Shown one piece after another: positions 1 through 64,000 of a DNA stretch of 64,000 bases. The translations under genes and the position numbers were made by a program. The first letter of the stretch is position 1. Every line of letters starts with the position of its first letter. The notes below the pieces were generated by a model. That model saw only the letters and a program-made list of their open reading frames with translations, did no database searches and was not told where the DNA came from. The stretch lies in contig NZ_CP031165.1 in NCBI RefSeq assembly GCF_003344865.1, positions 868,001-932,000 of the forward strand. The letters run 5' to 3'. Origin of the DNA: Euzebya pacifica (GTDB lineage Bacteria; Actinomycetota; Nitriliruptoria; Euzebyales; Euzebyaceae).

Positions 1-1
1 G

Positions 2-121
2 ATCATGACCGAGATCGCGGAGGGCAGCGCGCCAACGACCCCGATGGGCCGGGAGGAGCAGCCGTGGTTGTCCCGCGTCGGGGAGTTCATCGACCCGGTG
101 GCTCGTCCCACGGCTGCCTGA
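2..121 (+). CDS. C-terminal end of an unidentified protein (partial)
   Basis: An open frame enters from the left edge and ends at the TGA at 119-121. The 39 visible residues have ordinary composition and end in a hydrophilic tail (WLSRVGEFIDPVARPTAA). No motif identifies the family. The frame stops 19 bases before the next gene, which has its own promoter-like hexamer at 127-132. It is accepted as a gene end only because frame and composition fit; it could be chance. Confidence 0.4.
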   Translation: MMTEIAEGSAPTTPMGREEQPWLSRVGEFIDPVARPTAA

Positions 122-126
122 CCCGT

Positions 127-132
127 TAGGCT
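127..132 (+). promoter_or_regulatory. -10 hexamer TAGGCT, leaderless layout
   Basis: TAGGCT lies 8 bases before the ATG at 141, so transcription would begin at or next to the start codon. No Shine-Dalgarno sequence is present. This is the first of many such arrangements in the window. Confidence 0.5.
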
Positions 133-140
133 CGCCGGCC

Positions 141-797
141 ATGGAGCTCAGCCCGCCGGCCCAGCGCGTCCTCGGGGCGCTCATCGAGAAGGAGCTGGCC
201 ACTCCCAACGGATATCCGCTGTCGCTGAACGCCCTGCGCAACGCGACCAACCAGTCGACGAACCGTGACCCGGTCACCGACTACGACGAACCGGTGCTGC
301 GGGAGGCCCTGACCGAGCTGTCCGGTGGCGACCTCGTGGTCACCCGGTACGCGCACGGGTCCAACACCCCGAAGTACGCCCACACGCTCGACGACCACCT
401 CGAGCTGGACACCAGCGGCGTGTCCCTCCTCGCGGTGCTGATGCTGCGTGGTCCCCAGACCGTCGGCGAGCTGCGGACCCGCACCGAACGCCTCCACCGC
501 TTCCCCGAGCTGTCGGACGTGCACGAGGCGCTCGAGCGCCTGCGGACCCACCCCTTCGGGGCGCTCGTGGCCGAGGTGCCGCGTCAGCCCGGGCAGAAGG
601 AGGGACGCTGGTGCCACCTGCTCGGTGGTGAGGCGGCCCCCGCTGCCCCTGCGACGGACGGTCCCCCAGTGGCAGCGTCAGCACCGATCGACGACGGTCG
701 GGTTGCTGCGCTGCAGCAGGAGGTCGCCGAGCTCCGTGACGACGTGGAGACCCTGCAGCTGGAGCTCGAGCGCCTGCGACGGTTCGTGGGGGCCTGA
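141..797 (+). CDS. YceH/DUF480 (UPF0502) family protein
   Basis: This 218-residue protein begins with the family signature: an N-terminal winged-helix stretch with VLGALIEKELATPNGYPLSL, then NQSTNRDPVTDYDE and LREALTELSGGDLV (about residues 8-65). A second winged-helix region follows (about 90-155, VLMLRGPQTVGELRTRTERL). The C-terminus carries an Ala/Pro linker and a short coiled coil (about 190-215, VAALQQEVAELRDDVETLQL), typical of DUF480 proteins. The family is widespread and probably binds DNA, but its molecular role is not settled. The ATG at 141 starts the conserved domain at once and fits the upstream -10 hexamer. It stands alone, tail to tail with the hydrolase gene. Confidence 0.9.
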   Translation: MELSPPAQRVLGALIEKELATPNGYPLSLNALRNATNQSTNRDPVTDYDEPVLREALTELSGGDLVVTRYAHGSNTPKYAHTLDDHLELDTSGVSLLAVLMLRGPQTVGELRTRTERLHRFPELSDVHEALERLRTHPFGALVAEVPRQPGQKEGRWCHLLGGEAAPAAPATDGPPVAASAPIDDGRVAALQQEVAELRDDVETLQLELERLRRFVGA

Positions 798-806
798 CGC
801 GCTGGG

Positions 807-1937
807 CTACAGCCCGCCGAGGAACCGCTCCACCGCGGCCGTGTAGCGGGCCGCATCGGCGTTGTAGCCCTCGACGTGCCCCGCCGTCGGCAGCCGTTCG
901 TAGGTCAGGCCCGTGGCGCGTGCCGCGGCCAGGCGGTCGCTGGGACCGACGGGGACGAAGTCGTCTCCCGGACCGTGGAACAGCAACACCGGAACCTCGC
1001 TGTCGGCGAACGTGTCGACGTGGTCGACGTCGGCCACCTCGAAGTCGGCGCGCAACCGCGCGACCTGCTGGGTGCCGAACAGGATCGGGGCGACGATCGC
1101 CCCGGGGATGTTGCGACGTCGAGCCTGCATGACCAGGGTCTCGGGGAGCGACAGCAGCGGGGAATCCAGCACCACCCCTGCGATGTGCTCGGGGCCGCGT
1201 TCCCGCAGGAGGTAGCCGATCAGCGACCCACCTTGGGAGAAGCCCACCAGCACGACATCGCGTGCACCACGAGCCAGCGCCCAGTCCACCGCGGCGGCCA
1301 GGTCCGGCCACTCGGTCCGGCCGTACCGGCCCGTGCCGTCAGCGGCCGACGGACCCCCCGCGAAGTCGTTCCGGTGGGTGATCACCAACGTGGGCAGGCC
1401 CTGCCCGGCCAACGTCGGAAGGATCCGCAACGACTCCTCCCTGGTCCCCGTGCGGCCGTGCACGACGATCGCCCAGCGGTCACCCGCGCCCGGCAGCAGC
1501 CACGCCGGCGCGTCGCCCCGTTCGGTCGGCACGACCACGTCCTCGAACGGCAACCCGACCCGCGACGGGACGCCGTGCCAGATGTACTCGTCGAACCGTG
1601 CGGGCTGGGTGACACCGATCGCTGGGTCGCCCTCGTCGACGGCCAGCACCTGCCGTTCCACGGTCCCCACGCCGTCGCAGGTGCCCTCGACGGTGCCGCC
1701 GACGCGGATGTAGCCATCGGGCAGCAGCAGGCCGACGTGTTCCAGGCATGCGCGCCGTTCGGCCGGCAGGCGAACGGTGCCGTCCTCGGTCAGGGTGGCC
1801 GTGGTGTCCAGCGTGCGGTCCCGCGCGACGGCGGGCAGCAGCTGGCCGGTGTACACCAACCCCCCGCCGACGACGACCGCGGTCGCCAGGGCCCCCATCG
1901 TGCTGCCGAGGCCCACCCACACACGGCGGGTTCCCAT
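807..1937 (-). CDS. Membrane-anchored or exported alpha/beta hydrolase
   Basis: The 376-residue protein opens with a hydrophobic helix (about residues 12-38) that could be a signal anchor. An alpha/beta hydrolase domain begins near residue 145. The nucleophile elbow GFSQGG places Ser234; Asp326 in GPGDDFVPV and His354 in TAGHVEGY complete a plausible triad. An HGRTG oxyanion-loop motif (about 160-164) precedes them. The substrate is unknown; the fold includes esterases, peptidases and lipases. The ATG shares its A with the stop of the upstream globin gene (TGATG), so the two are probably co-translated. Longer in-frame starts exist but lie inside the globin gene in another frame. Confidence 0.85.
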   Translation of the reverse strand: MGTRRVWVGLGSTMGALATAVVVGGGLVYTGQLLPAVARDRTLDTTATLTEDGTVRLPAERRACLEHVGLLLPDGYIRVGGTVEGTCDGVGTVERQVLAVDEGDPAIGVTQPARFDEYIWHGVPSRVGLPFEDVVVPTERGDAPAWLLPGAGDRWAIVVHGRTGTREESLRILPTLAGQGLPTLVITHRNDFAGGPSAADGTGRYGRTEWPDLAAAVDWALARGARDVVLVGFSQGGSLIGYLLRERGPEHIAGVVLDSPLLSLPETLVMQARRRNIPGAIVAPILFGTQQVARLRADFEVADVDHVDTFADSEVPVLLFHGPGDDFVPVGPSDRLAAARATGLTYERLPTAGHVEGYNADAARYTAAVERFLGGL

Positions 1938-2455
1938 CAGGAGGGCTCGGGGACGTTCCGCATGAAGTGGGCGGCGCGCTCGACGTAGGCCCACAGCTCG
2001 ACGGTCACCTCGGGCGCCGGCTGCACCTCGCGGATCGCCTCGCGGAAGCAGTCGAGCCACGCCTCGATCTGCACCGAACCCACCGGGAAGGGCGCGTGGC
2101 GCATGCGCAGCCGGGGGTGGCCACGCTGTTCGGAGTAGGTGCTGGGACCGCCCCAGTACTGGATGAAGAACAGGCGCAGGCGTTCCTCGGCAGGGCCGAG
2201 GTCGGCATCGGGATAGAGGGGGCGCAGCACCTCGTCCGCAGCGACCCGGCGGTAGAACGCGGCGATCAGCTCGGTGAAGAAGGCCTCGCCGCCGACCCGG
2301 TCGTACAACGACGCGGAGGGGTCGGCCGGTGTCTCCTTCCTGGCGGGCTGGACCGTCGGCACGTCGGCACGTGGCAGGGACCGTGCCGTGTCGGTGGCGG
2401 CGGTCGGGGTGGGCAAACGGGCGGGGTCGGACTGAGACCGGTCGGCGTCGCTCAT
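1937..2455 (-). CDS. Group II truncated hemoglobin (trHbO-like)
   Basis: The 172-residue product has a globin domain from about residue 48. SLYDRVGGEAFF is the family start, Tyr68 sits at the B10 position, FFIQYWGGP is the CD region, His120 in RLRMRHAPF is the proximal heme ligand, and Trp133 matches the G8 Trp of group II globins. The first 45 or so residues are a Pro/Ala/Thr-rich extension that looks disordered. Such globins bind oxygen or NO and are linked to redox or nitrosative stress. The ATG at 2455 was chosen because it lies 8 bases from a TAGGCT -10 box. The gene overlaps the downstream hydrolase by one base. Confidence 0.9.
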   Translation of the reverse strand: MSDADRSQSDPARLPTPTAATDTARSLPRADVPTVQPARKETPADPSASLYDRVGGEAFFTELIAAFYRRVAADEVLRPLYPDADLGPAEERLRLFFIQYWGGPSTYSEQRGHPRLRMRHAPFPVGSVQIEAWLDCFREAIREVQPAPEVTVELWAYVERAAHFMRNVPEPS

Positions 2456-2471
2456 AGACTCCCAGCCTATG
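2453..2471. promoter_or_regulatory. Overlapping divergent leaderless promoters
   Basis: Plus-strand TAGACT (2455-2460) lies 8 bases before the ATG at 2469. Minus-strand TAGGCT (2469 to 2464) lies 8 bases before the ATG at 2455. Each hexamer touches the opposite gene's start codon, and only 13 bases separate the two start codons. Polymerase at one promoter should exclude the other. Confidence 0.55.
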
Positions 2472-2651
2472 GGTGCGATCGTGTTGATGGCCGGTGTGTT
2501 GATGCTCGTCCTCGGAGCGGCAGGGCTGCTCGGGACGGGCGGCGCGTCGTATTCGCGCATGCGAACCGCGAAGACCCCGAAGACCCACTACGGACAGCTC
2601 GTCGTCGGCGTCCTGCTGACCACGTCCGGCATGGCGTTGCTCGTGAGCTGA
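2469..2651 (+). CDS. Small membrane protein, function unknown
   Basis: The 60-residue product has two likely transmembrane helices (about residues 2-23, IVLMAGVLMLVLGAAGLLG, and 43-59, QLVVGVLLTTSGMALLVS) joined by a basic loop (YSRMRTAKTPKTHYG), so both ends probably face outward with the loop inside. I do not recognise a family. Support for a real gene comes from the composition and from a TAGACT hexamer exactly 8 bases before the ATG, mirroring the globin promoter. It ends 26 bases before the convergent B12-binding regulator gene. Confidence 0.6.
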   Translation: MGAIVLMAGVLMLVLGAAGLLGTGGASYSRMRTAKTPKTHYGQLVVGVLLTTSGMALLVS

Positions 2652-2676
2652 CGGCAGCTCGGCCGGCCAGCCGTGC

Positions 2677-3522
2677 TCAGGCGCGGTCGGGTGCGTGCGC
2701 CTCGAGGTGGTCGACCAGCTGCCGGGGATCGTCCAGCACGGTGATGCCCAACGGCTCGGCGATCGCCAGGTCGACGCCCTGCCCGCCCATGATGAGCTGA
2801 CGGCCCTCGCAGGCGTCGGCGAGGTCCCGGTACTCCTCGGGGTCCATGGACTTGGCGACGGAGACGCACACGACGTCTGCGGGGACGATGTCGAGGAACA
2901 GCTTCAGGTCGTCGATCGGCACGTCGGTGCCGAGGTGGTGCACCTCCCAGCCGGCGGCCCGCAGGAAGTCGGCGATCATCGCGGTGGCCACCCCGTGTGC
3001 CTCGCCGGGGGCGGTGACGGTCGCGGCCACGCCCCGACGGGGGCCCCGGCGCTCGAAGTGCTCCGACAGCCGGCTCATGATGCCGCTGGTGATGGCGGTG
3101 GCACGGTGCTCGACCGCGACGCTGATCGCGCCGACCTCCCACATGTCGCCGATGCGGTGCAGCGCCGGCGTCAGCACCTGGGTGTACAGGTCCTCGACGC
3201 TGAGGCCGTCCTTGACGAGCTGGCGGACCGTCGTGTTGGCCTCGCTGGCCTCGCCGTTCACCAGCTGCTGGAGGAGGCGGTCGACGTGCACCTGCCACTG
3301 CCGGGCGTCCTCGGCGCGGCCGTCGTGGTCGTCCCGGTCGTCCTGCCGGGCACGGCGACAGGCATCGAGGTCGTCGCGACGCACCCGCAACCGGCCGCCG
3401 TCCTTGACGGCGGGGAGATCGCCCTGGCGAACCCACCGATAGGCCGTCATGTAGTGGACGTCGAGCGCCTCTGCCGCTTCCTGGAGCGTCAGCAGGTCAT
3501 CGTCGGTACGGGGTTCCGCCAC
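2677..3522 (-). CDS. B12-binding transcriptional regulator, CarH/LitR-like light sensor candidate
   Basis: The 281-residue protein has an N-terminal excisionase/MerR-type helix-turn-helix (about residues 9-52, LTLQEAAEALDVHYMTAYRW), a cobalamin-cap domain (about 75-155) and a Rossmann B12-binding domain (about 163-275). Trp128 is followed after nine residues by Glu138-His139, the Wx9EH signature of adenosylcobalamin photoreceptors. His176 in GEAHGVA is the expected lower-axial cobalt ligand. Known CarH/LitR proteins repress in the dark and release DNA when light breaks the Co-C bond; that function is inferred here. Target genes are not evident next to it. GTG 3522 is preferred because TACGAT (3535 to 3530) lies 7 bases upstream; GTG 3543 is an alternative. 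Confidence 0.85.
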   Translation of the reverse strand: MAEPRTDDDLLTLQEAAEALDVHYMTAYRWVRQGDLPAVKDGGRLRVRRDDLDACRRARQDDRDDHDGRAEDARQWQVHVDRLLQQLVNGEASEANTTVRQLVKDGLSVEDLYTQVLTPALHRIGDMWEVGAISVAVEHRATAITSGIMSRLSEHFERRGPRRGVAATVTAPGEAHGVATAMIADFLRAAGWEVHHLGTDVPIDDLKLFLDIVPADVVCVSVAKSMDPEEYRDLADACEGRQLIMGGQGVDLAIAEPLGITVLDDPRQLVDHLEAHAPDRA

Positions 3523-3529
3523 GGGGTGG

Positions 3530-3535
3530 ATCGTA
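3530..3535 (-). promoter_or_regulatory. -10 hexamer TACGAT for the B12-binding regulator
   Basis: On the minus strand TACGAT ends 7 bases before the GTG at 3522, consistent with a leaderless transcript starting between the dacB stop and this gene. Confidence 0.45.
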
Positions 3536-3557
3536 ACCAACACCGGGCAGCTCTGCC

Positions 3558-5120
3558 TCAGCTGCAGGTGTGTGACGGCAGCGGCGGCGGTCCGGTCGTC
3601 TCCGGGGCGGGCGTCGGGGGCGGGATCTCGGTGCAGCCGTACAGCGTCGCGGCCAGACCCAGGACCACCAGGTCCTGCAGCCGGCGGGCGTTGGACAGCT
3701 GCGGTCCCTCGAGGCCGTTGCTCGCCACGCCGAACCAGAACGGGCGGCCGTCGGGGCCGACGACCGCACCGCTGATGGCCCGGACGTCACCCAACGAACC
3801 GGTCTTCCCGCGCAGGCGCAGCTCGGCGATGGTGTCCACGAGCCGACGCTGGAGCGTGCCGGACACCCCCGAGACCGCCATGAGGTCCTGCCAGGTGGCG
3901 CCGACCGACGAACTGGTCATCCGGTAGTTCAGCGTGACGAGGAGGGCGACCGGGATGCGACTGTCCCGTGACAGGCCGGAGCCGTCGGCAAGGGTGGTGC
4001 TGCTCCAGTCCAGCCCGAGCTCGTCCAGGACGGCGATGGCCTGGGCCGCCCCGTCGTCGAAGCTGCCGGCTCCCTCGACCCGGCGGCCGACGGCACGGAA
4101 CAGGACGTCGGCGAGGTGGTTGTCGCTGCGCTGGACCATCGTCGTCAGGAGCGTCACCAGCGGTGGGGACTGCAGCCGTCCGAGCTCGATGCTGCCGGGT
4201 GGGGTCGGCACGTCAGCTGCCCTGGCCTGTCCGGTGATGACGACGCCGCGCTCGACCAGCGCGGCGGCCAGCACCCTCGCCGCGTCCCCCACCGGGTCGA
4301 CGGAGGCCCGTGACCGCAGTGCGCCGGCGTCGTTGCGGTACAGCTCCAGCCCCTCGTCGACGGTCAGCCCATCGATGGGGGTCGCATCGAGGTCCTCCAG
4401 GTACCGGGGCGGCCACCCGGCCGCGAGCACGTCGCCGTCGAGGTAGCTGCCGTCACCCACGACGTCGCCCTCGATGCGTCGGACCCCGGCGGCGACGAGC
4501 TGGTCCGCCAGCCCCGCGATGGGTGTGTGCGGCCGTTCGGTGTCGACCTCGCCCTCGATCCAGTCCTGGCTCACCAGTGTCGGGTCCCCGCCGCCGGTCA
4601 CGACCAGGTCGCCGGCCAGCACCCCCTCGGGGCCGACGGGCGCGTCGCTGGACACGGTCGTCGCGAACGTGTGGTCCGGTCCGAACGCCGTCAGCGCCGC
4701 CGCCGCGGTGACCAGCTTGGCCGTCGAGGCGGGGATCAGCGGGACGGTGCCGCCGGAGTCGAAGACGACACGGCCGTCGGCGTCCATCACGTAGACCCCG
4801 CTCTGCCCGGCATCTCCGGCCCTGGCGATGGCGTCGACCATGGCCGCGGTGACCTGCTGGGCCACCGGGTCACCCGGTTCGGGCAGCTCCACCGGGGCAG
4901 GCACGTCGACGAGGTCGACCGCACCGGCCTTGGCAGCGGCGACGAGTCGCCATCGTTTGGGCGGGTCCGGCTTCTCCAGGAACCGGGCCGAGGCGACCTG
5001 CGGCAGGGGGTCGCCGACGACGAAGCGTGGCTGGGCCACGGCCACGATGGCCGCGGCGATCAGGGCCAGCACCACGAGCGTCCCCAGGGCCGAGACCGCC
5101 CGACGCGACCGCCGCCGCAC
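3558..5120 (-). CDS. dacB: D-alanyl-D-alanine carboxypeptidase/endopeptidase, PBP4 family (S13)
   Basis: This 520-residue serine peptidase has an N-terminal membrane anchor or signal (about residues 9-30) after an Arg-rich start. All three penicillin-binding motifs are visible: SxxK as Ser132-Thr-Ala-Lys135 (IPASTAKLVTAA), SxN as Ser332-Asp-Asn334 (VQRSDNHLAD), and KTG at 439-441 (LRGKTGSLGDV). The long insert between the first two motifs is typical of the S13/PBP4 type. It trims or cleaves peptidoglycan stem peptides outside the membrane. The GTG start directly abuts the TAG of the RNA methyltransferase gene, so the two genes are probably co-transcribed. The symbol is by family. Confidence 0.92.
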   Translation of the reverse strand: MRRRSRRAVSALGTLVVLALIAAAIVAVAQPRFVVGDPLPQVASARFLEKPDPPKRWRLVAAAKAGAVDLVDVPAPVELPEPGDPVAQQVTAAMVDAIARAGDAGQSGVYVMDADGRVVFDSGGTVPLIPASTAKLVTAAAALTAFGPDHTFATTVSSDAPVGPEGVLAGDLVVTGGGDPTLVSQDWIEGEVDTERPHTPIAGLADQLVAAGVRRIEGDVVGDGSYLDGDVLAAGWPPRYLEDLDATPIDGLTVDEGLELYRNDAGALRSRASVDPVGDAARVLAAALVERGVVITGQARAADVPTPPGSIELGRLQSPPLVTLLTTMVQRSDNHLADVLFRAVGRRVEGAGSFDDGAAQAIAVLDELGLDWSSTTLADGSGLSRDSRIPVALLVTLNYRMTSSSVGATWQDLMAVSGVSGTLQRRLVDTIAELRLRGKTGSLGDVRAISGAVVGPDGRPFWFGVASNGLEGPQLSNARRLQDLVVLGLAATLYGCTEIPPPTPAPETTGPPPLPSHTCS

Positions 5121-6434
5121 CTACTGGCCCTCCGCCCCAGCGGTGGAGTCGTCGATCGCCGCAACGGACACGGGCAGGAACGTGGCAACGGCTTCGACGT
5201 GGGCGGTGTGCCCGAAGACGTCCAGCCCCCGCACGGACGCCAGCTGCATGCCCTCGGCGAGGAGCGCCTTGGTGTCCCGGGCCAGCGCAGCGGGGTCGCA
5301 GGCGACGTAGACCAGGCGATCGGGATGCAGCGCCGCCAGCGCTCGGCACACGTCCGGACCGGCACCCGACCGCGGCGGATCCAGCACGACGACGTCGACG
5401 TCGGCCAGCTCGTCCATGACGTCGGCCACGTCGGCGGTGACGACGGTGACGTCCAGATCGGCAAGGTTGTCGCGGGCGTCGGCGGTGGCCTGCTCGGAGG
5501 ACTCCACCAGGGTCACCCGGGCGCCGGCACGGGCCAGGAAGGTGGAGAACAGTCCCACCCCGCCGTACAGGTCGAGGACGTGCATGCCGGTGAGGTCGAT
5601 GGGGTCGGCGGGGGACGCTGCGGCCACGACGAGGTCGACCAGCGCCGCAGCCGCGGCCGGGCCGGCCTGGAAGAACGCCCCGGCCGAGACCCGCAGGTCG
5701 ACGTCGTGCACGCGCATCGTCACCGCACCGGGTTCACGGAGGACCGCAGGCGCGCCCGTCGCCTGCAGGGCCACCCCGAAGCTGCCCTCGGGGGCGGCGG
5801 GAACGCCGCCGGTCCCGGGATGGATCGTCAGGAGTCGCCCGTCGGTGCCCGCCATCAGGCCCACCTCGTCGACGCCGCTCCAGCCGTCGCCGGCGTCGTT
5901 GCGGAGGGCGGCAGCATCGTCGGTCATCAGCAGGCAGTGGTCGATGGGGTGCACGTCGTGGCTGCCCGCGCGCCGGAAGCCCAGCGCACCGTCGGGGGCC
6001 ACGGCCATGCGCGCCCAGGTCCGGTAGCCCTGCGGCCAGGCGTCGGGGACGGGGTCGACGACGATCGCCGGCGGGTCCTCCACACGACCGATACGGATCA
6101 GCTGTTCGCGCAGGACCCTGGCCTTCAGCTCCAGCTGGTGGGGTGGGGCCGCGTGCTGCAGCTGGCAGCCGCCGCAACGGTCGGGGCCGTAGTACGGGCA
6201 GGGCGGGTCGACCCGGTGGGGGCTGGCCTCGAGCACCTCCACCAGCTCGGCTCGTGCCCAGCGCTTCTTCTTCTCGCTGATGCGCGCGGTGACGGTCTCG
6301 CCGGGCAGGGCGTGGGCGACGAAGCAGGCCATGCCCTCGGGCAGCCGGCCGACGGCCTCGCCGCCGTGGGCCCAGCCGTCCAGGGACAGGGTGATGAGGT
6401 CGCCGGCGGCGGTGCGGGGCTGGTCGGTGCTCAC
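5121..6434 (-). CDS. Class I SAM-dependent RNA m5U methyltransferase with TRAM domain (RumA/TrmA family)
   Basis: The 437-residue enzyme has a TRAM RNA-binding domain (about residues 10-68), an iron-sulfur cluster set (Cys79, Cys87, Cys90, Cys167) and a Rossmann methyltransferase domain. Visible motifs are the SAM loop DLYGGVGLF (about 288-296), LDPPRSGAG (351-359), the nucleophile Cys379 in VYVACDPAAL and the general base Glu414 in HVEAVATF. It would methylate C5 of a uridine in 23S rRNA or tRNA; which one cannot be told from sequence alone. GTG 6434 is chosen because TACCCT lies 8 bases upstream and an earlier start would run into the divergent gene. dacB follows with no gap. Confidence 0.92.
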   Translation of the reverse strand: MSTDQPRTAAGDLITLSLDGWAHGGEAVGRLPEGMACFVAHALPGETVTARISEKKKRWARAELVEVLEASPHRVDPPCPYYGPDRCGGCQLQHAAPPHQLELKARVLREQLIRIGRVEDPPAIVVDPVPDAWPQGYRTWARMAVAPDGALGFRRAGSHDVHPIDHCLLMTDDAAALRNDAGDGWSGVDEVGLMAGTDGRLLTIHPGTGGVPAAPEGSFGVALQATGAPAVLREPGAVTMRVHDVDLRVSAGAFFQAGPAAAAALVDLVVAAASPADPIDLTGMHVLDLYGGVGLFSTFLARAGARVTLVESSEQATADARDNLADLDVTVVTADVADVMDELADVDVVVLDPPRSGAGPDVCRALAALHPDRLVYVACDPAALARDTKALLAEGMQLASVRGLDVFGHTAHVEAVATFLPVSVAAIDDSTAGAEGQ

Positions 6435-6442
6435 GTTGTCGG

Positions 6443-6533
6443 AGGGTATGACGCGACGGTGCTCGTGGCCGCACAGTGCGGTCAGCGGCGATGCCGCGGT
6501 CATGCCGGCCGGGTCCCTGCACTGGGTTACCGT
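6443..6533. promoter_or_regulatory. Divergent leaderless -10 hexamers
   Basis: Minus-strand TACCCT (6448 to 6443) is 8 bases from the GTG at 6434. Plus-strand TACCGT (6528-6533) is 7 bases from the ATG at 6541. Together they serve the RNA methyltransferase operon and the lipoprotein gene. Confidence 0.45.
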
Positions 6534-6540
6534 GCTGGCG

Positions 6541-7386
6541 ATGTCATCTCGGCCCACGGCCTCGACCGCCCTGTTCGTCGTGCTGGCCGCGACGTTGCTG
6601 CTGGCCTCCTGTGCGCGTTCCAGCGATGCACACCTGGTCACGTCGTTGCCGGAGGGCCTGCTGGACCGCGGTGCGGTCTGGCGGGTGGGGCCCGACGGGG
6701 TCGAGCAGGTCCTCGCGCTGACGGGCCTGTCCGCCGACGGGGTCGAGGCCTCGGTCACCACCGCGGCCCCAGCCGTGGTGCTGGTCGCCCACGACGACGT
6801 CGGCGATGTGGCGGATCGGCTGTCGGCCCTCGGCTACCGGACGGCCGAGGCGCCAGCGGACGGGTGGACGCTGATGGAGCGGCAGGTGCTGGCCGAGGAG
6901 GTGCAGGTCGGGATGCCTGCTGTCGGCATCGGGCCCGACACCATCGTGGTCGGCTCGGTCGAGGAGGTCACATCGGTCGCCCGCCATGGTATCGACGGCG
7001 GCTCACCGGTCCCTGTGGAGCTGCTGGAGGGCGCCGACGTTGCGCTGGTCGGTACCCCCGCGGCGGTGGAGTCCCTCGGGTCGGTCCGCAGCGCGGCCAC
7101 CCTTCCCGCCTGGGACGCGTTCGTGATCACCGCGACCTCCTCCGACGACGGGACCGTGGCGCTGCGCGTGCCCGACGCCACCCAGGACGACGCCGTTGCG
7201 CTGTCCGTGCGGTTCACCACCGGGGTCCTCGACGGCGGCCTTGCCGTGTCGTCGCTGCTGCGGGTCGGTGCGCCCATCGCCGAGGGCGACCTGGTGGTGC
7301 TCGACATCGACTGGCTGGCCGACCCGGTTCCCACTGTTTCCGCTGGCCTCGACGGCGGTCTGGCAGCCATCCTGCGTCCCATGTGA
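6541..7386 (+). CDS. Predicted lipoprotein, function unknown
   Basis: The 281-residue product begins with a lipoprotein signal peptide: a short hydroxylated and basic n-region, a hydrophobic core FVVLAATLLLASC, and a lipobox LLAS-Cys at about residues 21-25. The mature part is acidic, rich in Val and Asp, and has alternating beta-like stretches; no enzyme motif is visible. The ATG at 6541 is supported by the upstream TACCGT and by giving a correct signal peptide. It stands alone, divergent from the RNA methyltransferase gene and ending before a strong hairpin terminator. I do not recognise the family. Confidence 0.75.
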   Translation: MSSRPTASTALFVVLAATLLLASCARSSDAHLVTSLPEGLLDRGAVWRVGPDGVEQVLALTGLSADGVEASVTTAAPAVVLVAHDDVGDVADRLSALGYRTAEAPADGWTLMERQVLAEEVQVGMPAVGIGPDTIVVGSVEEVTSVARHGIDGGSPVPVELLEGADVALVGTPAAVESLGSVRSAATLPAWDAFVITATSSDDGTVALRVPDATQDDAVALSVRFTTGVLDGGLAVSSLLRVGAPIAEGDLVVLDIDWLADPVPTVSAGLDGGLAAILRPM

Positions 7387-7555
7387 CCATCGGGCCCGTG
7401 CTCGTCGGCATTCTCCAGAAATCTTCGGGAATCGAGCAGGAGAGTCGGGGGCGATGTCGAAAGTCCCTGACAACAGATCATCCCGACACCGACTTGATGG
7501 GCGCGGCGGCTCATCGATGTTCGGTGCCGTGTTGGGCGCGGCGGCCCGACACGTC

Positions 7556-7589
7556 CTCAAGGCCCCGGGCTTCGGCCCGGGGCCTTGAG
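7556..7589. terminator. Bidirectional hairpin with TTCG tetraloop
   Basis: A perfect 15-bp stem (7556-7570 pairing with 7575-7589) closes on a TTCG loop flanked by C and G, an exceptionally stable RNA tetraloop context. It sits between the convergent lipoprotein and prmA genes and could end both transcripts. The flanking T-tract is weak. Confidence 0.8.
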
Positions 7590-7635
7590 CCTTTCCTGTT
7601 CCCGTGTCGGTGGGCGTGTCATCGGGCCCTGGGCG

Positions 7636-8475
7636 TCATCGACCCTCGACTGGGCGGCGGGCGACCAGGACGGACCACTCACGCCCGGGGGTGACGAGGG
7701 GTTCCATGCCCGCGTCGGCGAAGACCGACCGGGCCTCGTCGCTGCGGTCGACGGCCACCCCGGAGCACAGCAGCGTCCCCCCGGGTGCGACGAGGGCGAC
7801 CAGGTCCACGGCGATGGCCAGCAGCTTGTCGGTGATGATGTTGGCGATGACGAGGTCGGCGGTGCCGTCGACGGCCTCGCAGGAACCGACCCGCAGGTCG
7901 ATCCGATCGGTCGTGCCGTGGGTCGCGATGTTCTCGGTCGCCACGGTGATGGCCAGCTCGTCGACGTCGACGGCGATCACCTCACGGGCACCGAGCGCGA
8001 TCGCGGCAAGGGCCAGGACGCCCGTGCCGGTGCCGATGTCGGCCACCCGGCGGTCGGCCAGCTCGACGTCCTGCATGGCGCGCAGGACCGCGGTCGTCGT
8101 CTCGTGGTGGCCGGTGCCGAACGCCATGCCCGGTTCGATCACGATCCGGTAGGGGGGCTGGTCCAGCTGTGGCCCGTCCGGCGCGAGCCACGGGGGGAGG
8201 ATGGTCAGCGCACCGACGGTGATGGGGTCCAGCCCGTCCTTCCACGACTCCGACCAGTCCGTCGTCGGGACCTCCTCCCACCGACCGTCCAGCGGCATGG
8301 GTGGGGTGGCCGAGGGGTCGGGACGGGTGGAGAACCACGCGGTCGACACGCCGTCCTGCTCGGTCAACCCGTCACAGGTGATGCCGGCGATGTCCAGGGC
8401 GTCGCTCAGCGCATCCAGGTCGGGGCTGTCGACCCGGTAGCCCCAGCTCGACGGGGGGAGTCCGGTCAGGTCCAT
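7636..8475 (-). CDS. prmA: Ribosomal protein L11 methyltransferase
   Basis: The 279-residue enzyme shows the PrmA layout: an N-terminal substrate-recognition domain (about residues 1-95, with WSESWKDGLDP) and a C-terminal SAM-dependent methyltransferase domain. FGTGHHETT (about 116-124) is the family signature, ADIGTGTGVLALAA is the SAM-binding loop, and NIITDKLL matches the Asn-Ile catalytic motif region. It would methylate amino groups of ribosomal protein L11. The ATG at 8475 lies 10 bases inside the nitroreductase gene, so translation is probably coupled; it is the last gene of a three-gene minus-strand operon. Confidence 0.92.
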   Translation of the reverse strand: MDLTGLPPSSWGYRVDSPDLDALSDALDIAGITCDGLTEQDGVSTAWFSTRPDPSATPPMPLDGRWEEVPTTDWSESWKDGLDPITVGALTILPPWLAPDGPQLDQPPYRIVIEPGMAFGTGHHETTTAVLRAMQDVELADRRVADIGTGTGVLALAAIALGAREVIAVDVDELAITVATENIATHGTTDRIDLRVGSCEAVDGTADLVIANIITDKLLAIAVDLVALVAPGGTLLCSGVAVDRSDEARSVFADAGMEPLVTPGREWSVLVARRPVEGR

Positions 8476-9047
8476 CGCTGCACCACCGCGTCCATCTCTG
8501 CGGGCCGACGGGGGGCCGGTCGATGGCTCGCGGGGATGGTCCCGAGGTAGACCCAACCGATGATCCGATCGGGTTCGCGCAGCGCCAGGGCCTCACGGAC
8601 CTCCGGGGCGTCGCCGAACCAGCCGGTGCGCCACATGGCCCCCAGGCCCATGGCGTGGGCCGCCAGGCAGAGGTTCTGCACCGCGGCCGCAACCGCCGCC
8701 TCCTGTTCCCACGTGGGCACGGCTTTGCCGTTCCACGCCTCCTCCGGGGTGAAGGGGGTGGACACGGCCGCGACGATCGTCGGCGCCCGCAGCGGCTTGC
8801 AGGCCGTCTTGTCCAGTGCCCCCGGGTCGGCGTCGGGTTCACGAGCCGCGTGGGCGCGGGCGAACACCTCGCCGAGGCGTTCGCGGGCGTCGCCCTCGAT
8901 GACGACGAATCGCCACGGCTGCAGCTGCCCGTGGTCCGGCGCGGCCACGGCGGCCTGCAGCAACCGTTCGAGGGTGACCTCGTCCGGGCCGGGTGCCACC
9001 AACCGGGGGACCGACCGGCGTGTGGCGATGGCGGTCAGTGCGTCCAT
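8466..9047 (-). CDS. Nitroreductase family protein (YdjA-like)
   Basis: The 193-residue protein has the flavin nitroreductase pattern: RRSVPRLVAPGPDEVTLERL at the N-terminus (FMN phosphate contacts), AAPDHGQLQPWRFVVI, a central region with EEAWNGKAVPTWEQEAAVAAA, and GLGAMWRTGWFGDAPEVREAL followed by a short C-terminal strand. It is closest in type to the compact YdjA group. Such enzymes reduce nitroaromatics, quinones or enones using NAD(P)H; the physiological substrate is unknown. It lies 10 bases after the monooxygenase-like gene and overlaps prmA, indicating one transcript. Confidence 0.88.
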   Translation of the reverse strand: MDALTAIATRRSVPRLVAPGPDEVTLERLLQAAVAAPDHGQLQPWRFVVIEGDARERLGEVFARAHAAREPDADPGALDKTACKPLRAPTIVAAVSTPFTPEEAWNGKAVPTWEQEAAVAAAVQNLCLAAHAMGLGAMWRTGWFGDAPEVREALALREPDRIIGWVYLGTIPASHRPAPRRPAEMDAVVQRWT

Positions 9048-9057
9048 GGCCGTCGTC

Positions 9058-9447
9058 CTAGGCGTCGTCGCCGGCGGCGTCCGTGACGCCAACGGCGTCC
9101 GCGGTCCGGTTGACGCCAGCGGCGTCCGCGGTCTGGATGGCTTCGAAGCTCCAGACCTCCGAGCCGCTCGCTGCCGGTCCGCCCTCGCGGCCGTCCTGGG
9201 ATGCCTGGGCGTGCCCCTTGCCGAACTGCATGCTGTTGACCCACGCGTCGAAGTGGTCCTTGGACTTCCAGCGCGTGTAGACGAGGTACTTGTCGGTCCC
9301 GGCGACCGGGCGGAGCAGCTCGAAGTGCTCGAAGCCGTCCATCTTCTCCACCTCACCAGCGCGCTTGGCGAAGCGTTCCTCGAGGGTCTCTCGCATCGGT
9401 TCGGGCACGGTCAGCACGTTGAAGGCAACGAACGGGTGATCCGACAT
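9058..9447 (-). CDS. Antibiotic-biosynthesis-monooxygenase fold protein, possible heme-degrading enzyme (MhuD/IsdG-like)
   Basis: The 129-residue product has an ABM domain (about residues 5-95). The three residues that define IsdG/MhuD heme oxygenases are placed correctly: Asn10 in VAFNVL, Trp69 in FDAWVNS and His79 in GKGHAQ, with the ten-residue Trp-His spacing seen in IsdG. This supports heme cleavage and iron release, but ABM proteins vary and the role is not proven. The last 25 residues are low-complexity repeats built from TADAAGV-type units, encoded by a duplicated 22-bp DNA segment near 9085 and 9114. A GAGGAG ribosome-binding site precedes the ATG. It heads the operon with nitroreductase and prmA. 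Confidence 0.8.
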   Translation of the reverse strand: MSDHPFVAFNVLTVPEPMRETLEERFAKRAGEVEKMDGFEHFELLRPVAGTDKYLVYTRWKSKDHFDAWVNSMQFGKGHAQASQDGREGGPAASGSEVWSFEAIQTADAAGVNRTADAVGVTDAAGDDA

Positions 9448-9507
9448 GAAGGGGTCTCCTCGCCGCGGGGGCGGTAGGTGTCAGGGTTCACCGGGCAGAG
9501 TAGGGCC

Positions 9508-10314
9508 GTGGACCAACGACTGCTCGACGACACGAAGCGAATGACGCTGGCCTGGCACGGCCGTACCGGACCCGTGCTGGCCCCGATGGCCTTCTGGTGG
9601 GACGGGCGGCACCTGTGGTGCTCGACGTCCGGCTCGTCGGCCAAGGTCGAGCGCATGGAGGACCGGCCCGACGTTGCCGTGCTGGTCGGTGCCGACGACG
9701 ACGGCGCCACGGGCATGGTGCTGCATGGTCGGGCGCGGGTCTTCAGGCCCACCGACATGGTCGCCATGGCCACCCACGGGGCGACCCTCGCCGCCGCGCA
9801 GGCGGCGCTGGCGGTCAAGCAGGCCCCGTCGATCGCCGGGTACGTCGTCGATGCGGCGCGGATCCCCTCGCGCTGGATGCCGGCCCGCCGCGTGATGCTG
9901 CGGATCACCGTGGATGACCCCGAGCCGATCGTGGCCCCGACGATGGGCCCGGGCATCGCGCCGGGGCTGCCGACCGCCGTCCCGCCGGAGGTCCGGCGGC
10001 TGCTGTCGGGCCAGCGTCGGGTCGTCCTCGGTGTCCGCGACGGGCAGCAGCTGCGCCTGCTCCCTGCCATCTGGGGCCCCGGGTACACCCTCGACCTGCC
10101 GGAGGGCGAGTCGGTCTCGACCGGCCTCCCGGCCGTGGTCGTCACCGACCACGATCCTGGCTTCCGTCCCACGGAGGTGGCCGGGGTGGCGGTTCGTGGC
10201 CGCATCTCCGGTCGCACGCTCAGCGCGGAGTCCGTGCGGTGGTGGCACGGGTTCGACAGCGGCCGGGCCGAGGTGCCGACCGCGGCCTTCGACCCGATCG
10301 TCCTGCCGGACTGA
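9508..10314 (+). CDS. Pyridoxamine 5'-phosphate oxidase-fold (split-barrel flavin) protein
   Basis: The 268-residue protein has a split-barrel flavin-binding domain at the N-terminus (about residues 10-140): GPVLAPMAFWWDGRHLWCST, then DRPDVAVLVGADDDGATGMV and GRARVF, the usual strand pattern. The second half (about 150-268) resembles a second degenerate half-barrel with RRVVLGVRDGQQLRLLPAIW. Such proteins are often F420- or FMN-dependent oxidoreductases, or bind heme or flavin; the substrate is unknown. The start is uncertain: GTG 9508 places the domain near the N-terminus, and GTG 9478 would add ten residues. It is divergent from the monooxygenase-like gene and convergent with the LVIVD gene. 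Confidence 0.8.
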   Translation: MDQRLLDDTKRMTLAWHGRTGPVLAPMAFWWDGRHLWCSTSGSSAKVERMEDRPDVAVLVGADDDGATGMVLHGRARVFRPTDMVAMATHGATLAAAQAALAVKQAPSIAGYVVDAARIPSRWMPARRVMLRITVDDPEPIVAPTMGPGIAPGLPTAVPPEVRRLLSGQRRVVLGVRDGQQLRLLPAIWGPGYTLDLPEGESVSTGLPAVVVTDHDPGFRPTEVAGVAVRGRISGRTLSAESVRWWHGFDSGRAEVPTAAFDPIVLPD

Positions 10315-10345
10315 TCAGGTGTCCCGGGCCGAGGGCCCGGAACGC

Positions 10346-10381
10346 CGCAGCCGGCTGCCCCCCGTGGAACAGCCGGCTGCG
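10346..10381. terminator. Hairpin between convergent genes
   Basis: A perfect 12-bp stem (10346-10357 with 10370-10381) closes on a 12-base loop. A smaller 7-bp hairpin lies just before it (10324-10330 with 10334-10340). Both sit between the two convergent stop codons, without a clear T-tract. Confidence 0.6.
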
Positions 10382-10406
10382 TCGATGTGGACCTCGGTCA
10401 GCTGAG

Positions 10407-12008
10407 CTAGCGGACCTGGCAGGAGAAACGGAGCGTGCCGTCCTCGTCCTGCACGACGGCCAGGGCCTCGCCCACCATGGCGGGCGTGAAGACGGTCGTC
10501 GGCTCCGGGGCCGCGGTCGGGGCCGACGGGTCGACGATCAGGCGGAAGTCCAGCTCCTCGCAGTCGATCCACCCGGTCCAGGACTCGTCGAACGGGTTGC
10601 CGCACTCCTCGGGACCGGTCCACTTGAAGATGTCGAAGCCACGGCCCTGGTCGCCCACGTACATGTATGGGCCCTTGTAGAACTTCGCCGACCAGGCCTC
10701 GGTCCCGGCGGTGCGGCTGGCGGTCGTCCCGTAGGCGCCGGACTCGGAGTCCTCCAGGGAGATGGTGGCGGCACCGATCTCGACGGGGAGGGTCGGGTCG
10801 GTGAAGTCGACGACACGGCCGCCCAGGACGTACCAGGCGACGCTCATGACGGTGTTGTTGGGCGCAACGCGGCCGAAGTGGCTCGTGCAGGCGCGGTGGT
10901 CGGGCGTCTGGCCCTGCACCGGCGGGACGTAGTAGCTGAGCGGACCGACGGCGGCACCGGAGATCGAGGTGTCGTAGAAGGCCAGGCCCTCACCGGGGCA
11001 GACCCCGGTGCGCGAGGCGAAGAACCCGCCGAGGGCCAGGGATTCGTTGTTGGTCACGGCGATGTTGCCGTCGGGGGAGGGGAAGTAGCCGTGGGCGTAG
11101 GTGCCCTCGTTGGGGGCGAACGCCGTCGTCAGCTGCGGGTCCAGCGGGTCGGTGTTGTCGTAGATCAGGTAGTCGATCTCGCTGGCGACGTACATGATCG
11201 ACCCGTCGGGGCTCAGCTCGCCGTCGTGGGGGCTGCCGATGGTGTCGGGTCCGATGAAGGAGCGGATCTCGGTGACGTCGCCGCCATCCACGAAGTACGG
11301 GCTCATGTCGACGATCTGGATGGACGTGACCTCCGCCCCGCCGATCTCGCCGTTCCAGGCGTAGGCGACCGGCGCGGTCGGGTGGAACATGAAGTTGTGC
11401 GCGCCACCGGCGCCGATGCGGACACGGGCGAACGGCTGGGCGTCGTAGGGGTCGGTGACCTCGAACATGGAGAAGCCGCCGGCCTCGCTGGTCAGCGGGT
11501 TGCCGTCGTCGGACTCGTAGGTGGTCTCGGGGCCGGCCCCGGTGCACAGGGCACCGGACTCGCGGCTGGAGCCGACGAAGGTCCGCAGGGTGCCGTCGTC
11601 CTCGGTCCACTGGAACACGCCGACGTCGCTGCGCGGGTTGGCGCAGGAGATGTAGTCGGCCACGACCGCGTTCTCGGGGTCGGTGATGTCGATGATGCCG
11701 ATGCCGTCGGAGTGGTCGCCGACGACGGCGAAGTCCCGGTCCTCGGTCGTCGTGCCGCCGTTGCCGTCATCGACGGTGACCGGCGTGGTGAAGAACTCCA
11801 CGTCGGTGCCCTGGTTGTCGACCGCCCGGCTGGCCTGCGTTGCGTTGACGTTGGCCAGGGTGATGTTGCCGACGTGCTCGAAGTTGAACAGGTCGGTGTC
11901 ACCGACATTGGCCGCCTGCTGGCGGTCGAAGCCGGTGTCGGGGGCGGCGCCGAGGAGGCCGACCACCAACAACGCGCTGGCGGCGGTCGCGATCGTCTTT
12001 CGGATCAT
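10407..12008 (-). CDS. Secreted LVIVD-repeat beta-propeller-like protein
   Basis: The 533-residue product has a Sec-type signal peptide (about residues 1-22, Arg-Lys then a hydrophobic Ala/Leu/Val core). The mature part contains several LVIVD-type repeats, seen as SDGIGIIDITDPENAVV, GFSMFEVTDPYDAQP, TSIQIVDMSPYF, DYLIYDNTDPLDP and GRVVDFTDPTLPVEI, each a strand followed by a D/TDP turn. Such repeats form beta-propeller-like surfaces on extracellular proteins; enzymatic function is generally unknown. Several Cys residues could form disulfides. A GGAG ribosome-binding site lies about 8 bases before the ATG at 12008. Longer in-frame starts would overlap the divergent gene. Confidence 0.85.
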   Translation of the reverse strand: MIRKTIATAASALLVVGLLGAAPDTGFDRQQAANVGDTDLFNFEHVGNITLANVNATQASRAVDNQGTDVEFFTTPVTVDDGNGGTTTEDRDFAVVGDHSDGIGIIDITDPENAVVADYISCANPRSDVGVFQWTEDDGTLRTFVGSSRESGALCTGAGPETTYESDDGNPLTSEAGGFSMFEVTDPYDAQPFARVRIGAGGAHNFMFHPTAPVAYAWNGEIGGAEVTSIQIVDMSPYFVDGGDVTEIRSFIGPDTIGSPHDGELSPDGSIMYVASEIDYLIYDNTDPLDPQLTTAFAPNEGTYAHGYFPSPDGNIAVTNNESLALGGFFASRTGVCPGEGLAFYDTSISGAAVGPLSYYVPPVQGQTPDHRACTSHFGRVAPNNTVMSVAWYVLGGRVVDFTDPTLPVEIGAATISLEDSESGAYGTTASRTAGTEAWSAKFYKGPYMYVGDQGRGFDIFKWTGPEECGNPFDESWTGWIDCEELDFRLIVDPSAPTAAPEPTTVFTPAMVGEALAVVQDEDGTLRFSCQVR

Positions 12009-12096
12009 GGTGATGCTCCAGAGAGGTGGGGGTTCTTCGCGGAGTTCGACGTGGCGTGGTCGGATTCCTCCTCGACGGGGTAGGACTGTCCTCCTC

Positions 12097-12741
12097 GTGA
12101 CCACACCCCCAGACCACCTGTTCGAAGGCGCCATCACCGCTGCGGGCTTCGCGTCCGGCGAGTCCGTCGTCGTCGGGAGCTGGGCCCGCTCGCCGCTGGG
12201 CATGTGCATCGACGTGATGTGGCGTCGACCCGATGGCGAACGGATCCTCCTCGCGCCGCGGCAGGAGGTCGCCGACTACATCGCGGACCTGTACGCCTTC
12301 GACACCGTCCGGGTCGTGCCGATCGAGGGCCGCTTGCTGCGCGACTCGTTGCGGGTCACAGCTGGACCGCTGCAGGTCTCGGCCACACTGGCGGCCCGGG
12401 ACTGGCGGTCGTGGTTGTTCGCGCTGCGTCCGCGCGCGTTGCGGAGGAGTCCTCGGTGGATCGCGATGGAGGACCGCCTGGCACGGCCCTTCGTCGGACG
12501 GGTCATCGGCGGCGGCGAGGGTGTCCGCGCGGCAGGCATCGCCCCCGGGGGCCAGCAGGAATTCTACGGCGCAGACGACTGGCGGGCCCTGACGTGGGCG
12601 TCCCTGACCGTCGACGGGGAGGACGCCGGTTCCATGGCCCGGCTGCCCGCCGACTTCGGGGTCGGGCTCAGCGCCTTTCCCACCCAACCCGCGTCGGTGC
12701 GGGTCGGCACCATCATCCGTCCGGCTCCGGACCGAGGGTGA
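12097..12741 (+). CDS. Conserved hypothetical protein (beta-rich, DUF2071-like shape)
   Basis: The 214-residue product has no motif I can name with certainty. It is beta-rich and Arg-rich: RSPLGMCIDVMWRRPDGERI near the N-terminus, DYIADLYAFDTVRVVPIEGR in the middle and RPRALRRSPRWIAMEDRLAR with a C-terminal VGTIIRPAP tail. The general shape recalls actinobacterial DUF2071/acetoacetate-decarboxylase-like proteins, but this is a weak guess. GTG 12097 is chosen because the divergent secreted-protein gene begins at 12008 and TAGGAC (12081-12086) lies 10 bases upstream. It lies 23 bases before the aminotransferase gene, which has its own promoter hexamer. Confidence 0.65.
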   Translation: MTTPPDHLFEGAITAAGFASGESVVVGSWARSPLGMCIDVMWRRPDGERILLAPRQEVADYIADLYAFDTVRVVPIEGRLLRDSLRVTAGPLQVSATLAARDWRSWLFALRPRALRRSPRWIAMEDRLARPFVGRVIGGGEGVRAAGIAPGGQQEFYGADDWRALTWASLTVDGEDAGSMARLPADFGVGLSAFPTQPASVRVGTIIRPAPDRG

Positions 12742-12749
12742 TCACCGGG

Positions 12750-12755
12750 TAGCCT
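12750..12755 (+). promoter_or_regulatory. -10 hexamer TAGCCT, leaderless layout
   Basis: TAGCCT ends 9 bases before the ATG at 12765, with no ribosome-binding site between. Confidence 0.45.
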
Positions 12756-12764
12756 TCTGCCACG

Positions 12765-13604
12765 ATGAACACGCGGGACACAGAGGGTCGTGCCGTGGTC
12801 GACGGCGTCGCCATGCCGTTGGCCGCCGCCCGCCTCGCCATGACCGACGACGGCGTTGCCCGCGGCGACGGTGCCTTCGAGACGATCGGTGTGTGGGACG
12901 GGGCGCTCTTCCGACTGGACGATCACCTGGGCCGGCTGTCCGCCTCGTTGGCGGCCAGCGCCCTGCCCGCCGCAGACATCGAGCTGATCGCCACCGAGGC
13001 CCGTGACCTGGTCACCGGCACGCTGGGTGACGCGGCGCTGCGGATCTACGTGACCGGCAGCGGCACCCGGGTGCTGACCCTCGCCCCGCAGCCGGTCCGG
13101 CCCGACCCCAACGTCCTGTCGTTGCAGCCCGGCCCGTGGATCAGCCCGCGTGACGGCTACGCGGCCGCCGGCGCCAAGACCATGTCCTACGGCCCGAACA
13201 TGGTGGCGACACGTCGGGCGAGGGCGGCGGGTGCCGACGACGCGCTGCTGTACTCCGTGCCCGACCGCCACGTGCTCGAGGGCCCCACCTTCGGGGTCCT
13301 CTTCGTTGCCCGGGGCGTGGTGCACGTCCCGTCGGAGGACCTCGGGATCGTGCCGTCGATCAGCCGACGAACGTTGATCGAGATCGCGCTCGCCCACGGG
13401 CTGGATGTGCTGCACGGGGCCTGGCCGGTCGACGTGCTCGCCGACGCCGACGAGCTGATCGTGTCCTCCTCCATCCGCGACGCCATCGCGGTGCAGCGGG
13501 TCGACGGCTGGACGTTCGATCGGACCCATCCGGTCCGGGACATGCTCAGCCGCGAGCTGGGCCGGCGTCGCCGATCCGGGTCGGGGTCCGCGGCGTCGAG
13601 CTGA
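12765..13604 (+). CDS. Class IV PLP-dependent aminotransferase (aminodeoxychorismate lyase/branched-chain type)
   Basis: The 279-residue protein has the fold-type IV pattern: ARGDGAFETIGVWDG (residues 32-46, the substrate and cofactor entrance), RLDDHLGRLSASL (about 50-62), the PLP lysine Lys138 in AGAKTMSYGPNM, and Glu172 in VLEGPTFGVLFV that contacts the pyridine nitrogen. The last strand TADE/SSS region appears as DELIVSSSIRDAIAV. Members include PabC (folate pathway), IlvE and D-amino-acid transaminase; the sequence does not settle which, but length and layout favour a PabC-like lyase. The 3' end overlaps the convergent membrane-protein gene by 59 bases. Confidence 0.85.
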   Translation: MNTRDTEGRAVVDGVAMPLAAARLAMTDDGVARGDGAFETIGVWDGALFRLDDHLGRLSASLAASALPAADIELIATEARDLVTGTLGDAALRIYVTGSGTRVLTLAPQPVRPDPNVLSLQPGPWISPRDGYAAAGAKTMSYGPNMVATRRARAAGADDALLYSVPDRHVLEGPTFGVLFVARGVVHVPSEDLGIVPSISRRTLIEIALAHGLDVLHGAWPVDVLADADELIVSSSIRDAIAVQRVDGWTFDRTHPVRDMLSRELGRRRRSGSGSAASS

Positions 13605-14316
13605 GCACGGCATCGTGGTCCGCGCGACCGGTCGACGCCGTCGCCAGCACCTCCCAGTAGCGCAGGAGGGTGATGAGGAAGAGGATCGCGCCGGCCATCT
13701 CCAGCAGCTCCTCCACGGTGGCTGCCACCGTGTAGACACCCCAGGTGTCGGTGAACTGGCCCGATATCGTCTCCACGCCCACCGCACCCCCGACGAACAG
13801 CACCGCGGCCAGGAGCATGCGGACCGACAGCCAGCGCGGCAGCCGGAGGATCCAGGGGACCAGCAGGGCGGCAAGCAGCAGCAGCGGCGGAATGGCGAAC
13901 ACCACCCAGTCCAACCGCAGGAACTCGGGCAGGTCGAACCACTCGCTGGGTATGCCGCCGGCTCGCTCGTGGATCATGAACGCCTCGTCCACCGCCGCGA
14001 AGAGCATGCATGCCCCGACCAGCACCCAACGCCAGTGGTCGCCCCCCTGCACGCGCTCGTGGAGACTGCGCAGGCGAAAGCACACGAGTCCGCACGTGCC
14101 GAGCAGCAGCGCCGAGAAGCCTGCGGGGAAGCCGTACTCACCGTTCATGTCGAAGCGCCTGGCAAGCCAGCCGGGTTCCCCGTCGCCGACGATCGTGACC
14201 GTCACCACATGGGCGACGAGCAGGACGGCCACCACCCCGATGAGGATCCGTGCCACGCGGGCCACCCGCCCTGTGAAGGGCGGTGGTTGCGCCGTTCTCC
14301 CCCTGGTCGCTTCCAC
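13546..14316 (-). CDS. Multi-pass membrane protein, function unknown
   Basis: The 256-residue product has about six transmembrane segments (approximate residues 22-43, 62-80, 94-110, 135-160, 166-185 and 203-219). Between the third and fourth lies a charged, aromatic loop with DEAFMIHERAGGIPSEW, and later acidic residues (VEELLEMAG) within a helix. The mix of Asp/Glu and His in or near helices recalls small membrane hydrolases or metal-binding proteins, but I recognise no family. GTG 14316 is supported by TAGCGT 9 bases upstream. The 3' end overlaps the aminotransferase gene tail to tail. Confidence 0.75.
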   Translation of the reverse strand: MEATRGRTAQPPPFTGRVARVARILIGVVAVLLVAHVVTVTIVGDGEPGWLARRFDMNGEYGFPAGFSALLLGTCGLVCFRLRSLHERVQGGDHWRWVLVGACMLFAAVDEAFMIHERAGGIPSEWFDLPEFLRLDWVVFAIPPLLLLAALLVPWILRLPRWLSVRMLLAAVLFVGGAVGVETISGQFTDTWGVYTVAATVEELLEMAGAILFLITLLRYWEVLATASTGRADHDAVLSSTPRTPTRIGDAGPARG

Positions 14317-14325
14317 GATGCTTGA

Positions 14326-14331
14326 ACGCTA
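14326..14331 (-). promoter_or_regulatory. -10 hexamer TAGCGT, leaderless layout
   Basis: On the minus strand TAGCGT ends 9 bases before the GTG at 14316 of the membrane-protein gene. Confidence 0.4.
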
Positions 14332-14499
14332 CCATCCGTTGGTCGGGGCGTCACTTGGCGTGCGCGGCAGACGGGGTCGAACGGGGTCGTGTGGCGAGCG
14401 GTCGCCCCGCTTGCCCCACGTCGACGGATCGCGCGGACCGGGGTAGGGTGCCGACTCCGGCGGCCGAACAGCCGTTGCTGGGACAGGAGTCGGACGCGC

Positions 14500-14505
14500 T
14501 AGCCT
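14500..14505 (+). promoter_or_regulatory. -10 hexamer TAGCCT
   Basis: TAGCCT lies 6 bases before the ATG at 14512. The same transcript could instead start translation at GTG 14551, which has GAGGAG 6 bases upstream. Confidence 0.45.
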
Positions 14506-14511
14506 GCTCGC

Positions 14512-15270
14512 ATGCGTCCCAGTGCCCGACCCCCTGAAGAGGAGACCCGCGTGAGTGAGTCAGACGCGCCAGCCGCTGACTGGTATCCCGACCCCTCCGG
14601 TCGCTTCCAGTTCCGCTACTGGGACGGCGAGGCCTGGACCGGACACGTGTCCACCGACGGCAAGACCGACTGGGACCCGCCCGGGGACGGCGACGCCGAG
14701 CACGCCGACGAGGCCGCCGCGACCGAGTCCGGTGCCGACGACAGCGCGTGGGCTCCCGCCGCCGAGGGTGCCGATGCCGCCGCCGAGGCGCCCGACGAGG
14801 GCGAGGGACCCACCCCAGTGGAGCAGGTCGCTGCCGACTCGACTCCGGCCGAGGCTGCTGCCGACGACCAGGCCACGATCGGGGAGGACGAGCCGGGTGA
14901 CACCAACCTGGTCGCCAACCGCCGCGCCGGGATCGCCGAGGACGTCGAGGCCTGGCTGGACGAGGTCGCCGCCCAGGTGGCACCGCGCCTGAGCCGAATC
15001 AGCCCCGACTGGACTGCCGAACCCCAGGCCGAGGCCGCCCGTGCCTGCGCCTACGGCCTGCTGGTCGGCCACCTGGCCCGCCTGCACCCGCACATGAAGC
15101 CCGAGCTCGGTCAGGTCGCCGAGGCCCACCCGTCGTTCACGACGCTGCAGGCCGGTGCGCGCCTCGACACCCTCGAGCAGATCGCGGCGGACCCCGAACG
15201 CGCTGCGGCGTGGCTCGGCCCGCTGATCGGCACCGAGGACACCGACCGCGTCAAGACCCTGTTCGACTGA
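14512..15270 (+). CDS. DUF2510 domain protein
   Basis: The 252-residue product carries a DUF2510 domain (about residues 21-48): ADWYPDPSGRFQFRYWDGEA with the hallmark WYPDP and YWDG..W. Next is an acidic Ala/Glu/Asp-rich linker (about 60-135), probably disordered, then an alpha-helical C-terminal domain (about 140-250) that I cannot name. DUF2510 is an actinobacterial domain often attached to membrane or secreted proteins; its role is unknown. No membrane helix is visible here. Two starts compete: leaderless ATG 14512 and GTG 14551 with a good Shine-Dalgarno. The stop codon lies inside the first copy of a 14-bp tandem repeat. Confidence 0.8.
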   Translation: MRPSARPPEEETRVSESDAPAADWYPDPSGRFQFRYWDGEAWTGHVSTDGKTDWDPPGDGDAEHADEAAATESGADDSAWAPAAEGADAAAEAPDEGEGPTPVEQVAADSTPAEAAADDQATIGEDEPGDTNLVANRRAGIAEDVEAWLDEVAAQVAPRLSRISPDWTAEPQAEAARACAYGLLVGHLARLHPHMKPELGQVAEAHPSFTTLQAGARLDTLEQIAADPERAAAWLGPLIGTEDTDRVKTLFD

Positions 15271-15326
15271 CCCTGTTCGACTGACCCTGTTCGACTGACC
15301 CTGTTCGACTGATCCGGTTCGACTGA
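15257..15326. repeat. Five tandem copies of a 14-bp unit spanning a stop codon
   Basis: CCCTGTTCGACTGA occurs four times without gaps (15257-15270, 15271-15284, 15285-15298, 15299-15312), followed by a variant TCCGGTTCGACTGA (15313-15326). The first copy supplies the last codons and the TGA of the DUF2510 gene. Each copy repeats that stop; the unit length is not a multiple of three, so slippage could change frame. Confidence 0.95.
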
Positions 15327-15348
15327 TCCCCACCCCGAGGACGCGCTG

Positions 15349-16311
15349 ATGGCCCTTGGCCTGCCCGACGTGGCCGTGGGCTCGTGGACACACCCCGACG
15401 GCCACACCGGCTGCACGGTCGTCCTGCCGCCCAAGGGGTCGATGGGTGCCTGCGCGGTCAGAGGCGGGGCGCCCGGGACGCGCGAGGCCGCAGCGCTCGG
15501 CCCGGGTGGCCAGGGCACCGAGTGCCACGCGGTCTTCCTGTCCGGCGGCTCGGCCTTCGGGCTGGCCGTCGGCGACGGAGTGGCCCGCTGGAGCGAGGCC
15601 CACGGTCGGGGGTACGACCGCTTCGTCACCCCTGTACCCGTCGTCGCCGGCGCGATCGTGTTCGACCTGCACCGGCGCGGCGCGGACCGTCCCGACGCCG
15701 ACAGCGGGTGGGCCGCCTGCGAGGCCGCCCGGTTCGCCGACCCCGAGCAGGGGCGCGTGGGGGTCGGCGCCGGCTGCACCGTCGCCAAGTCCAGCGGCTT
15801 CCAGCACATCCGCCCGGGGGGACAGGGCTGGGCTGTCGTCCGCGGCGGCGGCGTCACCGTCGGCGCGCTGATGGCCGTCAACGCCCTCGGCAACGTCCTG
15901 GCCGAGGACGGTTCGTTCCTTGCAGGTCCCGAGCGGGGGTCACCGAAGGACGTCGACGGCTATCCGTTCACCGACCTGGCACCGCCGCCGCGGGCCAACA
16001 CGGTCATCGGTTGCCTGGTGACCGACGCTGCGATGACCAAGGGCCAGGCCTCGCGAGCCGCCGATCTGGCCCACAACGGGATCGCCCGTACCATCGAACC
16101 GGCGCACACCGCCTTCGACGGTGACGCGCTGTTCCTGCTGACCACCCAGGCCCGCGAGGTGCCCAACGCCTCCGACCTGGTCGCCACCCTGGCGGCCCGG
16201 GCTGTGGCAGAGGCCATCCGCTCGGCCGTCCGCGCCGCCGCCGGACAGCCCCTGGCGGTCCCCGACGACGTGCTGGCGGCCATGCAGGCCGCGCAGAAGG
16301 ACGACAGATGA
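15349..16311 (+). CDS. P1 family (S58) peptidase, DmpA/BapA-like
   Basis: The 320-residue protein fits the N-terminal-nucleophile peptidase family P1, which self-cleaves to give two chains. The predicted cleavage and nucleophile site is ANTVIGCLVTDA, with Thr218 as the likely new N-terminus (many relatives use Ser or Thr here). Earlier signatures are LPPKGSMGACAVRGGAPGTR near residues 26-45, FLSGGSAFGLAVGDGV (about 63-78) and VGVGAGCTVAK (about 137-146). Relatives are D-aminopeptidases, beta-aminopeptidases or amide hydrolases; the substrate is not known. A GAGGA ribosome-binding site lies upstream. The stop overlaps the start of a small membrane-protein gene (ATGA). Confidence 0.88.
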   Translation: MALGLPDVAVGSWTHPDGHTGCTVVLPPKGSMGACAVRGGAPGTREAAALGPGGQGTECHAVFLSGGSAFGLAVGDGVARWSEAHGRGYDRFVTPVPVVAGAIVFDLHRRGADRPDADSGWAACEAARFADPEQGRVGVGAGCTVAKSSGFQHIRPGGQGWAVVRGGGVTVGALMAVNALGNVLAEDGSFLAGPERGSPKDVDGYPFTDLAPPPRANTVIGCLVTDAAMTKGQASRAADLAHNGIARTIEPAHTAFDGDALFLLTTQAREVPNASDLVATLAARAVAEAIRSAVRAAAGQPLAVPDDVLAAMQAAQKDDR

Positions 16312-16562
16312 GCGACTTCCCAGAGGACTACCCCTACGCCAGCGTCGAGGCCGAACGACGCATCAAGACCGTCACGACCATCATCTCCTTCGTGTCGGTG
16401 GGCATGCTGCTGGTCGGCCTCTACCTTGCGCTGCTGACCCCGAGCATCGGCCCCGGCAGCCTGCTGACCCTCATCGGCTTCGTGGCCCTGATCTTCCTCC
16501 CCTTCATCGGCAAGCGCATGCGCAACGCCGCCCTTGCCCGCGAGGCCGGCCAGGACGCCTGA
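16308..16562 (+). CDS. Small two-helix membrane protein
   Basis: The 84-residue product has an acidic N-terminus (SDFPEDYPYASVEAERR) and two transmembrane segments (about residues 23-43 and 47-67), ending in a basic then Ala-rich tail (GKRMRNAALAREAG), so both ends should face the cytoplasm. I do not recognise a family. The ATG overlaps the peptidase stop by four bases, which argues for coupled expression and for a real gene. Confidence 0.7.
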   Translation: MSDFPEDYPYASVEAERRIKTVTTIISFVSVGMLLVGLYLALLTPSIGPGSLLTLIGFVALIFLPFIGKRMRNAALAREAGQDA

Positions 16563-16592
16563 GCGTCGTGGCCGGCGTCGGTCGGCCGGAGC

Positions 16593-17345
16593 TCAGCTGA
16601 ACTGGCCGACCCAGGCCTTCAGCTGGTCGGAGGACGCCGAGGCCGCCTGGGCCCAGGACTCGTACTCCAGCACCGCGTCCAGGTCGTCGGTCGCCACGGC
16701 CAGGTCGACCGCCTTGGTGATGTGGCGTGCCAGCTGCGGGTCGACCTCGGCGAAGCGCGCGGCCAACGACAGCGCTTCGGCGACGACGTCGTCGTGGGGC
16801 CCCTCGGCCAACCCGTGCGCCACCGCGGCGTCGGCGGCGAGCATGTCGCCCAGCAGGAGGGTGCGCAGCGCCTTCGATGCGCCCATCGCCCTGACGAGGA
16901 ACCACGTGCAGCCGCCGCCGGGATGCAGGCCGATCCGTGAGAAGGTTGCGCCGAACTTGCCGTGCGGGCCGGTCAACCGGATGTCGCACGCCATCGCCAG
17001 GTTCAGGCCCGCGCCCACGGCCGCGCCGTTGACCGCGGCGATCGTCGGGAAGGGCAGCTCGCGGACGGCCAGGAACGCCCGGTAGTACCCCTGCAGGTCG
17101 GCGTGGACCTGCTGGACCGACCGGTCGGACTCGCCGAACAGCTGTGGCAGGTCCGCACCGGCGCAGAACCCCTTGCCCGCACCGGTGATCACCAGGGTGC
17201 GGACGTCACGGTCGACCTTCAGCTCGGCGGCCGTGGCAATCATCTCCGCAGCCATCTCGAACCCCATCGCGTTGCGACGCTCGGGGTCGGTCAGGGTCAA
17301 CAGCCGCACACCCGGAGTGGGTTCGGTCAGCTCGAGCAGGGACAT
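16593..17345 (-). CDS. Enoyl-CoA hydratase/isomerase (crotonase) family protein
   Basis: The 250-residue protein has the crotonase fold: RLLTLTDPERRNAMGFEMAA (about residues 14-33), the oxyanion hole stretch GAGKGFCAGADLPQL (about 63-77), then AAVNGAAVGAGLNLAMACDI with the second oxyanion glycine, and GATFSRIGLHPGGGCTWFL. A glutamate at the classical hydratase position is not obvious, so isomerase, hydratase or another crotonase reaction are all possible. An upstream GAGGAG gives the ribosome-binding site for the ATG at 17345. The gene is divergent from the tsa operon. Confidence 0.88.
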   Translation of the reverse strand: MSLLELTEPTPGVRLLTLTDPERRNAMGFEMAAEMIATAAELKVDRDVRTLVITGAGKGFCAGADLPQLFGESDRSVQQVHADLQGYYRAFLAVRELPFPTIAAVNGAAVGAGLNLAMACDIRLTGPHGKFGATFSRIGLHPGGGCTWFLVRAMGASKALRTLLLGDMLAADAAVAHGLAEGPHDDVVAEALSLAARFAEVDPQLARHITKAVDLAVATDDLDAVLEYESWAQAASASSDQLKAWVGQFS

Positions 17346-17416
17346 GGCGGAAGGCTCCTCGGAGGGTCGTGTCGGTTCGGTCGCGATCCCCGCAGGGTCG
17401 CACGAGACGCGGTGAC

Positions 17417-17422
17417 TACACT
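17417..17422 (+). promoter_or_regulatory. -10 hexamer TACACT upstream of the tsa operon
   Basis: TACACT lies 45 bases before the chosen TTG start of tsaE, leaving a short leader. That leader holds a five-codon frame (ATG 17454, MRAFP) whose TGA overlaps the TTG as TTGA. Confidence 0.4.
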
Positions 17423-17467
17423 GATCCCCCCGCATGCCCACGCCCTCGACCCCATGCGCGCCTTCCC

Positions 17468-18016
17468 TTGAGTCGTCTCCTCGAGCTGATCACCACCGCC
17501 CCTGCGCAGACCCACGAGGTCGCCGGGATCCTTGCCGATGCCGCAGTCGTCGGTGACGTGATCGCGCTCACGGGCGAGCTCGGTGCCGGCAAGACCTGCT
17601 TCGTGCAGGGCGCGGCGAAGGCCCTCGGCGTCACCGACCGGGTGACCAGCCCGTCGTTCATCCTCCGCAAGGAGTACGAGGGTCGGCTGCCGCTGCTGCA
17701 CCTCGACGTCTATCGCCTGGAGAGCCTCCAGGAGGTGCTCGACCTCGGCTTCGGGGACGCGCTGGACAACCAGCGGGTCACGTTCGTGGAGTGGGGCGAC
17801 GCGATGGCCCCGCTGCTGCCAACCGATCACCTCGAGGTCGAGCTGCACCTGCCCGAGCTCGACACCGTCGGCGCAGCCAGCGCGGCCTCCGCCGGGGACT
17901 GGCAGCCCGAACCCCGCCGGATCGTCCTGCGATCCCACGGCCCCTCGTGGACACGACGGCTGGCCGAGCTCGAACCGCGGCTGCGCCGTTGGGCCCCACA
18001 GGAAGGAGACGCCTGA
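17468..18016 (+). CDS. tsaE: tRNA threonylcarbamoyladenosine biosynthesis ATPase TsaE
   Basis: The 182-residue ATPase works with TsaB and TsaD to make t6A at position 37 of ANN-reading tRNAs. The P-loop GELGAGKT (about residues 36-43) follows [26 protein letters not shown] is the next family block, then HLDVYRLES and FVEWGD (the Walker B-like Glu-Trp-Gly). The C-terminus has an acidic insertion and an Arg-rich end. The start is uncertain: TTG 17468 puts the Thr of AQTHEVAG at the usual position, while GTG 17369 would add 33 Arg/Pro-rich residues unlike the family. Its TGA shares a base with the tsaB ATG (TGATG). Confidence 0.93.
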
Positions 18017-18747
18017 TGCTCGTGCTCGGCGTCGAGACGTCCACCCCCGCCGCCAGCGTCTGCCTGGCCACCGAACAGGGCGTGGTTGCCTCCACCTCCC
18101 TCGGCAGCGGCCTGCCGCACCTCCAGCGCGCCCACGGTCGGTTCGTCACCGAGGCCATCCGCTGGTGCCTGCAGTCCGCCGAGCTCGTCCCCGACGACGT
18201 CAAGGGCGTCGCGGTCTCGCTCGGGCCGGGGCTCTTCACCGGCATGCGCGTCGGCATCGCCACCGCACAGGCCTTCGCCCACGCGCGCCAGCTTCCCGTC
18301 GTGGGCCTTGCGTCCCTCGACCTGCTCGCCTTCCCGCACCGGCACGCGCGCGGGGTCATCTGCAGCGTCATCGACGCCAAGCGGGGTGAGCTGTTCTGGG
18401 CGCTGTACCGCTGCGCACCCGGCGGCGTCCAGCGGGTCGCCGAGTTCCGCACCGGACGGCCCGAGACCCTGGCGGGAGAGCTCGAGGCCATCGGCGAGGA
18501 CGTGCTGTGCGTCGGCGACGGGGCGATCGCCCACGCCGGACTGCTGGCGAGCGTCGGCGCCGAGATCGGTGGGGTCGGCTCGGCCCACCCGACCGCCCAG
18601 GCGCTGGTCGAGCTCGCCCTCCCCCGTTTCCTGCGCGAGGAGACCCGTCGCCCCGAGGAGCTGACGCCGACCTACATCCGTCAGGCCGACGCCCAGATCA
18701 ACTGGGCCAAGCGTGGGGCCCTCCACGGCGGGACGGCCGGCTCGTGA
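18016..18747 (+). CDS. tsaB: tRNA threonylcarbamoyladenosine biosynthesis protein TsaB
   Basis: The 243-residue protein is a catalytically inert ASKHA-fold partner of TsaD. VLGVETSTPAASVCLA at the N-terminus is the TsaB form of the ATPase phosphate-1 loop, SLGPGLFTGMRVGIATAQAF (about residues 69-88) is the most conserved block, and SVIDAKRGELFWALYR follows. It forms the TsaB-TsaD heterodimer that serves as scaffold for TsaE. Starts and stops overlap on both sides (TGATG with tsaE, GTGA with rimI), so the genes are probably translated as a unit. Confidence 0.93.
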   Translation: MLVLGVETSTPAASVCLATEQGVVASTSLGSGLPHLQRAHGRFVTEAIRWCLQSAELVPDDVKGVAVSLGPGLFTGMRVGIATAQAFAHARQLPVVGLASLDLLAFPHRHARGVICSVIDAKRGELFWALYRCAPGGVQRVAEFRTGRPETLAGELEAIGEDVLCVGDGAIAHAGLLASVGAEIGGVGSAHPTAQALVELALPRFLREETRRPEELTPTYIRQADAQINWAKRGALHGGTAGS

Positions 18748-19277
18748 CCGCCGTGACCGTGCGTCCGATGGTGCCCGACCACCTGCCGGAGGTCCTTGCG
18801 ATCGAGCAGGCCGTGCAGCCGCAGCCGTGGACCGAGGGCCTGTTCCTCGCCGAGCTGGCCGAGCCCACGCGCGCCTACCGGGTGGCCCTCGACCCGTCGG
18901 GCACCGTGCTCGGTTTCGGCGGCATCCTCGTGGCCGTCGACGAGATGCACGTCACCACGTTGGCCACATCCGCCGACCACCTCCGACGCGGCATCGCCTC
19001 CCACCTGATGGTGGAGCTGATGGACGAGGCGCTGGCCCGTGGGGCAACCGCCGCCACGCTGGAGGTCCGCACCGAGAACCACGCGGCCCAGCGGTTGTAC
19101 GCCCGCTTCGGCTTCGCGCCGGTCGGCGTGCGCCCGGGCTACTACGCCGCCACCGGTGAGGACGCCCTCATCATGTGGGCCCACGACATCGACGGCGCGG
19201 ACGCTGCCCGGCGGCTCGACGGCCTCCGTGTCGCCTCGGCCACCGCCCGAACCGCCACCCTTGAAGGAGCCCGCTGA
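18744..19277 (+). CDS. rimI: Ribosomal protein alanine N-acetyltransferase RimI-like (GNAT)
   Basis: The 177-residue GNAT enzyme has VRPMVPDHLPEVLAIEQ at the start, the CoA-binding motif A HLRRGIASHLMVELM (the expected Q/RxxGxG/A loop), then ATLEVRTENHAAQRLYARFG and FAPVGVRPGYY, the typical RimI C-terminal sequence. The family acetylates the N-terminal alanine of ribosomal protein S18, and the gene very often sits between tsaB and tsaD as here. GTG 18744 overlaps the tsaB stop (GTGA); the TGA overlaps the tsaD ATG. About 30 extra Ala/Arg-rich residues follow the core. Confidence 0.88.
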   Translation: MTAVTVRPMVPDHLPEVLAIEQAVQPQPWTEGLFLAELAEPTRAYRVALDPSGTVLGFGGILVAVDEMHVTTLATSADHLRRGIASHLMVELMDEALARGATAATLEVRTENHAAQRLYARFGFAPVGVRPGYYAATGEDALIMWAHDIDGADAARRLDGLRVASATARTATLEGAR

Positions 19278-20293
19278 TGCTGGTCCTCGGTATCGAGACG
19301 TCCTGCGACGAGACCGCCGTGGCGCTGGTGGAGGACGGGACGACCGTCCGCTCCAACGTGATCGGCACCCAGTTCGAGCACCACCGCCCCTTCGGCGGGG
19401 TCGTGCCGGAGATCGCCGCCCGCGCCCACCTGGACATGATGCTGCCGGCCATCGACCGGGCCTTCGTCGAGGCAGGCGCCACCTACGCCGACGTCGAGGG
19501 CGTCGCCGTCACGGCCGGCCCCGGCCTGGTGGGGGCGTTGCTGGTCGGCGTCGCGGCCGCCAAGTCCATCGCGTTGGCCCACGACCTGCCCTTCATCGGG
19601 GTCAACCACCTCGAGGGACACGTCTGCGCCACCCAGCTGGAGTTCGGCCACCTCGAGCCACCGATGATCAGCCTCATCGTCTCCGGCGGGCACACCTCGC
19701 TGGTCCTGCTGGACGCGGAAGGGCGTTTCGAGACGATCGGCCAGACCATCGACGACGCGGCCGGCGAGGCGTTCGACAAGATCGCTCGGTTCATGGGCCT
19801 GCCGTTCCCCGGCGGACCGGAGATCGACAAGCTCGGTCGCACCGGTGACCCCACGGCGATCGCCTTCCCTCGGGCGATGATGAACGACGGCACGCTGGAC
19901 TTCTCGATGTCGGGGCTGAAGACCGCGGTCATCCGTGAGCTGCGGCGGCGAGATGCGGTGGACGAGGAGATCGTCATGCCCGACGTCGCCGCGTCCTTCA
20001 ACGAGGCCATCGTCGACGTGCTGGTGACCAAGACGCTGCGGGCGGCCGAGGCCCACGACGTCGGCACGATCACCCTCGTCGGCGGGGTGGCGGCCAACAG
20101 CCGGCTGCGCGAGGCCATGGCCGACGGCTGCGCCCGGACGGACCGCCGTCTGCTGCTGCCCCAGCCGGTCCTGTGCACCGACAACGGCGCGATGATCGCG
20201 GCGGCTGGATACAACCGCCTCGTGGCCGGCGAACGGTCGCCGCTGACGATCGATGCCGACCCGGGCCTGCCCCTGATCCCCCTCGCCGGGTAG
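19277..20293 (+). CDS. tsaD: tRNA N6-adenosine threonylcarbamoyltransferase TsaD (Kae1/YgjD)
   Basis: The 338-residue enzyme transfers threonylcarbamoyl to tRNA adenosine-37. It begins MLVLGIETSCDETAVAL, the family signature. His111 and His115 in NHLEGHVCA are the iron ligands, SLIVSGGHTSLVLL (about 132-145) and DDAAGEAFDKIARFMGLPFP are the conserved central blocks, and Asp302 in CTDNGAMIA completes the metal site. Length and all key residues match the family. It ends the tsaE-tsaB-rimI-tsaD group; the GNAT gene follows 10 bases later. Confidence 0.97.
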   Translation: MLVLGIETSCDETAVALVEDGTTVRSNVIGTQFEHHRPFGGVVPEIAARAHLDMMLPAIDRAFVEAGATYADVEGVAVTAGPGLVGALLVGVAAAKSIALAHDLPFIGVNHLEGHVCATQLEFGHLEPPMISLIVSGGHTSLVLLDAEGRFETIGQTIDDAAGEAFDKIARFMGLPFPGGPEIDKLGRTGDPTAIAFPRAMMNDGTLDFSMSGLKTAVIRELRRRDAVDEEIVMPDVAASFNEAIVDVLVTKTLRAAEAHDVGTITLVGGVAANSRLREAMADGCARTDRRLLLPQPVLCTDNGAMIAAAGYNRLVAGERSPLTIDADPGLPLIPLAG

Positions 20294-20303
20294 AAGTGGT
20301 GCT

Positions 20304-21164
20304 GTGACGACCACTCCAGCCCGTCCCACCGCAGTGCGACTGCGGCTGTCGGCGGTACCCGCGGTCGTCGAGGCCCTGGAACGCGACTTCGGTCGCCTGC
20401 CTGCCGGGATGTGGGATCCGCGGCACCACTACCTGCTCGACGCCCTGGACCGCCACGAGAGCCAGCGGTTCGTGGTGTGGGGTGATCGCGAGCCGCGATC
20501 GGTGGTGCACCTCGGCCTGACCGGGACGGTCCTGCCGGCCGGCCACCCCGACGGGGCGGAGTACCTCGCTCCCTTCGTCGAACGATCACGCTGGCGGATC
20601 ATGATCGGGGACGAGGCGATCACCGGCGCGCTGCTGGACCTGGCGATGGGGCGGTCGTGGTGGCGTCGGCGGCCGCAGGTGCGCATCCAGCGGTTCATGA
20701 CCGTCGAGCGGCTGGACTCCTTCGCCGACGTGGAGGGGTTCCGGCGCGGTGCCCGGCAGGACCTGCCGTGGCTGGAGGAGTTCGCGTGCCGCCTGCACGT
20801 GGAGGACCGGATGGGCCCCCCGCTTGGCGGCAGCGCCCGTGTGGCCGTCGGCCACCGGATGGGCGAGTCGGTCGACCGCGGCATGACCTGGGTGGTCGAG
20901 CGTGCCGGTCGGCCGGTCGCCAAGCTGGACCTGTCGTTGCACTCGACTCGGCGGGGCGCACAGATCGCCGGGGTCTACGTCGACCCGGAGTGGCGGGGTC
21001 GCGGCATCGCCACCGGCATGGTGCAGCGGCTGTCGGCTGAGCTGCTGCACGGCGGGCTGCCCGTGGTCAGCCTGCACGTCCGCGACGACAACGAAGCCGC
21101 GATCCGCGCCTACCGCGGCGCTGGTTTCGCCGAACGCGGCAACTGGCTGCTCGCACTTCGCTGA
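20304..21164 (+). CDS. DUF4081 domain GNAT acetyltransferase
   Basis: The 286-residue protein has an N-terminal DUF4081 region (about residues 5-115, with LERDFGRLPAGMWDPRHHYL and later RFMTVERLDSF) and a C-terminal GNAT domain (about 160-285). The CoA-binding motif is DPEWRGRGIATGMVQRLSAE, followed by VVSLHVRDDNEAAIRAYRGA and GFAERGNWLLAL. This pairing is typical of actinobacterial GNAT proteins of unknown substrate. GTG 20304 begins just after the tsaD stop, so it may be the last gene of that operon. Confidence 0.85.
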   Translation: MTTTPARPTAVRLRLSAVPAVVEALERDFGRLPAGMWDPRHHYLLDALDRHESQRFVVWGDREPRSVVHLGLTGTVLPAGHPDGAEYLAPFVERSRWRIMIGDEAITGALLDLAMGRSWWRRRPQVRIQRFMTVERLDSFADVEGFRRGARQDLPWLEEFACRLHVEDRMGPPLGGSARVAVGHRMGESVDRGMTWVVERAGRPVAKLDLSLHSTRRGAQIAGVYVDPEWRGRGIATGMVQRLSAELLHGGLPVVSLHVRDDNEAAIRAYRGAGFAERGNWLLALR

Positions 21165-21189
21165 GGATCGCGGGCCCGGGGGAGCAGCG

Positions 21190-22212
21190 TCAGGACGGGG
21201 CCTGTCGTCCGTCGCCGACGCGGCCGAGGGCCCTGCCGGCGTTCCGGGCGCGTCGAGCCACGAGACGGAACGGGTTGGCCTCGACCGTGCCGGCAGCCAG
21301 CGCTTGGGTTCCGGTTCGGAGGCGCTTCTTGACGGGGTTGGCGCCGAGGCCGAGCTCGAGACGGGTCACGCCGAGCTTCTCGACCTGGCGGAGCAGCTCG
21401 ATGTGCAGGAGCAAGCCCGGTGAGCAGCGAGCCAGCGCGGTCGAGTAGGCCGGTACGACCGACACGAGCAGCGGGCCTCGACGGAGTCCCCAGTGCACCG
21501 CCACCGGTGTGTCGCCCGCCCACAGGACGGAGAGGATCGACTCGTAGTCCTCGCTCGCGGGCAGCCGCCCGGCCGCGGTGATGAACTCGCCCACCGGTGC
21601 GGCGAGGAACCGCTCGCGTTCGACGGGGGGCAGCTGCTCGGCCTTCATCCGTACGAGGATCGCTGCGGCGCCGCCCTCCTCGACATCGATGTCGAACCGA
21701 AGGTCCCCTTCTTCGCGGGCCAACCTGCGAGCCTTCCGGGCGGCCTCGGAGAGAACCGACGAACCCCGGTCACGGAGTTGCTGGGCGTAGTCCTCGAAGC
21801 CGAAGGGCAGATCGACGATGCTGGAGAGCGCGCGCGCCTCGTGGAACCGGCAGAGACCGTCCGCCACGACCGGTGTGTGGCCGAACGTGAACGACGCGAG
21901 TCCGACCAGGCGCAGTGCGCCCGACACGTCCAGGGACGCACCGCTGCGCTGGACCATGCCATCGCCGTCGTTGCAGGCGTCCAGGAGGGGGCGCCCACGA
22001 TCCCCTGTCCGCTGGAGGGGAAGGAACGCCGTGGGGCCGTGGTCGTCGGAGATGACGAGCACCCAGACGTCGTCCATGACGGTGTCGGCCACGAGGGCAT
22101 GCTGTGGCGACAGGAAGGGGGTCCGGTAGGCGGCCTGGTGGTCCTGCATGGCACACCACGCCGCGCGCTCGTCGTCGCTCAGGTCACGGGGTCGTCGAAG
22201 GTGGGCACGCAT
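21190..22212 (-). CDS. GNAT/BioF2-like (CelD-type) acetyltransferase
   Basis: The 340-residue protein fits the FemAB/BioF2-type double-GNAT family, often called CelD or GNAT acetyltransferase in polysaccharide contexts. Visible blocks are SFTFGHTPVVADGL, a basic helix RGSSVLSEAARKARRLARE (about 160-178), LPPVERERFLAAPVGEFITA, and the C-terminal SVVPAYSTALARCSPGLLLHI followed by ELGLGANPVKKRLRTG; the last Lys/Arg-rich motif is typical. It is not part of the glycan locus. The ATG at 22212 is 9 bases from TATGCT. Its substrate is unknown; amino sugars or amino-acid groups are possible. Confidence 0.75.
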   Translation of the reverse strand: MRAHLRRPRDLSDDERAAWCAMQDHQAAYRTPFLSPQHALVADTVMDDVWVLVISDDHGPTAFLPLQRTGDRGRPLLDACNDGDGMVQRSGASLDVSGALRLVGLASFTFGHTPVVADGLCRFHEARALSSIVDLPFGFEDYAQQLRDRGSSVLSEAARKARRLAREEGDLRFDIDVEEGGAAAILVRMKAEQLPPVERERFLAAPVGEFITAAGRLPASEDYESILSVLWAGDTPVAVHWGLRRGPLLVSVVPAYSTALARCSPGLLLHIELLRQVEKLGVTRLELGLGANPVKKRLRTGTQALAAGTVEANPFRLVARRARNAGRALGRVGDGRQAPS

Positions 22213-22221
22213 CGCTGCGGC

Positions 22222-22227
22222 AGCATA
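22222..22227 (-). promoter_or_regulatory. -10 hexamer TATGCT, leaderless layout
   Basis: On the minus strand TATGCT ends 9 bases before the ATG at 22212. The stretch around it closely resembles the promoter at 63571. Confidence 0.45.
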
Positions 22228-22297
22228 GGGTCAGCTGAACCGCAGGGCTTCATTTGGCCTCCGCGGCGGGCCTCGTGTCGGTCCGCCCGGACTGTTG

Positions 22298-22777
22298 TCA
22301 GGCCTGGGCGAGCACGCCTTCGTCCTCGAGGCGGATGACCAGGTCCTCGGGGTCGGTGCCGTAGATGACCGACAGGGCGCGCAGGTCCTCGCCGCGGATG
22401 GTGAGCACGTTGCCGTTGAAGTCGCCCCGCTGCAGCTGGATGGTGTGGGCGAAGCGGCTGACCGGGCGCAGCTCGGGGTCGAGGTCGGCCCGGGAGAGCT
22501 TGCGGAGGTCGAGCATGATCTTGCTGGCAGCCGCGGACGTCGCCGAGGAGGGCAGGTCCTCCTTCGGCAGCAGCTCCGACACCGGCACGTTGTAGAACTC
22601 GCTCAGCTCGGCCAGCTTGGCCACCGAGACAGCGCGGTCCCCACGTTCGTAGGACCCGACGACGACCGCCTTCCAACGGCCGCCGGACACCTCCTCCACC
22701 TGCTGCAGGGTCAGGCCCTGCTGCTGACGGATGGCGCGCAGACGGGCCCCAAGACGCTTCTGGTAGTCCGTGGCCAC
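22298..22777 (-). CDS. bldD: BldD-type transcriptional regulator with c-di-GMP signature
   Basis: The 159-residue protein matches BldD, the master developmental repressor of Streptomyces. It has an XRE helix-turn-helix (about residues 8-70) with GRWKAVVVGSYERGDRAVSV almost as in BldD, a linker, and the BldD C-terminal domain (about 85-159). That domain keeps the c-di-GMP signature RxD-X8-RxxD: Arg117, Asp119, Arg128 and Asp131 in RGDFNGNVLTIRGED. In Streptomyces a c-di-GMP tetramer dimerises BldD on DNA; conservation of all four residues makes that likely here. GTG 22777 has AGGAGG upstream. The gene is divergent from groES, not a neighbourhood usual for bldD. Confidence 0.93.
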   Translation of the reverse strand: MATDYQKRLGARLRAIRQQQGLTLQQVEEVSGGRWKAVVVGSYERGDRAVSVAKLAELSEFYNVPVSELLPKEDLPSSATSAAASKIMLDLRKLSRADLDPELRPVSRFAHTIQLQRGDFNGNVLTIRGEDLRALSVIYGTDPEDLVIRLEDEGVLAQA

Positions 22778-22851
22778 TCGTTCCTCCTGCAGACGTTCGT
22801 AGTCCCCGATTGGGGGGACACGGCGTGTTCGCCGCGATACACCCTGCGTGA

Positions 22852-22879
22852 AGCCTAACACAGCGTCACGCTCTGTAAA
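22852..22879 (-). promoter_or_regulatory. bldD promoter with internal palindrome
   Basis: On the minus strand -35 TTTACA (22879 to 22874) and -10 TAGGCT (22857 to 22852) are separated by 16 bases. The perfect palindrome AGCGTCACGCT lies in the spacer and is a candidate operator, perhaps for BldD autoregulation. The leader to GTG 22777 is about 70 bases. Confidence 0.6.
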
Positions 22880-22949
22880 ACTTGTTCTTGTCACCGTCCG
22901 TGACGGCGGCGGACTTGAGCGTATTGCGCTCAGATGTTGGTACTTGTTC

Positions 22950-22978
22950 TTGCAGCCGACTGGGGGGAGTGCTAACTT
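22950..22978 (+). promoter_or_regulatory. groES promoter
   Basis: -35 TTGCAG (22950-22955), a 17-base spacer and -10 TAACTT (22973-22978) place the transcription start near 22985, directly at the CIRCE operator. The second ACTTGTTCTTG copy covers the left part of the -35 region. Confidence 0.6.
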
Positions 22979-22983
22979 CCCGT

Positions 22984-23010
22984 CTGGCACTCCGGATGAC
23001 CGAGTGCCAA
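22984..23010 (+). promoter_or_regulatory. CIRCE operator (HrcA site) for groESL
   Basis: CTGGCACTC, nine bases, GAGTGCCAA: an almost perfect CIRCE inverted repeat with the canonical spacing. A further GAGTGCTAA half-site at 22967-22975 overlaps the -10 box. HrcA repression of groESL, released on heat shock, is established for CIRCE; hrcA itself is not in the window. Confidence 0.9.
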
Positions 23011-23154
23011 ACCGCGTCGTCGAGGGTCGATCCGATACCGACGGCGCAAGACGATCCAAACCCCAACTGCCGACGTCCCGCCGTCGTGCACCGGGCCAGC
23101 CCCACTCGGGCAGCCCGATACGCGATGCCGTTGGACGACTAGGAGGAGCTACAG

Positions 23155-23463
23155 ATGGCGACCGCCACCAAGGTTGCACTGCAGCCGCTGGAAGACCGTG
23201 TTGTTGTGCAGGCCAACGAGGCCGAGCAGACCACCGCCAGCGGACTGGTCATTCCCGACACCGCCAAGGAGAAGCCCCAGGAGGGCACCGTCATCGCTGT
23301 CGGCCCGGGCCGCATCGGCGACGACAACGAGCGGGTTCCGATGGACGTCGCCGAGGGCGACGTCGTCATCTACTCCAAGTACGGCGGGACCGAGATCAAG
23401 CTGGGCGGCGAGGAGTACATCATCCTCTCCGCTCGCGACATCCTCGCCAAGATCCAGAAGTAA
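23155..23463 (+). CDS. groES: Co-chaperonin GroES (Hsp10)
   Basis: The 102-residue protein caps the GroEL ring. [20 protein letters not shown] at the start, the mobile-loop region [20 protein letters not shown] (residues 27-46), and the C-terminal [20 protein letters not shown] and [11 protein letters not shown] are all typical. The AGGAGGA Shine-Dalgarno and ATG are clear. groEL follows after 15 bases in the same operon, under CIRCE control. Confidence 0.98.
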
Positions 23464-25113
<1,650 letters not shown>

Positions 25114-25136
25114 TCCAGCGTCACCTGCAACACCCT

Positions 25137-25176
25137 CGACGGGGCGGCCCACTGGGCCGCCCCGTCGTTCGTTTTT
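25137..25176 (+). terminator. Rho-independent terminator after groEL
   Basis: A perfect 14-bp G+C-rich stem (25137-25150 with 25154-25167) with a three-base loop is followed by TTCGTTTTT (25168-25176), one of the few clear T-tracts in the window. Confidence 0.92.
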
Positions 25177-25354
25177 GCCCCCGCCTCGCGAGGGCCGGCC
25201 CCGTGGTGCATGGGACGCCTGGGTGCGGGGGACCGCGCACACCGGCCGGGGAGGAAGGGCGGACATGAAGGAGGGGAGTCGCGCCATGGTGGTTGTCCAC
25301 AGGGCTGACGTGGTTCTCGGGTGAGGGACGGCGCGACGCGTCACGCTCCGAGGC

Positions 25355-26440
25355 ATGGCCACGCCCGTCCCCTCACCCTCGGTGTTCGTCATCGCCCCGC
25401 CAATGACACGCTGGGCCCCTGTGGGGATGGTTGCGGCGTCCCAAGCCGGTCACATCGCGGTGTGGCAGGCGCGGGCGCTCGGGTTGGCGGCGGAGGACAT
25501 CAGGCGGCGCGCCCGGCGTGAGGCATGGACGCGGGTGCACCACTCGGTCTGGCGCCTGCCCGGTGTGCCCGCCTCGACCCTCGGACGGCTGTGGGCGGCA
25601 GCACTGGCGGTGGCCAACCAGTCTGCAGCCGCCCGGCTGGCGTCGACGCCCTCGGCCCCGGGTGACCTCCACCGCGTCCTGATGGACCTGGTGATGGTCA
25701 CCGGCTGGTCTGCGGCGGCCCTGGCCGGGTTCGACCGGCCACGGATCCTGCGACCCCAGCTGGCGGTGCCGGCAACGGTGATGACACGACGACCCGACAT
25801 CGACCTGGTGCGCAGCCGGCGTGGTGTGGCCGGCTTCTGGGCCGATCTCGACGGCCTGCCCGTGGCCACTCCACCGCGGATGCTATGGGATGCGGCGCAC
25901 CTCTCGAGGGGGAAGGTGGGCGCCGTGGGTGCGCTGGGTGACCTCGCCACCTACCTCGACCGCACCCGACGGTTCGCGGTGGAGGAGCTGCTGGGCCTCG
26001 TCGACGAACCAGCCGCGTTCGGGTTGCCGACGAGGCCACCCCGGCTGTTGCGAGCCTGTGCCGAGGAACTGCGGCCGGGCTTCTCCCACTCCGGGACGGA
26101 GGAGGTGGCCCGTCGCATCGCTGCCTCGGTGTGCGCCGAGCTGGGGCTTCGGCTCCACCCCTCGCCCTACGACATCGTCGACAGGGACGGACGTGTCCTC
26201 GGTGAAGCCGACCTGGCCATTCCTGACATCCGCTTCGACGGTGAGGTCGACGGCCCCCACCACGACTCGCCCAGACAGCAACGGCACGACCGGCGCCGCG
26301 ACCGCAACGTCAGGGGCATCGACTGGGTGGTCGAGCGCTACCCCACGAGCATGATCGACGACGACCGCGACGCATTCCGACGGCGGCTTCGATCCGACGT
26401 CGTGGCCCGCGCCCGGGCGGTCGGAAGGGTCCTCGGCTGA
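25355..26440 (+). CDS. AbiEi-antitoxin-like N-terminus with DUF559/Vsr-like nuclease-fold C-terminus
   Basis: The 361-residue protein belongs to a group common in Actinomycetota. The N-terminal winged helix (about residues 28-70, ASQAGHIAVWQARALGLAAE, then RRARREAWTRVHHSVWRLPG) resembles the AbiEi antitoxin domain. The C-terminus (about 250-355) has the restriction-like fold pattern: a conserved Glu in the SGTEEVAR helix, then VLGEADLAIPDIRFDGEVDG, HHDSPRQQRHDRRRDRNVRG and IDWVVERYP, with Asp/Glu residues at PD-(D/E)XK-like positions. No toxin partner is adjacent, so it is probably not half of a local toxin-antitoxin pair. The start could also be ATG 25403. Confidence 0.72.
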   Translation: MATPVPSPSVFVIAPPMTRWAPVGMVAASQAGHIAVWQARALGLAAEDIRRRARREAWTRVHHSVWRLPGVPASTLGRLWAAALAVANQSAAARLASTPSAPGDLHRVLMDLVMVTGWSAAALAGFDRPRILRPQLAVPATVMTRRPDIDLVRSRRGVAGFWADLDGLPVATPPRMLWDAAHLSRGKVGAVGALGDLATYLDRTRRFAVEELLGLVDEPAAFGLPTRPPRLLRACAEELRPGFSHSGTEEVARRIAASVCAELGLRLHPSPYDIVDRDGRVLGEADLAIPDIRFDGEVDGPHHDSPRQQRHDRRRDRNVRGIDWVVERYPTSMIDDDRDAFRRRLRSDVVARARAVGRVLG

Positions 26441-26478
26441 CAGCGTTTCGGCGCCCTGTCGTGGGGAACGTTCGTGGC

Positions 26479-26961
26479 ATGAGCACTCCGCAGCAACCAG
26501 AACTCCACCGCAGCAAGGAAACGCCGGAGATGGACCTCGACAACGTCGCGGGCAACCTCGAGGCGCGCGACCAGCCCGGCCGCTCGGGAGGCAAGGGACG
26601 GCCGGTTCCGGCGGACAACAGGCAGGGGCACCACCCCGCACACGAGCAGGACAAGCCCGACCTCGACAAGTTCGCGGCCAAGTTCGGCCTGGTCGACGAG
26701 ACGGTCGACGAGACGGTCGACGAGGAGTCCTCGCCGGACGCGGTGCGCACCCACGCTGCGTCGTCCTCGGCTGCCCGATCCTCGAGCACGCCGCCCTCGT
26801 CGCTGGGCCTCCTCAACGAGGGGGCGAAGGTGATCGCGTCGCTGCAGAACGCCGGGCGAGCGGCCACCGCAGCCTCCCTCGCCCTGACCGCTCGCACGAT
26901 GCGCCTGGCCGCTGACCTCGTGGACCGACTCGGCGACGACGTGGCACCGCGCGGCGCCTGA
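26479..26961 (+). CDS. Hypothetical, mostly disordered protein
   Basis: The 160-residue product is hydrophilic and low in complexity up to about residue 105, rich in Glu, Asp, Lys, Pro and Ser, with an in-frame triple repeat of TVDE-type units coded by three 12-bp DNA copies (26691-26724). The last 55 residues form likely amphipathic helices (LNEGAKVIASLQNAGRAATA, then LALTARTMRLAADLVDRLGD). No family is recognised. The ATG at 26479 is used; GTG 26461 would add six residues. Composition and codon pattern support coding, but the function is unknown. Confidence 0.6.
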   Translation: MSTPQQPELHRSKETPEMDLDNVAGNLEARDQPGRSGGKGRPVPADNRQGHHPAHEQDKPDLDKFAAKFGLVDETVDETVDEESSPDAVRTHAASSSAARSSSTPPSSLGLLNEGAKVIASLQNAGRAATAASLALTARTMRLAADLVDRLGDDVAPRGA

Positions 26962-27003
26962 CACGGCTGGACCCGGCCGACGCCACACCGGGGTCGGTCG
27001 CCC

Positions 27004-27145
27004 GTGCGCGATGCACACCCCGCAGGGCGGCCCAACGCGCACACCCAACAGCCTCGTGTGCGATGCACGTCTGCCGACGTTGGCGATGTCGCACGCCGGC
27101 CGACCCCGGGTGCGTTGCACGCCTTGGGATGGTGGGGATCGCACA
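27004..27145. repeat. Intergenic cluster of GTGC/GCAC imperfect palindromes
   Basis: Between a hypothetical gene and the DUF4916 gene (268 bases without a gene) related words recur: GTGCGCGATGCAC (27004-27016), GTGTGCGATGCAC (27056-27068), a partial GCGATGTCGCAC (about 27083-27094), GTGCGTTGCAC (27110-27120) and GATCGCACAC (about 27137-27146). The main copies are 52-54 bases apart. They may be binding sites or degenerate repeats. Confidence 0.6.
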
Positions 27146-27229
27146 CACCGGGTGGGGCCGGGACCGGACCGGGCCGGTCAGGACGAGGGCGGGCCGGGCA
27201 CGCCGGGGGACGACGCGGAACCAGGCCCG

Positions 27230-27772
27230 CTAGGGGAGGACGCCGACGTGGGCCATCGCCATGCGGACGAGGCGGTCCTGGCCGCCCGTCATCTCGGTGG
27301 CGACGAGGGGGGAGGTGGCGTCCTCGACGCTCATCCACGAGAAGTCGAGGGTGTCCTGGCTGGGGGAGCACTCGCCGCTGACGGGCACGACGTAGACCAG
27401 GCTGACGGCGTGCTGGCGGGGGTCGGAGAAGCCGGTGCGGGACGGGTCGGGGAAGTACTCCGCCACCGTGAAGGGGGAGGGGTTGGGCGGCAGCAGCGGT
27501 TCGGCGTCCGGTCCGAGGTCCTTGGTCAGGTGACGCCACAACGAGTCGCGGATCGTCTCGCCGTACAGCACGCGACCGCTCACGATGGCCCGGGACACGG
27601 TGCCGTCGGGGCGGGGGCGCAGCAGCAGCCCCACCTTCGTCACCGTCCCGAGGTGGTCGGTGCGCACGGGAACGGCTTCGACGTACACCGTCGGCACGCG
27701 CTCGCGGATCCAGGACAGCTCCTCGTCCTCCAGCCAACGGTGCTGGGTGGACAGGATGTCGGCGTCGCTCAC
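27230..27772 (-). CDS. DUF4916/NUDIX-like family protein
   Basis: The 180-residue product resembles actinobacterial DUF4916 proteins with a NUDIX-like fold. Its N-terminal motif is LEDEELSWIRERVPTVYVEA, followed by GTVTKVGLLLRPRPDGTVSR, AIVSGRVLYGETIRDSLWRH (in place of a full NUDIX box) and SGECSPSQDTLDFSWMSVED near the C-terminus. The canonical NUDIX REx2EExGU glutamates are incomplete, so hydrolase activity is uncertain. GTG 27772 leaves 50-odd bases before the stop-less upstream region and has a weak AAGGA. The gene stands alone, divergent from the TPR-like gene. Confidence 0.75.
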   Translation of the reverse strand: MSDADILSTQHRWLEDEELSWIRERVPTVYVEAVPVRTDHLGTVTKVGLLLRPRPDGTVSRAIVSGRVLYGETIRDSLWRHLTKDLGPDAEPLLPPNPSPFTVAEYFPDPSRTGFSDPRQHAVSLVYVVPVSGECSPSQDTLDFSWMSVEDATSPLVATEMTGGQDRLVRMAMAHVGVLP

Positions 27773-27902
27773 TCGGGGGTCCTTCCCGCGGGGGTGGGTC
27801 TCGGCCCCGCAGTGTGGCACGCCGGGTCCGACCCGACCGACCGGGCGCCCTCGACCCTGTTAAGGTCATCATGGATGGGCAGCAGCACGAGCGGCACTGT
27901 CA

Positions 27903-28820
27903 GTGGTTGAGTCGACCAGCGAGACAGCACCGTCGCTGGGAAGAGACGCGCTGAGCGGACGACTCGAGCGTGCGCTGACCGCGCTCGAGGACCGCGACGG
28001 CCCCTCGATCCAGTGGCGGCGGGCGTGGCTGCTCACCGCCGCAGGGCGGTACGGCGATGCGCTCGAGGCCTGCGAGCTGGCCAAGCAGGGGGCACCGATC
28101 GTCCAGGCCGCCGCGCTGATGGCCGAGGCCATGCTCTACCGCCAGGTCTCGTTGCACGCCCGGGCCGAGGTCGCCGACGACCTGGCGTTGGAGACCCTCA
28201 GGGCCTCGCGTGTGCGCAGCCCGTCGGTGCGAGCCGCCATCCGGGTCGGGCAGGTGGCCGACGCGGTCGGGCTCGGCGCCGACGACGCGGTCCTGGCGCG
28301 ACGGGTCAAGGTCGCCGCCGGTGCGGTGACGACGGCCGGATCCTGGCGGCAGAAGGTCCGGCTCACGTGGGTCAGGGGAGAGGTCGCCATGGTGCGCGGC
28401 GCCTACCGCGACGCCGATCGGGCCTTCGGTACCGGCGCGCGCATCGCCCACGACCAGGGCGCTCGTCGACACGAGGCCAAGTCGTTGATCTTCCTCGCGG
28501 CGGCATCTGCGGCCCGTGAGCAGCAGTCCGAGGCCGTCCGGCTGGCCCGGCGCGGCCTGCAGCTGGCCGCCCGCTGCGGTGCTGCCCCGCTGGTGTGGCC
28601 GGCGGAGCTGATCCTCGCGGAGGTCGACACCGACGCGGCCGAGGAGCATCTCGACCGTGCGCGCCGCGTGGCCGGTGGCCTGATCGACTCCCTCCCCGAA
28701 CCGCTCCAGGCGGAGGCGCGTGCCCGTCCCCCCGCGAGCTGGCTGCTGACCCTCGACCCGCAGGGGGCCGGACACGTGACCGACGACCCCTCGCCGTTGG
28801 ACATCCCCACCGACGCGTGA
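27903..28820 (+). CDS. Helical-repeat (TPR-like) protein, function unknown
   Basis: The 305-residue product is almost all alpha-helical, with Ala-rich helix pairs such as RRAWLLTAAGRYGDALEACE, RAEVADDLALETLRASRVR, TWVRGEVAMVRGAYRDADRA and AEEHLDRARRVAGGLIDSLP spaced like TPR units. No catalytic motif is seen, so a scaffold or sensor role is most likely. It precedes the GAF-SpoIIE phosphatase gene, which may be functionally linked. The start is uncertain: GTG 27903 or TTG 27906. A TAAGGT box (27861-27866) lies upstream, and two short frames (ATG 27871 and ATG 27875) intervene. Confidence 0.65.
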   Translation: MVESTSETAPSLGRDALSGRLERALTALEDRDGPSIQWRRAWLLTAAGRYGDALEACELAKQGAPIVQAAALMAEAMLYRQVSLHARAEVADDLALETLRASRVRSPSVRAAIRVGQVADAVGLGADDAVLARRVKVAAGAVTTAGSWRQKVRLTWVRGEVAMVRGAYRDADRAFGTGARIAHDQGARRHEAKSLIFLAAASAAREQQSEAVRLARRGLQLAARCGAAPLVWPAELILAEVDTDAAEEHLDRARRVAGGLIDSLPEPLQAEARARPPASWLLTLDPQGAGHVTDDPSPLDIPTDA

Positions 28821-28823
28821 GGA

Positions 28824-28849
28824 CCGACGGGCAGGGTTGCCCCCGTCGG
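28824..28849 (+). terminator. Possible hairpin terminator
   Basis: CCGACGGG (28824-28831) pairs with CCCGTCGG (28842-28849) across a 10-base loop, directly after the TPR-like gene. No T-tract follows, so it is a weak call. Confidence 0.35.
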
Positions 28850-28858
28850 GGCCGGCCG

Positions 28859-28864
28859 TAGGCT
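28859..28864 (+). promoter_or_regulatory. -10 hexamer TAGGCT upstream of the SpoIIE phosphatase gene
   Basis: TAGGCT is about 55 bases before ATG 28920, so here a leader of roughly 45-50 bases is expected, without a clear Shine-Dalgarno. Confidence 0.35.
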
Positions 28865-28919
28865 TGACGGGCCGCGCCCAACCCCCGCGCGTCGTCCGGA
28901 CACCTGCCCCAGACCTCCG

Positions 28920-30635
28920 ATGACCTCTGCTGACGCCACGGCCTCGACCGCTGCCCGGACCCCCCACACCGACCCGGGGGTGCTGCCGGCACTCATCGGC
29001 CTGCTCCGACGGGTTGCCGAGGCCACGACCGCCGGCGACGTGCTGGCCGCGCTCGTCGACACGGTCGTGACCACGACCGACGCCACCGGTGCCGCGGTGC
29101 TGGAACGCAACGACACGAACGGACGAGTCGAGGTGACCGCCCACTACGGTGTGGGCCTCCCAGACGACCAGGCCTCCCTGGCCGCGCTCTGGGCCTCCAC
29201 CGGCAGCGAGCTGCCGATGACCTGGTCCGGACCCGCGGCCGTGCCGCCGCCGCTGCGCGGACGGGCGGAGTGGACGGCGGGGCTGGTCATGGAGCTGGGT
29301 GTCGAGGAACCTCCCAGCCGCGTGCTGCTGATCGCCGGCGGCAACGTCGCCGACGGCCTGGGCACCTACGGCGACCTGGCGATGGCGGTGACGCCGGCCC
29401 TGGACGCCCTTCGCCAGCACCAGCGCATGGCACGCACACGGAACCTGCTGGATCGGGTGACGGAGCTCGCCGCACGCCTGACCCGTGCGGGGACCGTGGC
29501 CGGCCTGCTCCTCGCGCTGGTCGAGGAGGTGGCCGACCTCGAGGTCGTCACGGCCACGGTGGTGTGGCGCCTGGTGGCCGACACCGATGCCGACCGGCTC
29601 GTGGCCGAGGCCGAGGCAGGCCCGGGCCTGAGCCTGCTCCAGCACGGGATGGACGACGAGGTGGAGCAGCGCATCCGTGGCGTGCTGGCCCATGGCACGT
29701 CCCGGGCAGGGCGAGCGATGCTCGCGGCGCCCGCACCCCTGTCCGACGGTCGACTGCTGACCCTGCTGCCCATCGGGGTCCAACCCCGTCGCGTCCTCGG
29801 GCTGCTGCACGACCGCCTCCTGGACCCCGAGGTCCACGGTGTGCTGTCCACGCTCGTCGGTGCGCTCGGACCAGCGCTGGTCAACGCCGGCCTGGCGACC
29901 GAACGACGGACCCTGCTGGGGACGTTCAGCCGGACACTGCGCCCGGGCCGGGTCCCTGCCGCGACCGACATCGGGGTTGAGCACCACCCCAACACCACGG
30001 CGGCGGAATCCTTCGGCGGTGACTTCTTCGACTGGTTCGAGCCGGACGCGCACCGCGTGCTGCTGGCGCTCGGCGACGTTGCCGGCAAGGGCGTCCCGGC
30101 CGCGGCCGCCGCCAGCATGGCCGTGTGGTCGCTGCGGGCGCTGGGGCGGCAGGGGACCGGACCGAACGTGCTGGCACGGCTGCTGGACACCGCCGTCGCC
30201 GAGGAGCTCGGCGGCGAACGGTTCGTCACCCTCGCCCTGCTCGACATCGACACCACGACGTGGCGCGTGCGGATGGTGCTCGCCGGCCACCCGGCGCCGT
30301 TGCTACTGCGGCACACCACCCCGCCGGAGGAGCTGGAGCTGCATGCCGACCGTCCACTCGGCGTGATGCCGCTCGGCCCGGCGTTCACCACCCACGAACG
30401 GCAGCTCGAACCCGGGGACGCGCTGGTGCTGTTCACCGACGGGGCGACCGAGGCGCAGGCCCCCGACGGCGAACGGCTGGGACGGGACCGGCTGCGTGCG
30501 GCCGCGCAGGCGGCATGGGCGCCCGGGTCCGTCCGGGCAAGCGAGCTGGCGGGCGCGCTCTGGTCGGCGGTGCATGCTTGGTCTGGTGGGCCCCCCGACG
30601 ACGACTGCGCGCTCATCGTCCTGCGCCGACCCTGA
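28920..30635 (+). CDS. GAF-domain SpoIIE/RsbU-type PP2C protein phosphatase
   Basis: The 571-residue protein has an N-terminal GAF-like sensor region (about residues 20-185), a second sensor-like region (about 190-335) and a C-terminal PP2C-type SpoIIE domain (about 345-571). Phosphatase motifs are SFGGDFFDWF and LALGDVAGKGVPAAAAA for metal binding, VLAGHPAPLLL, VLFTDGATEAQ and the last DDDCALIVL. Such phosphatases dephosphorylate anti-anti-sigma factors in partner-switching control of stress sigma factors; no anti-sigma pair is in the window. The TPR-like gene lies just upstream and the lipoprotein gene 8 bases downstream. Confidence 0.88.
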   Translation: MTSADATASTAARTPHTDPGVLPALIGLLRRVAEATTAGDVLAALVDTVVTTTDATGAAVLERNDTNGRVEVTAHYGVGLPDDQASLAALWASTGSELPMTWSGPAAVPPPLRGRAEWTAGLVMELGVEEPPSRVLLIAGGNVADGLGTYGDLAMAVTPALDALRQHQRMARTRNLLDRVTELAARLTRAGTVAGLLLALVEEVADLEVVTATVVWRLVADTDADRLVAEAEAGPGLSLLQHGMDDEVEQRIRGVLAHGTSRAGRAMLAAPAPLSDGRLLTLLPIGVQPRRVLGLLHDRLLDPEVHGVLSTLVGALGPALVNAGLATERRTLLGTFSRTLRPGRVPAATDIGVEHHPNTTAAESFGGDFFDWFEPDAHRVLLALGDVAGKGVPAAAAASMAVWSLRALGRQGTGPNVLARLLDTAVAEELGGERFVTLALLDIDTTTWRVRMVLAGHPAPLLLRHTTPPEELELHADRPLGVMPLGPAFTTHERQLEPGDALVLFTDGATEAQAPDGERLGRDRLRAAAQAAWAPGSVRASELAGALWSAVHAWSGGPPDDDCALIVLRRP

Positions 30636-30642
30636 CTCGCGC

Positions 30643-31515
30643 GTGGTCGGGGTCCGAAAAGGCATGCTCGCGGCGGCGCTGGTGCTGCTGCTCGCGGGCT
30701 GCCTCCCCGAGGTGCCCGCGCCGGTCGTCGTGCAGACGATGGCGCCCGGTTCGGATGAGATCCTGCAGGCCCGAGAAGCCCTCGGCGAGGACGTCGTCGC
30801 CGTTGCCCGCCTGGTCGTCGGCACACCGGCACAGCTGGAGGAGCTGCGCTTCGACGTCCAACGCGGGGCGCCGCAGCAGGCCATGCAGGACATCCTGCGC
30901 CAGCACGCGGACGCGCTCCTGGCGGACGCCGACGCGTTGCTGGCCGACGCCATGGGGTTGCAGGTCGACGCGGGGGAGCTGCCGGCCGACGCCGATGCCG
31001 ACGCGGTCGGCCGTGTGGCCCAGGCGGCCTCCCTCGCCGGTGAGCTCGCCGAGCTCGGTCGCATGGCCGCTGAGGAGACCCTTCGTGACGTCGACGGCCT
31101 GACCCCCGTCATCGCCTTCGACATCGCGCTCGACGACCTCGTGGAGGCCTGGAACGTGAGGGGATCCCGCAGCCAGCAGGTGGAACGGTTCGAGCAGCTG
31201 GTCGCCGAGGCCGACGAGCTGGTGCGCGCGGCGCGACGGCTGGACGTCGGCGACTGCACGCTGCTGCGCACGAACCGGATCCGCTGGGCCGAGCTGCTCG
31301 CCGCACGGACCGCCGAGCTCCGCGACGCGGCGCTGGAACGAGCAGGCACCCGGTTCGACGAACTCCGCGAGCGCTTCTCCAGGGCGCCGCACGGGGAGGA
31401 TCGTGCGGTCGCGGACTCCGAGACGAGCGCCTGCTGGGCCCGTGGCTCCCGCGCCGCGGACCTGGCCCGGTCGGCTGCCGAGCTGGTGGACGAGATCGAG
31501 TCCCAGCTCAGCTGA
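30643..31515 (+). CDS. Predicted lipoprotein, helical, function unknown
   Basis: The 290-residue product has a lipoprotein signal: GTG 30643 gives VVGVRKGMLAAALVLLLAGC, with basic residues, a hydrophobic core and the lipobox LLAG-Cys at residue 20; ATG 30664 would remove the basic n-region, so the GTG is preferred. The mature protein is mostly long Ala-rich amphipathic helices (ADALLADADALLADAMG, ERFEQLVAEADELVRAARR), suggesting a helical bundle or coiled coil. No enzyme motif is seen. It lies at the left border of the glycan locus, 8 bases after the phosphatase and before the DUF4012 gene. Confidence 0.72.
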   Translation: MVGVRKGMLAAALVLLLAGCLPEVPAPVVVQTMAPGSDEILQAREALGEDVVAVARLVVGTPAQLEELRFDVQRGAPQQAMQDILRQHADALLADADALLADAMGLQVDAGELPADADADAVGRVAQAASLAGELAELGRMAAEETLRDVDGLTPVIAFDIALDDLVEAWNVRGSRSQQVERFEQLVAEADELVRAARRLDVGDCTLLRTNRIRWAELLAARTAELRDAALERAGTRFDELRERFSRAPHGEDRAVADSETSACWARGSRAADLARSAAELVDEIESQLS

Positions 31516-31549
31516 GCGCCCGGGGGACGGGGATCCTCCGCCACCGGGC

Positions 31550-31555
31550 TACGCT
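31550..31555 (+). promoter_or_regulatory. -10 hexamer TACGCT, leaderless layout
   Basis: TACGCT ends 6 bases before GTG 31562 of the DUF4012 gene, the first gene of the glycan locus proper. Confidence 0.5.
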
Positions 31556-31561
31556 GTTGGC

Positions 31562-33589
31562 GTGAACGATCCCGATGACATCGAGGTCGTGGACCTGCGT
31601 CAGCTGGTCGACACGATCCCCCGCCAGCGCGAGCTCCTGCCTCCTTCGGAACTGAATGATCGCCCCCGCGGAGCGGCGCGCCATCGAGCTCGTCGCCCGT
31701 GGCTGCGCGCACTCGTCGGGGGCCTGGCCGTGTTCGGCATCGGCTGGGCGGTGCTGGCCGTCGTCTCGCTCGTGTCGCTGCGCGCGGACGTGCCCGGCAC
31801 CCGGGACGCCCTGCTGGACGCGCGGGCCGTCCTCAACGACGGCGATGTCGGCTCGGCAACCGACCTGTTCGACGTCGCGGCAGGGGACCTCCAGGACATC
31901 GCCGACCGTGTGAGCTCCCCCGTGGTGGCCCCGGTCCGCCTGATTCCCCACTACCGCCGAACCCTCGACGCGGTCGGCGACCTCGGACGAGCCGGTGGAC
32001 TGGCTGCCAGCGCCGCCGCGAAGGTGACCTCGGCGCTGGCCGAGGGCGAGGGTGGACTGGGGGCACTGACCCCGCGCGACGGCCGGATCCCCGTCCAGCG
32101 GATCGCCGAACTCGGACCGGTCCTGGAGGCAGCATCCGCCGATGTCGTGACGGCGCTGGAGATGGCGAGGGCGGTCCCGGCGACCGGGGTCGACGAGGCG
32201 GTGGCCGAGGGGCGTGCGGAGTTCATCGACATCATGGAACCGACGGCGGAGCAGCTGGCCCTCGGGGTCGAGATCACCCAGGTGCTGCCGGCGGTGTTCG
32301 GTGCCGACGAACCGCGGCGCTACGTGGTGATGGCCTCCAACCCCACCGAAGCACGTGGGACCGGCGGGTTCTTCGGCGCCTACGTCGTGATGGACGCCGT
32401 CGAGGGGGAGCTGTCGTTCGGCCGTGTGGGGGAGACCCTCGACCTGCCCGTGCCGGCTGATGGTTCCGTCGTGGAGTGGGTCGACCCCTCCTTGCAGGAG
32501 CGATGGGAGATCTACGGCGGGTCGACGCGCATCCGCAGCATCAACATGACGCCGGACTTCCCGTCCGCCGCGACGATGATCGAGCGGTACTGGGCAGCGG
32601 TCCTCGGCGAGGAGGTCGACGGTGTCATCGCCGTCGACCCCTACGCGTTCGAAGCGATGCTGGAGGTGAACGGACCGATCGAGCTGCCGGGGTTGGGGGA
32701 GATCGCTTCCGAGGACGTCGTGGAGTTCGTGAGCTACTCGGCGTACTCGCTGATCGGCAACCCCATCGAGCGCAAGCGACTGATCGGCAACGTTGCCGCA
32801 TCGACGCTGCAGGGGTTCCTCGATGGCCCCGGTGACGTGACGCCGAGCGATGTCCTGGACGCCCTCGGCCGGATGGCCCGTCGGGACAGCCTGCTGATCC
32901 ACTCCGCACGCCCCGCGGAGCAGGCCCTCCTGGAGCGGACGGGGCTGGCCGGCGAGCTGGACCACGGTGACGGGGACATGCTCGCCGTGATCCTGAACTC
33001 CGGCTCGGGCTCCAAGATCGACTACTTCCTCGACCGGACCGTGCGGTACGACGTGACGATGGGGGACGGGGGACGCGTCGACACCATCATCCGTGCGGGG
33101 TTCGTCAACAACGCCCCCGCCTCGGGTGAGCTGGCGTACATGATCGGGCCTCCCGACACCCCGGTGGACTTCGTGGCGGGGGACAACGTGGGGTACGTCT
33201 CGGTCTACGGCGCACCGGGGACGACGTTCCACGAGATTCCCGACATCGGGTACGGCGACTACGAGACCACCGAGTCCGTCGAGCTCGGGTATCCCGTGGC
33301 CTCCACCTGGATGCTGATCCCCTCGATGCGGTCCCGCGAGCTGATCTACTCCGCAACCACACCCGAGGCGTGGGAGCAGGACGGTGAGGACCGCGTCTAC
33401 CGACTCCGGTACGTGCACCAGGTCACGGTGAGGCCCACCGAGCTCCAGGTGCAGATCAGGATTCCGGACGGGTTCGAGCCCGTGGACCTTCCCGAGGACG
33501 TCGCCGTGGCGGACGGACACGTCACCATCGTCGAGCAACCACGTTCCGACCTCGACCTCGAGGTGCGCTTCCGGCCAGCCGGTCCTTGA
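31562..33589 (+). CDS. DUF4012 domain membrane protein
   Basis: The 675-residue protein has a cytoplasmic N-terminus (about 1-48), one transmembrane helix (about 49-72, LRALVGGLAVFGIGWAVLAV) and a large outside part. The DUF4012 signature follows: RRYVVMASNPTEARGTGGFF (about 259-278), ATMIERYWAAVLGEEVDGVI, then VILNSGSGSKIDYFLDRTVR and a beta-rich C-terminus. DUF4012 proteins are frequent in actinobacterial exopolysaccharide loci, but their biochemical function is unknown. GTG 31562 is supported by TACGCT 6 bases upstream. The Wzz/kinase gene follows after 36 bases with its own box. Confidence 0.88.
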   Translation: MNDPDDIEVVDLRQLVDTIPRQRELLPPSELNDRPRGAARHRARRPWLRALVGGLAVFGIGWAVLAVVSLVSLRADVPGTRDALLDARAVLNDGDVGSATDLFDVAAGDLQDIADRVSSPVVAPVRLIPHYRRTLDAVGDLGRAGGLAASAAAKVTSALAEGEGGLGALTPRDGRIPVQRIAELGPVLEAASADVVTALEMARAVPATGVDEAVAEGRAEFIDIMEPTAEQLALGVEITQVLPAVFGADEPRRYVVMASNPTEARGTGGFFGAYVVMDAVEGELSFGRVGETLDLPVPADGSVVEWVDPSLQERWEIYGGSTRIRSINMTPDFPSAATMIERYWAAVLGEEVDGVIAVDPYAFEAMLEVNGPIELPGLGEIASEDVVEFVSYSAYSLIGNPIERKRLIGNVAASTLQGFLDGPGDVTPSDVLDALGRMARRDSLLIHSARPAEQALLERTGLAGELDHGDGDMLAVILNSGSGSKIDYFLDRTVRYDVTMGDGGRVDTIIRAGFVNNAPASGELAYMIGPPDTPVDFVAGDNVGYVSVYGAPGTTFHEIPDIGYGDYETTESVELGYPVASTWMLIPSMRSRELIYSATTPEAWEQDGEDRVYRLRYVHQVTVRPTELQVQIRIPDGFEPVDLPEDVAVADGHVTIVEQPRSDLDLEVRFRPAGP

Positions 33590-33612
33590 CGTGTTCGACC
33601 CACGCTGACCGG

Positions 33613-33618
33613 TAGTCT
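33613..33618 (+). promoter_or_regulatory. -10 hexamer TAGTCT, leaderless layout
   Basis: TAGTCT ends 7 bases before GTG 33626 of the polysaccharide co-polymerase/kinase gene. Confidence 0.45.
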
Positions 33619-33625
33619 CCCCGGC

Positions 33626-35305
33626 GTGGAAGAACAGCTGCGCCGTGGTCCAAGCCTGCTCGAGTCCCTGTGGCGGTATCGCGTCGTGGTGGCAGGAGTC
33701 ACGTTGTTCATGGGCCTTCTCGGCTACGTGGTCGGGCTCCAGGAGGACGTCCGCTACGTGGCGCAGGGCACGCTCTTCCTGGCGGATCCCAACCTCGGTG
33801 ACGAGCTCCAGGGCATCGTCAGCGCGCGAATCTCCGCCGAGGAGTACGTGCCCCGCCAGGCCGCCCGGATCCAGTCACGAGCGGTCCTGCAGGAGGCCGC
33901 CGACCTGATCGACAACCGGATCTCCGTCGGCGAGCTGGGCAGCAACTTCGACATCGAGTCGTCGGCGGAGACGCTCGAGATCGTGCTCGTCGCCGAGGAC
34001 GAGACGGCGGAGGGGGCCGCGGAGCTCGTCAACGCCGTGGCAGAGGCCTACCGCACGCAGAAGCGTGCCCAGGAGGTCCAGCGGGCCGAGGACGCCGTCG
34101 CCGAGCTCCGGGCGCAGCAGGTCCGCCTCGAGGAGGAACGCAGCGGGCTCCAGTCGAGCCTGGAGGCCGACTCCTCCAACGTGGCGCTTCCCTTCCTGAT
34201 CCAGTCCCTCGACGCGCGCATCCTGGACATCAGCGGGCGCATCGACGCCACACTGCTGGCGGTGCGCCTGCGCGGCGATGGCGTGGAGGACTTCCAGGAC
34301 GCCATCCCGCCGGACTTCCCGTCGCGTCCGCGCCCCCGCCTGACCGCCCTCAGCTTCGCGTTCCTCGGCGGGGTCGCGTCCGCCATGTGGGCCTACTGGT
34401 ACGCCTTCAAGTCGCAGCGGGTCACCAGCCGGACCGACCCGGAAATCGTGCTGGGCGTGCCGCCGCTCGGTGAGATCCCCCTGTACCGGATGACCAGCGA
34501 GGACCAGCTGACGGGCTTGCTGCGAGTCGACCCGTCCGCAGCGGAGGCGTACGAGTTCGTCCTCTCCTCCATCGAGTTCGCCCTCGCCGACCTCGACGGC
34601 AAGAGCCTGCTGATCACCTCGACCCTGCCGGGAGACGGCAAGACGACCACCACGTTGCAGCTGGCCATCGCCGCATCGCGTGACCGACGTCGGGTGGTGC
34701 TGGTCGACGCCGACATCCGGGCCCGTGGCCTCACCCGAGTGCTCGGCGCGGACGACCGTGTGGGGCTGTCGGACCTCGCCGCGATGGACATGGAGCCCAA
34801 CGAGGTGCTTCGTCGGTACAAGTTCTCCGAGCAGTCCCAGATCCCGGTCGTCACCGCCGGGCAGCGCCGCGGTGACCCTGCGGCCTTGCTGCGCACCCAT
34901 GCGTTCCGCAAGGGGATGGAACGCATCGTGGATTCCGCGGAGCTGCTGATCGTCGACTCCTCGCCTCTGCTCGCGGTGGCGGATGCGACCATCGTGGCGG
35001 GGTCCGTGGACGGCATCGTCATCGTGGTGTCCCACGGCACCCCCTTCAGCGAGCTGCAGAAGGTCAAGGAACGCCTCAAGTTCGTGTCCACGCCGCTGCT
35101 CGGGTACGTCTTCAACCGCTCCGACTCCTCCACGGCAGGCGCCTACGGCTACGGCTACGGCGTGGCCGAGGACGACGACGGACAGCGGCGGCTGCTGCCG
35201 GGGTCGCGCCGACGCAACGGCGGCAACGAGGGGACCCGTGGCTCGCACCGGGACGCCGACCGAGACGCCGACCGGGACGCCGACCCCGACGGCGAAGGCG
35301 CCTGA
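33626..35305 (+). CDS. Fused Wzz polysaccharide co-polymerase and BY-kinase (tyrosine kinase)
   Basis: The 559-residue protein controls glycan chain length and export. Two transmembrane helices (about 18-38 and 243-260) bracket an extracytoplasmic Wzz domain with coiled coil (about 140-185). The C-terminal ATPase has Walker A STLPGDGKTT (332-341), Walker A' VVLVDAD (357-363) and Walker B LLIVDSS (440-446). Tyr507, Tyr509 and Tyr511 form the autophosphorylation cluster (AYGYGYG). The tail ends in DADR-type repeats from a 12-bp DNA unit, unusual for the family. It lies between DUF4012 and the UDP-glucose dehydrogenase gene. GTG 33626 has a -10 box 7 bases upstream. Confidence 0.92.
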   Translation: MEEQLRRGPSLLESLWRYRVVVAGVTLFMGLLGYVVGLQEDVRYVAQGTLFLADPNLGDELQGIVSARISAEEYVPRQAARIQSRAVLQEAADLIDNRISVGELGSNFDIESSAETLEIVLVAEDETAEGAAELVNAVAEAYRTQKRAQEVQRAEDAVAELRAQQVRLEEERSGLQSSLEADSSNVALPFLIQSLDARILDISGRIDATLLAVRLRGDGVEDFQDAIPPDFPSRPRPRLTALSFAFLGGVASAMWAYWYAFKSQRVTSRTDPEIVLGVPPLGEIPLYRMTSEDQLTGLLRVDPSAAEAYEFVLSSIEFALADLDGKSLLITSTLPGDGKTTTTLQLAIAASRDRRRVVLVDADIRARGLTRVLGADDRVGLSDLAAMDMEPNEVLRRYKFSEQSQIPVVTAGQRRGDPAALLRTHAFRKGMERIVDSAELLIVDSSPLLAVADATIVAGSVDGIVIVVSHGTPFSELQKVKERLKFVSTPLLGYVFNRSDSSTAGAYGYGYGVAEDDDGQRRLLPGSRRRNGGNEGTRGSHRDADRDADRDADPDGEGA

Positions 35306-35323
35306 CCCGGCCGATCAACCCAG

Positions 35324-35351
35324 TTGGGCGGTCCGGGCGAGGCGCTAGGAT
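35324..35351 (+). promoter_or_regulatory. Promoter for the UDP-glucose dehydrogenase gene
   Basis: -35 TTGGGC (35324-35329), 16-base spacer and -10 TAGGAT (35346-35351). The start near 35358 leaves a 54-base leader with an AAGGA ribosome-binding site before GTG 35412. Confidence 0.5.
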
Positions 35352-35411
35352 CACCGTTCGGCTGGCAACAACGCCGCCACGCAACTCTCGCGAACGCCAA
35401 GGACAACATCC

Positions 35412-36728
35412 GTGAACGTCGCCGTCATCGGGGTGGGCCACGTCGGCCTGGTCACCGCAGCAACCATGGCCAAGATCGGCCACAACGTCATCGGTTTCGA
35501 CATCGACGAGTCGAAGATCGAGAGCCTCCGGACCGGGGTGGTGCCCTTCCACGAGCCCGGCCTCCAGGAGCTCTTCGTCGAGGGGATGGAAGCCGGGCGC
35601 ATCCGCGTGACCACGGAGGCCGCCGAGGCGCTCGGTGACGTCGACGTCGTCTTCATCTGCGTGGGCACCCCGCGCAAGGAGGACGGTTCGCCGAACCTCA
35701 GCTACGTCCAGGCCGCGGCAGCGATGGTGTCGACCCACGCCACGCGTCCGACGGTCGTGGTGGAGAAGTCGACGGTGCCGGTCCAGACCGGCGAGCGCAT
35801 CCGCCAGGCGCTGACGCTGCAGGCCCAGAGTCGCGGGGAGGCGCTCGCCCACGACGTCGTCTCCAACCCGGAGTTCCTCAAGGAGGGGACTGCGGTGGAG
35901 GACACGCTGTACCCCGATCGCATCGTGGTCGGTGCCGACAGCCCTGCGGCGCACGGCGTCATGCGTCGCCTCTACGAGCCCCAGCTGGCCAACCACGACT
36001 GCCCCTACGTGGCGACCGACGTGAAGACCGCCGAGCTGATCAAGCACGCATCCAACGCGTTCCTCGCGACGAAGATCAGCTTCATCAACGCCGTGGCTCG
36101 CATCTGTGAGGCCACCGGGGCGGACGTGCAGACCGTGGCGGACGCCATGGGTCACGACGTGCGGATCGGCCGCCACTTCCTCAACGCCGGCCTCGGCTAC
36201 GGCGGCTCGTGCTTCCCCAAGGACGTGGAGGCGTTCATCCACATCGCCGCCGACATCGGGTACGACTTCGGGATGCTCCGTGAGACCGAGCGGATCAACC
36301 GCGAGGCCAAGCGGTGGCCCATCGGCCAGCTGCGCAGGCTGCTCTGGAACATCGGTGACAAGACGATCGCCGTGCTCGGCGTGTCCTTCAAGCCGCACAC
36401 CGACGACATCCGGGACGCACCCGCCCTCGAGGTGATCGATGCGCTGGTCGCCGAGGGATCGACCGTCCGCGTCCACGACCCCGTGGCCCTGCCACACGTG
36501 GCCGAGCGGTGGGGTCGTTCGGTCGTCCTCTGCGAGACCGCCGAGGATGCCGTGCGCGGTGCCCACGCGGTCGTCACCTGCACCGAGTGGCCCGAGTACG
36601 GCAAGATCAGCCCGGCGCAGCTCGCCGACTGGTTGGAGTTCCCCGTCGTCGTCGACGCGCGCAAGGTGTGGGACGTCGACGAGCTCACCGCCCAGGGACT
36701 GAACGTTGCATCGGTCGGACGCCAGTAG
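35412..36728 (+). CDS. ugd: UDP-glucose 6-dehydrogenase
   Basis: The 438-residue enzyme oxidises UDP-glucose to UDP-glucuronate, giving the uronic acid or pentose precursors for the glycan. The N-terminal Rossmann site is VAVIGVGHVGLVTAATMA (residues 3-20), EKSTVPVQTG and VSNPEFLKEGTAVEDTLYPD are conserved, and the catalytic Cys267 is in LGYGGSCFPKD. The C-terminal domain has GVSFKPHTDDIRDAPALEVI. Length and active site are complete. It is followed by the priming sugar transferase gene after a hairpin. A few relatives use UDP-ManNAc or GDP-mannose; the sequence favours UDP-glucose. Confidence 0.93.
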   Translation: MNVAVIGVGHVGLVTAATMAKIGHNVIGFDIDESKIESLRTGVVPFHEPGLQELFVEGMEAGRIRVTTEAAEALGDVDVVFICVGTPRKEDGSPNLSYVQAAAAMVSTHATRPTVVVEKSTVPVQTGERIRQALTLQAQSRGEALAHDVVSNPEFLKEGTAVEDTLYPDRIVVGADSPAAHGVMRRLYEPQLANHDCPYVATDVKTAELIKHASNAFLATKISFINAVARICEATGADVQTVADAMGHDVRIGRHFLNAGLGYGGSCFPKDVEAFIHIAADIGYDFGMLRETERINREAKRWPIGQLRRLLWNIGDKTIAVLGVSFKPHTDDIRDAPALEVIDALVAEGSTVRVHDPVALPHVAERWGRSVVLCETAEDAVRGAHAVVTCTEWPEYGKISPAQLADWLEFPVVVDARKVWDVDELTAQGLNVASVGRQ

Positions 36729-36747
36729 GACGCCTGTGCAGAGGCCG

Positions 36748-36776
36748 CGTGGGCCGGGACCCCGCGCCCGGCCACG
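36748..36776 (+). terminator. Possible hairpin after the UDP-glucose dehydrogenase gene
   Basis: CGTGGGCCGGG (36748-36758) pairs with CCCGGCCACG (36767-36776) with one bulged G, loop of 8 bases. No T-tract follows. It sits between two genes with separate promoters. Confidence 0.45.
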
Positions 36777-36808
36777 TCGATGTCACCCTCCGTTTCCGAA
36801 CGCGAGGG

Positions 36809-36837
36809 TTGGGACGACCCCGTCCAGCAGTTAGGAT
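36809..36837 (+). promoter_or_regulatory. Promoter for the priming sugar transferase
   Basis: -35 TTGGGA (36809-36814), 17-base spacer and -10 TAGGAT (36832-36837), with GTG 36846 only 8 bases on. It closely resembles the dehydrogenase promoter. Confidence 0.55.
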
Positions 36838-36845
36838 CACCCTCC

Positions 36846-37586
36846 GTGGAACGCAAGCCAGCCCGAAGCGGCGCAGTCGACACCTTGCGCGGGGACCACT
36901 CCGCAACCGGCACGGTCATCGACCTGCGCGAGTTCGGCGACCCCCTGGACGGACCACTCCCCGGTGGCATCGAGGTCGCCGGTGGTCGCTACATACGCCG
37001 CGTCAAGCCCGTCATCGACTGGCTCCTGGCGTTGGTTGCGCTGATCCTGGTCCTGCCGGTGATGGTGCTCGTGGCCACCGTCGTGTTCGTGAGCCTGGGC
37101 CGTCCGATCGTCCTGCGTCAGGAGCGCGTGGGCCGAGGCGGCCAGCTGTTCACGGTCTTCAAGTTCCGCACGATGCATCCGGACCGGCGGCGTCGTCCCG
37201 GGATGTTCGACGGTTCCGACCGGCGCAGGACGCACAAGCACCCGGAGGACCCGCGCCTCACCCCATCGGGACGGCTCCTGCGCAAGCTCTCGCTCGACGA
37301 GCTGCCCCAGCTGTTCAACGTCCTGCGGGGTGACATGAGCCTCGTGGGCCCCCGGCCGGAGCTGCCGCACATCGTCGACGCGTACTACGAGCCCTGGCAG
37401 CATCGCCGACACGCCGTCAAGCCGGGCATCACCGGCTTGTGGCAGATCTCCGAGCGCGGCAACGGCATGATGCACGAGCACGTCGACGTCGACCTCGACT
37501 ACGTGGACCAGGTGGGGCTGGGCACCGACCTCTGGATCATGGCCCGGACGCTGCCGGCCGCGCTGTCCTCTCGGCAGGGATACTGA
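36846..37586 (+). CDS. Priming sugar transferase (polyprenyl-phosphate sugar-1-phosphate transferase, WbaP/WcaJ type)
   Basis: The 246-residue membrane enzyme starts glycan assembly by moving a sugar-1-phosphate onto undecaprenyl phosphate. Only the C-terminal catalytic half of WbaP-like enzymes is present. A hydrophobic membrane segment (about 57-85, IDWLLALVALILVLPVMVLV) is followed by VLRQERVGRGGQLFTVFKFR, TMHPD, and KLSLDELPQLFNVLRGDMSL with VGPRPE and the C-terminal KPGITGLWQISERG. The short form is normal in many Gram-positives. GTG 36846 is favoured because TAGGAT lies 8 bases upstream; longer starts are possible. It is the last plus-strand gene before a convergent pair. Confidence 0.92.
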   Translation: MERKPARSGAVDTLRGDHSATGTVIDLREFGDPLDGPLPGGIEVAGGRYIRRVKPVIDWLLALVALILVLPVMVLVATVVFVSLGRPIVLRQERVGRGGQLFTVFKFRTMHPDRRRRPGMFDGSDRRRTHKHPEDPRLTPSGRLLRKLSLDELPQLFNVLRGDMSLVGPRPELPHIVDAYYEPWQHRRHAVKPGITGLWQISERGNGMMHEHVDVDLDYVDQVGLGTDLWIMARTLPAALSSRQGY

Positions 37587-37625
37587 CCAGCCGGCCCCAG
37601 CGGTGGTCCACGGGGGCCTCGGGGG

Positions 37626-38822
37626 TCAGGACAGCGACAGGGCCCGGTTCGCCAGCGTTTCCCCGATCGCCAGGGCGGCTGTGGCCGCAGGCGAGGGTGC
37701 GTTCAGGACGTGGACGGCGCGACGGGTCGTGTGGAGGACGAAGTCATCGGCCAGCGTGCCGTCGGGGAAGATCGCCTGGGCGCGCACGCCTGCCCGCCAT
37801 GGCAGCAGGTCGTCGGCGTCGATGTCGGGGGTCATCCGCTGCAGCGCCCGTGCGAAGGCCGCTCGGCTGAGCGATCGGTACATCTCCCCGAGTCCGGTGC
37901 GCCAGTGCGTCCGGGCCAGGATGCGCATGCCGGGGTGGCCTGCAACGGCACGGAGCTCGCGCCACGAGCGGTCGCCCCAGCTGTACCCCTCTCGATCCAG
38001 GGCGAGTACCGCGTTGGGACCGGCCAGCACCTCTCCGGACACGTGCCGGGTCAGGTGCACGCCCAGGAAGGGAAACCGCGGATCCGGGACCGGATAGATC
38101 AGCGCCCGGCACAGATCGCGCGCGCCCTCCGTCAGCCTGTGGTACTCGCCTCGGAACGGCACGATCGTGACGGGAGGCTCCTCCCCGGTCATGGTCGCGA
38201 GCAACCGGTCGGAGTGCAGCCCGGCGCAGGCCACGAGGAGGTCGCCGTGGACATCGCCCGTCGTGGTCTCCAGCACGACCCCGTCCGGTCCCTCGTGTCC
38301 GTCGAGGACCTCCGCACCCAGGCGCAGCTCGCCGCCGGCATCGGTCACCAGCCGGGCGAGCTGGCGGGCAACGCCACCGAAGTCCACGATGCCGGCGTCG
38401 TCCACCCTGAGCGCCTCGACACCCCGAACGGCAGGTTCGATCTCGGCGAGGGCTGCCGGACCGATCAGGTCGCAGGACACGCCGTTGGCGCGACCGCGTT
38501 CCGCGATCGTCTGCAGGGCACCGCGTTCGGCGTCCTCGACCGCCACCACAACCTTGCCGCACAGGTCGTGGGCGATCCCGTGCTCGGCGACGAACGCCAG
38601 CAGCTGGGCACGTCCCCGCCGGCACATCTCGGCCTTGTTCGACCCGGGGACGTAGTACACCCCGGAGTGGATGACGCCGGAGTTGCGCCCGGTCTGGTGC
38701 TGGGCGATCGCCGTTTCCTTGTCGACCACGACGACCTCGACGTCGGGGTCGGCCCGGCTGATCTGCCACGCCGTGGCCAGGCCCACGATCCCCGCGCCGA
38801 CGACCACCACCCGTCGGGTCAC
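37626..38822 (-). CDS. FAD-dependent oxidoreductase, L-2-hydroxyglutarate oxidase (LhgO) family
   Basis: The 398-residue flavoprotein has a DAO-type fold: the dinucleotide motif [15 protein letters not shown] (residues 5-19), the LhgO block [20 protein letters not shown], a central segment [15 protein letters not shown] and [10 protein letters not shown], and a C-terminal FAD contact [16 protein letters not shown]. Annotated relatives oxidise L-2-hydroxyglutarate, but its place inside a glycan locus and the translational overlap (GTGA) with a glycosyltransferase gene make a role on a sugar or hydroxyacid intermediate possible. GTG 38822 is used because it overlaps the upstream stop. Substrate is not resolved from sequence. 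Confidence 0.82.
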
Positions 38823-39985
38823 GAGATCGTCCCCCAGCCGGTGGTGGCCAGCGGGGCCTCCAGGTCGTTGTCCACCTCGGGCAGGAAGAAGGGCAGGTGG
38901 GGGAGGACCTGTCGTCCCGACCGGAGCTGTCGCACCCGGCTGACCTGCTCCACGAGCCCCGCGCACCGGTGCGCCTGCGTGTGGTGGGCGAAGACATGGG
39001 TGGCGGCGCGAAGTCCCATGTCGGTCAGCTCGTCATCGGAACGCTGCACCATCGCCTCGGTCGTGTCGAGCAGGGCTTCCTCCTCGGTCAGCGTCCAGTG
39101 GTCCCCGGGGCGCAGCAGCGTGTCCACACCCGGGACGGCCACGTCCACCATCGGGACACCGCTGGAGCCCTGGAAGAAGACGCGGTTGGAGGTGTAGTAG
39201 CGGTTCCGGGAGAACGGGATGCCGCCCACGAGGACACGGGCCCGTCGTGCGGCGTCGGCCTGGGCGGTGAAGTCCACCGGTCCCCGGGCCGACTCGAGGT
39301 GATCCCAGCCGTTGCCGAAGACGGCGAACCGGCGACCGAAACGGGCGCTCAGGCCGTGCACGAGGCGCTCGCGTCGTCGGCTGGCCCAGTGGTACGGCCG
39401 CAGCGGGTTGCGCGGCCGGTTGCGCGACCCGATGAAGGCGACGTCGAACTCCCGCGACACGGTCAGGTCTGCGGCGGTCGGCGGGGCGAACCGCACCTGG
39501 CACACCCCGTTGGGGTTGATCACGATGGGTGCCCGGGTGGCTCGCCGTACGTGCGCGGCCAGCCCCCCCATCGAGGTCAGGGTGACCAGGTCGGCCGCCG
39601 AGGCCAGCTGCAGGAAGGTCCGTGGCACGTCGTGGCCACCCAGCCATCCGTTCGTGAAGGCGTCCCCCAGCGTGGCCACGACCATCAGGTCGGCGGATCG
39701 TTCCCGCAGCCTGTCGATCGCCGGCCGCGGGTCGGGCAGCGTGGGGTGGTGGTAGTAGTGGAACAGGACGGTGGTTGCCTGCTGGGCGGCCGCCCGTTCG
39801 ACGACATCGTCCCAGAAACCAAGGCCCCGCGACGTCCCGGCGGGTCCGAACACCGGCACGATGTCGAGCGCGGCAAGCGTCCCGTCGTCGAGCAGTCGCC
39901 TGTAGCCGTCCACGAGCCCCGGGTGCGCCTCGAGGTCGTCGCCCTGCAGCAGGACGAGCAGGGATTCTGGTGCGGATGTCGTCAT
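38819..39985 (-). CDS. Glycosyltransferase (GT4-type, CgeB/Glyco_trans_1_2-like)
   Basis: The 388-residue protein has a GT-B pattern: an N-terminal domain with [40 protein letters not shown] and [20 protein letters not shown], and a C-terminal nucleotide-sugar domain with [36 protein letters not shown] and [20 protein letters not shown], ending with [12 protein letters not shown]. The conserved Glu pair of GT4 is replaced by the CgeB-type pattern. Donor and acceptor are unknown. It is a minus-strand gene in a largely plus-strand locus, overlapping the FAD oxidase gene. ATG 39985 is followed upstream by a 20-bp palindrome. Confidence 0.75.
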
Positions 39986-39991
39986 TGCGTG

Positions 39992-40011
39992 CCGACATTG
40001 AACAACGTCGG
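39992..40011. promoter_or_regulatory. 20-bp near-perfect palindrome, candidate operator
   Basis: CCGACATTG (39992-40000), AA, CAACGTCGG (40003-40011): nine-base arms with one mismatch. It lies 7 bases upstream of the minus-strand glycosyltransferase start and in the divergent gap shared with gmd. Confidence 0.4.
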
Positions 40012-40083
40012 GGAACGGGATGCGGTCACGCACGGTGGTCGGACGGGCGGCGCAACCGGTTCTGGCCTCGTGGACCCGTGGCG

Positions 40084-40089
40084 TAGGAT
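40084..40089 (+). promoter_or_regulatory. -10 hexamer TAGGAT for the gmd operon
   Basis: TAGGAT ends 10 bases before ATG 40100. Transcription from here could cover the overlapping genes up to 47811. Confidence 0.45.
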
Positions 40090-40099
40090 TCCGGAGTCC

Positions 40100-41179
40100 A
40101 TGTCCCTGATGAAGGAAAGTGTTGCCGTGACGCAGACACCCCGAGCACTGGTGACGGGAATCACCGGCCAGGACGGGTCCTATCTCGCCGAACTCCTGCT
40201 GAGCAAGGGGTACGAGGTGCATGGTCTGGTTCGACGTGCGTCGACGTTCGGTACCGAACGCATCGACCACATGTACCTGGACCCCCACCTGGACTCGGCG
40301 CGGATGTTCCTGCACTTCGGCGATCTCTCCGACGGGAACTCGTTGTCGCGCATGGTGCAGGAGGTGCAGCCGACGGAGGTCTACAACCTGGGTGCGCAGT
40401 CCCACGTCGGGGTGTCGTTCAAGAACCCGATCTACACCGTTGACGTCGACGCGCTCGGCACGCTGCGGTTGCTCGAGGCATGTCGTCAGATGGCGACTCC
40501 GCCGCGGTTCTACCAGGCGTCGTCCTCGGAGATGTTCGGACAGGTCAGGGAGGTTCCCCAGTCCGAACGCACGCCGTTCCACCCTCGCAGCCCGTACGGC
40601 GCGGCCAAGGTCTACTCCTACTGGCAGGTCGTCAACTACCGGGAGGCCTACGGGATGCACTGCAGCAACGGCATCCTGTTCAACCACGAGTCGCCTCGTC
40701 GTGGCGAGACGTTCGTGACGCGGAAGATCACGCGGGCGGCGACGCGCATCAAGCTCGGCCTGCAGGAGAAGCTGTACCTGGGCAACCTCGACGCGCAGCG
40801 AGACTGGGGTTTCGCCGGTGACTACGTCGAGGCGATGTGGCTGATGCTGCAGCAGGACACGGGTGACGACTACGTGGTCGCGACCGGGGAGATGTACTCG
40901 GTCCGGGAGTTCGCCGAGCGGACGTTCGCGCTGCTCGACCTGGACTGGGAGCGCTACACCGGGATCGACGAGCGGTACATGCGGCCTGCCGAGGTCGAGG
41001 AGCTGCTTGGCGACGCCACCAAGGCGGAGGAACGACTCGGCTGGAAGCCGCGCACGTCCTTCGACGAGCTGGTGGAGATGATGGTCGCCTCCGACATGGA
41101 GCTGGCCAAGCGCGAGCGCGCACTGGTCGACGCCGGCCTGGCAACCGTGGAGTGGCAGGCGGGCACCCACCGTGAGTGA
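40100..41179 (+). CDS. gmd: GDP-mannose 4,6-dehydratase
   Basis: The 359-residue enzyme converts GDP-mannose to GDP-4-keto-6-deoxymannose, the first step to GDP-fucose. [20 protein letters not shown] (residues 16-35) binds NADP, then [16 protein letters not shown], and the catalytic group Ser142, Glu144, Tyr166 and Lys170 in [10 protein letters not shown] and [32 protein letters not shown] (about 176-195) and [19 protein letters not shown] are also family blocks. It overlaps fcl by 8 bases. ATG 40100 follows the -10 box, while ATG 40109 or GTG 40127 (near an AAGGA) could be used instead. Confidence 0.95.
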
Positions 41180-42152
41180 CCGGACCGTCCTGTCCGGCAA
41201 GCGTGTCCTGGTCACCGGTGGGGCCGGATTCCTCGGGCGCGAGGTCTGCTCGCGGCTCGAGGACCAGGGGGCGGAACCCGTGGTGCTGCGGAGCGCACAG
41301 GTCGACCTGACCCGGCAGGCCGACACCGAGGAGTACCTCGCCGACCTGCGGCCGGACATCGTCATCCACCTCGCGGCGGAGGTCGGTGGTATCGGCGCCA
41401 ACCGCGACAACCCCGGCCGGTACTTCTACGCCAACGCCACGATGGGGATCCACCTCATCGAGGCCGCTCGCGTCGTGGGCGTGGAGAAGTTCGTGCAGAT
41501 CGGGACCGTGTGTGCCTACCCGAAGTTCACGCCGATCCCCTTCCGCGAGGAGACGATCTGGGACGGCTACCCCGAGGAGACCAACGCGCCCTACGGCGTG
41601 GCGAAGAAGTCGCTCCTGGTCATGCTGGAGGCCTACCGCCAGCAGTACGGGTTCAACGGGATCTACCTCCTGCCGGTCAACCTGTACGGCCCGGGGGACA
41701 ACTTCGACCTGCACTCCTCCCATGTCATCCCGGCGTTGATCAGGAAGTTCACGGCAGCCGTCGACGGGGTCGACGGTGCCGCCGCTGATGTCGTCGAGGT
41801 CTGGGGGACCGGTGCGGCAAGCCGTGAGTTCCTGCACGTGGCGGACGCGGCACGCGGCATCCTCATGGGCACGGTCGGCTACGGGGACACCGACCCGGTC
41901 AACCTCGGCAGCGCCCACGAGATCACGATCAAGGACCTGGTCGAGCTGATCGCCCGGCTCACGGGTTTCCAGGGCGAGATCCGCTGGGACAGCAGCAAGC
42001 CGGACGGCCAACCCCGACGGAAGCTGGACACCGAACGGGCCAAGGAGCGATTCGGGTTCGAGTCGGCCATCGGTTTCGAGGAAGGGCTCGGGGAGACCAT
42101 CGCGTGGTGGCGGTCCAACCGGGACCGAGTCCACGCCCAGGAGCGAGGATGA
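41172..42152 (+). CDS. fcl: GDP-L-fucose synthase (3,5-epimerase/4-reductase)
   Basis: The 326-residue enzyme turns GDP-4-keto-6-deoxymannose into GDP-L-fucose. It has [20 protein letters not shown] (about 13-32), the acid/base Cys114 in [10 protein letters not shown], and Tyr141 with Lys145 in [40 protein letters not shown] (about 170-189) is another strong block. Active-site residues are complete. GTG 41172 lies inside gmd, and the stop overlaps the next gene (ATGA). Together with gmd this shows that fucose, or a related 6-deoxyhexose, is a constituent of the glycan. Confidence 0.94.
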
Positions 42153-42940
42153 CGCTGCCCCACAGGGTGGGCCTGCTGGGTGTGCCGCTGTCGGCGACGT
42201 CCTACGCCGAGGTCCTGGACCTCCTCGACGTCCCGCCGACGGGTGATCGCGCGCGGACGCTGGCGTTCTGCAACGTGCACTCCGTGATGACGGCCCGCAA
42301 GGACCCAGAGCTGCGCCGGGCACTCGCCGACATCGACGTCACCACGACCGACGGCATGCCGCTGGTCTGGGCGCTTCGGCGCCTCGGTGTCCCCGAACAG
42401 CAGCGGGTCTACGGGCCGGACCTCATGGAGATGGCCCTTCCCCACTCGGTCGACCGTGGATGGCGGCACTACTTCTACGGCGCGGCCCCCGAGACGCTCG
42501 AGGCGTTGCTGTCCCGGGTCGAGGCCATGGCACCGGGGATCGAGATCGTGGGGTCGCACAGCCCGCCGTACCGGACCCTCACCGCCGACGAGGAGGCGGA
42601 ACGGCTGGAGGAGATTCGCCGATCCGGGGCGACCCACGTGTGGGTCGGGTTGGGGATGCCCAAGCAGGAGCTCTTCGTCCACCGGGTTGCCGATCGACTG
42701 CCGGGCATGTCCTTGCTCGCGGTCGGTGCGGCCTTCGACATGCACGCGGGCACCGTGTCGCAGGCCCCTGACTGGATCCAGGATCGGGGCCTCGAGTGGG
42801 CCTACCGCTGGGCGCAGGAGCCACGACGCCTGACCTCCAGGTACATGGTCAACAACCCCCTCTTCCTCCTGCTGCTGGGGCGGGAGCTGCTGCTCGACCG
42901 CATCGGCACCCGTACCGTGGGCCCCGGAGCCGCCGGATGA
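42149..42940 (+). CDS. WecG/TagA/CpsF family glycosyltransferase (GT26)
   Basis: The 263-residue enzyme has the GT26 pattern. After [20 protein letters not shown] (residues 7-26) comes [20 protein letters not shown], then [20 protein letters not shown] containing the conserved Asp and the TDGMP motif, [18 protein letters not shown], and [20 protein letters not shown] with WRLxxEP-type sequence ([14 protein letters not shown]). GT26 enzymes add ManNAc or a uronic acid variant to a lipid-linked disaccharide. C-terminal hydrophobic residues fit membrane association. It overlaps both neighbours by 4 bases. Confidence 0.9.
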
Positions 42941-44010
42941 GCCTGAAGGTGCTGCACGTCCTCGATGTCCTGCGTCCATCCGGGGCGGAGACCTGCCTTC
43001 GTGTGGCTGGGTCGATGTGGGACGCAGAGGACATCAGCTGCGATGTGCTGGCCACCGGAGACGAGCTCGGCCCGTACGCGGTCCAGCTCCGCGAGGCGGG
43101 CTACCGGACGGGGCACCTGCCCCTGGACGACATGCGTCGGTTCCTCCGCAGCTTTCCCCGCCTGGTGAGGAGCGAGGGCTACGACGTGGTGCACATCCAC
43201 GTCGAGCGGGCCAACTTCCACATCGCCCTCCTGTCGATGTGGGCAGGGGCCAGGGTGGTCCAGCACGTCCACAACGTCTTCGACTTCGACGGCGCGTTGC
43301 GGCTCGAACGGACGGTCCAGCGTCGGATCGCCCGTGCGCTCGGTGTGCCGTTCCTGGGGGTGTCCCAGGACGTCGTGGACAACGAGCGAACCCGCTACGG
43401 GATCGAGGCGGAGGTCTTCCTGAACTGGGCAGACATCGATCGATACCGTCCGCCCTCCGACAGCCAACGAGCGGCGGCTCGGCAGGCGCTGGGCCTGGAC
43501 GAGGACGCCTTCGTCCTCGCCAGCGTTGCCAACTGCCACGACTTCAAGAACCACGATGTCGTGGTGCGGGCGCTGGCGCGCCTGCCCCGCGACGTGGTCT
43601 GGCTGCACGTTGGCGCGGGCAGCCTGCTCGCGCAGGAGCAGGAGCTCGCCCAGCAGCTGGGTGTATCGGATCGGATCCAGTTCCTCGGCCAGCGCGATCC
43701 GCTGCCGTCGCTCCATGCTGCCGACGCGTTCGTGATGAACTCCCTGTACGAGGGGCAGGGGATCAGCGCCATCGAAGCCCTCGCGGCTGGTCTGCCCGCG
43801 GTCCTCAGCGACGTCGACGGCCTCCGCAACCTCAAGGGCATGGACGTGCCGGCCGTGTGGTGCGGAACCGACGTCGACACACTGGTGGACGCGATCGAGG
43901 CGATCCGGACGCGGCCACCCCAAGGAACCACTGACATCATGCTGAAGTCGTTCAGCCCCCACGAGCGGGTTCCCGCGCTGGCTGCCCGGTACCGATCGGT
44001 GGCGGCATGA
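42937..44010 (+). CDS. GT4 family glycosyltransferase
   Basis: The 357-residue GT-B enzyme begins LKVLHVLDVLRPSGAETCLR, the usual GT4 opening with the G.E loop. GYDVVHIHVERANFHIALLS and ARVVQHVHNVFDFDGALRLE lie in the N-terminal domain. The C-terminal donor domain has FVLASVANCHDFKNHDVVVR, then VSDRIQFLGQRDPLPSLHAA, and NSLYEGQGISAIEALAAGLP, which carries the conserved E-x7-E pair. Donor and acceptor are not deducible. Overlaps of 4 bases with the CpsF-type gene and the next GT4 gene indicate a single translational unit. Confidence 0.88.
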   Translation: MSLKVLHVLDVLRPSGAETCLRVAGSMWDAEDISCDVLATGDELGPYAVQLREAGYRTGHLPLDDMRRFLRSFPRLVRSEGYDVVHIHVERANFHIALLSMWAGARVVQHVHNVFDFDGALRLERTVQRRIARALGVPFLGVSQDVVDNERTRYGIEAEVFLNWADIDRYRPPSDSQRAAARQALGLDEDAFVLASVANCHDFKNHDVVVRALARLPRDVVWLHVGAGSLLAQEQELAQQLGVSDRIQFLGQRDPLPSLHAADAFVMNSLYEGQGISAIEALAAGLPAVLSDVDGLRNLKGMDVPAVWCGTDVDTLVDAIEAIRTRPPQGTTDIMLKSFSPHERVPALAARYRSVAA

Positions 44011-45200
44011 CGCCGGGGGACCAGCCGCTGCGCATCGGGATGTTGACCCCACTCAGCACCGGCCCGCTGACGCACCTCCTGGACGACCCGCCTGCCGACC
44101 TGCCCGCGGGCATCGGCGGTCCCGGCCCGACCGACCTCATCGCCGCCCTGGCGGCGGCAGGCCATCACGTCACCGCGATCTCGTTGTCCCCCGAAGCGGC
44201 GGCGCCCGTCAGGGCACGTGGGACGCACCTCGACCTGCGGCTCCTGCCGATGCGTGAGGAGCACCGAGGCCGCGACGCCTACGGGCCGGAGCGCAAGGCG
44301 CTCAGGGCCGAGCTCGACGGACTCGACGTCGACGTGGTGCATGCGCAGTGGACCTACGAGTACGCGTTGACCGCCCATCACGCCACCGTCCCCTACGTCG
44401 TGACGGTTCGTGACTGGACGCCCCAGGTCCTCCGGTACAACTTCATCCCCTACTGGCTGGTCAAGCTCGGGATGAACGCCGTCGTCCTGGGTCGCCGGCC
44501 ACACCTGACGACGCCGTCGCCGTCGGTGCTCCGTCGCCTCGGGCGCCTGGGCTTCCGCAACGTCCGGCACATCCCGAACGGGCTGCAGATCCAGGACATG
44601 GCCGTCGACCGGCCTCGGGAGGCACCGAAGGACCCCCCGGTGCTCCTGAGCGTGACCAACGAGTTCTCCGGACGCAAGAACACCGGGGCCCTGCTGCAGG
44701 CCTTCGCCATCATCCGTCGCCGTCATCCGGCTGCCGAGCTGCTCATGATCGGCAACGAGCACGGCCCCGGGGACGAGGCAGCCCGATGGGCAACCGAACG
44801 AGGACTGCACGTCGGGGTGCAGTTCCTCGGAGAGCAGTCCCGCAGCGAGGTGGTTGCGGCCATGGACGGGGCGGACCTCCTGGTCCATCCCGCGCGAGAG
44901 GAGCCGTTCGGCATCGTCGTGATCGAGGCGATGAGCCGGGGGTTGCCGGTCGTCGGCGGGACCAGGGCCGGCGGCGTGCCGTTCATCCTCGACGGGGGTG
45001 CTGCTGGTGAGCTGGTCGACGTCGACAACCCCGAGTCGATCGTGGCCGGCATCCTGACGCTGCTCGGCAACCGGTCTCGGTACGCCGAGTGCTCCACCGT
45101 CGGGCTGCAACGGGTCACCGAGGAGTTCGACGTCAGTCGTCTCGCCGAGCTGTACGTTCGGGCCTACCGCGATGCCATGGCTGGGCGCTGGGTGCGATGA
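44007..45200 (+). CDS. GT4 family glycosyltransferase
   Basis: The 397-residue GT-B enzyme starts RIGMLTPLSTGPLTHLLDDP and continues with VDVVHAQWTYEYALTAHHAT and VTVRDWTPQVLRYNF. The C-terminal domain has VLLSVTNEFSGRKNTGALLQ, LLMIGNEHGPGDEAARWATE, and HPAREEPFGIVVIEAMSRGL, the GT4 E-x7-E motif in its most typical form. It has a slightly longer N-terminal loop than its neighbour. Its partner genes overlap on both sides by 4 bases, and the flippase gene follows. Confidence 0.9.
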   Translation: MTPGDQPLRIGMLTPLSTGPLTHLLDDPPADLPAGIGGPGPTDLIAALAAAGHHVTAISLSPEAAAPVRARGTHLDLRLLPMREEHRGRDAYGPERKALRAELDGLDVDVVHAQWTYEYALTAHHATVPYVVTVRDWTPQVLRYNFIPYWLVKLGMNAVVLGRRPHLTTPSPSVLRRLGRLGFRNVRHIPNGLQIQDMAVDRPREAPKDPPVLLSVTNEFSGRKNTGALLQAFAIIRRRHPAAELLMIGNEHGPGDEAARWATERGLHVGVQFLGEQSRSEVVAAMDGADLLVHPAREEPFGIVVIEAMSRGLPVVGGTRAGGVPFILDGGAAGELVDVDNPESIVAGILTLLGNRSRYAECSTVGLQRVTEEFDVSRLAELYVRAYRDAMAGRWVR

Positions 45201-46747
45201 CCGACACCGGGGACGCCGCCGAGCCGAACCTGACGCGTCGAACCCTGGGAGGCTTCTCCTGGAGTGTCGGTGGCCGTGTCCTGGGCCTGGTGGCGCAGAT
45301 CGCCTACACCTCGGTGATGGCCAGGCTCCTGACGCCCGAGCTGTTCGGCATCATGGCAAGCGCCCAGGTGGTCCTGCTGGCCGGCCAGATCCTGGCCGAG
45401 CTCGGCATCGGCCGGGCACTGGTGCAGGCCGACGAGCTGTCGACCGAGCAGGTGCGAGCGGCGTTCACCGCCAGCGTGGGGTTGGGCGTCGTGCTCACGG
45501 GAGTCCTCGTGCTGGCCGCACCGGCGGTGGGGCTGCTCTTCGATGATCCGGCGGTCACGTCGGTGACCCGGGTGATGGCGACGGTGCTGATCTTCATCAC
45601 GCTGGGCCTCACTGCCGAGGCGATGCTCCTCCGCTCCATGCGCTTCAAGCAAGTGGCGTTGCTGGAGCTCGGTGCCTTCGTCGTCGGGTACCTCTTCGTG
45701 GGCATCGGCGCCGGCCTCGCGGGGGCCGGGGTCTGGTCGTTGGTCGCCGCGGCAGTGACCAAGGCGGCGGTCTTCACCATCGGGTGCCTGCTGGTGGCGC
45801 GTCACCCGATGCGTCCCATGCTGGCCTGGAGCAGGGTTCGGTCCCTGTATGCCTTCGGCTCCCAGGTCTCGGTGATCTCCGTTGTGGAGTACCTGACCCT
45901 CGCCCTTCCCCCGACCGCGATCAGTCGCGCGCTCGGCCAGGCGCAGCTGGGTCAGTTCAACCAGGGCAACCGCATCGTCGAGCTGCCCTTCGTCAACATC
46001 TCCCAGGCCCTCTCCGACGTGCTGTTCCCCGCGATGGCACGTGTCAAGGAGGATCGTCAACGCATGGCAGGGGCGTACCTGACTGCCCTGCAGGTGACGG
46101 CTGGCCTCCTGCTGCCGTGTGCAGCGGGGCTGGCCGTGGCCTCCGACGAGATCGTGCTGGTCCTGCTGGGCGACCAGTGGGGGCCGGCTGCCGCGGTGTT
46201 GCCGCTGCTGGCGTTCCAGCCGGTCGTGCTCATGCTGAGCCACTACGGGGGCGTCGTCTGTGAGGCCCTGGGAACCCTGGGTGCCAAGCTCGCCATCCAG
46301 GTGGTCACCCTCCTGTTGCTGGCGGCGGGCTTCGGGCTGACCGGTACCCACGGTCTTCTGGCCATGGTCCTGGCGATGCTCGTCGTCCGTGTGCTCCGGT
46401 TTGTCGCGTATCTTGCGCTCATGCACCGGATACTGCCGCTCGGGCACGCCGATCAACCCGTTGCGCTCCTGGGGGGCCTGGCCGCGTCTGCGGTGGTTGC
46501 CGCCGCCATATGGGGATGGACCAGCTTGGCCCATTCGTTGGGCATCGTCGTCCCTGTCGTGCTGGCCGGCCAGGTCCTGGTCGGGGCCGTCGCGTTGACC
46601 GCGAGCGCGTTCTACGGGCCCCTGCGGGGTACGCGAGACGTCTTCGTCCAGCGGCTGGAATGGGCGGGTATCGGGGCTGGCGGGCCGGGGGGCCGCCTGC
46701 TGCGCGTGCTGCGCACGGGACAGCCGGAGAGCGCTGCGCGCCCATGA
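45197..46747 (+). CDS. Wzx-type flippase (MOP superfamily polysaccharide exporter)
   Basis: The 516-residue membrane protein has about 12-14 transmembrane helices throughout. LTRRTLGGFSWSVGGRVLGL and VMARLLTPELFGIMASAQVV (residues 13-60) match the MOP/RfbX family N-terminus, and FGSQVSVISVVEYLTLALPP with LGQAQLGQFNQGNRIVELPF follow the half-repeat. It would flip the lipid-linked repeat unit across the membrane before Wzy polymerises it. The ATG overlaps the preceding transferase and its stop overlaps the next (ATGA). Confidence 0.93.
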   Translation: MTDTGDAAEPNLTRRTLGGFSWSVGGRVLGLVAQIAYTSVMARLLTPELFGIMASAQVVLLAGQILAELGIGRALVQADELSTEQVRAAFTASVGLGVVLTGVLVLAAPAVGLLFDDPAVTSVTRVMATVLIFITLGLTAEAMLLRSMRFKQVALLELGAFVVGYLFVGIGAGLAGAGVWSLVAAAVTKAAVFTIGCLLVARHPMRPMLAWSRVRSLYAFGSQVSVISVVEYLTLALPPTAISRALGQAQLGQFNQGNRIVELPFVNISQALSDVLFPAMARVKEDRQRMAGAYLTALQVTAGLLLPCAAGLAVASDEIVLVLLGDQWGPAAAVLPLLAFQPVVLMLSHYGGVVCEALGTLGAKLAIQVVTLLLLAAGFGLTGTHGLLAMVLAMLVVRVLRFVAYLALMHRILPLGHADQPVALLGGLAASAVVAAAIWGWTSLAHSLGIVVPVVLAGQVLVGAVALTASAFYGPLRGTRDVFVQRLEWAGIGAGGPGGRLLRVLRTGQPESAARP

Positions 46748-47811
46748 AGCTGAGCATCTGTGTTCCCACCCGCAACCGTCCCGCGATGGTCGAGGAGCTG
46801 CTCACGACCCTGACCGCGCTCCCGGACGACGTCGTCGATGTCGAGATCCTGGTCGGGGACAACTCCACCAACGACGAGACCGCGGCCGTGGCCGAGCGGT
46901 TCCCGAACGTGGCCTACCATCGCAACGACGGGGACCTCGGGGCCTACGGCAACTTCAACGGACTCGTCGCGCGTGCGAGCGGTGAATGGGTCCATGTCGT
47001 CGCTGACGACGACGCCATCCATCCCGACTACCTGGCCGGTGTGGTCGAGGCGATGCACGACCCGACGGCCGTGCTGATCACGGGCCGGGTCGGGTTCGTG
47101 GGCGACGATGCTGCTCGTGTGGAGGCAGGGCACTACGGACGAATCACCCGTATGGGCATCGAGTTCCCCGACACCGTCCAGGGCGAGCGAATGATCAACC
47201 TCGCGCTGCGCGACGGGTGCCCGTTCGAGTTCTCCCACACCCTGATGCGACGCGAGACGGTCCTGATGGTCGGCGGGTTCGATCGGACCTTCCGGCTGCA
47301 GGGCGACTTCGACCTGTGGCTGCGCATGCTCGGGCAGGGGACCGCACGGTTCGTCGAGGCCTACCTGGGTGAGTTCCGTGTCTACGAGGGGAACATGCTC
47401 GCCGACAAGGAGTCGGAGCGAGCCTTCCGCGTCGAACGGACGCTGATCTGGCTCATGTCCCTCGCCCGGCACACCGACATCCTCGTGCCGGAGGTCAGGC
47501 AGGCGTTGATCCGGGAAGTCCGGCGCGAGGTCCCGCGAATCCGGGTGTTCACGCGCGTGGGCATCGGCGGGCCGTTGACCGACGGTCTCCTCAGCCTGGC
47601 GCTGCTCAACGCCGAGGCCGCCCTGCGGAGCCGCGGCCTGGGGAACACCCTCGAGCTTCCCGGCGTCCCGCTCCTGTCGGAGATGCCGCGGAGCGCCGTC
47701 CGGTTGTTGTACCTGGTGCTCGACGAGGTCCTGGGCTCCCGAGTTCCGGGCCGTGCTGCCGCCGACATCGGTGCCCGGATGGGCCGGCCGACGGTCTCCC
47801 TCGACCGCTGA
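46744..47811 (+). CDS. GT2 family glycosyltransferase
   Basis: The 355-residue GT-A enzyme has the GT2 fold: KLSICVPTRNRPAMVEELLT (residues 2-21), EILVGDNSTNDETAAVAERF (about 39-58) where the first Asp binds the nucleotide, EWVHVVADDDAIHPDYLAGV with the metal-binding DDD, and GGFDRTFRLQGDFDLWLRML. The C-terminus (about 270-355) is a helical domain without clear family. It ends the overlapping run from gmd onward; 67 bases separate it from the beta-helix lipoprotein gene. Confidence 0.9.
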   Translation: MKLSICVPTRNRPAMVEELLTTLTALPDDVVDVEILVGDNSTNDETAAVAERFPNVAYHRNDGDLGAYGNFNGLVARASGEWVHVVADDDAIHPDYLAGVVEAMHDPTAVLITGRVGFVGDDAARVEAGHYGRITRMGIEFPDTVQGERMINLALRDGCPFEFSHTLMRRETVLMVGGFDRTFRLQGDFDLWLRMLGQGTARFVEAYLGEFRVYEGNMLADKESERAFRVERTLIWLMSLARHTDILVPEVRQALIREVRREVPRIRVFTRVGIGGPLTDGLLSLALLNAEAALRSRGLGNTLELPGVPLLSEMPRSAVRLLYLVLDEVLGSRVPGRAAADIGARMGRPTVSLDR

Positions 47812-47864
47812 GTCCTCCTCACGAGTGCGGCTCTCGCCCCACCGGGGGAGGCTCGTGGGCGCGA

Positions 47865-47870
47865 TACGCT
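47865..47870 (+). promoter_or_regulatory. -10 hexamer TACGCT, leaderless layout
   Basis: TACGCT ends 8 bases before GTG 47879 of the beta-helix lipoprotein gene and fixes that start rather than GTG 47855. Confidence 0.45.
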
Positions 47871-47878
47871 GGCGGCCG

Positions 47879-49378
47879 GTGTTCGCCGTGCTCTGCCCCG
47901 CCCGTGGCCCCCGCCGCCATCGGTGGAGGTTCGTCGTCGTTGTCGTGCTGGTGATGCTGTCGGCCTGTACCGCCACCGGTCCTGCAGACCGGGCGACCAC
48001 GGGCGGCCCGACGACCGTTCGACTCGAGGTCGGTGACCGGTTCGACCGGGTCGTCGCGAACAGCCCTGTGGGGTCCACCTTCGTGATCGCCACAGGCGTG
48101 CACCGACGACAGTTCGTCGCCCCGAGGGACGGTGACGTCTTCGTCGGTGAGGACGGCGCAGTCGTCAGCGGCGCGACCGTGCTCGATCCGGCGGCGTTCC
48201 GGCCTCAGGGGGGCCTTTGGGTGATGGAGGATCGCCACGAGGAACCCTTCCGGGCCGACAACGGCCAGCTCCACGGGGCGATGGAGGACGGTCGCGCCCG
48301 TGATGCCGCCAACCACGATCTGTGGGTGGACGACGTGCGGCTGCAGCACGTGGAAACCCTCGACGACCTGGACCAGGCGGGGGAGTGGTACTTCGACTAC
48401 GGGTCCGATCAGCTGTGGCTGGGCGCCAGGCCGGACGAGTCGACGCCCATGGAGCTGGCCGTGCAACCCGACTTCGTGCGGCCCACCGACGCCGAGGACG
48501 TGTCGATCAGCAACGTGACCCTCCGGCGCTTCGCCACACCGGCCCAGCACGGGGTCATCCACGCTGGTGGCCCCCGATGGACCATCAGCGACGTCGCGGT
48601 CGAGGAAAGTCATGGGACGGGCATCGTCGTGGGCGACGACACCGTGCTCGAGGACAGCATCGTGGTGGACAACGGCCAGCTCGGCGTCGGCGCCGACGGC
48701 GCCCGGGGTGTGGTGGTCCGCAACACCGAGATCGCCCGCAACGGGCAGCTGGGCTACCTGTGGGCGTGGGAGGCAGGGGGCCTGAAGTTCAAGGACACCG
48801 CCGACACCCGCCTGGAAGGCAACCACGTCCACGACAACCACGGTCCGGGCATCTGGTACGACCTGGGCAACACCGCGGCGCTCGTCGACGGCAACCGCGT
48901 CGAGGACAACGACGTGATGGGCATCTTCTACGAGATCTCCTCCGACGCGACGATCCGGGACAACGAGGTCCTCGGGAACGGCCACGCGGAGGGGATCGGC
49001 ACGCTGGGTGCGGGGATCTTCGTCTCCATCTCCTTCGACGTCCTCATCGAGGGCAACATCACTGCGGGGAACAACCAGGAGATCGTCCTGGTCCACGCCG
49101 ATCGTCGTGAGGAGATCGGGGAGGAGTACGGGGTGCGCGATGTCGTGGTTCGCCGGAACCGTGTCACCATCGACAACGACGGTTCCGTCGGGCTCTACGT
49201 CGACACGGACGAGGACGAGTACTACACCGACCGGGGCAACCGCTTCGAGGACAACACCTACGTGCTGGACGGCTGCGAACGCTGCTTCCTGTGGGAGGAG
49301 CCGGTGGACCTCGCGACGTGGCAGGAGCTTGGCAACGACCTCGGCGTGAACCCCGAGATCCGTGACGGAGGACCCTAG
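47879..49378 (+). CDS. Right-handed parallel beta-helix lipoprotein
   Basis: The 499-residue product has a lipoprotein signal with lipobox LSA-Cys at Cys30, after a strong hydrophobic stretch. The mature protein starts with a conserved module containing FVAPRDGDVFVGEDGAVVSG (about 80-100) and EWYFDYGSDQLWLGA (about 171-185). A beta-helix of about 250 residues follows, with turns such as NTEIARNGQLGYLWAWEAGG and VHDNHGPGIWYDLGN, rich in Asn and Gly. It shares its core with the proteins at 50732 and 53329. Related folds include polysaccharide lyases, epimerases and adhesins; enzymatic activity is inferred, not shown. The Wzy gene begins 3 bases downstream. Confidence 0.85.
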   Translation: MFAVLCPARGPRRHRWRFVVVVVLVMLSACTATGPADRATTGGPTTVRLEVGDRFDRVVANSPVGSTFVIATGVHRRQFVAPRDGDVFVGEDGAVVSGATVLDPAAFRPQGGLWVMEDRHEEPFRADNGQLHGAMEDGRARDAANHDLWVDDVRLQHVETLDDLDQAGEWYFDYGSDQLWLGARPDESTPMELAVQPDFVRPTDAEDVSISNVTLRRFATPAQHGVIHAGGPRWTISDVAVEESHGTGIVVGDDTVLEDSIVVDNGQLGVGADGARGVVVRNTEIARNGQLGYLWAWEAGGLKFKDTADTRLEGNHVHDNHGPGIWYDLGNTAALVDGNRVEDNDVMGIFYEISSDATIRDNEVLGNGHAEGIGTLGAGIFVSISFDVLIEGNITAGNNQEIVLVHADRREEIGEEYGVRDVVVRRNRVTIDNDGSVGLYVDTDEDEYYTDRGNRFEDNTYVLDGCERCFLWEEPVDLATWQELGNDLGVNPEIRDGGP

Positions 49379-49380
49379 GA

Positions 49381-50700
49381 ATGGGAATCGAACTACTGGC
49401 AATCCTCGGCGGATTCGGCTTGCTCGGACTGCTCGTGATGGATCTGACGCTGGAGCGTCAGGACACGCCGTGGTTGTTCGTGTGTGCCATCGCCCTGGCC
49501 CGCGAGGTCAGCGATCCCCTCCCGTCGATCTCGGCGGCCGGACTGGCGATCAACGGCGAGGACATCCTCCTGGCCGTGGCCCTGCTGGTCGTGGGGGGTT
49601 GGGTCCTGCGCGGCATCGCGGTACAGGTTCCCCAGCTCCTCCTGATCGGTGCCCTGGGCCTGGCGATGTTCTCGGTGCTGCGCGGTGGCGCGGTCTACGG
49701 CCTGCCGGGCGCGATCAACGAGGCCCGCGAGACGCTGTACTTCATCGCCGGTGCGCTGCTTGGCAGCTTCGTCCCCGTCGGTGCCGAGGCGCGACGCCGG
49801 TTGATGCGCGGGTGGCTGTTCCTCGCCGCGTCGCTGACCGCCTTGGCCGTCCTCAGATGGGGCATCGTGTTCGCCGGACTGCCCTTCACTGGTCCGTGGT
49901 ACGAGACCGAGTTCGGTGGCCTTCGGGTGCTGTCGAGCAACGGGACGCTGGTCATCACCATCGCGTTCCTGACCCTCCTGCCCCGAACCCTCCGGGGCAT
50001 CGCGACAGACCTCGAGCGCCTCCTCGTGGCGGGGTTCGGGGCCACGGTCCTGCTGCTCCAGCACCGCTCGGTGTGGATCGTCTTCGTGCTCGGCACCGCG
50101 TTCATGGTGGTGGAGTACCGCAAGCAGATGTCCCGCGGGGTGATCATGGGTGCAGGTGTGGCCATGGTCGTGGTCGGGTTGACCGCCCTGACCTACCTGA
50201 ACGTCTCCGAGCTCTCCGACAGCGCCACCGAGGCCGACGCGGCGAGCGACACCACCTGGGAGTGGCGGGTCTCGGGCTGGGGGGACCTGCTCGACCACGG
50301 CCCCGAGGGCGTGCTCGAATGGGGCATCGGGGTGCCGTACGGCGCCGGCTGGAACCGGTCGGTGTCGGCGGGCTTCGATGTCGACGTGCCGCCCCACAAC
50401 TTCTACCTGGAGATGGTCCTGCGGATCGGCGTGCTCGGGATCGGGTTCATCCTGGTCGCGGGCATCGAGTCAGCACGACGGCTTCGCGCCCACGAGCTCG
50501 ACGTGGACGACGGGTACTTCAACGCCGTGACCATGCAGGTGATCCTGCTGTCACAGGCCCTGTACTCCATTCCCTACAACCTGGGCATGGAACAGGGCCT
50601 GCTGCTCGGGCTCGCGATCGCCATCTGGGCCGATCCGCTGCGCCGCGAGGGCAAGGGCATGCACGTCGTCGCGCCCAACCCCGCGATCGTGCGGCGCTGA
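49381..50700 (+). CDS. Wzy polymerase/O-antigen ligase-like membrane protein
   Basis: The 439-residue protein has about 10-11 transmembrane helices and an extracytoplasmic loop between the later ones (about 275-345). The loop carries WEWRVSGWGDLLDHGPEGVL, GIGVPYGAGWN and PHNFYLEMVLRIG, a pattern of Arg-Gly and His-Asn residues seen in Wzy/WaaL proteins. It probably polymerises repeat units or ligates the glycan. Family members diverge strongly, so the exact role rests on topology and context beside a flippase and co-polymerase. A hairpin terminator follows immediately. Confidence 0.86.
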   Translation: MGIELLAILGGFGLLGLLVMDLTLERQDTPWLFVCAIALAREVSDPLPSISAAGLAINGEDILLAVALLVVGGWVLRGIAVQVPQLLLIGALGLAMFSVLRGGAVYGLPGAINEARETLYFIAGALLGSFVPVGAEARRRLMRGWLFLAASLTALAVLRWGIVFAGLPFTGPWYETEFGGLRVLSSNGTLVITIAFLTLLPRTLRGIATDLERLLVAGFGATVLLLQHRSVWIVFVLGTAFMVVEYRKQMSRGVIMGAGVAMVVVGLTALTYLNVSELSDSATEADAASDTTWEWRVSGWGDLLDHGPEGVLEWGIGVPYGAGWNRSVSAGFDVDVPPHNFYLEMVLRIGVLGIGFILVAGIESARRLRAHELDVDDGYFNAVTMQVILLSQALYSIPYNLGMEQGLLLGLAIAIWADPLRREGKGMHVVAPNPAIVRR

Positions 50701-50726
50701 TGCTGGGGACCGAGCGGTCCCCAGCA
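50701..50726. terminator. Bidirectional hairpin terminator
   Basis: TGCTGGGGACC (50701-50711) pairs perfectly with GGTCCCCAGCA (50716-50726) across a four-base loop, immediately between the convergent Wzy-like and cell-wall-binding genes. Confidence 0.75.
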
Positions 50727-50731
50727 GTGGA

Positions 50732-53257
50732 TCAGGATGCGCCGTAGGGGACCGTGGTGAACGGACTCGGGGGCTGGAAGGCCGCGACGTTGACGTCCAG
50801 GAACCGCCCGTTGCGGTCGTGTCCGAACTCGTCCTGCCACTCCGGCACAGTGACCTTGCGTCCCATCCAGAAGTGCTCCGTGTGGTCGGCGCGGAGGCGA
50901 TAGACGTTGTCCTCCCACACGATGTCGTCGCGGTAGTACCGCTGCGGCTCGTTGGTCCGGACGCGAAGGCCGGGCAGGTAGGCGTCGATGCGGATGTCGT
51001 TGTCGTGGACGTACAGCTCGGCGATCTCCAGGTTGCCGTGCTCGCCGGCGGGGATGCCGTTGTGGTTGGCGACGATCGGCAGGCGGTTGCTCTCGAAGAC
51101 GTTCCAGGCCAGCTCCACGCCGGGGCTGTTGGCGACCCAGATGCCGCTGCCGAGGTCGCCGTAGGCGAGCGCGCCGTTGGTCCGCACGATGTTGGAGTGG
51201 GCCAGGGCGCCCGAGGTCTCCTCGATGAGGATCCCGGCTGCGTAGTTGTGCTCGGAGAGGTTTGAGATCCAGCTGGGGTCGGCGCAGTCGAGGTCGCACC
51301 ACAGGCCCGCGCCGCGGTTGTGGTGGGACCAGTTCTGCTCGAACACCGAGTCGATGGTGTTGGTCAGCTTGGCGCCGCCGGCTTCCCACCCCATCCGGTA
51401 GCCGACCTCGCCGTTGAAGGCGATCTCGTTGCGGAGGATGGAGACGGGTGACTGGGTCTCGTCGTACCGGTGGTCGCCACCGGTGATGCCGATCTGCCCG
51501 TTGTGCACCAGGCGTGAGTCGGCCACGACCGCGCCCGAGCCGGTCCGCACGGCGGCGGACTTGGACTGCGCGACCGTCACGTGGTGGATGAACCAACGCA
51601 GGCCGTTGTGGGCGTCGATCGCGCCGGCCTTGGACTGCGAGGCGTACCGGTTCACCGTCAGGTGGTCGATCTCGACGTCCTCCGCAGCGGACTGGAATGC
51701 CCAGGGCGCCACCGACAGCTCGATCGCACCCAGGGTGGCGGGGTCCTGCAGGAGCAGGATGCGGTCACCGGCGACGTCGAAGTGCCACTGGCCGACGCGG
51801 GTCAGCGTCTCGACGGTCCCGGTGTGGGTCAGGCGGTGACGGCCGGCGAAGAGGTCGGTCTGGATGGCCTCGCCCTCACGGCCGGACTCCATGCCGGCGT
51901 CGGAGTCCTCGACGTGGGTGCTGGGGGGCGGCGGCGGGTCGAACGTCACACCGGGGATGACCCACCGGCCGGCCTCGTCCTGGAAGGCCTGGGCGACGTT
52001 GGGGGCAAGGCTGATGCTGCCCTTCAGGACCGCACCCTCCTCACCGGTGAAGCGGTCGCCATCGCGGGGCACGACCTGGACCAGCTGGTGCTCGCCGGCG
52101 GTGAAGACGAACGTGGTGCCCTCCGGGTGGGCGTCGACCACGGCCTGGGCGTTGTCGCCGGGGGAGATGCGAACGCCGGCCGGCGGGGTCCAGGCCGGGC
52201 GGGGCATGGCGCGGTCGACGAGCTCGAAGTCGATGGTCGTCGGCAGCCCGTCGCGGTGACCGACGATGTTGACTCGATCGGCTCCGGGCAGGGCCGCCAG
52301 GACCCAGTCCCGCCCGATGGAGGTCTCCCAGACGTGCGGGTTGACGTAGAGCAGCACACCGTCGGTGATGGCGGCGGCGGTACCGGCCACGAGGGCGTCC
52401 TGCCAGTTCTCGCCGTTGACCAGCCACAGGTTGTCGGTGACGCCCCCGGCTGCGACCGCGGCGTCCGCCACGGCGATGGAGGTGTGGTACCGGGACACGC
52501 CGTCGAGGCGGTCGACCCGGTCCACGAGGGCCCAGAGCTGGTCGGAGACGTCCTGGTTGACGGCCGCCTCGCCGCCGATGATCGTCACGGTGTCGGCCCC
52601 GTCGGCTGCCAGCGCGGCTGCCGACTCGTCGGGCAGGTCGGTCACGCGGGACAGCAGCACCGGGGCGCCGAGGGATGCAGCGTGCTGCGAGACCGCAACC
52701 GCGTCCTCCCAGCCGCCGATGTGGCCAGCACCCTCGCCGCGGACCAGGAAGGGATCCCCGTCCCCACCGTTGGCGCGCACGAAGTCCATCGCGGCCGCTG
52801 CGGTGGCGAAGCGGTTCGGACCGGCGATTCGCTCGATCGTCTGGACACCCCAGCGGCGCAGCTCGGCGACCACGTCCTCGCTGATGGCCGCGGTACCGCC
52901 CATCAGGACCGCGCGGCGGGGGGCGAAGTGCTCGATCTGCTCCCACACCAGCCGCGGCATGGCATCGCGATCCGTCAGCAGCAGCGGCGCGTCGAGCAGG
53001 GCGGTGATGGGCGCTGCGGACAGCGCGTCGGCGAACTCATCGGTCCGGGCCAGGACCACCGTGTCGGTGTCGGGCCAGACCCGACGGGCGACCGTGGTGC
53101 TGACCTCTTCTCCGGTCGTCCCCTCGAATCGTTCGACGGCCCAGCCGGGATCCTGCGCCGCAACGGGCGCAACCGGAACGACCGCCAGGACTGCGATCAG
53201 GAGAAGGGTGGACAGGACTGTGCGGCGCAGCCGCGGGGCGGAGACATCTGCGATCAT
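50732..53257 (-). CDS. Cell-wall-binding repeat (PF04122) protein fused to beta-helix domain
   Basis: The 841-residue secreted protein has a signal peptide (about 1-35). The first half (about 40-330) contains three cell-wall-binding type 2 repeats, marked by IAGPNRFATAAAAMDF, GVSRYHTSIAVADAAV and an initial FEGTTGEEVSTTVARRV. The second half (about 390-830) is a beta-helix with the same module as the gene at 47879: PRDGDRFTGEEGAVLKGS, QWHFDVAGDRIL, GYRMGWEAGGAKL, GAGLWCDLDC and GDLGSGIWVANS. Wall repeats should hold the beta-helix on peptidoglycan or a secondary polymer. ATG 53257 is 9 bases from TACTGT on the minus strand. Confidence 0.9.
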   Translation of the reverse strand: MIADVSAPRLRRTVLSTLLLIAVLAVVPVAPVAAQDPGWAVERFEGTTGEEVSTTVARRVWPDTDTVVLARTDEFADALSAAPITALLDAPLLLTDRDAMPRLVWEQIEHFAPRRAVLMGGTAAISEDVVAELRRWGVQTIERIAGPNRFATAAAAMDFVRANGGDGDPFLVRGEGAGHIGGWEDAVAVSQHAASLGAPVLLSRVTDLPDESAAALAADGADTVTIIGGEAAVNQDVSDQLWALVDRVDRLDGVSRYHTSIAVADAAVAAGGVTDNLWLVNGENWQDALVAGTAAAITDGVLLYVNPHVWETSIGRDWVLAALPGADRVNIVGHRDGLPTTIDFELVDRAMPRPAWTPPAGVRISPGDNAQAVVDAHPEGTTFVFTAGEHQLVQVVPRDGDRFTGEEGAVLKGSISLAPNVAQAFQDEAGRWVIPGVTFDPPPPPSTHVEDSDAGMESGREGEAIQTDLFAGRHRLTHTGTVETLTRVGQWHFDVAGDRILLLQDPATLGAIELSVAPWAFQSAAEDVEIDHLTVNRYASQSKAGAIDAHNGLRWFIHHVTVAQSKSAAVRTGSGAVVADSRLVHNGQIGITGGDHRYDETQSPVSILRNEIAFNGEVGYRMGWEAGGAKLTNTIDSVFEQNWSHHNRGAGLWCDLDCADPSWISNLSEHNYAAGILIEETSGALAHSNIVRTNGALAYGDLGSGIWVANSPGVELAWNVFESNRLPIVANHNGIPAGEHGNLEIAELYVHDNDIRIDAYLPGLRVRTNEPQRYYRDDIVWEDNVYRLRADHTEHFWMGRKVTVPEWQDEFGHDRNGRFLDVNVAAFQPPSPFTTVPYGAS

Positions 53258-53266
53258 CGACGCTGA

Positions 53267-53272
53267 ACAGTA
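53267..53272 (-). promoter_or_regulatory. -10 hexamer TACTGT, leaderless layout
   Basis: On the minus strand TACTGT (53272 to 53267) ends 9 bases before ATG 53257 of the wall-binding beta-helix gene. Confidence 0.45.
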
Positions 53273-53304
53273 ACCGCCGCGGTTGCGAATCCAGCGTGTC
53301 GGCG

Positions 53305-53323
53305 GTACAGGCTGGCCCTGTAC
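53305..53323 (-). terminator. Short hairpin after the soluble beta-helix gene
   Basis: GTACAGG (53305-53311) pairs with CCTGTAC (53317-53323) with a five-base loop, just past the stop at 53329 on the minus strand. No T-tract. Confidence 0.35.
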
Positions 53324-53328
53324 TCGGC

Positions 53329-54924
53329 TCAGGCCGCGTGGCCGTATCCTACGGGCGCGTAGGGGGTGCGGACGCCGGTGCTGCCGTTGCCGGCGGCGGC
53401 GAAGGAGCCGTTGACGTCGAAGCCGAGGGCCTGCCACTGGTCCCAGCTGCGGTCGCCCTGCCACCAGAAGGTGGTGCCGGCCTCGGACAGGTCGTAGGTG
53501 TTGTCCCGGAAGGTGTTGCCACGCTCGGTGTAGAAGTGGTCCTCACCGGTGTAGACCCGCAGGCCCGTCGGCTTCTCGCCGGTGATGCGGATGTGGTTGT
53601 GGTGGACGTCGAGTCCGTGGGTCTCATAGCGGCCGTGGGCGCCGGCACCGCGCTCGTAGTGCGTCGCGAGGATGTCGAGCCGGTTGTCGGCGATCTCGTT
53701 GTGGTGGATCTCCACGTTGGAGGAGTTGGAGACCCAGATGCCGGCCCCGATGTCGCCGTAGCCCTCCGCACCGTTGTCGCGGATCGTGTTGTCGCTGATC
53801 TCGGCGCCGTAGCTGATCTCGATGTTGACGCCGATCAGGTTGTCCTCGGCCAGGTTGGAGCGGATGACGGAGTCACGGTTGTCGATGTCGAACCAGATTC
53901 CCGTGCCGTCGTTGTGGTGGACCCAGTTGTTGGAGAACACCATGCCGGTCGTCTCCTTGAACTTGGTGCCACCGGCCTCCCAGCCCAGGCGGTACTGCAG
54001 GGTGCGGTTGTGGGCGATCTCGTTGGAGTCCACGACGATCCCCTCGCCGTACCAGGCGGTCACGCCGATCTGTCCGTTGGCGGTGATCCGCGAGTGGCTG
54101 AGCGTGCCGAACGGGCCGATCAGGACGCCGCCGCCGTGGTTCTCGGTGACGGTCGTGTGGCGCACCGTCCAGCCGTGGCCCTGGGCGTGGATGGCGCCGT
54201 GCTGGGCGGGGGAGCCGTACCGGGTCACGGTCACGTGCTGCACGGTGACGCCGGTGGCCTCGCTGCGGAAGGCGTGCCACGGGACGCTCAGGGACAGGGA
54301 CGCGCTGGCCGGGTCGACACCGACGACGACCTCGTCGCGCTCGTAGTCGAAGAACCACTCGTCGGGGCTGTCCACCTCGCCGCGCGAGTTGACGTGGTTC
54401 AGGCGGGTGTCGCCGTTCCAGAGGTCGTTGTTGGCGGCGTGACGCTCGAAACCGTCCTCCGTCGATCCGTGGAACCGGCCGTTGTGGACGAAGGCCTCCG
54501 CGGTCTGTCCGGCGGCAACCCAGACGCCACCGGACCGGGAGAAGTCGCCGGCCCGCAGCGGGACGGTTCCGTCCAGGACCGCGCCGGCGTCACCGGTGAA
54601 GGTGTCGCCGTCGCGGGGGGTGACGCTCTGCCCGCGGTGGACACCGGCAGCGATCCGGAAGTGGGTGCCGGCCGGGTGGGCGGCGACGACGGCCGCGAAG
54701 TCGTCGCCCAGCTCGAGCACGACCTCCTCACCGGTGCGAGCCGGCGGGGCGACCGGGGCCAGGCCCTCGGCGTAGGTGTTGTCCGTGGTGTCCTCCGTGG
54801 ATGCCGACGTGCCTCGGCGGCTGTAGTACTCCTGGGCGCTGGCGGCCGGGGCGGCCAGGGCAACGACGAGGAGGGTCAGCAGGGCGACGGCCCAAGTGCG
54901 GTTACGGTTGGTAGAGGAGGACAT
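53329..54924 (-). CDS. Secreted right-handed parallel beta-helix protein
   Basis: The 531-residue protein has a Sec signal peptide (about 1-30, ending APAASA-Q). It lacks both the lipobox of the 47879 protein and the wall repeats of the 50732 protein, but shares their core: TPRDGDTFTGDAGAVLDG (about 101-118), EWFFDYERDEVVVG, LQYRLGWEAGGTKFKET, NDGTGIWFDIDN and GDIGAGIWVSNSSNVEIHH. Beta-helix repeats extend to about residue 480. It may act on the exported glycan as a lyase, epimerase or glycosidase, or be structural. It lies upstream of the wall-anchored paralogue in the same direction. An inverted repeat lies next to its start. Confidence 0.87.
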   Translation of the reverse strand: MSSSTNRNRTWAVALLTLLVVALAAPAASAQEYYSRRGTSASTEDTTDNTYAEGLAPVAPPARTGEEVVLELGDDFAAVVAAHPAGTHFRIAAGVHRGQSVTPRDGDTFTGDAGAVLDGTVPLRAGDFSRSGGVWVAAGQTAEAFVHNGRFHGSTEDGFERHAANNDLWNGDTRLNHVNSRGEVDSPDEWFFDYERDEVVVGVDPASASLSLSVPWHAFRSEATGVTVQHVTVTRYGSPAQHGAIHAQGHGWTVRHTTVTENHGGGVLIGPFGTLSHSRITANGQIGVTAWYGEGIVVDSNEIAHNRTLQYRLGWEAGGTKFKETTGMVFSNNWVHHNDGTGIWFDIDNRDSVIRSNLAEDNLIGVNIEISYGAEISDNTIRDNGAEGYGDIGAGIWVSNSSNVEIHHNEIADNRLDILATHYERGAGAHGRYETHGLDVHHNHIRITGEKPTGLRVYTGEDHFYTERGNTFRDNTYDLSEAGTTFWWQGDRSWDQWQALGFDVNGSFAAAGNGSTGVRTPYAPVGYGHAA

Positions 54925-54925
54925 G

Positions 54926-54949
54926 CACAGAGTAACGACACACTCTGTG
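54926..54949. promoter_or_regulatory. Inverted repeat at the soluble beta-helix promoter
   Basis: CACAGAGT (54926-54933) and ACTCTGTG (54942-54949) are perfect inverted arms eight bases apart. A TACTCT hexamer on the minus strand (54934 to 54929) overlaps the left arm, so this may be an operator for the gene starting at 54924. Confidence 0.5.
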
Positions 54950-54987
54950 AGGCCTTTAACACAAAGTAGTGGGCCGGGTCCTGCCGC

Positions 54988-54993
54988 TACGGT
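54988..54993 (+). promoter_or_regulatory. -10 hexamer TACGGT, leaderless layout
   Basis: TACGGT ends 6 bases before ATG 55000 of the GT2 gene. Confidence 0.45.
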
Positions 54994-54999
54994 GTGCGA

Positions 55000-55893
55000 A
55001 TGCCCGACACCGTTGCGTCCTCGCCGTCGCGAGTCGCCGTGATCCTGACCGTGTTCAACCGCGCCGACCTGACCGTCCGGTGCCTCGACGCTCTGTTCGC
55101 CCAGGACCTGCTGGCCGCCGACCTCCCGGGGGTCGAGCTCGACGTCGTCCTCGTCGACGACGGCAGCACCGACGGCACGGGCGAGATCGTCGCCGAACGC
55201 TTTCCCGAGGTCCGGGTCCTTCGGGGCGACGGCCAGCGTTTCTGGAACGGCGGCATGCGGATGGCGTGGGCCGACGCGCTGTCACGGGACCCCGACGTCA
55301 CCCTGTGGCTCAACGACGACACGATCCTGTACCCGTCCGCCCTGGGGGACCTGCTCGACACCCTGCGATCGGTCGGCGGGGACGAGGTGGCCGACGCGGA
55401 GGTCATCGTGGCTGGCGCCACCGTCGACCCCGACACACGGACGGTCAACTACAGCGGGGTCGCCCAGCATCCGGTCAGGCGGCTTCGCTTCGACCTGATC
55501 GAGCCGAACGGCCGCCCCCAGCAGGCAGACACGATGAACGGCAACGCCGTGCTCGTCCCCCGGGCCGTGGTGTCCCGGCTCGGCACCCTGGCCCGCGCCT
55601 ACACCCATTCGATGGGGGACTACGACTACGGCCTGCGTGCCCGGCTGGCCGGCTTCTCGATCTGGATCACCCCCGACGTGGTGGGCGAATGCCCCTCCAA
55701 TCCGGGCTTCGTCGCCACGGGTGACGTGGCCGGTGACCTCCAACGGCTGCGCGGGACCAAGCACCTGCCCACCGACGAGTGGCAGACGTTCGCCACCAGG
55801 TGGGCCGGGCCGGCATGGCCGCTCTACTGGCTCTCGCCCTACGTCCGGCGAACCGTCGCGGTGCTGCGCACGGCCGTCGGGACGTCCGCCTGA
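55000..55893 (+). CDS. GT2 glycosyltransferase, rhamnosyltransferase-like
   Basis: The 297-residue GT-A enzyme has VAVILTVFNRADLTVRCLDA (residues 10-29), ELDVVLVDDGSTDGTGEIVA, FWNGGMRMAWADALSRDPD and LWLNDDTILYPSALG. The FWNGGMR and NDD motifs are characteristic of rhamnosyl- and related transferases near the WbbL group. It also has NGNAVLVPRAVVSRLG in the acceptor side. Donor identity is a family hint only. The stop is one base from the convergent GT4 stop at 55895. Confidence 0.88.
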   Translation: MPDTVASSPSRVAVILTVFNRADLTVRCLDALFAQDLLAADLPGVELDVVLVDDGSTDGTGEIVAERFPEVRVLRGDGQRFWNGGMRMAWADALSRDPDVTLWLNDDTILYPSALGDLLDTLRSVGGDEVADAEVIVAGATVDPDTRTVNYSGVAQHPVRRLRFDLIEPNGRPQQADTMNGNAVLVPRAVVSRLGTLARAYTHSMGDYDYGLRARLAGFSIWITPDVVGECPSNPGFVATGDVAGDLQRLRGTKHLPTDEWQTFATRWAGPAWPLYWLSPYVRRTVAVLRTAVGTSA

Positions 55894-55894
55894 G

Positions 55895-57040
55895 TCAGGT
55901 CCGTGGACCGGCTGCCCGTCGTGCCGCGTCGTACAGCCGCCCGGCGGCATGCGACGGGCGGTGTCCGGCCATCCGCTCGGCGGCACGCGAACCGAGCGCC
56001 GTGATCCGCTCCGGGTCCTGCAGGAGCCTGGCCAGGGTCTCCCTGGTGCCCTCCACGTCGTGGGGGTCGACGATCAGCTCGGGGTCCACCAAGCCGTGCG
56101 CGCCCGCCCATCGGGAGCAGAGGACGGCCGTGCCGACGGCCATGGCCTCCAGGGCAACCATGCCCCAGGTGTCCTCGTGGGTCATGAACGCCAGCAGGTC
56201 CGCCGCCGCCATCTGGGCGCCGAGTTCCTCGTAGGGGACCCAGCCGACGAGCTCGACCATGTCCTCCATGCCCGCGTCGGCCACGAGCCGCTGGATCGCG
56301 TCGGCCTCCGGACCGGCGCCGACCAGCCGCACCCGCACCCGGCGGCGCAGGTCCTCCTCGAGTCCAGCGATGACCTCGAGCAGGGTCAGCACGCCCTTGC
56401 GCGGCTCCCAGCGGCCGACGCTGAGCACGGTGACCGTCCCCGTCGGCTCCGGGGACGGCGGCGTGCCACCCGCCAGGGTCGTCGGATCCGGGACCATGTA
56501 GGGGACCTGCTCCACCCGCCCGGCAGGGATGCCGACGTGGTCGACCAGGTAGTCGCGGCCGCCGGGAGAGTTGGTCACGATCGCATCGGCTGCCAGCGCG
56601 ACACGCCGACGCTGGATGGTGCGTCGGGCGTCGTCCCGGAAGTCCACACGGGGCGATGACCCCTCCCAGAGCAGCACGACCCGCCAGCGTGCGACGGGGC
56701 GCAGGGCCAGCGCCAGCATGGTCCACAGCGAGAAGCCGCTGGTGACGACCACGTCCGGACGGAACCGCCACAGGGCCGACGTGATCGCCGGGGAGAGCAC
56801 CATGACCCCGCCGCCGTAATCGGACTCGCTGTCACCGGATGTGGTGACCCGTCGCTTCTCGCCCACGACGGTGACCCGTCCGGCGGGGTGCACCTCCTCC
56901 TCACGGATGCCACGCCACGGCATCGCGGTGAACAACCGGACCTCCTCGCAGCGGGTGGCCAGGTCGTCGAGGACCGGCTTCCAGTAGGCGCCGAGCTCGA
57001 CGGTGGGCACGACCAGCGCGATCCGGGGCCGCCGGCTCAC
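55895..57040 (-). CDS. GT4 family glycosyltransferase
   Basis: The 381-residue GT-B enzyme has RIALVVPTVELGAYWKPVLD at the start, FRPDVVVTSGFSLWTMLALA and WRVVLLWEGSSPRVDFRDDA in the N-terminal domain. The donor domain has VTVLSVGRWEPRKGVLTLLE, RVRVRLVGAGPEADAIQRLV, and FMTHEDTWGMVALEAMAVGT with the E-x7-E style pattern. GTG 57040 overlaps the deacetylase stop by 4 bases, so the two proteins are probably made together. It may use a sugar that the deacetylase modifies, but that is inference. Confidence 0.9.
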   Translation of the reverse strand: MSRRPRIALVVPTVELGAYWKPVLDDLATRCEEVRLFTAMPWRGIREEEVHPAGRVTVVGEKRRVTTSGDSESDYGGGVMVLSPAITSALWRFRPDVVVTSGFSLWTMLALALRPVARWRVVLLWEGSSPRVDFRDDARRTIQRRRVALAADAIVTNSPGGRDYLVDHVGIPAGRVEQVPYMVPDPTTLAGGTPPSPEPTGTVTVLSVGRWEPRKGVLTLLEVIAGLEEDLRRRVRVRLVGAGPEADAIQRLVADAGMEDMVELVGWVPYEELGAQMAAADLLAFMTHEDTWGMVALEAMAVGTAVLCSRWAGAHGLVDPELIVDPHDVEGTRETLARLLQDPERITALGSRAAERMAGHRPSHAAGRLYDAARRAAGPRT

Positions 57041-57693
57041 GGCTGCACGACCACCTTCGCCGTCACGAACGCCTCGGCCCATCGGCTGCGGCTCTCCACT
57101 CCCCGCAGTCGCGGGAGGGCGCGGAACAGGTCGTCGTCCCACCAGTCGCGATCCGCCTGGGAGGGGAAGTGCTCGTGCAGCAGCGCGATCTTGCGGTCCA
57201 TGATGGCCTCGTCCAACGGCACGTACAGCGACGGCTGGGTGGTGTCCCCGTCGTACTTGGGGATCTCGTAGCCCCAGATGGCGTGGTCGCGAAACGCCGT
57301 CGGCATCATCGTCGCCAGCAGCCGGTGGTCCTGATGGGCGTCCCCCGGCCGGGTGGTGAGGACGAGGTCCGGGTCGGTCTCGGCCGCGAGTGCCTGGAGC
57401 GTCTCCTTGAGCGTGCCCCACTCGGCGGGGAAGCGCCCGTCGGGGAGGTCGTGCACGTCGACGGTGACCGAGCGGGCGTCGCTGCAGAACGCGGCGGCCG
57501 ACGCGCGGGCCTCCTCCGCACGTGCCGGCGTGGCGCTGAGCACGACCCAACGCACGTCCACGGTGGCGGGCGCGACGGACAGCAGCTGCAGGACGGTTCC
57601 GCCGGCGCCGATCTCGATGTCGTCGGCGTGGGCACCGATCGCGAGCAGCTGGGCACCGGGACGGCGAAGGGCAGGGAGGTGATGGGTCAGCAC
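57037..57693 (-). CDS. PIG-L/LmbE family deacetylase
   Basis: The 218-residue zinc-dependent hydrolase has the family motif AIGAHADDIEIGAGGT (about 18-33), where His and Asp bind zinc, and DAHQDHRLLATMM (about 117-129), the second zinc-binding histidine motif. VLSATPARAEEARASAAAFC lies between. PIG-L enzymes remove N-acetyl groups from amino sugars or related molecules; here the target may be a lipid-linked or nucleotide amino sugar. GTG 57693 is 9 bases from TAGCAT and lies in a 35-base gap shared with the divergent methyltransferase gene. Confidence 0.9.
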   Translation of the reverse strand: MLTHHLPALRRPGAQLLAIGAHADDIEIGAGGTVLQLLSVAPATVDVRWVVLSATPARAEEARASAAAFCSDARSVTVDVHDLPDGRFPAEWGTLKETLQALAAETDPDLVLTTRPGDAHQDHRLLATMMPTAFRDHAIWGYEIPKYDGDTTQPSLYVPLDEAIMDRKIALLHEHFPSQADRDWWDDDLFRALPRLRGVESRSRWAEAFVTAKVVVQP

Positions 57694-57702
57694 TGGCGAT
57701 CG

Positions 57703-57722
57703 ATGCTACGGGAACGTACGGT
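57703..57722. promoter_or_regulatory. Divergent leaderless -10 hexamers
   Basis: Minus-strand TAGCAT (57708 to 57703) lies 9 bases before GTG 57693. Plus-strand TACGGT (57717-57722) lies 6 bases before GTG 57729. The divergent gap is only 35 bases. Confidence 0.5.
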
Positions 57723-57728
57723 CCCGCC

Positions 57729-59009
57729 GTGACCGACACCCACACACCCAGCCCAGTTGTCGCTGACGCTCCGACGGCACCGGTCCAGACGTGCCGTTCC
57801 TGCGCGGCCCCGCTGTCACACACCCTGGTCGACCTGGGGCTGTCGCCGTTGTGCGAGACCTTCATCGACGCGGCCGATGCCGAACGCGGCGAGGTCTTCT
57901 ATCCCCTCCGGGCGATGGTCTGTGACGGCTGCTGGCTGGTCCAGGTCGGCGACTACGTCGCCCCCGATGTCATCTTCGACGACACCTACCCGTACTTCGC
58001 CTCCTACTCCGACTCGTGGCTCGCCCACGCCCGGCGGTACGTGGACGCCATGGTCGACCGGTTGCAGCTCGACGAGTCGAGCCGCGTGGTCGAGGTCGGC
58101 TCCAACGATGGCTACATGCTGCAGTACATGGTGCAGCGCGGGATCCCGTCGCTGGGGGTCGATCCGACCGCGAACACCGCCGCCGCAGCCAAGGAGAAGG
58201 GGGTCGACACCCTCGTGGACTTCTTCGGCCTCGACGTGGCCAAGCGGCTGGTCGCCGAGGGATGGTCCGCGGACCTGGTTGCCGGCAAGAACGTCATGGC
58301 CCAGGTTCCCGACCTCAACGACTTCGTGGCCGGGCTCGCCGAGCTGGTCTCGCCCACGGGCACGGTGACCATCGAGTTCCCCCACCTCGTGACCATGATC
58401 GAGGAGCTGGAGTTCGACACGATCTATCACGAGCACTTCTCCTACTTCTCCCTCGTGGCGGTCCAGGACGTCTACGCCCGGCACGGGCTCGTCGTGACCG
58501 ACGTCGAGGAGCTGTCGACCCACGGCGGATCGCTGCGCGTGTACGCCCAGCGATCCGACGGGAATCCGGACGTGGCGCCCTCCGTCGACGCGCTGCTTGC
58601 CCGGGAACGCGAGCTCGGGGTCGACACGCTGGCCTTCTACGAGGACTTCGCGGGCGACGTCGCGCGCATCCGCCACGAGCTCGTCGGCTTCCTGCAGGAC
58701 GCCAGGGCGCAGGGCAAGCACGTGGTGGGCTACGGCGCCCCGGGCAAGGGCAACACCCTGCTCAACCACGCCGCCATCCGCAGCGACCTCCTGGAGTACC
58801 TCGTCGACCGGAACCCCGTGAAGCACGGGCGGCTCACCCCGGGTACGCGCATTCCCATCTTCCCGCCGGACCGGCTCGCGGAGACCAAGCCCGACGTGAT
58901 CCTGATCATGCCGTGGAACCTGCGTGAGGAGATCGCTGCCCAGCTGGCCTACACCAGGGAGTGGGGTGCCGAGCTGATGGTCGCGATCCCCCAGCTGACC
59001 ACGCTGTGA
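57729..59009 (+). CDS. Sugar-nucleotide C-methyltransferase (TylCIII/TcaB9 type)
   Basis: The 426-residue enzyme has the three-part layout of C-3 or C-5 sugar methyltransferases: a zinc domain (Cys22, Cys25, Cys65, Cys68), a SAM domain with VVEVGSNDG (about 120-128), and a C-terminal Methyltransf_14 domain with VVGYGAPGKGNTLLNHAAI. Tyr233-His234-Glu235-His236 in IYHEHFSYFS fits the Y-x-E-H catalytic motif of TcaB9. Such enzymes methylate a ring carbon next to a keto group on a nucleotide-activated deoxysugar. It is co-translated with the DUF4910 gene (GTGA) and starts the sugar module. Confidence 0.9.
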   Translation: MTDTHTPSPVVADAPTAPVQTCRSCAAPLSHTLVDLGLSPLCETFIDAADAERGEVFYPLRAMVCDGCWLVQVGDYVAPDVIFDDTYPYFASYSDSWLAHARRYVDAMVDRLQLDESSRVVEVGSNDGYMLQYMVQRGIPSLGVDPTANTAAAAKEKGVDTLVDFFGLDVAKRLVAEGWSADLVAGKNVMAQVPDLNDFVAGLAELVSPTGTVTIEFPHLVTMIEELEFDTIYHEHFSYFSLVAVQDVYARHGLVVTDVEELSTHGGSLRVYAQRSDGNPDVAPSVDALLARERELGVDTLAFYEDFAGDVARIRHELVGFLQDARAQGKHVVGYGAPGKGNTLLNHAAIRSDLLEYLVDRNPVKHGRLTPGTRIPIFPPDRLAETKPDVILIMPWNLREEIAAQLAYTREWGAELMVAIPQLTTL

Positions 59010-60316
59010 TCGGTGGGGACGGCAGCTCGATGGTGGACGGTGACACGCTCCTCACCCGTGCGGCCACCGTCGTCGACATCCCACGGTCGCTGACCGGTGA
59101 CGGGGTCCGGCAACTGCTGGACGTGATCGGTGACTGGGTGCCGGGTCTGCAGCAGGTCGAGGTCCCGACGGGTACGGAGGTGCTGGACTGGACGGTGCCC
59201 GAGGAGTGGAACCTGCGCAGGGCGACGCTGACGGGCCCCGACGGCACCGTGGTGGCCGACTCCGCGCGCAGCCCGCTGGAGGTCGTGGGGTACTCCGTCC
59301 CCGTCGACACCCGGCTCGGCCTGGCCGACCTCGAGGACGGCCATCTCCACAGCCTTCCCGATCAGCCCGACCTCGTGCCCTGGCGCACCAGCTACTACCG
59401 CCGGACCTGGGGGTTCTGCATCCCCGACCGGGTGCGCCGGGACCTGCCGGAGGGCGACTACCACGCGCGGGTCGACGCCACCCTCGAACCCGGCCACCTG
59501 ACCTGGGGCGAGCTGGTCGTCCCCGGCGAGACCACCGAGGAGGTGCTCGTCACCGCGCACCTCTGTCACCCGGCGATGGCCAACGACAACGCGTCGGGCC
59601 TGGTGGTTGCCGCAGCCGTGGCCGAGGCGCTCGCCGCCCGTCCGACGCGGAGGCGGACACATCGCTTCCTGTTCGCACCCGGGACCATCGGGGCCGTGGC
59701 CTGGCTCGCGACCCGGCCCGACGTCGTCAGCCGGGTCGTCGGTGGGGTGGTCATCTCGGGGGTGGGTGACCCGGGAACGTCGTTGACCTACAAGCGCTCG
59801 CGTCGCGGATCCGCCCCCATGGACACCGCGATGCGCCTGGCCCTGCGTGACGCGGAGGTCGAGCACACGCTGGTCGACTACGCCCCCTGGGGGTATGACG
59901 AGCGGCAGTTCAACTCGCTCGGCTACGACCTCGGCGTCGGGTTGCTGAACCGGACGCCACACGGGACCTACCCCGAGTACCACACCTCCGCCGACGACCT
60001 GTCCTTCCTGCGGGCTGCGCACCTCGAGGAATCCGCATCGCTGGTCCTGGCGGGGTTGGATGCGCTCGAGGCACACCGTCCCGTGCGCAACCTCAAGCCG
60101 CACGGGGAGCCGCAGCTGGGTCCCCGCGGACTGTGGCCCAGCATCGGCGGGGCAACCGGACGGCGCGCCCAGATGGCCCTGCTGTGGGTCCTGGCGGAAG
60201 CCGACGGCGAGCGAACCGTGCTCGACGTCGCCGACCGTGCCGGCCTGCCGGTCGCCGAGGTCATGGCGGCCGCGACGCAGCTCGCCGGCACCGACCTCCT
60301 GGAGTTCGGCGGCTGA
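59006..60316 (+). CDS. DUF4910 domain protein, M28-like aminopeptidase fold
   Basis: The 436-residue protein belongs to a family of aminopeptidase-like proteins often found in glycan clusters. The zinc-peptidase fold is seen in VLVTAHLCHPAMANDNASGL (residues 180-199), with His185, His188 and Asp194 as likely metal ligands. DERQFNSLGYDLGVGLLNRT and YPEYHTSADDLSFLRAAHLE (about 325-345) are other conserved blocks. A winged-helix-like tail (about 385-436) follows. Role in sugar biosynthesis is unknown; amide hydrolysis on an amino-sugar intermediate is conceivable. GTG 59006 overlaps the methyltransferase stop; ATG 59030 is an alternative. Confidence 0.82.
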   Translation: MIGGDGSSMVDGDTLLTRAATVVDIPRSLTGDGVRQLLDVIGDWVPGLQQVEVPTGTEVLDWTVPEEWNLRRATLTGPDGTVVADSARSPLEVVGYSVPVDTRLGLADLEDGHLHSLPDQPDLVPWRTSYYRRTWGFCIPDRVRRDLPEGDYHARVDATLEPGHLTWGELVVPGETTEEVLVTAHLCHPAMANDNASGLVVAAAVAEALAARPTRRRTHRFLFAPGTIGAVAWLATRPDVVSRVVGGVVISGVGDPGTSLTYKRSRRGSAPMDTAMRLALRDAEVEHTLVDYAPWGYDERQFNSLGYDLGVGLLNRTPHGTYPEYHTSADDLSFLRAAHLEESASLVLAGLDALEAHRPVRNLKPHGEPQLGPRGLWPSIGGATGRRAQMALLWVLAEADGERTVLDVADRAGLPVAEVMAAATQLAGTDLLEFGG

Positions 60317-60330
60317 CGCCGCCCGCTCGC

Positions 60331-60336
60331 TAGGAT
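60331..60336 (+). promoter_or_regulatory. -10 hexamer TAGGAT near the GSA-type aminotransferase start
   Basis: TAGGAT ends only 3 bases before GTG 60340 but 9 before the in-frame TTG 60346. If used, transcription would start too late to include the GTG. Confidence 0.35.
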
Positions 60337-60339
60337 CCC

Positions 60340-61674
60340 GTGGCCTTGGACGACCTCGCCAGCATCCGCCCCCCGACTGCCGCCGCCCGTGACCTGCAGC
60401 AGCGCGCCCATCGGGCGATTCCCGGAGGCGCCCACACCTACGCCAAGGGCGACGACCAGTTCCCGCGCAACGCCCCGCCCCTGCTCGTGCGTGGCGAGGG
60501 GGCACGGGTCTGGGACAGCGACGGCAACGAGTTCGTGGAGTACGGCGGGGGGCTGCGGGCGATCGTGCTCGGCCACGGCCACCCCCACGTGGTCGAGGCG
60601 GTCCAGAAGGCGATCGTCGACGGCACGAACTTCGCGCGGCCCTCGGTCCTCGAGGTCGAGGCCGCCGAGGACCTGCTGGCGTTCCTCGACCGCCCCGACT
60701 GGATGGTGAAGTTCACCAAGAACGGCAGCGACGCCAACTCCAGCGCACTGCGCCTGGCCCGTGCGGCCACCGGTCGTGAACTGGTGGCGGTCTGCCGTGA
60801 CCAGCCGTTCTTCTCCGTCGAGGACTGGTTCATCGGCACCACGCCCATGGACGCCGGCATCCCGGCCGCGGTGCGCGACCTCACCGTGGCCTTCCCCTAC
60901 GACGACCTCGACGCGCTCCGCGTCCTGCTCGCCGACCGGACGGTGGCGGCCGTGGTCATGGAAGCCGCGAAGTACGACGACCCCTCACCGGGCTGGTTCG
61001 AGGGCGTCCGGCGGCTCTGCGACGAGACCGGCACCGTCTTCGTGCTGGACGAGATGATCACCGGTGTGCGCTGGCCCGGCCGCACCGCCATGGGGCACTA
61101 CGGCATCCAGCCCGACCTGGCGACCTACGGCAAGGCCCTGGGCAACGGCTTCTCCGTCTCCGCAGTCACCGGCCGGCGCGAGCTGATGGAGCTCGGCGGC
61201 CTGCACCACGATCGCCCCCGGGTGTTCCTCGCCAGCTACACCCACGGCGCGGAGTCCACCGGCCTGGCCGCATGTCGGGCGGTGACCGCCGTCGGCATGG
61301 AGAACGACATCGGGGCCGGCATCGCCGCACGGGGCGAGGCCCTCGAGGCCCGCCTCAACGCGGTGTCCCGTGCCTGTGGGGTCGACGAGCACTTCTTCGC
61401 CTGGGGGCCCGGGCAGGTCCTGGTGTTCGTGACCCGGGACGCCGACGGCGCACCGTCGCAGGTGCTGCGCGCGCTGGCGATGCAGGAGCTCGTCGCGGGC
61501 GGGGTGCTCGGCACGTCGCTGGTGATGAGCCTTGCCCACGGTGAGTCGGAGTTCGACCAGACCGTCGCGGCCTGGGAGCGAGCAGCAGCGGTCTATGCAC
61601 GGGCGCTGGAGGACGGGACGGCTGGCCTGCTCCGCGGCCACCCGACCAGCCCGGTCTGGCGCCGATACAACTGA
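60340..61674 (+). CDS. Class III aminotransferase, GSA 2,1-aminomutase-like
   Basis: The 444-residue PLP enzyme resembles glutamate-1-semialdehyde aminomutase: AIPGGAHTYAKGDDQFPRNA (residues 26-45), TKNGSDANSSALRLARAATG, FVLDEMITGVRWPG with Asp237, and Lys265 in ATYGKALGNGFSVSAVTGRR. In this sugar-gene context it more likely moves an amino group onto a keto-sugar or small carbon skeleton than makes tetrapyrroles. GTG 60340 begins 23 bases after the DUF4910 gene; a start at TTG 60346 is also possible. It is followed by the cytidylyltransferase gene. Confidence 0.85.
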   Translation: MALDDLASIRPPTAAARDLQQRAHRAIPGGAHTYAKGDDQFPRNAPPLLVRGEGARVWDSDGNEFVEYGGGLRAIVLGHGHPHVVEAVQKAIVDGTNFARPSVLEVEAAEDLLAFLDRPDWMVKFTKNGSDANSSALRLARAATGRELVAVCRDQPFFSVEDWFIGTTPMDAGIPAAVRDLTVAFPYDDLDALRVLLADRTVAAVVMEAAKYDDPSPGWFEGVRRLCDETGTVFVLDEMITGVRWPGRTAMGHYGIQPDLATYGKALGNGFSVSAVTGRRELMELGGLHHDRPRVFLASYTHGAESTGLAACRAVTAVGMENDIGAGIAARGEALEARLNAVSRACGVDEHFFAWGPGQVLVFVTRDADGAPSQVLRALAMQELVAGGVLGTSLVMSLAHGESEFDQTVAAWERAAAVYARALEDGTAGLLRGHPTSPVWRRYN

Positions 61675-61754
61675 GCGACTTCAGCCCGAGCCCACTCGTG
61701 CCGACGTTGACACTGCAACCGATGAATCGTTGGAGAGAAGAGACCATCACCGCC

Positions 61755-62579
61755 ATGGCCACCGCCGACAAGCTCGATCCGGCCGATATCCCCGTCGTCA
61801 TCCTCGCGGGGGGGTTCGGGATGCGGCTCCACGAGGAGACCGAACGTGTCCCCAAGCCCATGGTCCAGATCGGGGACAAGCCGATCATGTGGCACATCAT
61901 GCGGCACTACGCCACCTACGGGTTCCGGCGCTTCACGATCTGCCTGGGCTACAAGAGCTGGGTCATCAAGGAGTACTTCCTCAACTACTTCGCCGAGACC
62001 AACGACCTGCGTGTGCAGCTGGGTCGCCACAGCAGCGTGGAGTACCTGGGTGACTCGCTGGTGGAGGACTGGGAGATCACCCTGGTCGAGACGGGGCTGC
62101 ACTCCGGCAGCACCGGACGCCTGCAGGGTGTCCAGCGCTACATCGACACCCCCTACTTCATGTACACCTACGGCGATGGGGTGGGGACGGTGGACATCGA
62201 CGCGGTGCACCGTCAGCACGTCGAGGGTGACCGCCTGGCGACCGTGACGGGCGTGAAGCCGACGTCCCGCTACGGCATGTTGCTGCACGACGGCGACCGG
62301 GTGACGGCGTTCGACGAGAAGCCAGAGATCGCCGAGGGGTACGTCTCGGGCGGGTTCTTCGCCCTGTCGTCCGGGATCTTCGACCGCCTCGACGGCGCCG
62401 ACCCCACGGGGTTCATGGAATTGGACGTCCTGCCGGGCCTGGTGTCGGAGGGACAGGTCGGCATCCACCGCCACCACGGCTTCTGGCACTCGATGGACAC
62501 CTACCGGGACTACGTGGCGCTCAACGACATGTGGGACGCCGGGGACCCGCCGTGGAAGACGTGGAAGGACGAGGGCTAG
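61755..62579 (+). CDS. rfbF: Glucose-1-phosphate cytidylyltransferase (RfbF type)
   Basis: The 274-residue nucleotidyltransferase has VVILAGGFGMRLHEETERVP (residues 15-34), PKPMVQIGDKPIMWHIMRHY, RRFTICLGYKSWVIKEYFLN, then FMYTYGDGVGTVDIDAVHR and HRHHGFWHSMDTYRDYVALN. The KPMV and GYKSWVIKEYF blocks are RfbF-type, so the predicted product is CDP-glucose. A CDP-glucose 4,6-dehydratase gene is not in the window. The start is uncertain: ATG 61755 is closest to the domain, while ATG 61722 or GTG 61698 would extend it. The epimerase gene starts directly after its stop. Confidence 0.9.
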   Translation: MATADKLDPADIPVVILAGGFGMRLHEETERVPKPMVQIGDKPIMWHIMRHYATYGFRRFTICLGYKSWVIKEYFLNYFAETNDLRVQLGRHSSVEYLGDSLVEDWEITLVETGLHSGSTGRLQGVQRYIDTPYFMYTYGDGVGTVDIDAVHRQHVEGDRLATVTGVKPTSRYGMLLHDGDRVTAFDEKPEIAEGYVSGGFFALSSGIFDRLDGADPTGFMELDVLPGLVSEGQVGIHRHHGFWHSMDTYRDYVALNDMWDAGDPPWKTWKDEG

Positions 62580-63122
62580 GTGGAGGTCCTCGACACGGCG
62601 CTGGAGGAGGTCAAGGTCCTCCGCCAGCAACGCCACGGTGACGAGCGTGGCTGGTTCACGCGGGCGTGGTGCCAGCACGAGTACACCGACGCCGGCCTCG
62701 ATCCCGTTGCCGCCCAGGTCAACTTCAGCTCCACCTCCCGGCGCGGCACCGTCCGCGGCCTCCACCGCCAGGTCGAGCCGCACGCCGAGGCCAAGACGGT
62801 CTGGGTCGTGTCCGGCGCCATCCTCGACGTGGCGGTTGACCTGCGCGACGGCTCACCGACCCGCGCCGAGCACGTCGCCGCCGAGCTCTCCGCGGACAAC
62901 GGGCTGGGCCTGCACGTCCCCAAGGGCTTCGCACACGGGTTCCAGGCCCTGACCGACGACGTCGTCATGGTCTACGTGATGAGCCAGTTCTACGCCCCGG
63001 GCACGGAGCAGGGGGTGCGGTTCGACGACCCCACGATCGGGATCGACTGGCCCCTCCCGGTGACGGTCCTCAGCGACAAGGACGCCGCCCTGCCACCCTT
63101 GGGTCCGCCCGAGACCCCCTGA
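62580..63122 (+). CDS. rfbC: dTDP-4-dehydrorhamnose 3,5-epimerase-like protein (RmlC/RfbC type)
   Basis: The 180-residue cupin enzyme matches RmlC. His62 in RGLHRQVEP, Lys72 in AEAKTVWVV, Tyr132 and Tyr138 in VYVMSQFYAPGTEQGV sit exactly at the numbering of the active-site residues in M. tuberculosis RmlC. LDVAVDLRDGSPT and GLGLHVPKGFAHGFQAL are also typical. It could act on a dTDP- or CDP-linked keto sugar; the neighbouring cytidylyltransferase makes CDP possible. GTG 62580 follows the previous TAG with no gap, and SCP2-like gene comes 11 bases later. Confidence 0.9.
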   Translation: MEVLDTALEEVKVLRQQRHGDERGWFTRAWCQHEYTDAGLDPVAAQVNFSSTSRRGTVRGLHRQVEPHAEAKTVWVVSGAILDVAVDLRDGSPTRAEHVAAELSADNGLGLHVPKGFAHGFQALTDDVVMVYVMSQFYAPGTEQGVRFDDPTIGIDWPLPVTVLSDKDAALPPLGPPETP

Positions 63123-63133
63123 CAGGAGCAACA

Positions 63134-63535
63134 GTGCCCACCTTCCCCCGTGCGGAGTGGATGACCGCCTACGCCGACACCGTGGCGGCGCACCCCCGGG
63201 CCGACGCCATGTCGACGGCGCTGGCGGGACGGTTCCGCTTCGTGGTCAAGGCGGGCGGGGGCCTGCAGACGCGGTTGGTCCACGACATGGTCGTCGCCCC
63301 GGGTGGGGTGTTCGTCGCCGAACCGGGCGACGAGTCGATCCCGGCCACGCTGACCGTCACCGCTGACTACCCGCGGTGGAAGGGCTTGATCACGGGGAAG
63401 GCCGACTTCGTCATGTCGTTCGTGATGCGCAAGGTCAAGGTGCAGGGAGACCTGTCGACGGTTCGCGACCAGCTGTCCGACGCCCGTCCGCTGCTGGAGT
63501 GCCTGCACGAGGTTCCCACGGACTTCGAGTTCTAG
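63134..63535 (+). CDS. SCP2 sterol-transfer family-like protein
   Basis: The 133-residue protein has an SCP2-like fold pattern: a first helix (about residues 5-30), beta strands with GRFRFVVKAGGGLQTRLVHD, then GVFVAEPGDESIPATLTVTA and DYPRWKGLITGKADFVMSFV, MRKVKVQGDLSTV, the last with the typical KxxxxGK loop and MRRKVKVxGD-like end. Such domains bind lipids or fatty acyl ligands. Upstream AGGAG is a ribosome-binding site for GTG 63134. It may be a passenger at the end of the sugar module rather than part of it. Confidence 0.75.
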   Translation: MPTFPRAEWMTAYADTVAAHPRADAMSTALAGRFRFVVKAGGGLQTRLVHDMVVAPGGVFVAEPGDESIPATLTVTADYPRWKGLITGKADFVMSFVMRKVKVQGDLSTVRDQLSDARPLLECLHEVPTDFEF

Positions 63536-63570
63536 GGGTTGCCACAGGTGGGTCCATCGGGGTCGGCCCC

Positions 63571-63576
63571 TATGCT
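63571..63576 (+). promoter_or_regulatory. -10 hexamer TATGCT, leaderless layout
   Basis: TATGCT ends 8 bases before ATG 63585. Hexamer and flanks match the promoter at 22222-22227 on the other strand. Confidence 0.45.
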
Positions 63577-63584
63577 GCCGTCGC

Positions 63585-64000
63585 ATGACTGCCCTCACCC
63601 TCGGCCGTGATCAGCTGGCTGCCTGGGAACTGCTGACCGGCGGGTGGCTCTTGCCGCTCGACGGCTTCGCGTCGCCCGCCGAGCTCGCCGCGGGCCTGCC
63701 CCGCGTCACCCTCGACCTGCCGGCCGACGTGGGGACGTCGCTCGTCGGGCAGACCGTCGAGCTGCGCGAACCCGAAGGAGTGCGGTTGGGCACGATGAAC
63801 GTGGCCGGCGCCGCGCCGGCGCCGTGGGCAGGGGAGGGAACGGTCCACCTGCACGGCGCCCAGGCCGTCGACGTCCCCGCCGTCCGCTACGACCACCAGG
63901 ACCTGCGCGTCACCCGTGACGGCGCGCCCGACGACGTCGCCATCGTGATCCCGTCCGGCCGGCCGCTGACGTCGGTGGAGCTCGAGGGGCTCGTCGATCG
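63585..64000 (+). CDS. ATP-sulfurylase/APS-kinase-like protein, N-terminal part (partial)
   Basis: The first 138 residues are visible; the gene runs off the right edge. LGRDQLAAWELLTGGWLLPL followed by DGFASPAELAAGLPRVTLDL resembles the PUA-like N-terminal domain of ATP sulfurylases (the ELLLNGGFSPL type start). VTLDLPADVGTSLVGQTVEL and GVRLGTMNV fit its beta strands. The catalytic HxGH region is beyond the window, so the family call is moderate. ATG 63585 is 8 bases after TATGCT. A role in sulfate activation, possibly for a sulfated glycan, is only a suggestion. Confidence 0.55.
   Translation, partial: MTALTLGRDQLAAWELLTGGWLLPLDGFASPAELAAGLPRVTLDLPADVGTSLVGQTVELREPEGVRLGTMNVAGAAPAPWAGEGTVHLHGAQAVDVPAVRYDHQDLRVTRDGAPDDVAIVIPSGRPLTSVELEGLVD

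Follow-up and report, generated by a model that had tools for sequence, protein, structure and literature searches.

Three paralogous genes around a Wzy-like gene

The window, by which we mean the whole stretch of 64,000 nucleotides analysed here, lies on the 5.80-Mb contig of the Euzebya pacifica genome (6.37 Mb, two contigs). Gene calls and Pfam place in it a complete Wzx/Wzy exopolysaccharide locus (31562..62579, no strand assigned). The locus holds DUF4012, a Wzc-like ATPase and a UDP-glucose/GDP-mannose dehydrogenase, an initiating sugar transferase at 36885 and a GDP-mannose dehydratase at 40151, along with GT2/GT4 enzymes, a methyltransferase, an aminotransferase and a nucleotidyltransferase. 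On the plus strand it encodes a WecG/TagA/CpsF glycosyltransferase (42149..42940; PF03808, E 2.8e-55), which is the sole copy in the host genome, a Wzx-type flippase (45197..46747; Polysacc_synt_3, E 3.4e-66) and a member of the Wzy-like polymerase/O-antigen ligase family (49381..50700; Wzy_C, E 6.6e-10). Promoter and terminator scans gave results no better than chance.

The first-pass annotation had three related beta-helix genes flanking the Wzy-like gene. Their positions stand, and only the strands need correction. P0001 (47879..49378; its start could also lie farther upstream, at 47825) is encoded on the plus strand, 2 bases ahead of the Wzy-like gene. P0003 (50732..53257) and P0004 (53329..54924) are both on the minus strand; the former is convergent with the Wzy-like gene and ends 31 bases past it, and the latter adjoins P0003 on its upstream side. 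All five motifs by which the module was originally described (PRDGDxFxG, WxFD, WEAGGxK, GxG[IL]WxD and G[AS]GIxV[AS]) occur in each of the three products. Pairwise BLASTP identities amount to 43%, 40% and 35% (E 6e-108, 2e-88 and 4e-62), and the three are true paralogues. As claimed, the module is confined to them within the window, where the family profile matches no other open reading frame. A genome-wide search found a fourth member at G000:C1:1085257-1086759 (G000 being the host genome); the family thus extends beyond the locus.

Pfam assigns the three products only to the general Beta_helix and NosD families, apart from the CWB2 repeats of P0003. The copper-type NosD assignment was rejected, since the NCBIfam NosD model gives 14-28 bits, far under its cut-off of 300.

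Three different anchors

Each paralogue has its own means of attachment, in agreement with the initial description. P0001 starts with a signal peptide that carries the lipobox LSAC; the lipobox ends at Cys30, where lipidation is predicted. In P0003 the signal peptide is followed by three tandem CWB2 repeats (PF04122, three stretches, E 3e-33); this cell-wall-binding module spans approximately residues 35-348 (52214..53155, minus strand) and the beta-helix core begins at residue 349. The signal peptide of P0004 (MSS...ASA-Q) is followed by no further anchor.

CWB2 is the stock surface anchor of the host genome, which contains at least 155 of the repeats. Counterparts of P0001 in three genomes of the same genus (G001, G002 and G003) apparently have a transmembrane segment and not a lipid. 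The conserved property of this form would thus be membrane attachment, not lipidation.

A common beta-helix fold

The beta-helix fold proposed for the three proteins is borne out by two high-confidence AlphaFold2 models. The cores of P0004 (m89ab2869ce62, pLDDT 92.6) and P0003 (mc33e4988ca6d, pLDDT 92.7) are both modelled as right-handed parallel beta-helices. For both cores, the top Foldseek match is the GH120 beta-xylosidase 3vst (E 2.1e-12 for P0004, 3.6e-10 for P0003) and the second is the GH141 enzyme BT_1002 (E 7.9e-8 and 7.4e-7).

Geometric comparison by VIA ranks the matches of P0004 differently, with AlgE epimerases (Z 34.9 over 321 residues) above 3vst (Z 27.2 over 411 residues); for P0003, 3vst is absent among the 50 matches listed. 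Fold alone therefore cannot choose between beta-helix enzymes, and it is the catalytic residues that do. We read the high ranking of the epimerases as shared fold, because their catalytic segment is not conserved in the family.

A phage tailspike origin was considered and found no support. Matches in a viral structure library were weaker (best E 7.7e-10, mostly tail proteins and depolymerases), and tblastn gave a single weak phage match.

Relationship to GH120 and candidate catalytic residues

We searched the PDB with a profile built on 20 cores of the host's class. Its best match was again 3vst (E 3e-10), and the alignment keeps register throughout the catalytic segment. AlgE4 and AlgE6 came second and third (E 1.3e-8 and 8.7e-8), so significance by itself is not decisive for GH120. 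A single-sequence phmmer search of the PDB with P0004 did not find 3vst or anything else useful. As a control for remote homology we used three GH120 proteins (L117-L119), of which L119 matches 3vst at E 4.5e-131. In hhalign the family aligned with these three over 341 columns (probability 99.2%, E 1.4e-19), and the wide family reached E 1.5e-21. For other beta-helix proteins in the host genome the aligned stretches were shorter; E-values with the class profile were 4e-7 to 0.04, and those with the wide family 2.5e-4 to 1.4e-3.

The alignment sets residues H352, E353, K358, W380, D382 and E405 of TsXylC against W315, E316, K321, W344, D346 and E369 of P0004. In TsXylC, Asp382 acts as nucleophile and Glu405 as acid/base, and alanine mutants at the equivalent positions of three GH120 enzymes lost activity (PMC8954004). 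In BaXylB, the His352 position is occupied by Trp (PMC6887791, a review), as in the WE pair of our family. The candidate active site of P0004 accordingly comprises E316, K321, W344, D346 as putative nucleophile (codon 53887..53889, minus strand) and E369 as putative acid/base (codon 53818..53820, minus strand). Equivalents of the D346/E369 pair are present in all three window proteins. The corresponding candidate sites are E298, K303, W326, D328 (nucleophile) and E352 (acid/base) in P0001, and E625, K630, W653, D655 and E679 in P0003.

Conservation of these residues reaches far beyond the window. In P0004 numbering, D346 is present in 124 of 124 members, W344 in 123 and E369 in 122, K321 in all 123 readable members and E316 in 111 of 123, the remaining 12 having D, Q, G, A or H. 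The scan pattern by which distant members were fetched included W344 and left D346, K321 and E369 free; the conservation of the latter three in distant members was thus not built in by the search. The first-pass annotation proposed to look for conserved acidic or basic residues on one helix face, and the P0004 model places conserved acidic and basic residues at matching positions of neighbouring rungs. Two successive equivalent strands of the model (core 291-296 and 314-319) end with D346 and E369, which would place both residues on one face, separated by a single rung.

The likeness to GH120 (TsXylC, PDB 3vst/3vsu/3vsv; Lr-XylC; Bp-XylX) includes the right-handed beta-helix core, a co-linear profile alignment, the spacing of 23 residues between Asp and Glu in both TsXylC and P0004, the neighbouring WE/HE, K and W, and two conserved Gln positions. 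In contrast, identity to the family in structural alignment is only 13-15%, and the Ig-like insertion domain PF21258, found in all three GH120 controls (E 3e-19 to 4e-38), was not matched by Pfam in the three window proteins at E 0.1. For this reason we call the family a GH120-like sister family and not GH120. A shorter remnant of the domain is possible, as the profile alignment runs through the region. The two also differ in setting: characterised GH120 genes serve the use of xylo-oligosaccharides (PMC8954004), whereas our proteins are secreted or attached at the surface, and their genes are linked to loci for polymer synthesis. Position 241 (P0004 numbering) is Gln in the membrane-anchored and secreted lineages, in most of the family and, by profile alignment, in GH120, but Lys in the wall lineage; this suggests a different specificity of the wall form.

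Other beta-helix enzymes were compared as well. GH141 (BT_1002 fucosidase, Xyn141E xylanase) also consists of beta-helix glycosidases, but the catalytic residues of BT1002, Asp523 and Asp564 (PMC5593877), form an Asp/Asp pair 41 residues apart against the Asp/Glu pair 23 apart of our family, a comparison by type and spacing. Mannuronan C5-epimerases (AlgE/AlgG) and PL6 lyases share the overall beta-helix and high VIA Z scores. We take the catalytic residues of AlgE4 to be Tyr149, Asp152 and His154 in the segment YGFDPHEQT, which aligns with variable or Gly positions of the family. PL6 lyases employ a catalytic Lys and Arg on neighbouring rungs; our family has one invariant Lys, and among the positions that 80% or more of the members conserve, only R97 is an Arg.

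Relatives, anchor lineages and linkage to WecG

A first scan of genome contigs with one protein returned no relatives, and a profile scan yielded 79 loci. The family, which is unnamed, spans many bacterial phyla. Trees were built from 62 members, with a careful tree of 31. In these, the wall-anchored proteins of the host, G001 and G002 group together, and so do the secreted ones. The membrane-anchored lineage unites the host and G002 proteins, and the forms from G001 and G003 fall into this group as well. Within the genus, each anchor lineage is thus conserved on its own. The expected co-occurrence with polysaccharide loci in relatives was also found, and G002 has the trio and wzy in identical order.

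A single clade of all CWB2-fused members is rejected (p-AU 7e-47), and the 31-member tree needs at least 5 anchor changes. Wall-anchored forms are polyphyletic, wall anchoring having been gained or lost more than once. Genome G050 has its own set of a lipoprotein and a wall-anchored form. The tandem trios of Acidimicrobiia (L042, L044, L045, L047, L048) are composed differently: one form is membrane-anchored, and the other two are secreted and carry an additional N-terminal module. Sets of paralogues with different anchors thus turn up repeatedly.

Family members are strongly linked to WecG (PF03808), of which family-bearing genomes have one to three copies. A WecG gene occurs in 37 of 67 family loci (stretches of at least 14 kb around members), compared with 0.4 expected from genome density. 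Among 49 genomes of the host's class, 7 contain the family and 12 contain WecG above the cut-off; all 7 are among the 12, and in each of them WecG lies in the same neighbourhood of approximately 20 kb as a family member. In Skermanella pSR-2, two members adjoin genes for a WecB/TagA/CpsF transferase and a sugar transferase, with UDP-glucuronate decarboxylase and acyltransferase genes also nearby, and in Azospirillum p2 one member lies about 9 kb from a similar gene set. No WecG gene is present near the fourth paralogue, at L024, L026, L028 and L031, or at the Kribbella loci. We found no report of the family in exopolysaccharide loci in a literature search whose coverage of subscription journals was thin.

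Discussion

We suggest, as the probable though by no means certain explanation, that the trio consists of secreted glycoside hydrolases from a GH120-related family, which process the polymer of the locus at three distances from the cell. The conserved GH120 Asp/Glu pair, together with the absence of AlgE-type residues, makes retaining glycosidases the best reading. The original proposal of glycan-active enzymes distributed over the envelope is partly supported, in that membrane, wall and secreted forms exist as separate lineages; as candidate chemistry, lyase or C5-epimerase gives way to GH120-like retaining glycoside hydrolase.

In the proposed scheme, each beta-helix would present the Asp of GIWxD as nucleophile and the Glu of GIxxE, one rung on, as acid/base, with WE and K at their flanks. 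By analogy with GH120, glycosidic bonds would be cleaved with retention of configuration. The membrane-anchored enzyme might act on new polymer at its delivery by Wzy, the CWB2 enzyme on polymer that is crossing the wall or lying on it, and the free enzyme out in the matrix. The location of the enzyme could then tune chain length, release of polymer and remodelling of the matrix.

Exopolysaccharide clusters often contain hydrolase genes, according to the PslG study (PMC9075953), and Actinoplanes GimA and GimB are described as matrix hydrolases acting on a Wzx/Wzy polymer (PMC13390465). These precedents make a polymer-processing role plausible. Like the enzymes we propose, PslG and GimA/GimB are encoded with a secreted polysaccharide or act on it; unlike them, they are not described in the available text of the two sources as having a GH120-like beta-helix or a trio of paralogues with three anchors.

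The most serious alternative, to our mind unlikely but deserving attention, is that the proteins are GH120-like glycosidases acting on other glycans, such as wall polymers, plant or algal xylan or the glycans of other microbes, and not on the polymer of the locus. Characterised GH120 enzymes cut xylo-oligosaccharides (PMC8954004, PMC6887791), and some members (among them the fourth paralogue, L024, L026, L028, L031 and the Kribbella loci) are situated outside polymer loci. Moreover, a UDP-glucuronate decarboxylase-like gene (52% identity) lies outside the locus, elsewhere in the host genome; xylose in the polymer is thus possible, if unproven. Against this alternative, linkage to WecG-type polymer loci is strong, recurs in different phyla and extends to synteny with wzy. 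Nor did the Pfam annotation of the locus show any genes for xylose use or any importers.

Two further possibilities appear rather improbable. The proteins might lack catalysis and serve as beta-helix adhesins, or as matrix proteins that bind glycan, tying the polymer to the membrane, the wall and the matrix. Different anchors would suit such cross-linking, beta-helix adhesins exist, and PfbA is among the Foldseek matches; binding alone, however, hardly explains near-invariant Asp, Lys and Glu at the GH120 catalytic positions in 124 sequences from many phyla. Alternatively, and with a similarly small chance, the trio could consist mainly of retaining transglycosylases: the membrane form would take chains from Wzy, the wall form would join them to wall polymer and the free form would link chains of the matrix. 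If true, one duplicated enzyme with three anchors would carry polysaccharide from the membrane through the wall to the matrix.

Polysaccharide lyases or C5-epimerases of the PL6 or AlgE type are very improbable: the AlgE matches by profile and VIA, the best of all by the latter, and the dehydrogenase of the locus, which suggests uronic acids, speak for them, but the AlgE4 segment falls opposite non-conserved or glycine positions and the conserved residue set matches GH120 instead.

If retaining hydrolysis of the locus polymer is the right reading, a large unnamed beta-helix family, whose members in Azospirillum and Skermanella records are annotated only as "right-handed parallel beta-helix repeat protein", would gain a catalytic site that can be put to the test and, in many phyla, a role in exopolysaccharide loci. 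Its members would also become candidate depolymerases for WecG-type polysaccharides. Why loci for polymer synthesis encode enzymes that cut the polymer is a question left open in the PslG study (PMC9075953). The same enzyme, kept at three locations of the cell, would provide a natural experiment on it.

Further family members and locus genes

The genome of E. pacifica encodes a fourth GH120-like paralogue, a lipoprotein (1085257-1086759 of the 5.80-Mb contig; 9222-10751 in locus L034), with a counterpart at 9264-10895 of L033. The two sit on a long branch, and their surroundings, common to two species, are conserved and consist of non-polymer genes. Two related genomes have a membrane-anchored family member that is likewise placed apart from the polymer locus (L024, 14608-16068; L031, 9918-11381); judged on their first residues, neighbouring genes resemble those of trehalose or glycogen metabolism. 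In Azospirillum brasilense p2 the family member (L114, 9928-13422) has several response regulators and a gene for a GH15 protein as its neighbours, and a WecG polymer cluster lies about 9 kb away.

Multiple copies may also stand side by side. Four consecutive members occupy 5280-16022 of L038, an acidobacterial contig of a Luteitalea MAG, and tandem trios are found in Acidimicrobiia (L042, L044, L045, L047 and L048). Such a trio comprises one membrane-anchored protein and two with an added N-terminal module of about 270-320 residues, which in one trio member gives a weak FG-GAP match.

The polysaccharide locus of the window begins with a DUF4012 gene (31562-33589), relatives of which are present in the polymer loci of L023 and L030, and also contains a gene for a DUF4910/DUF2172/M28 peptidase-like protein (59006-60316).

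CWB2 repeats, the anchor of the wall paralogue (50732-53257), number at least 155 in the whole E. pacifica genome; CWB2 is a general surface anchor of this organism, used on a very large scale.
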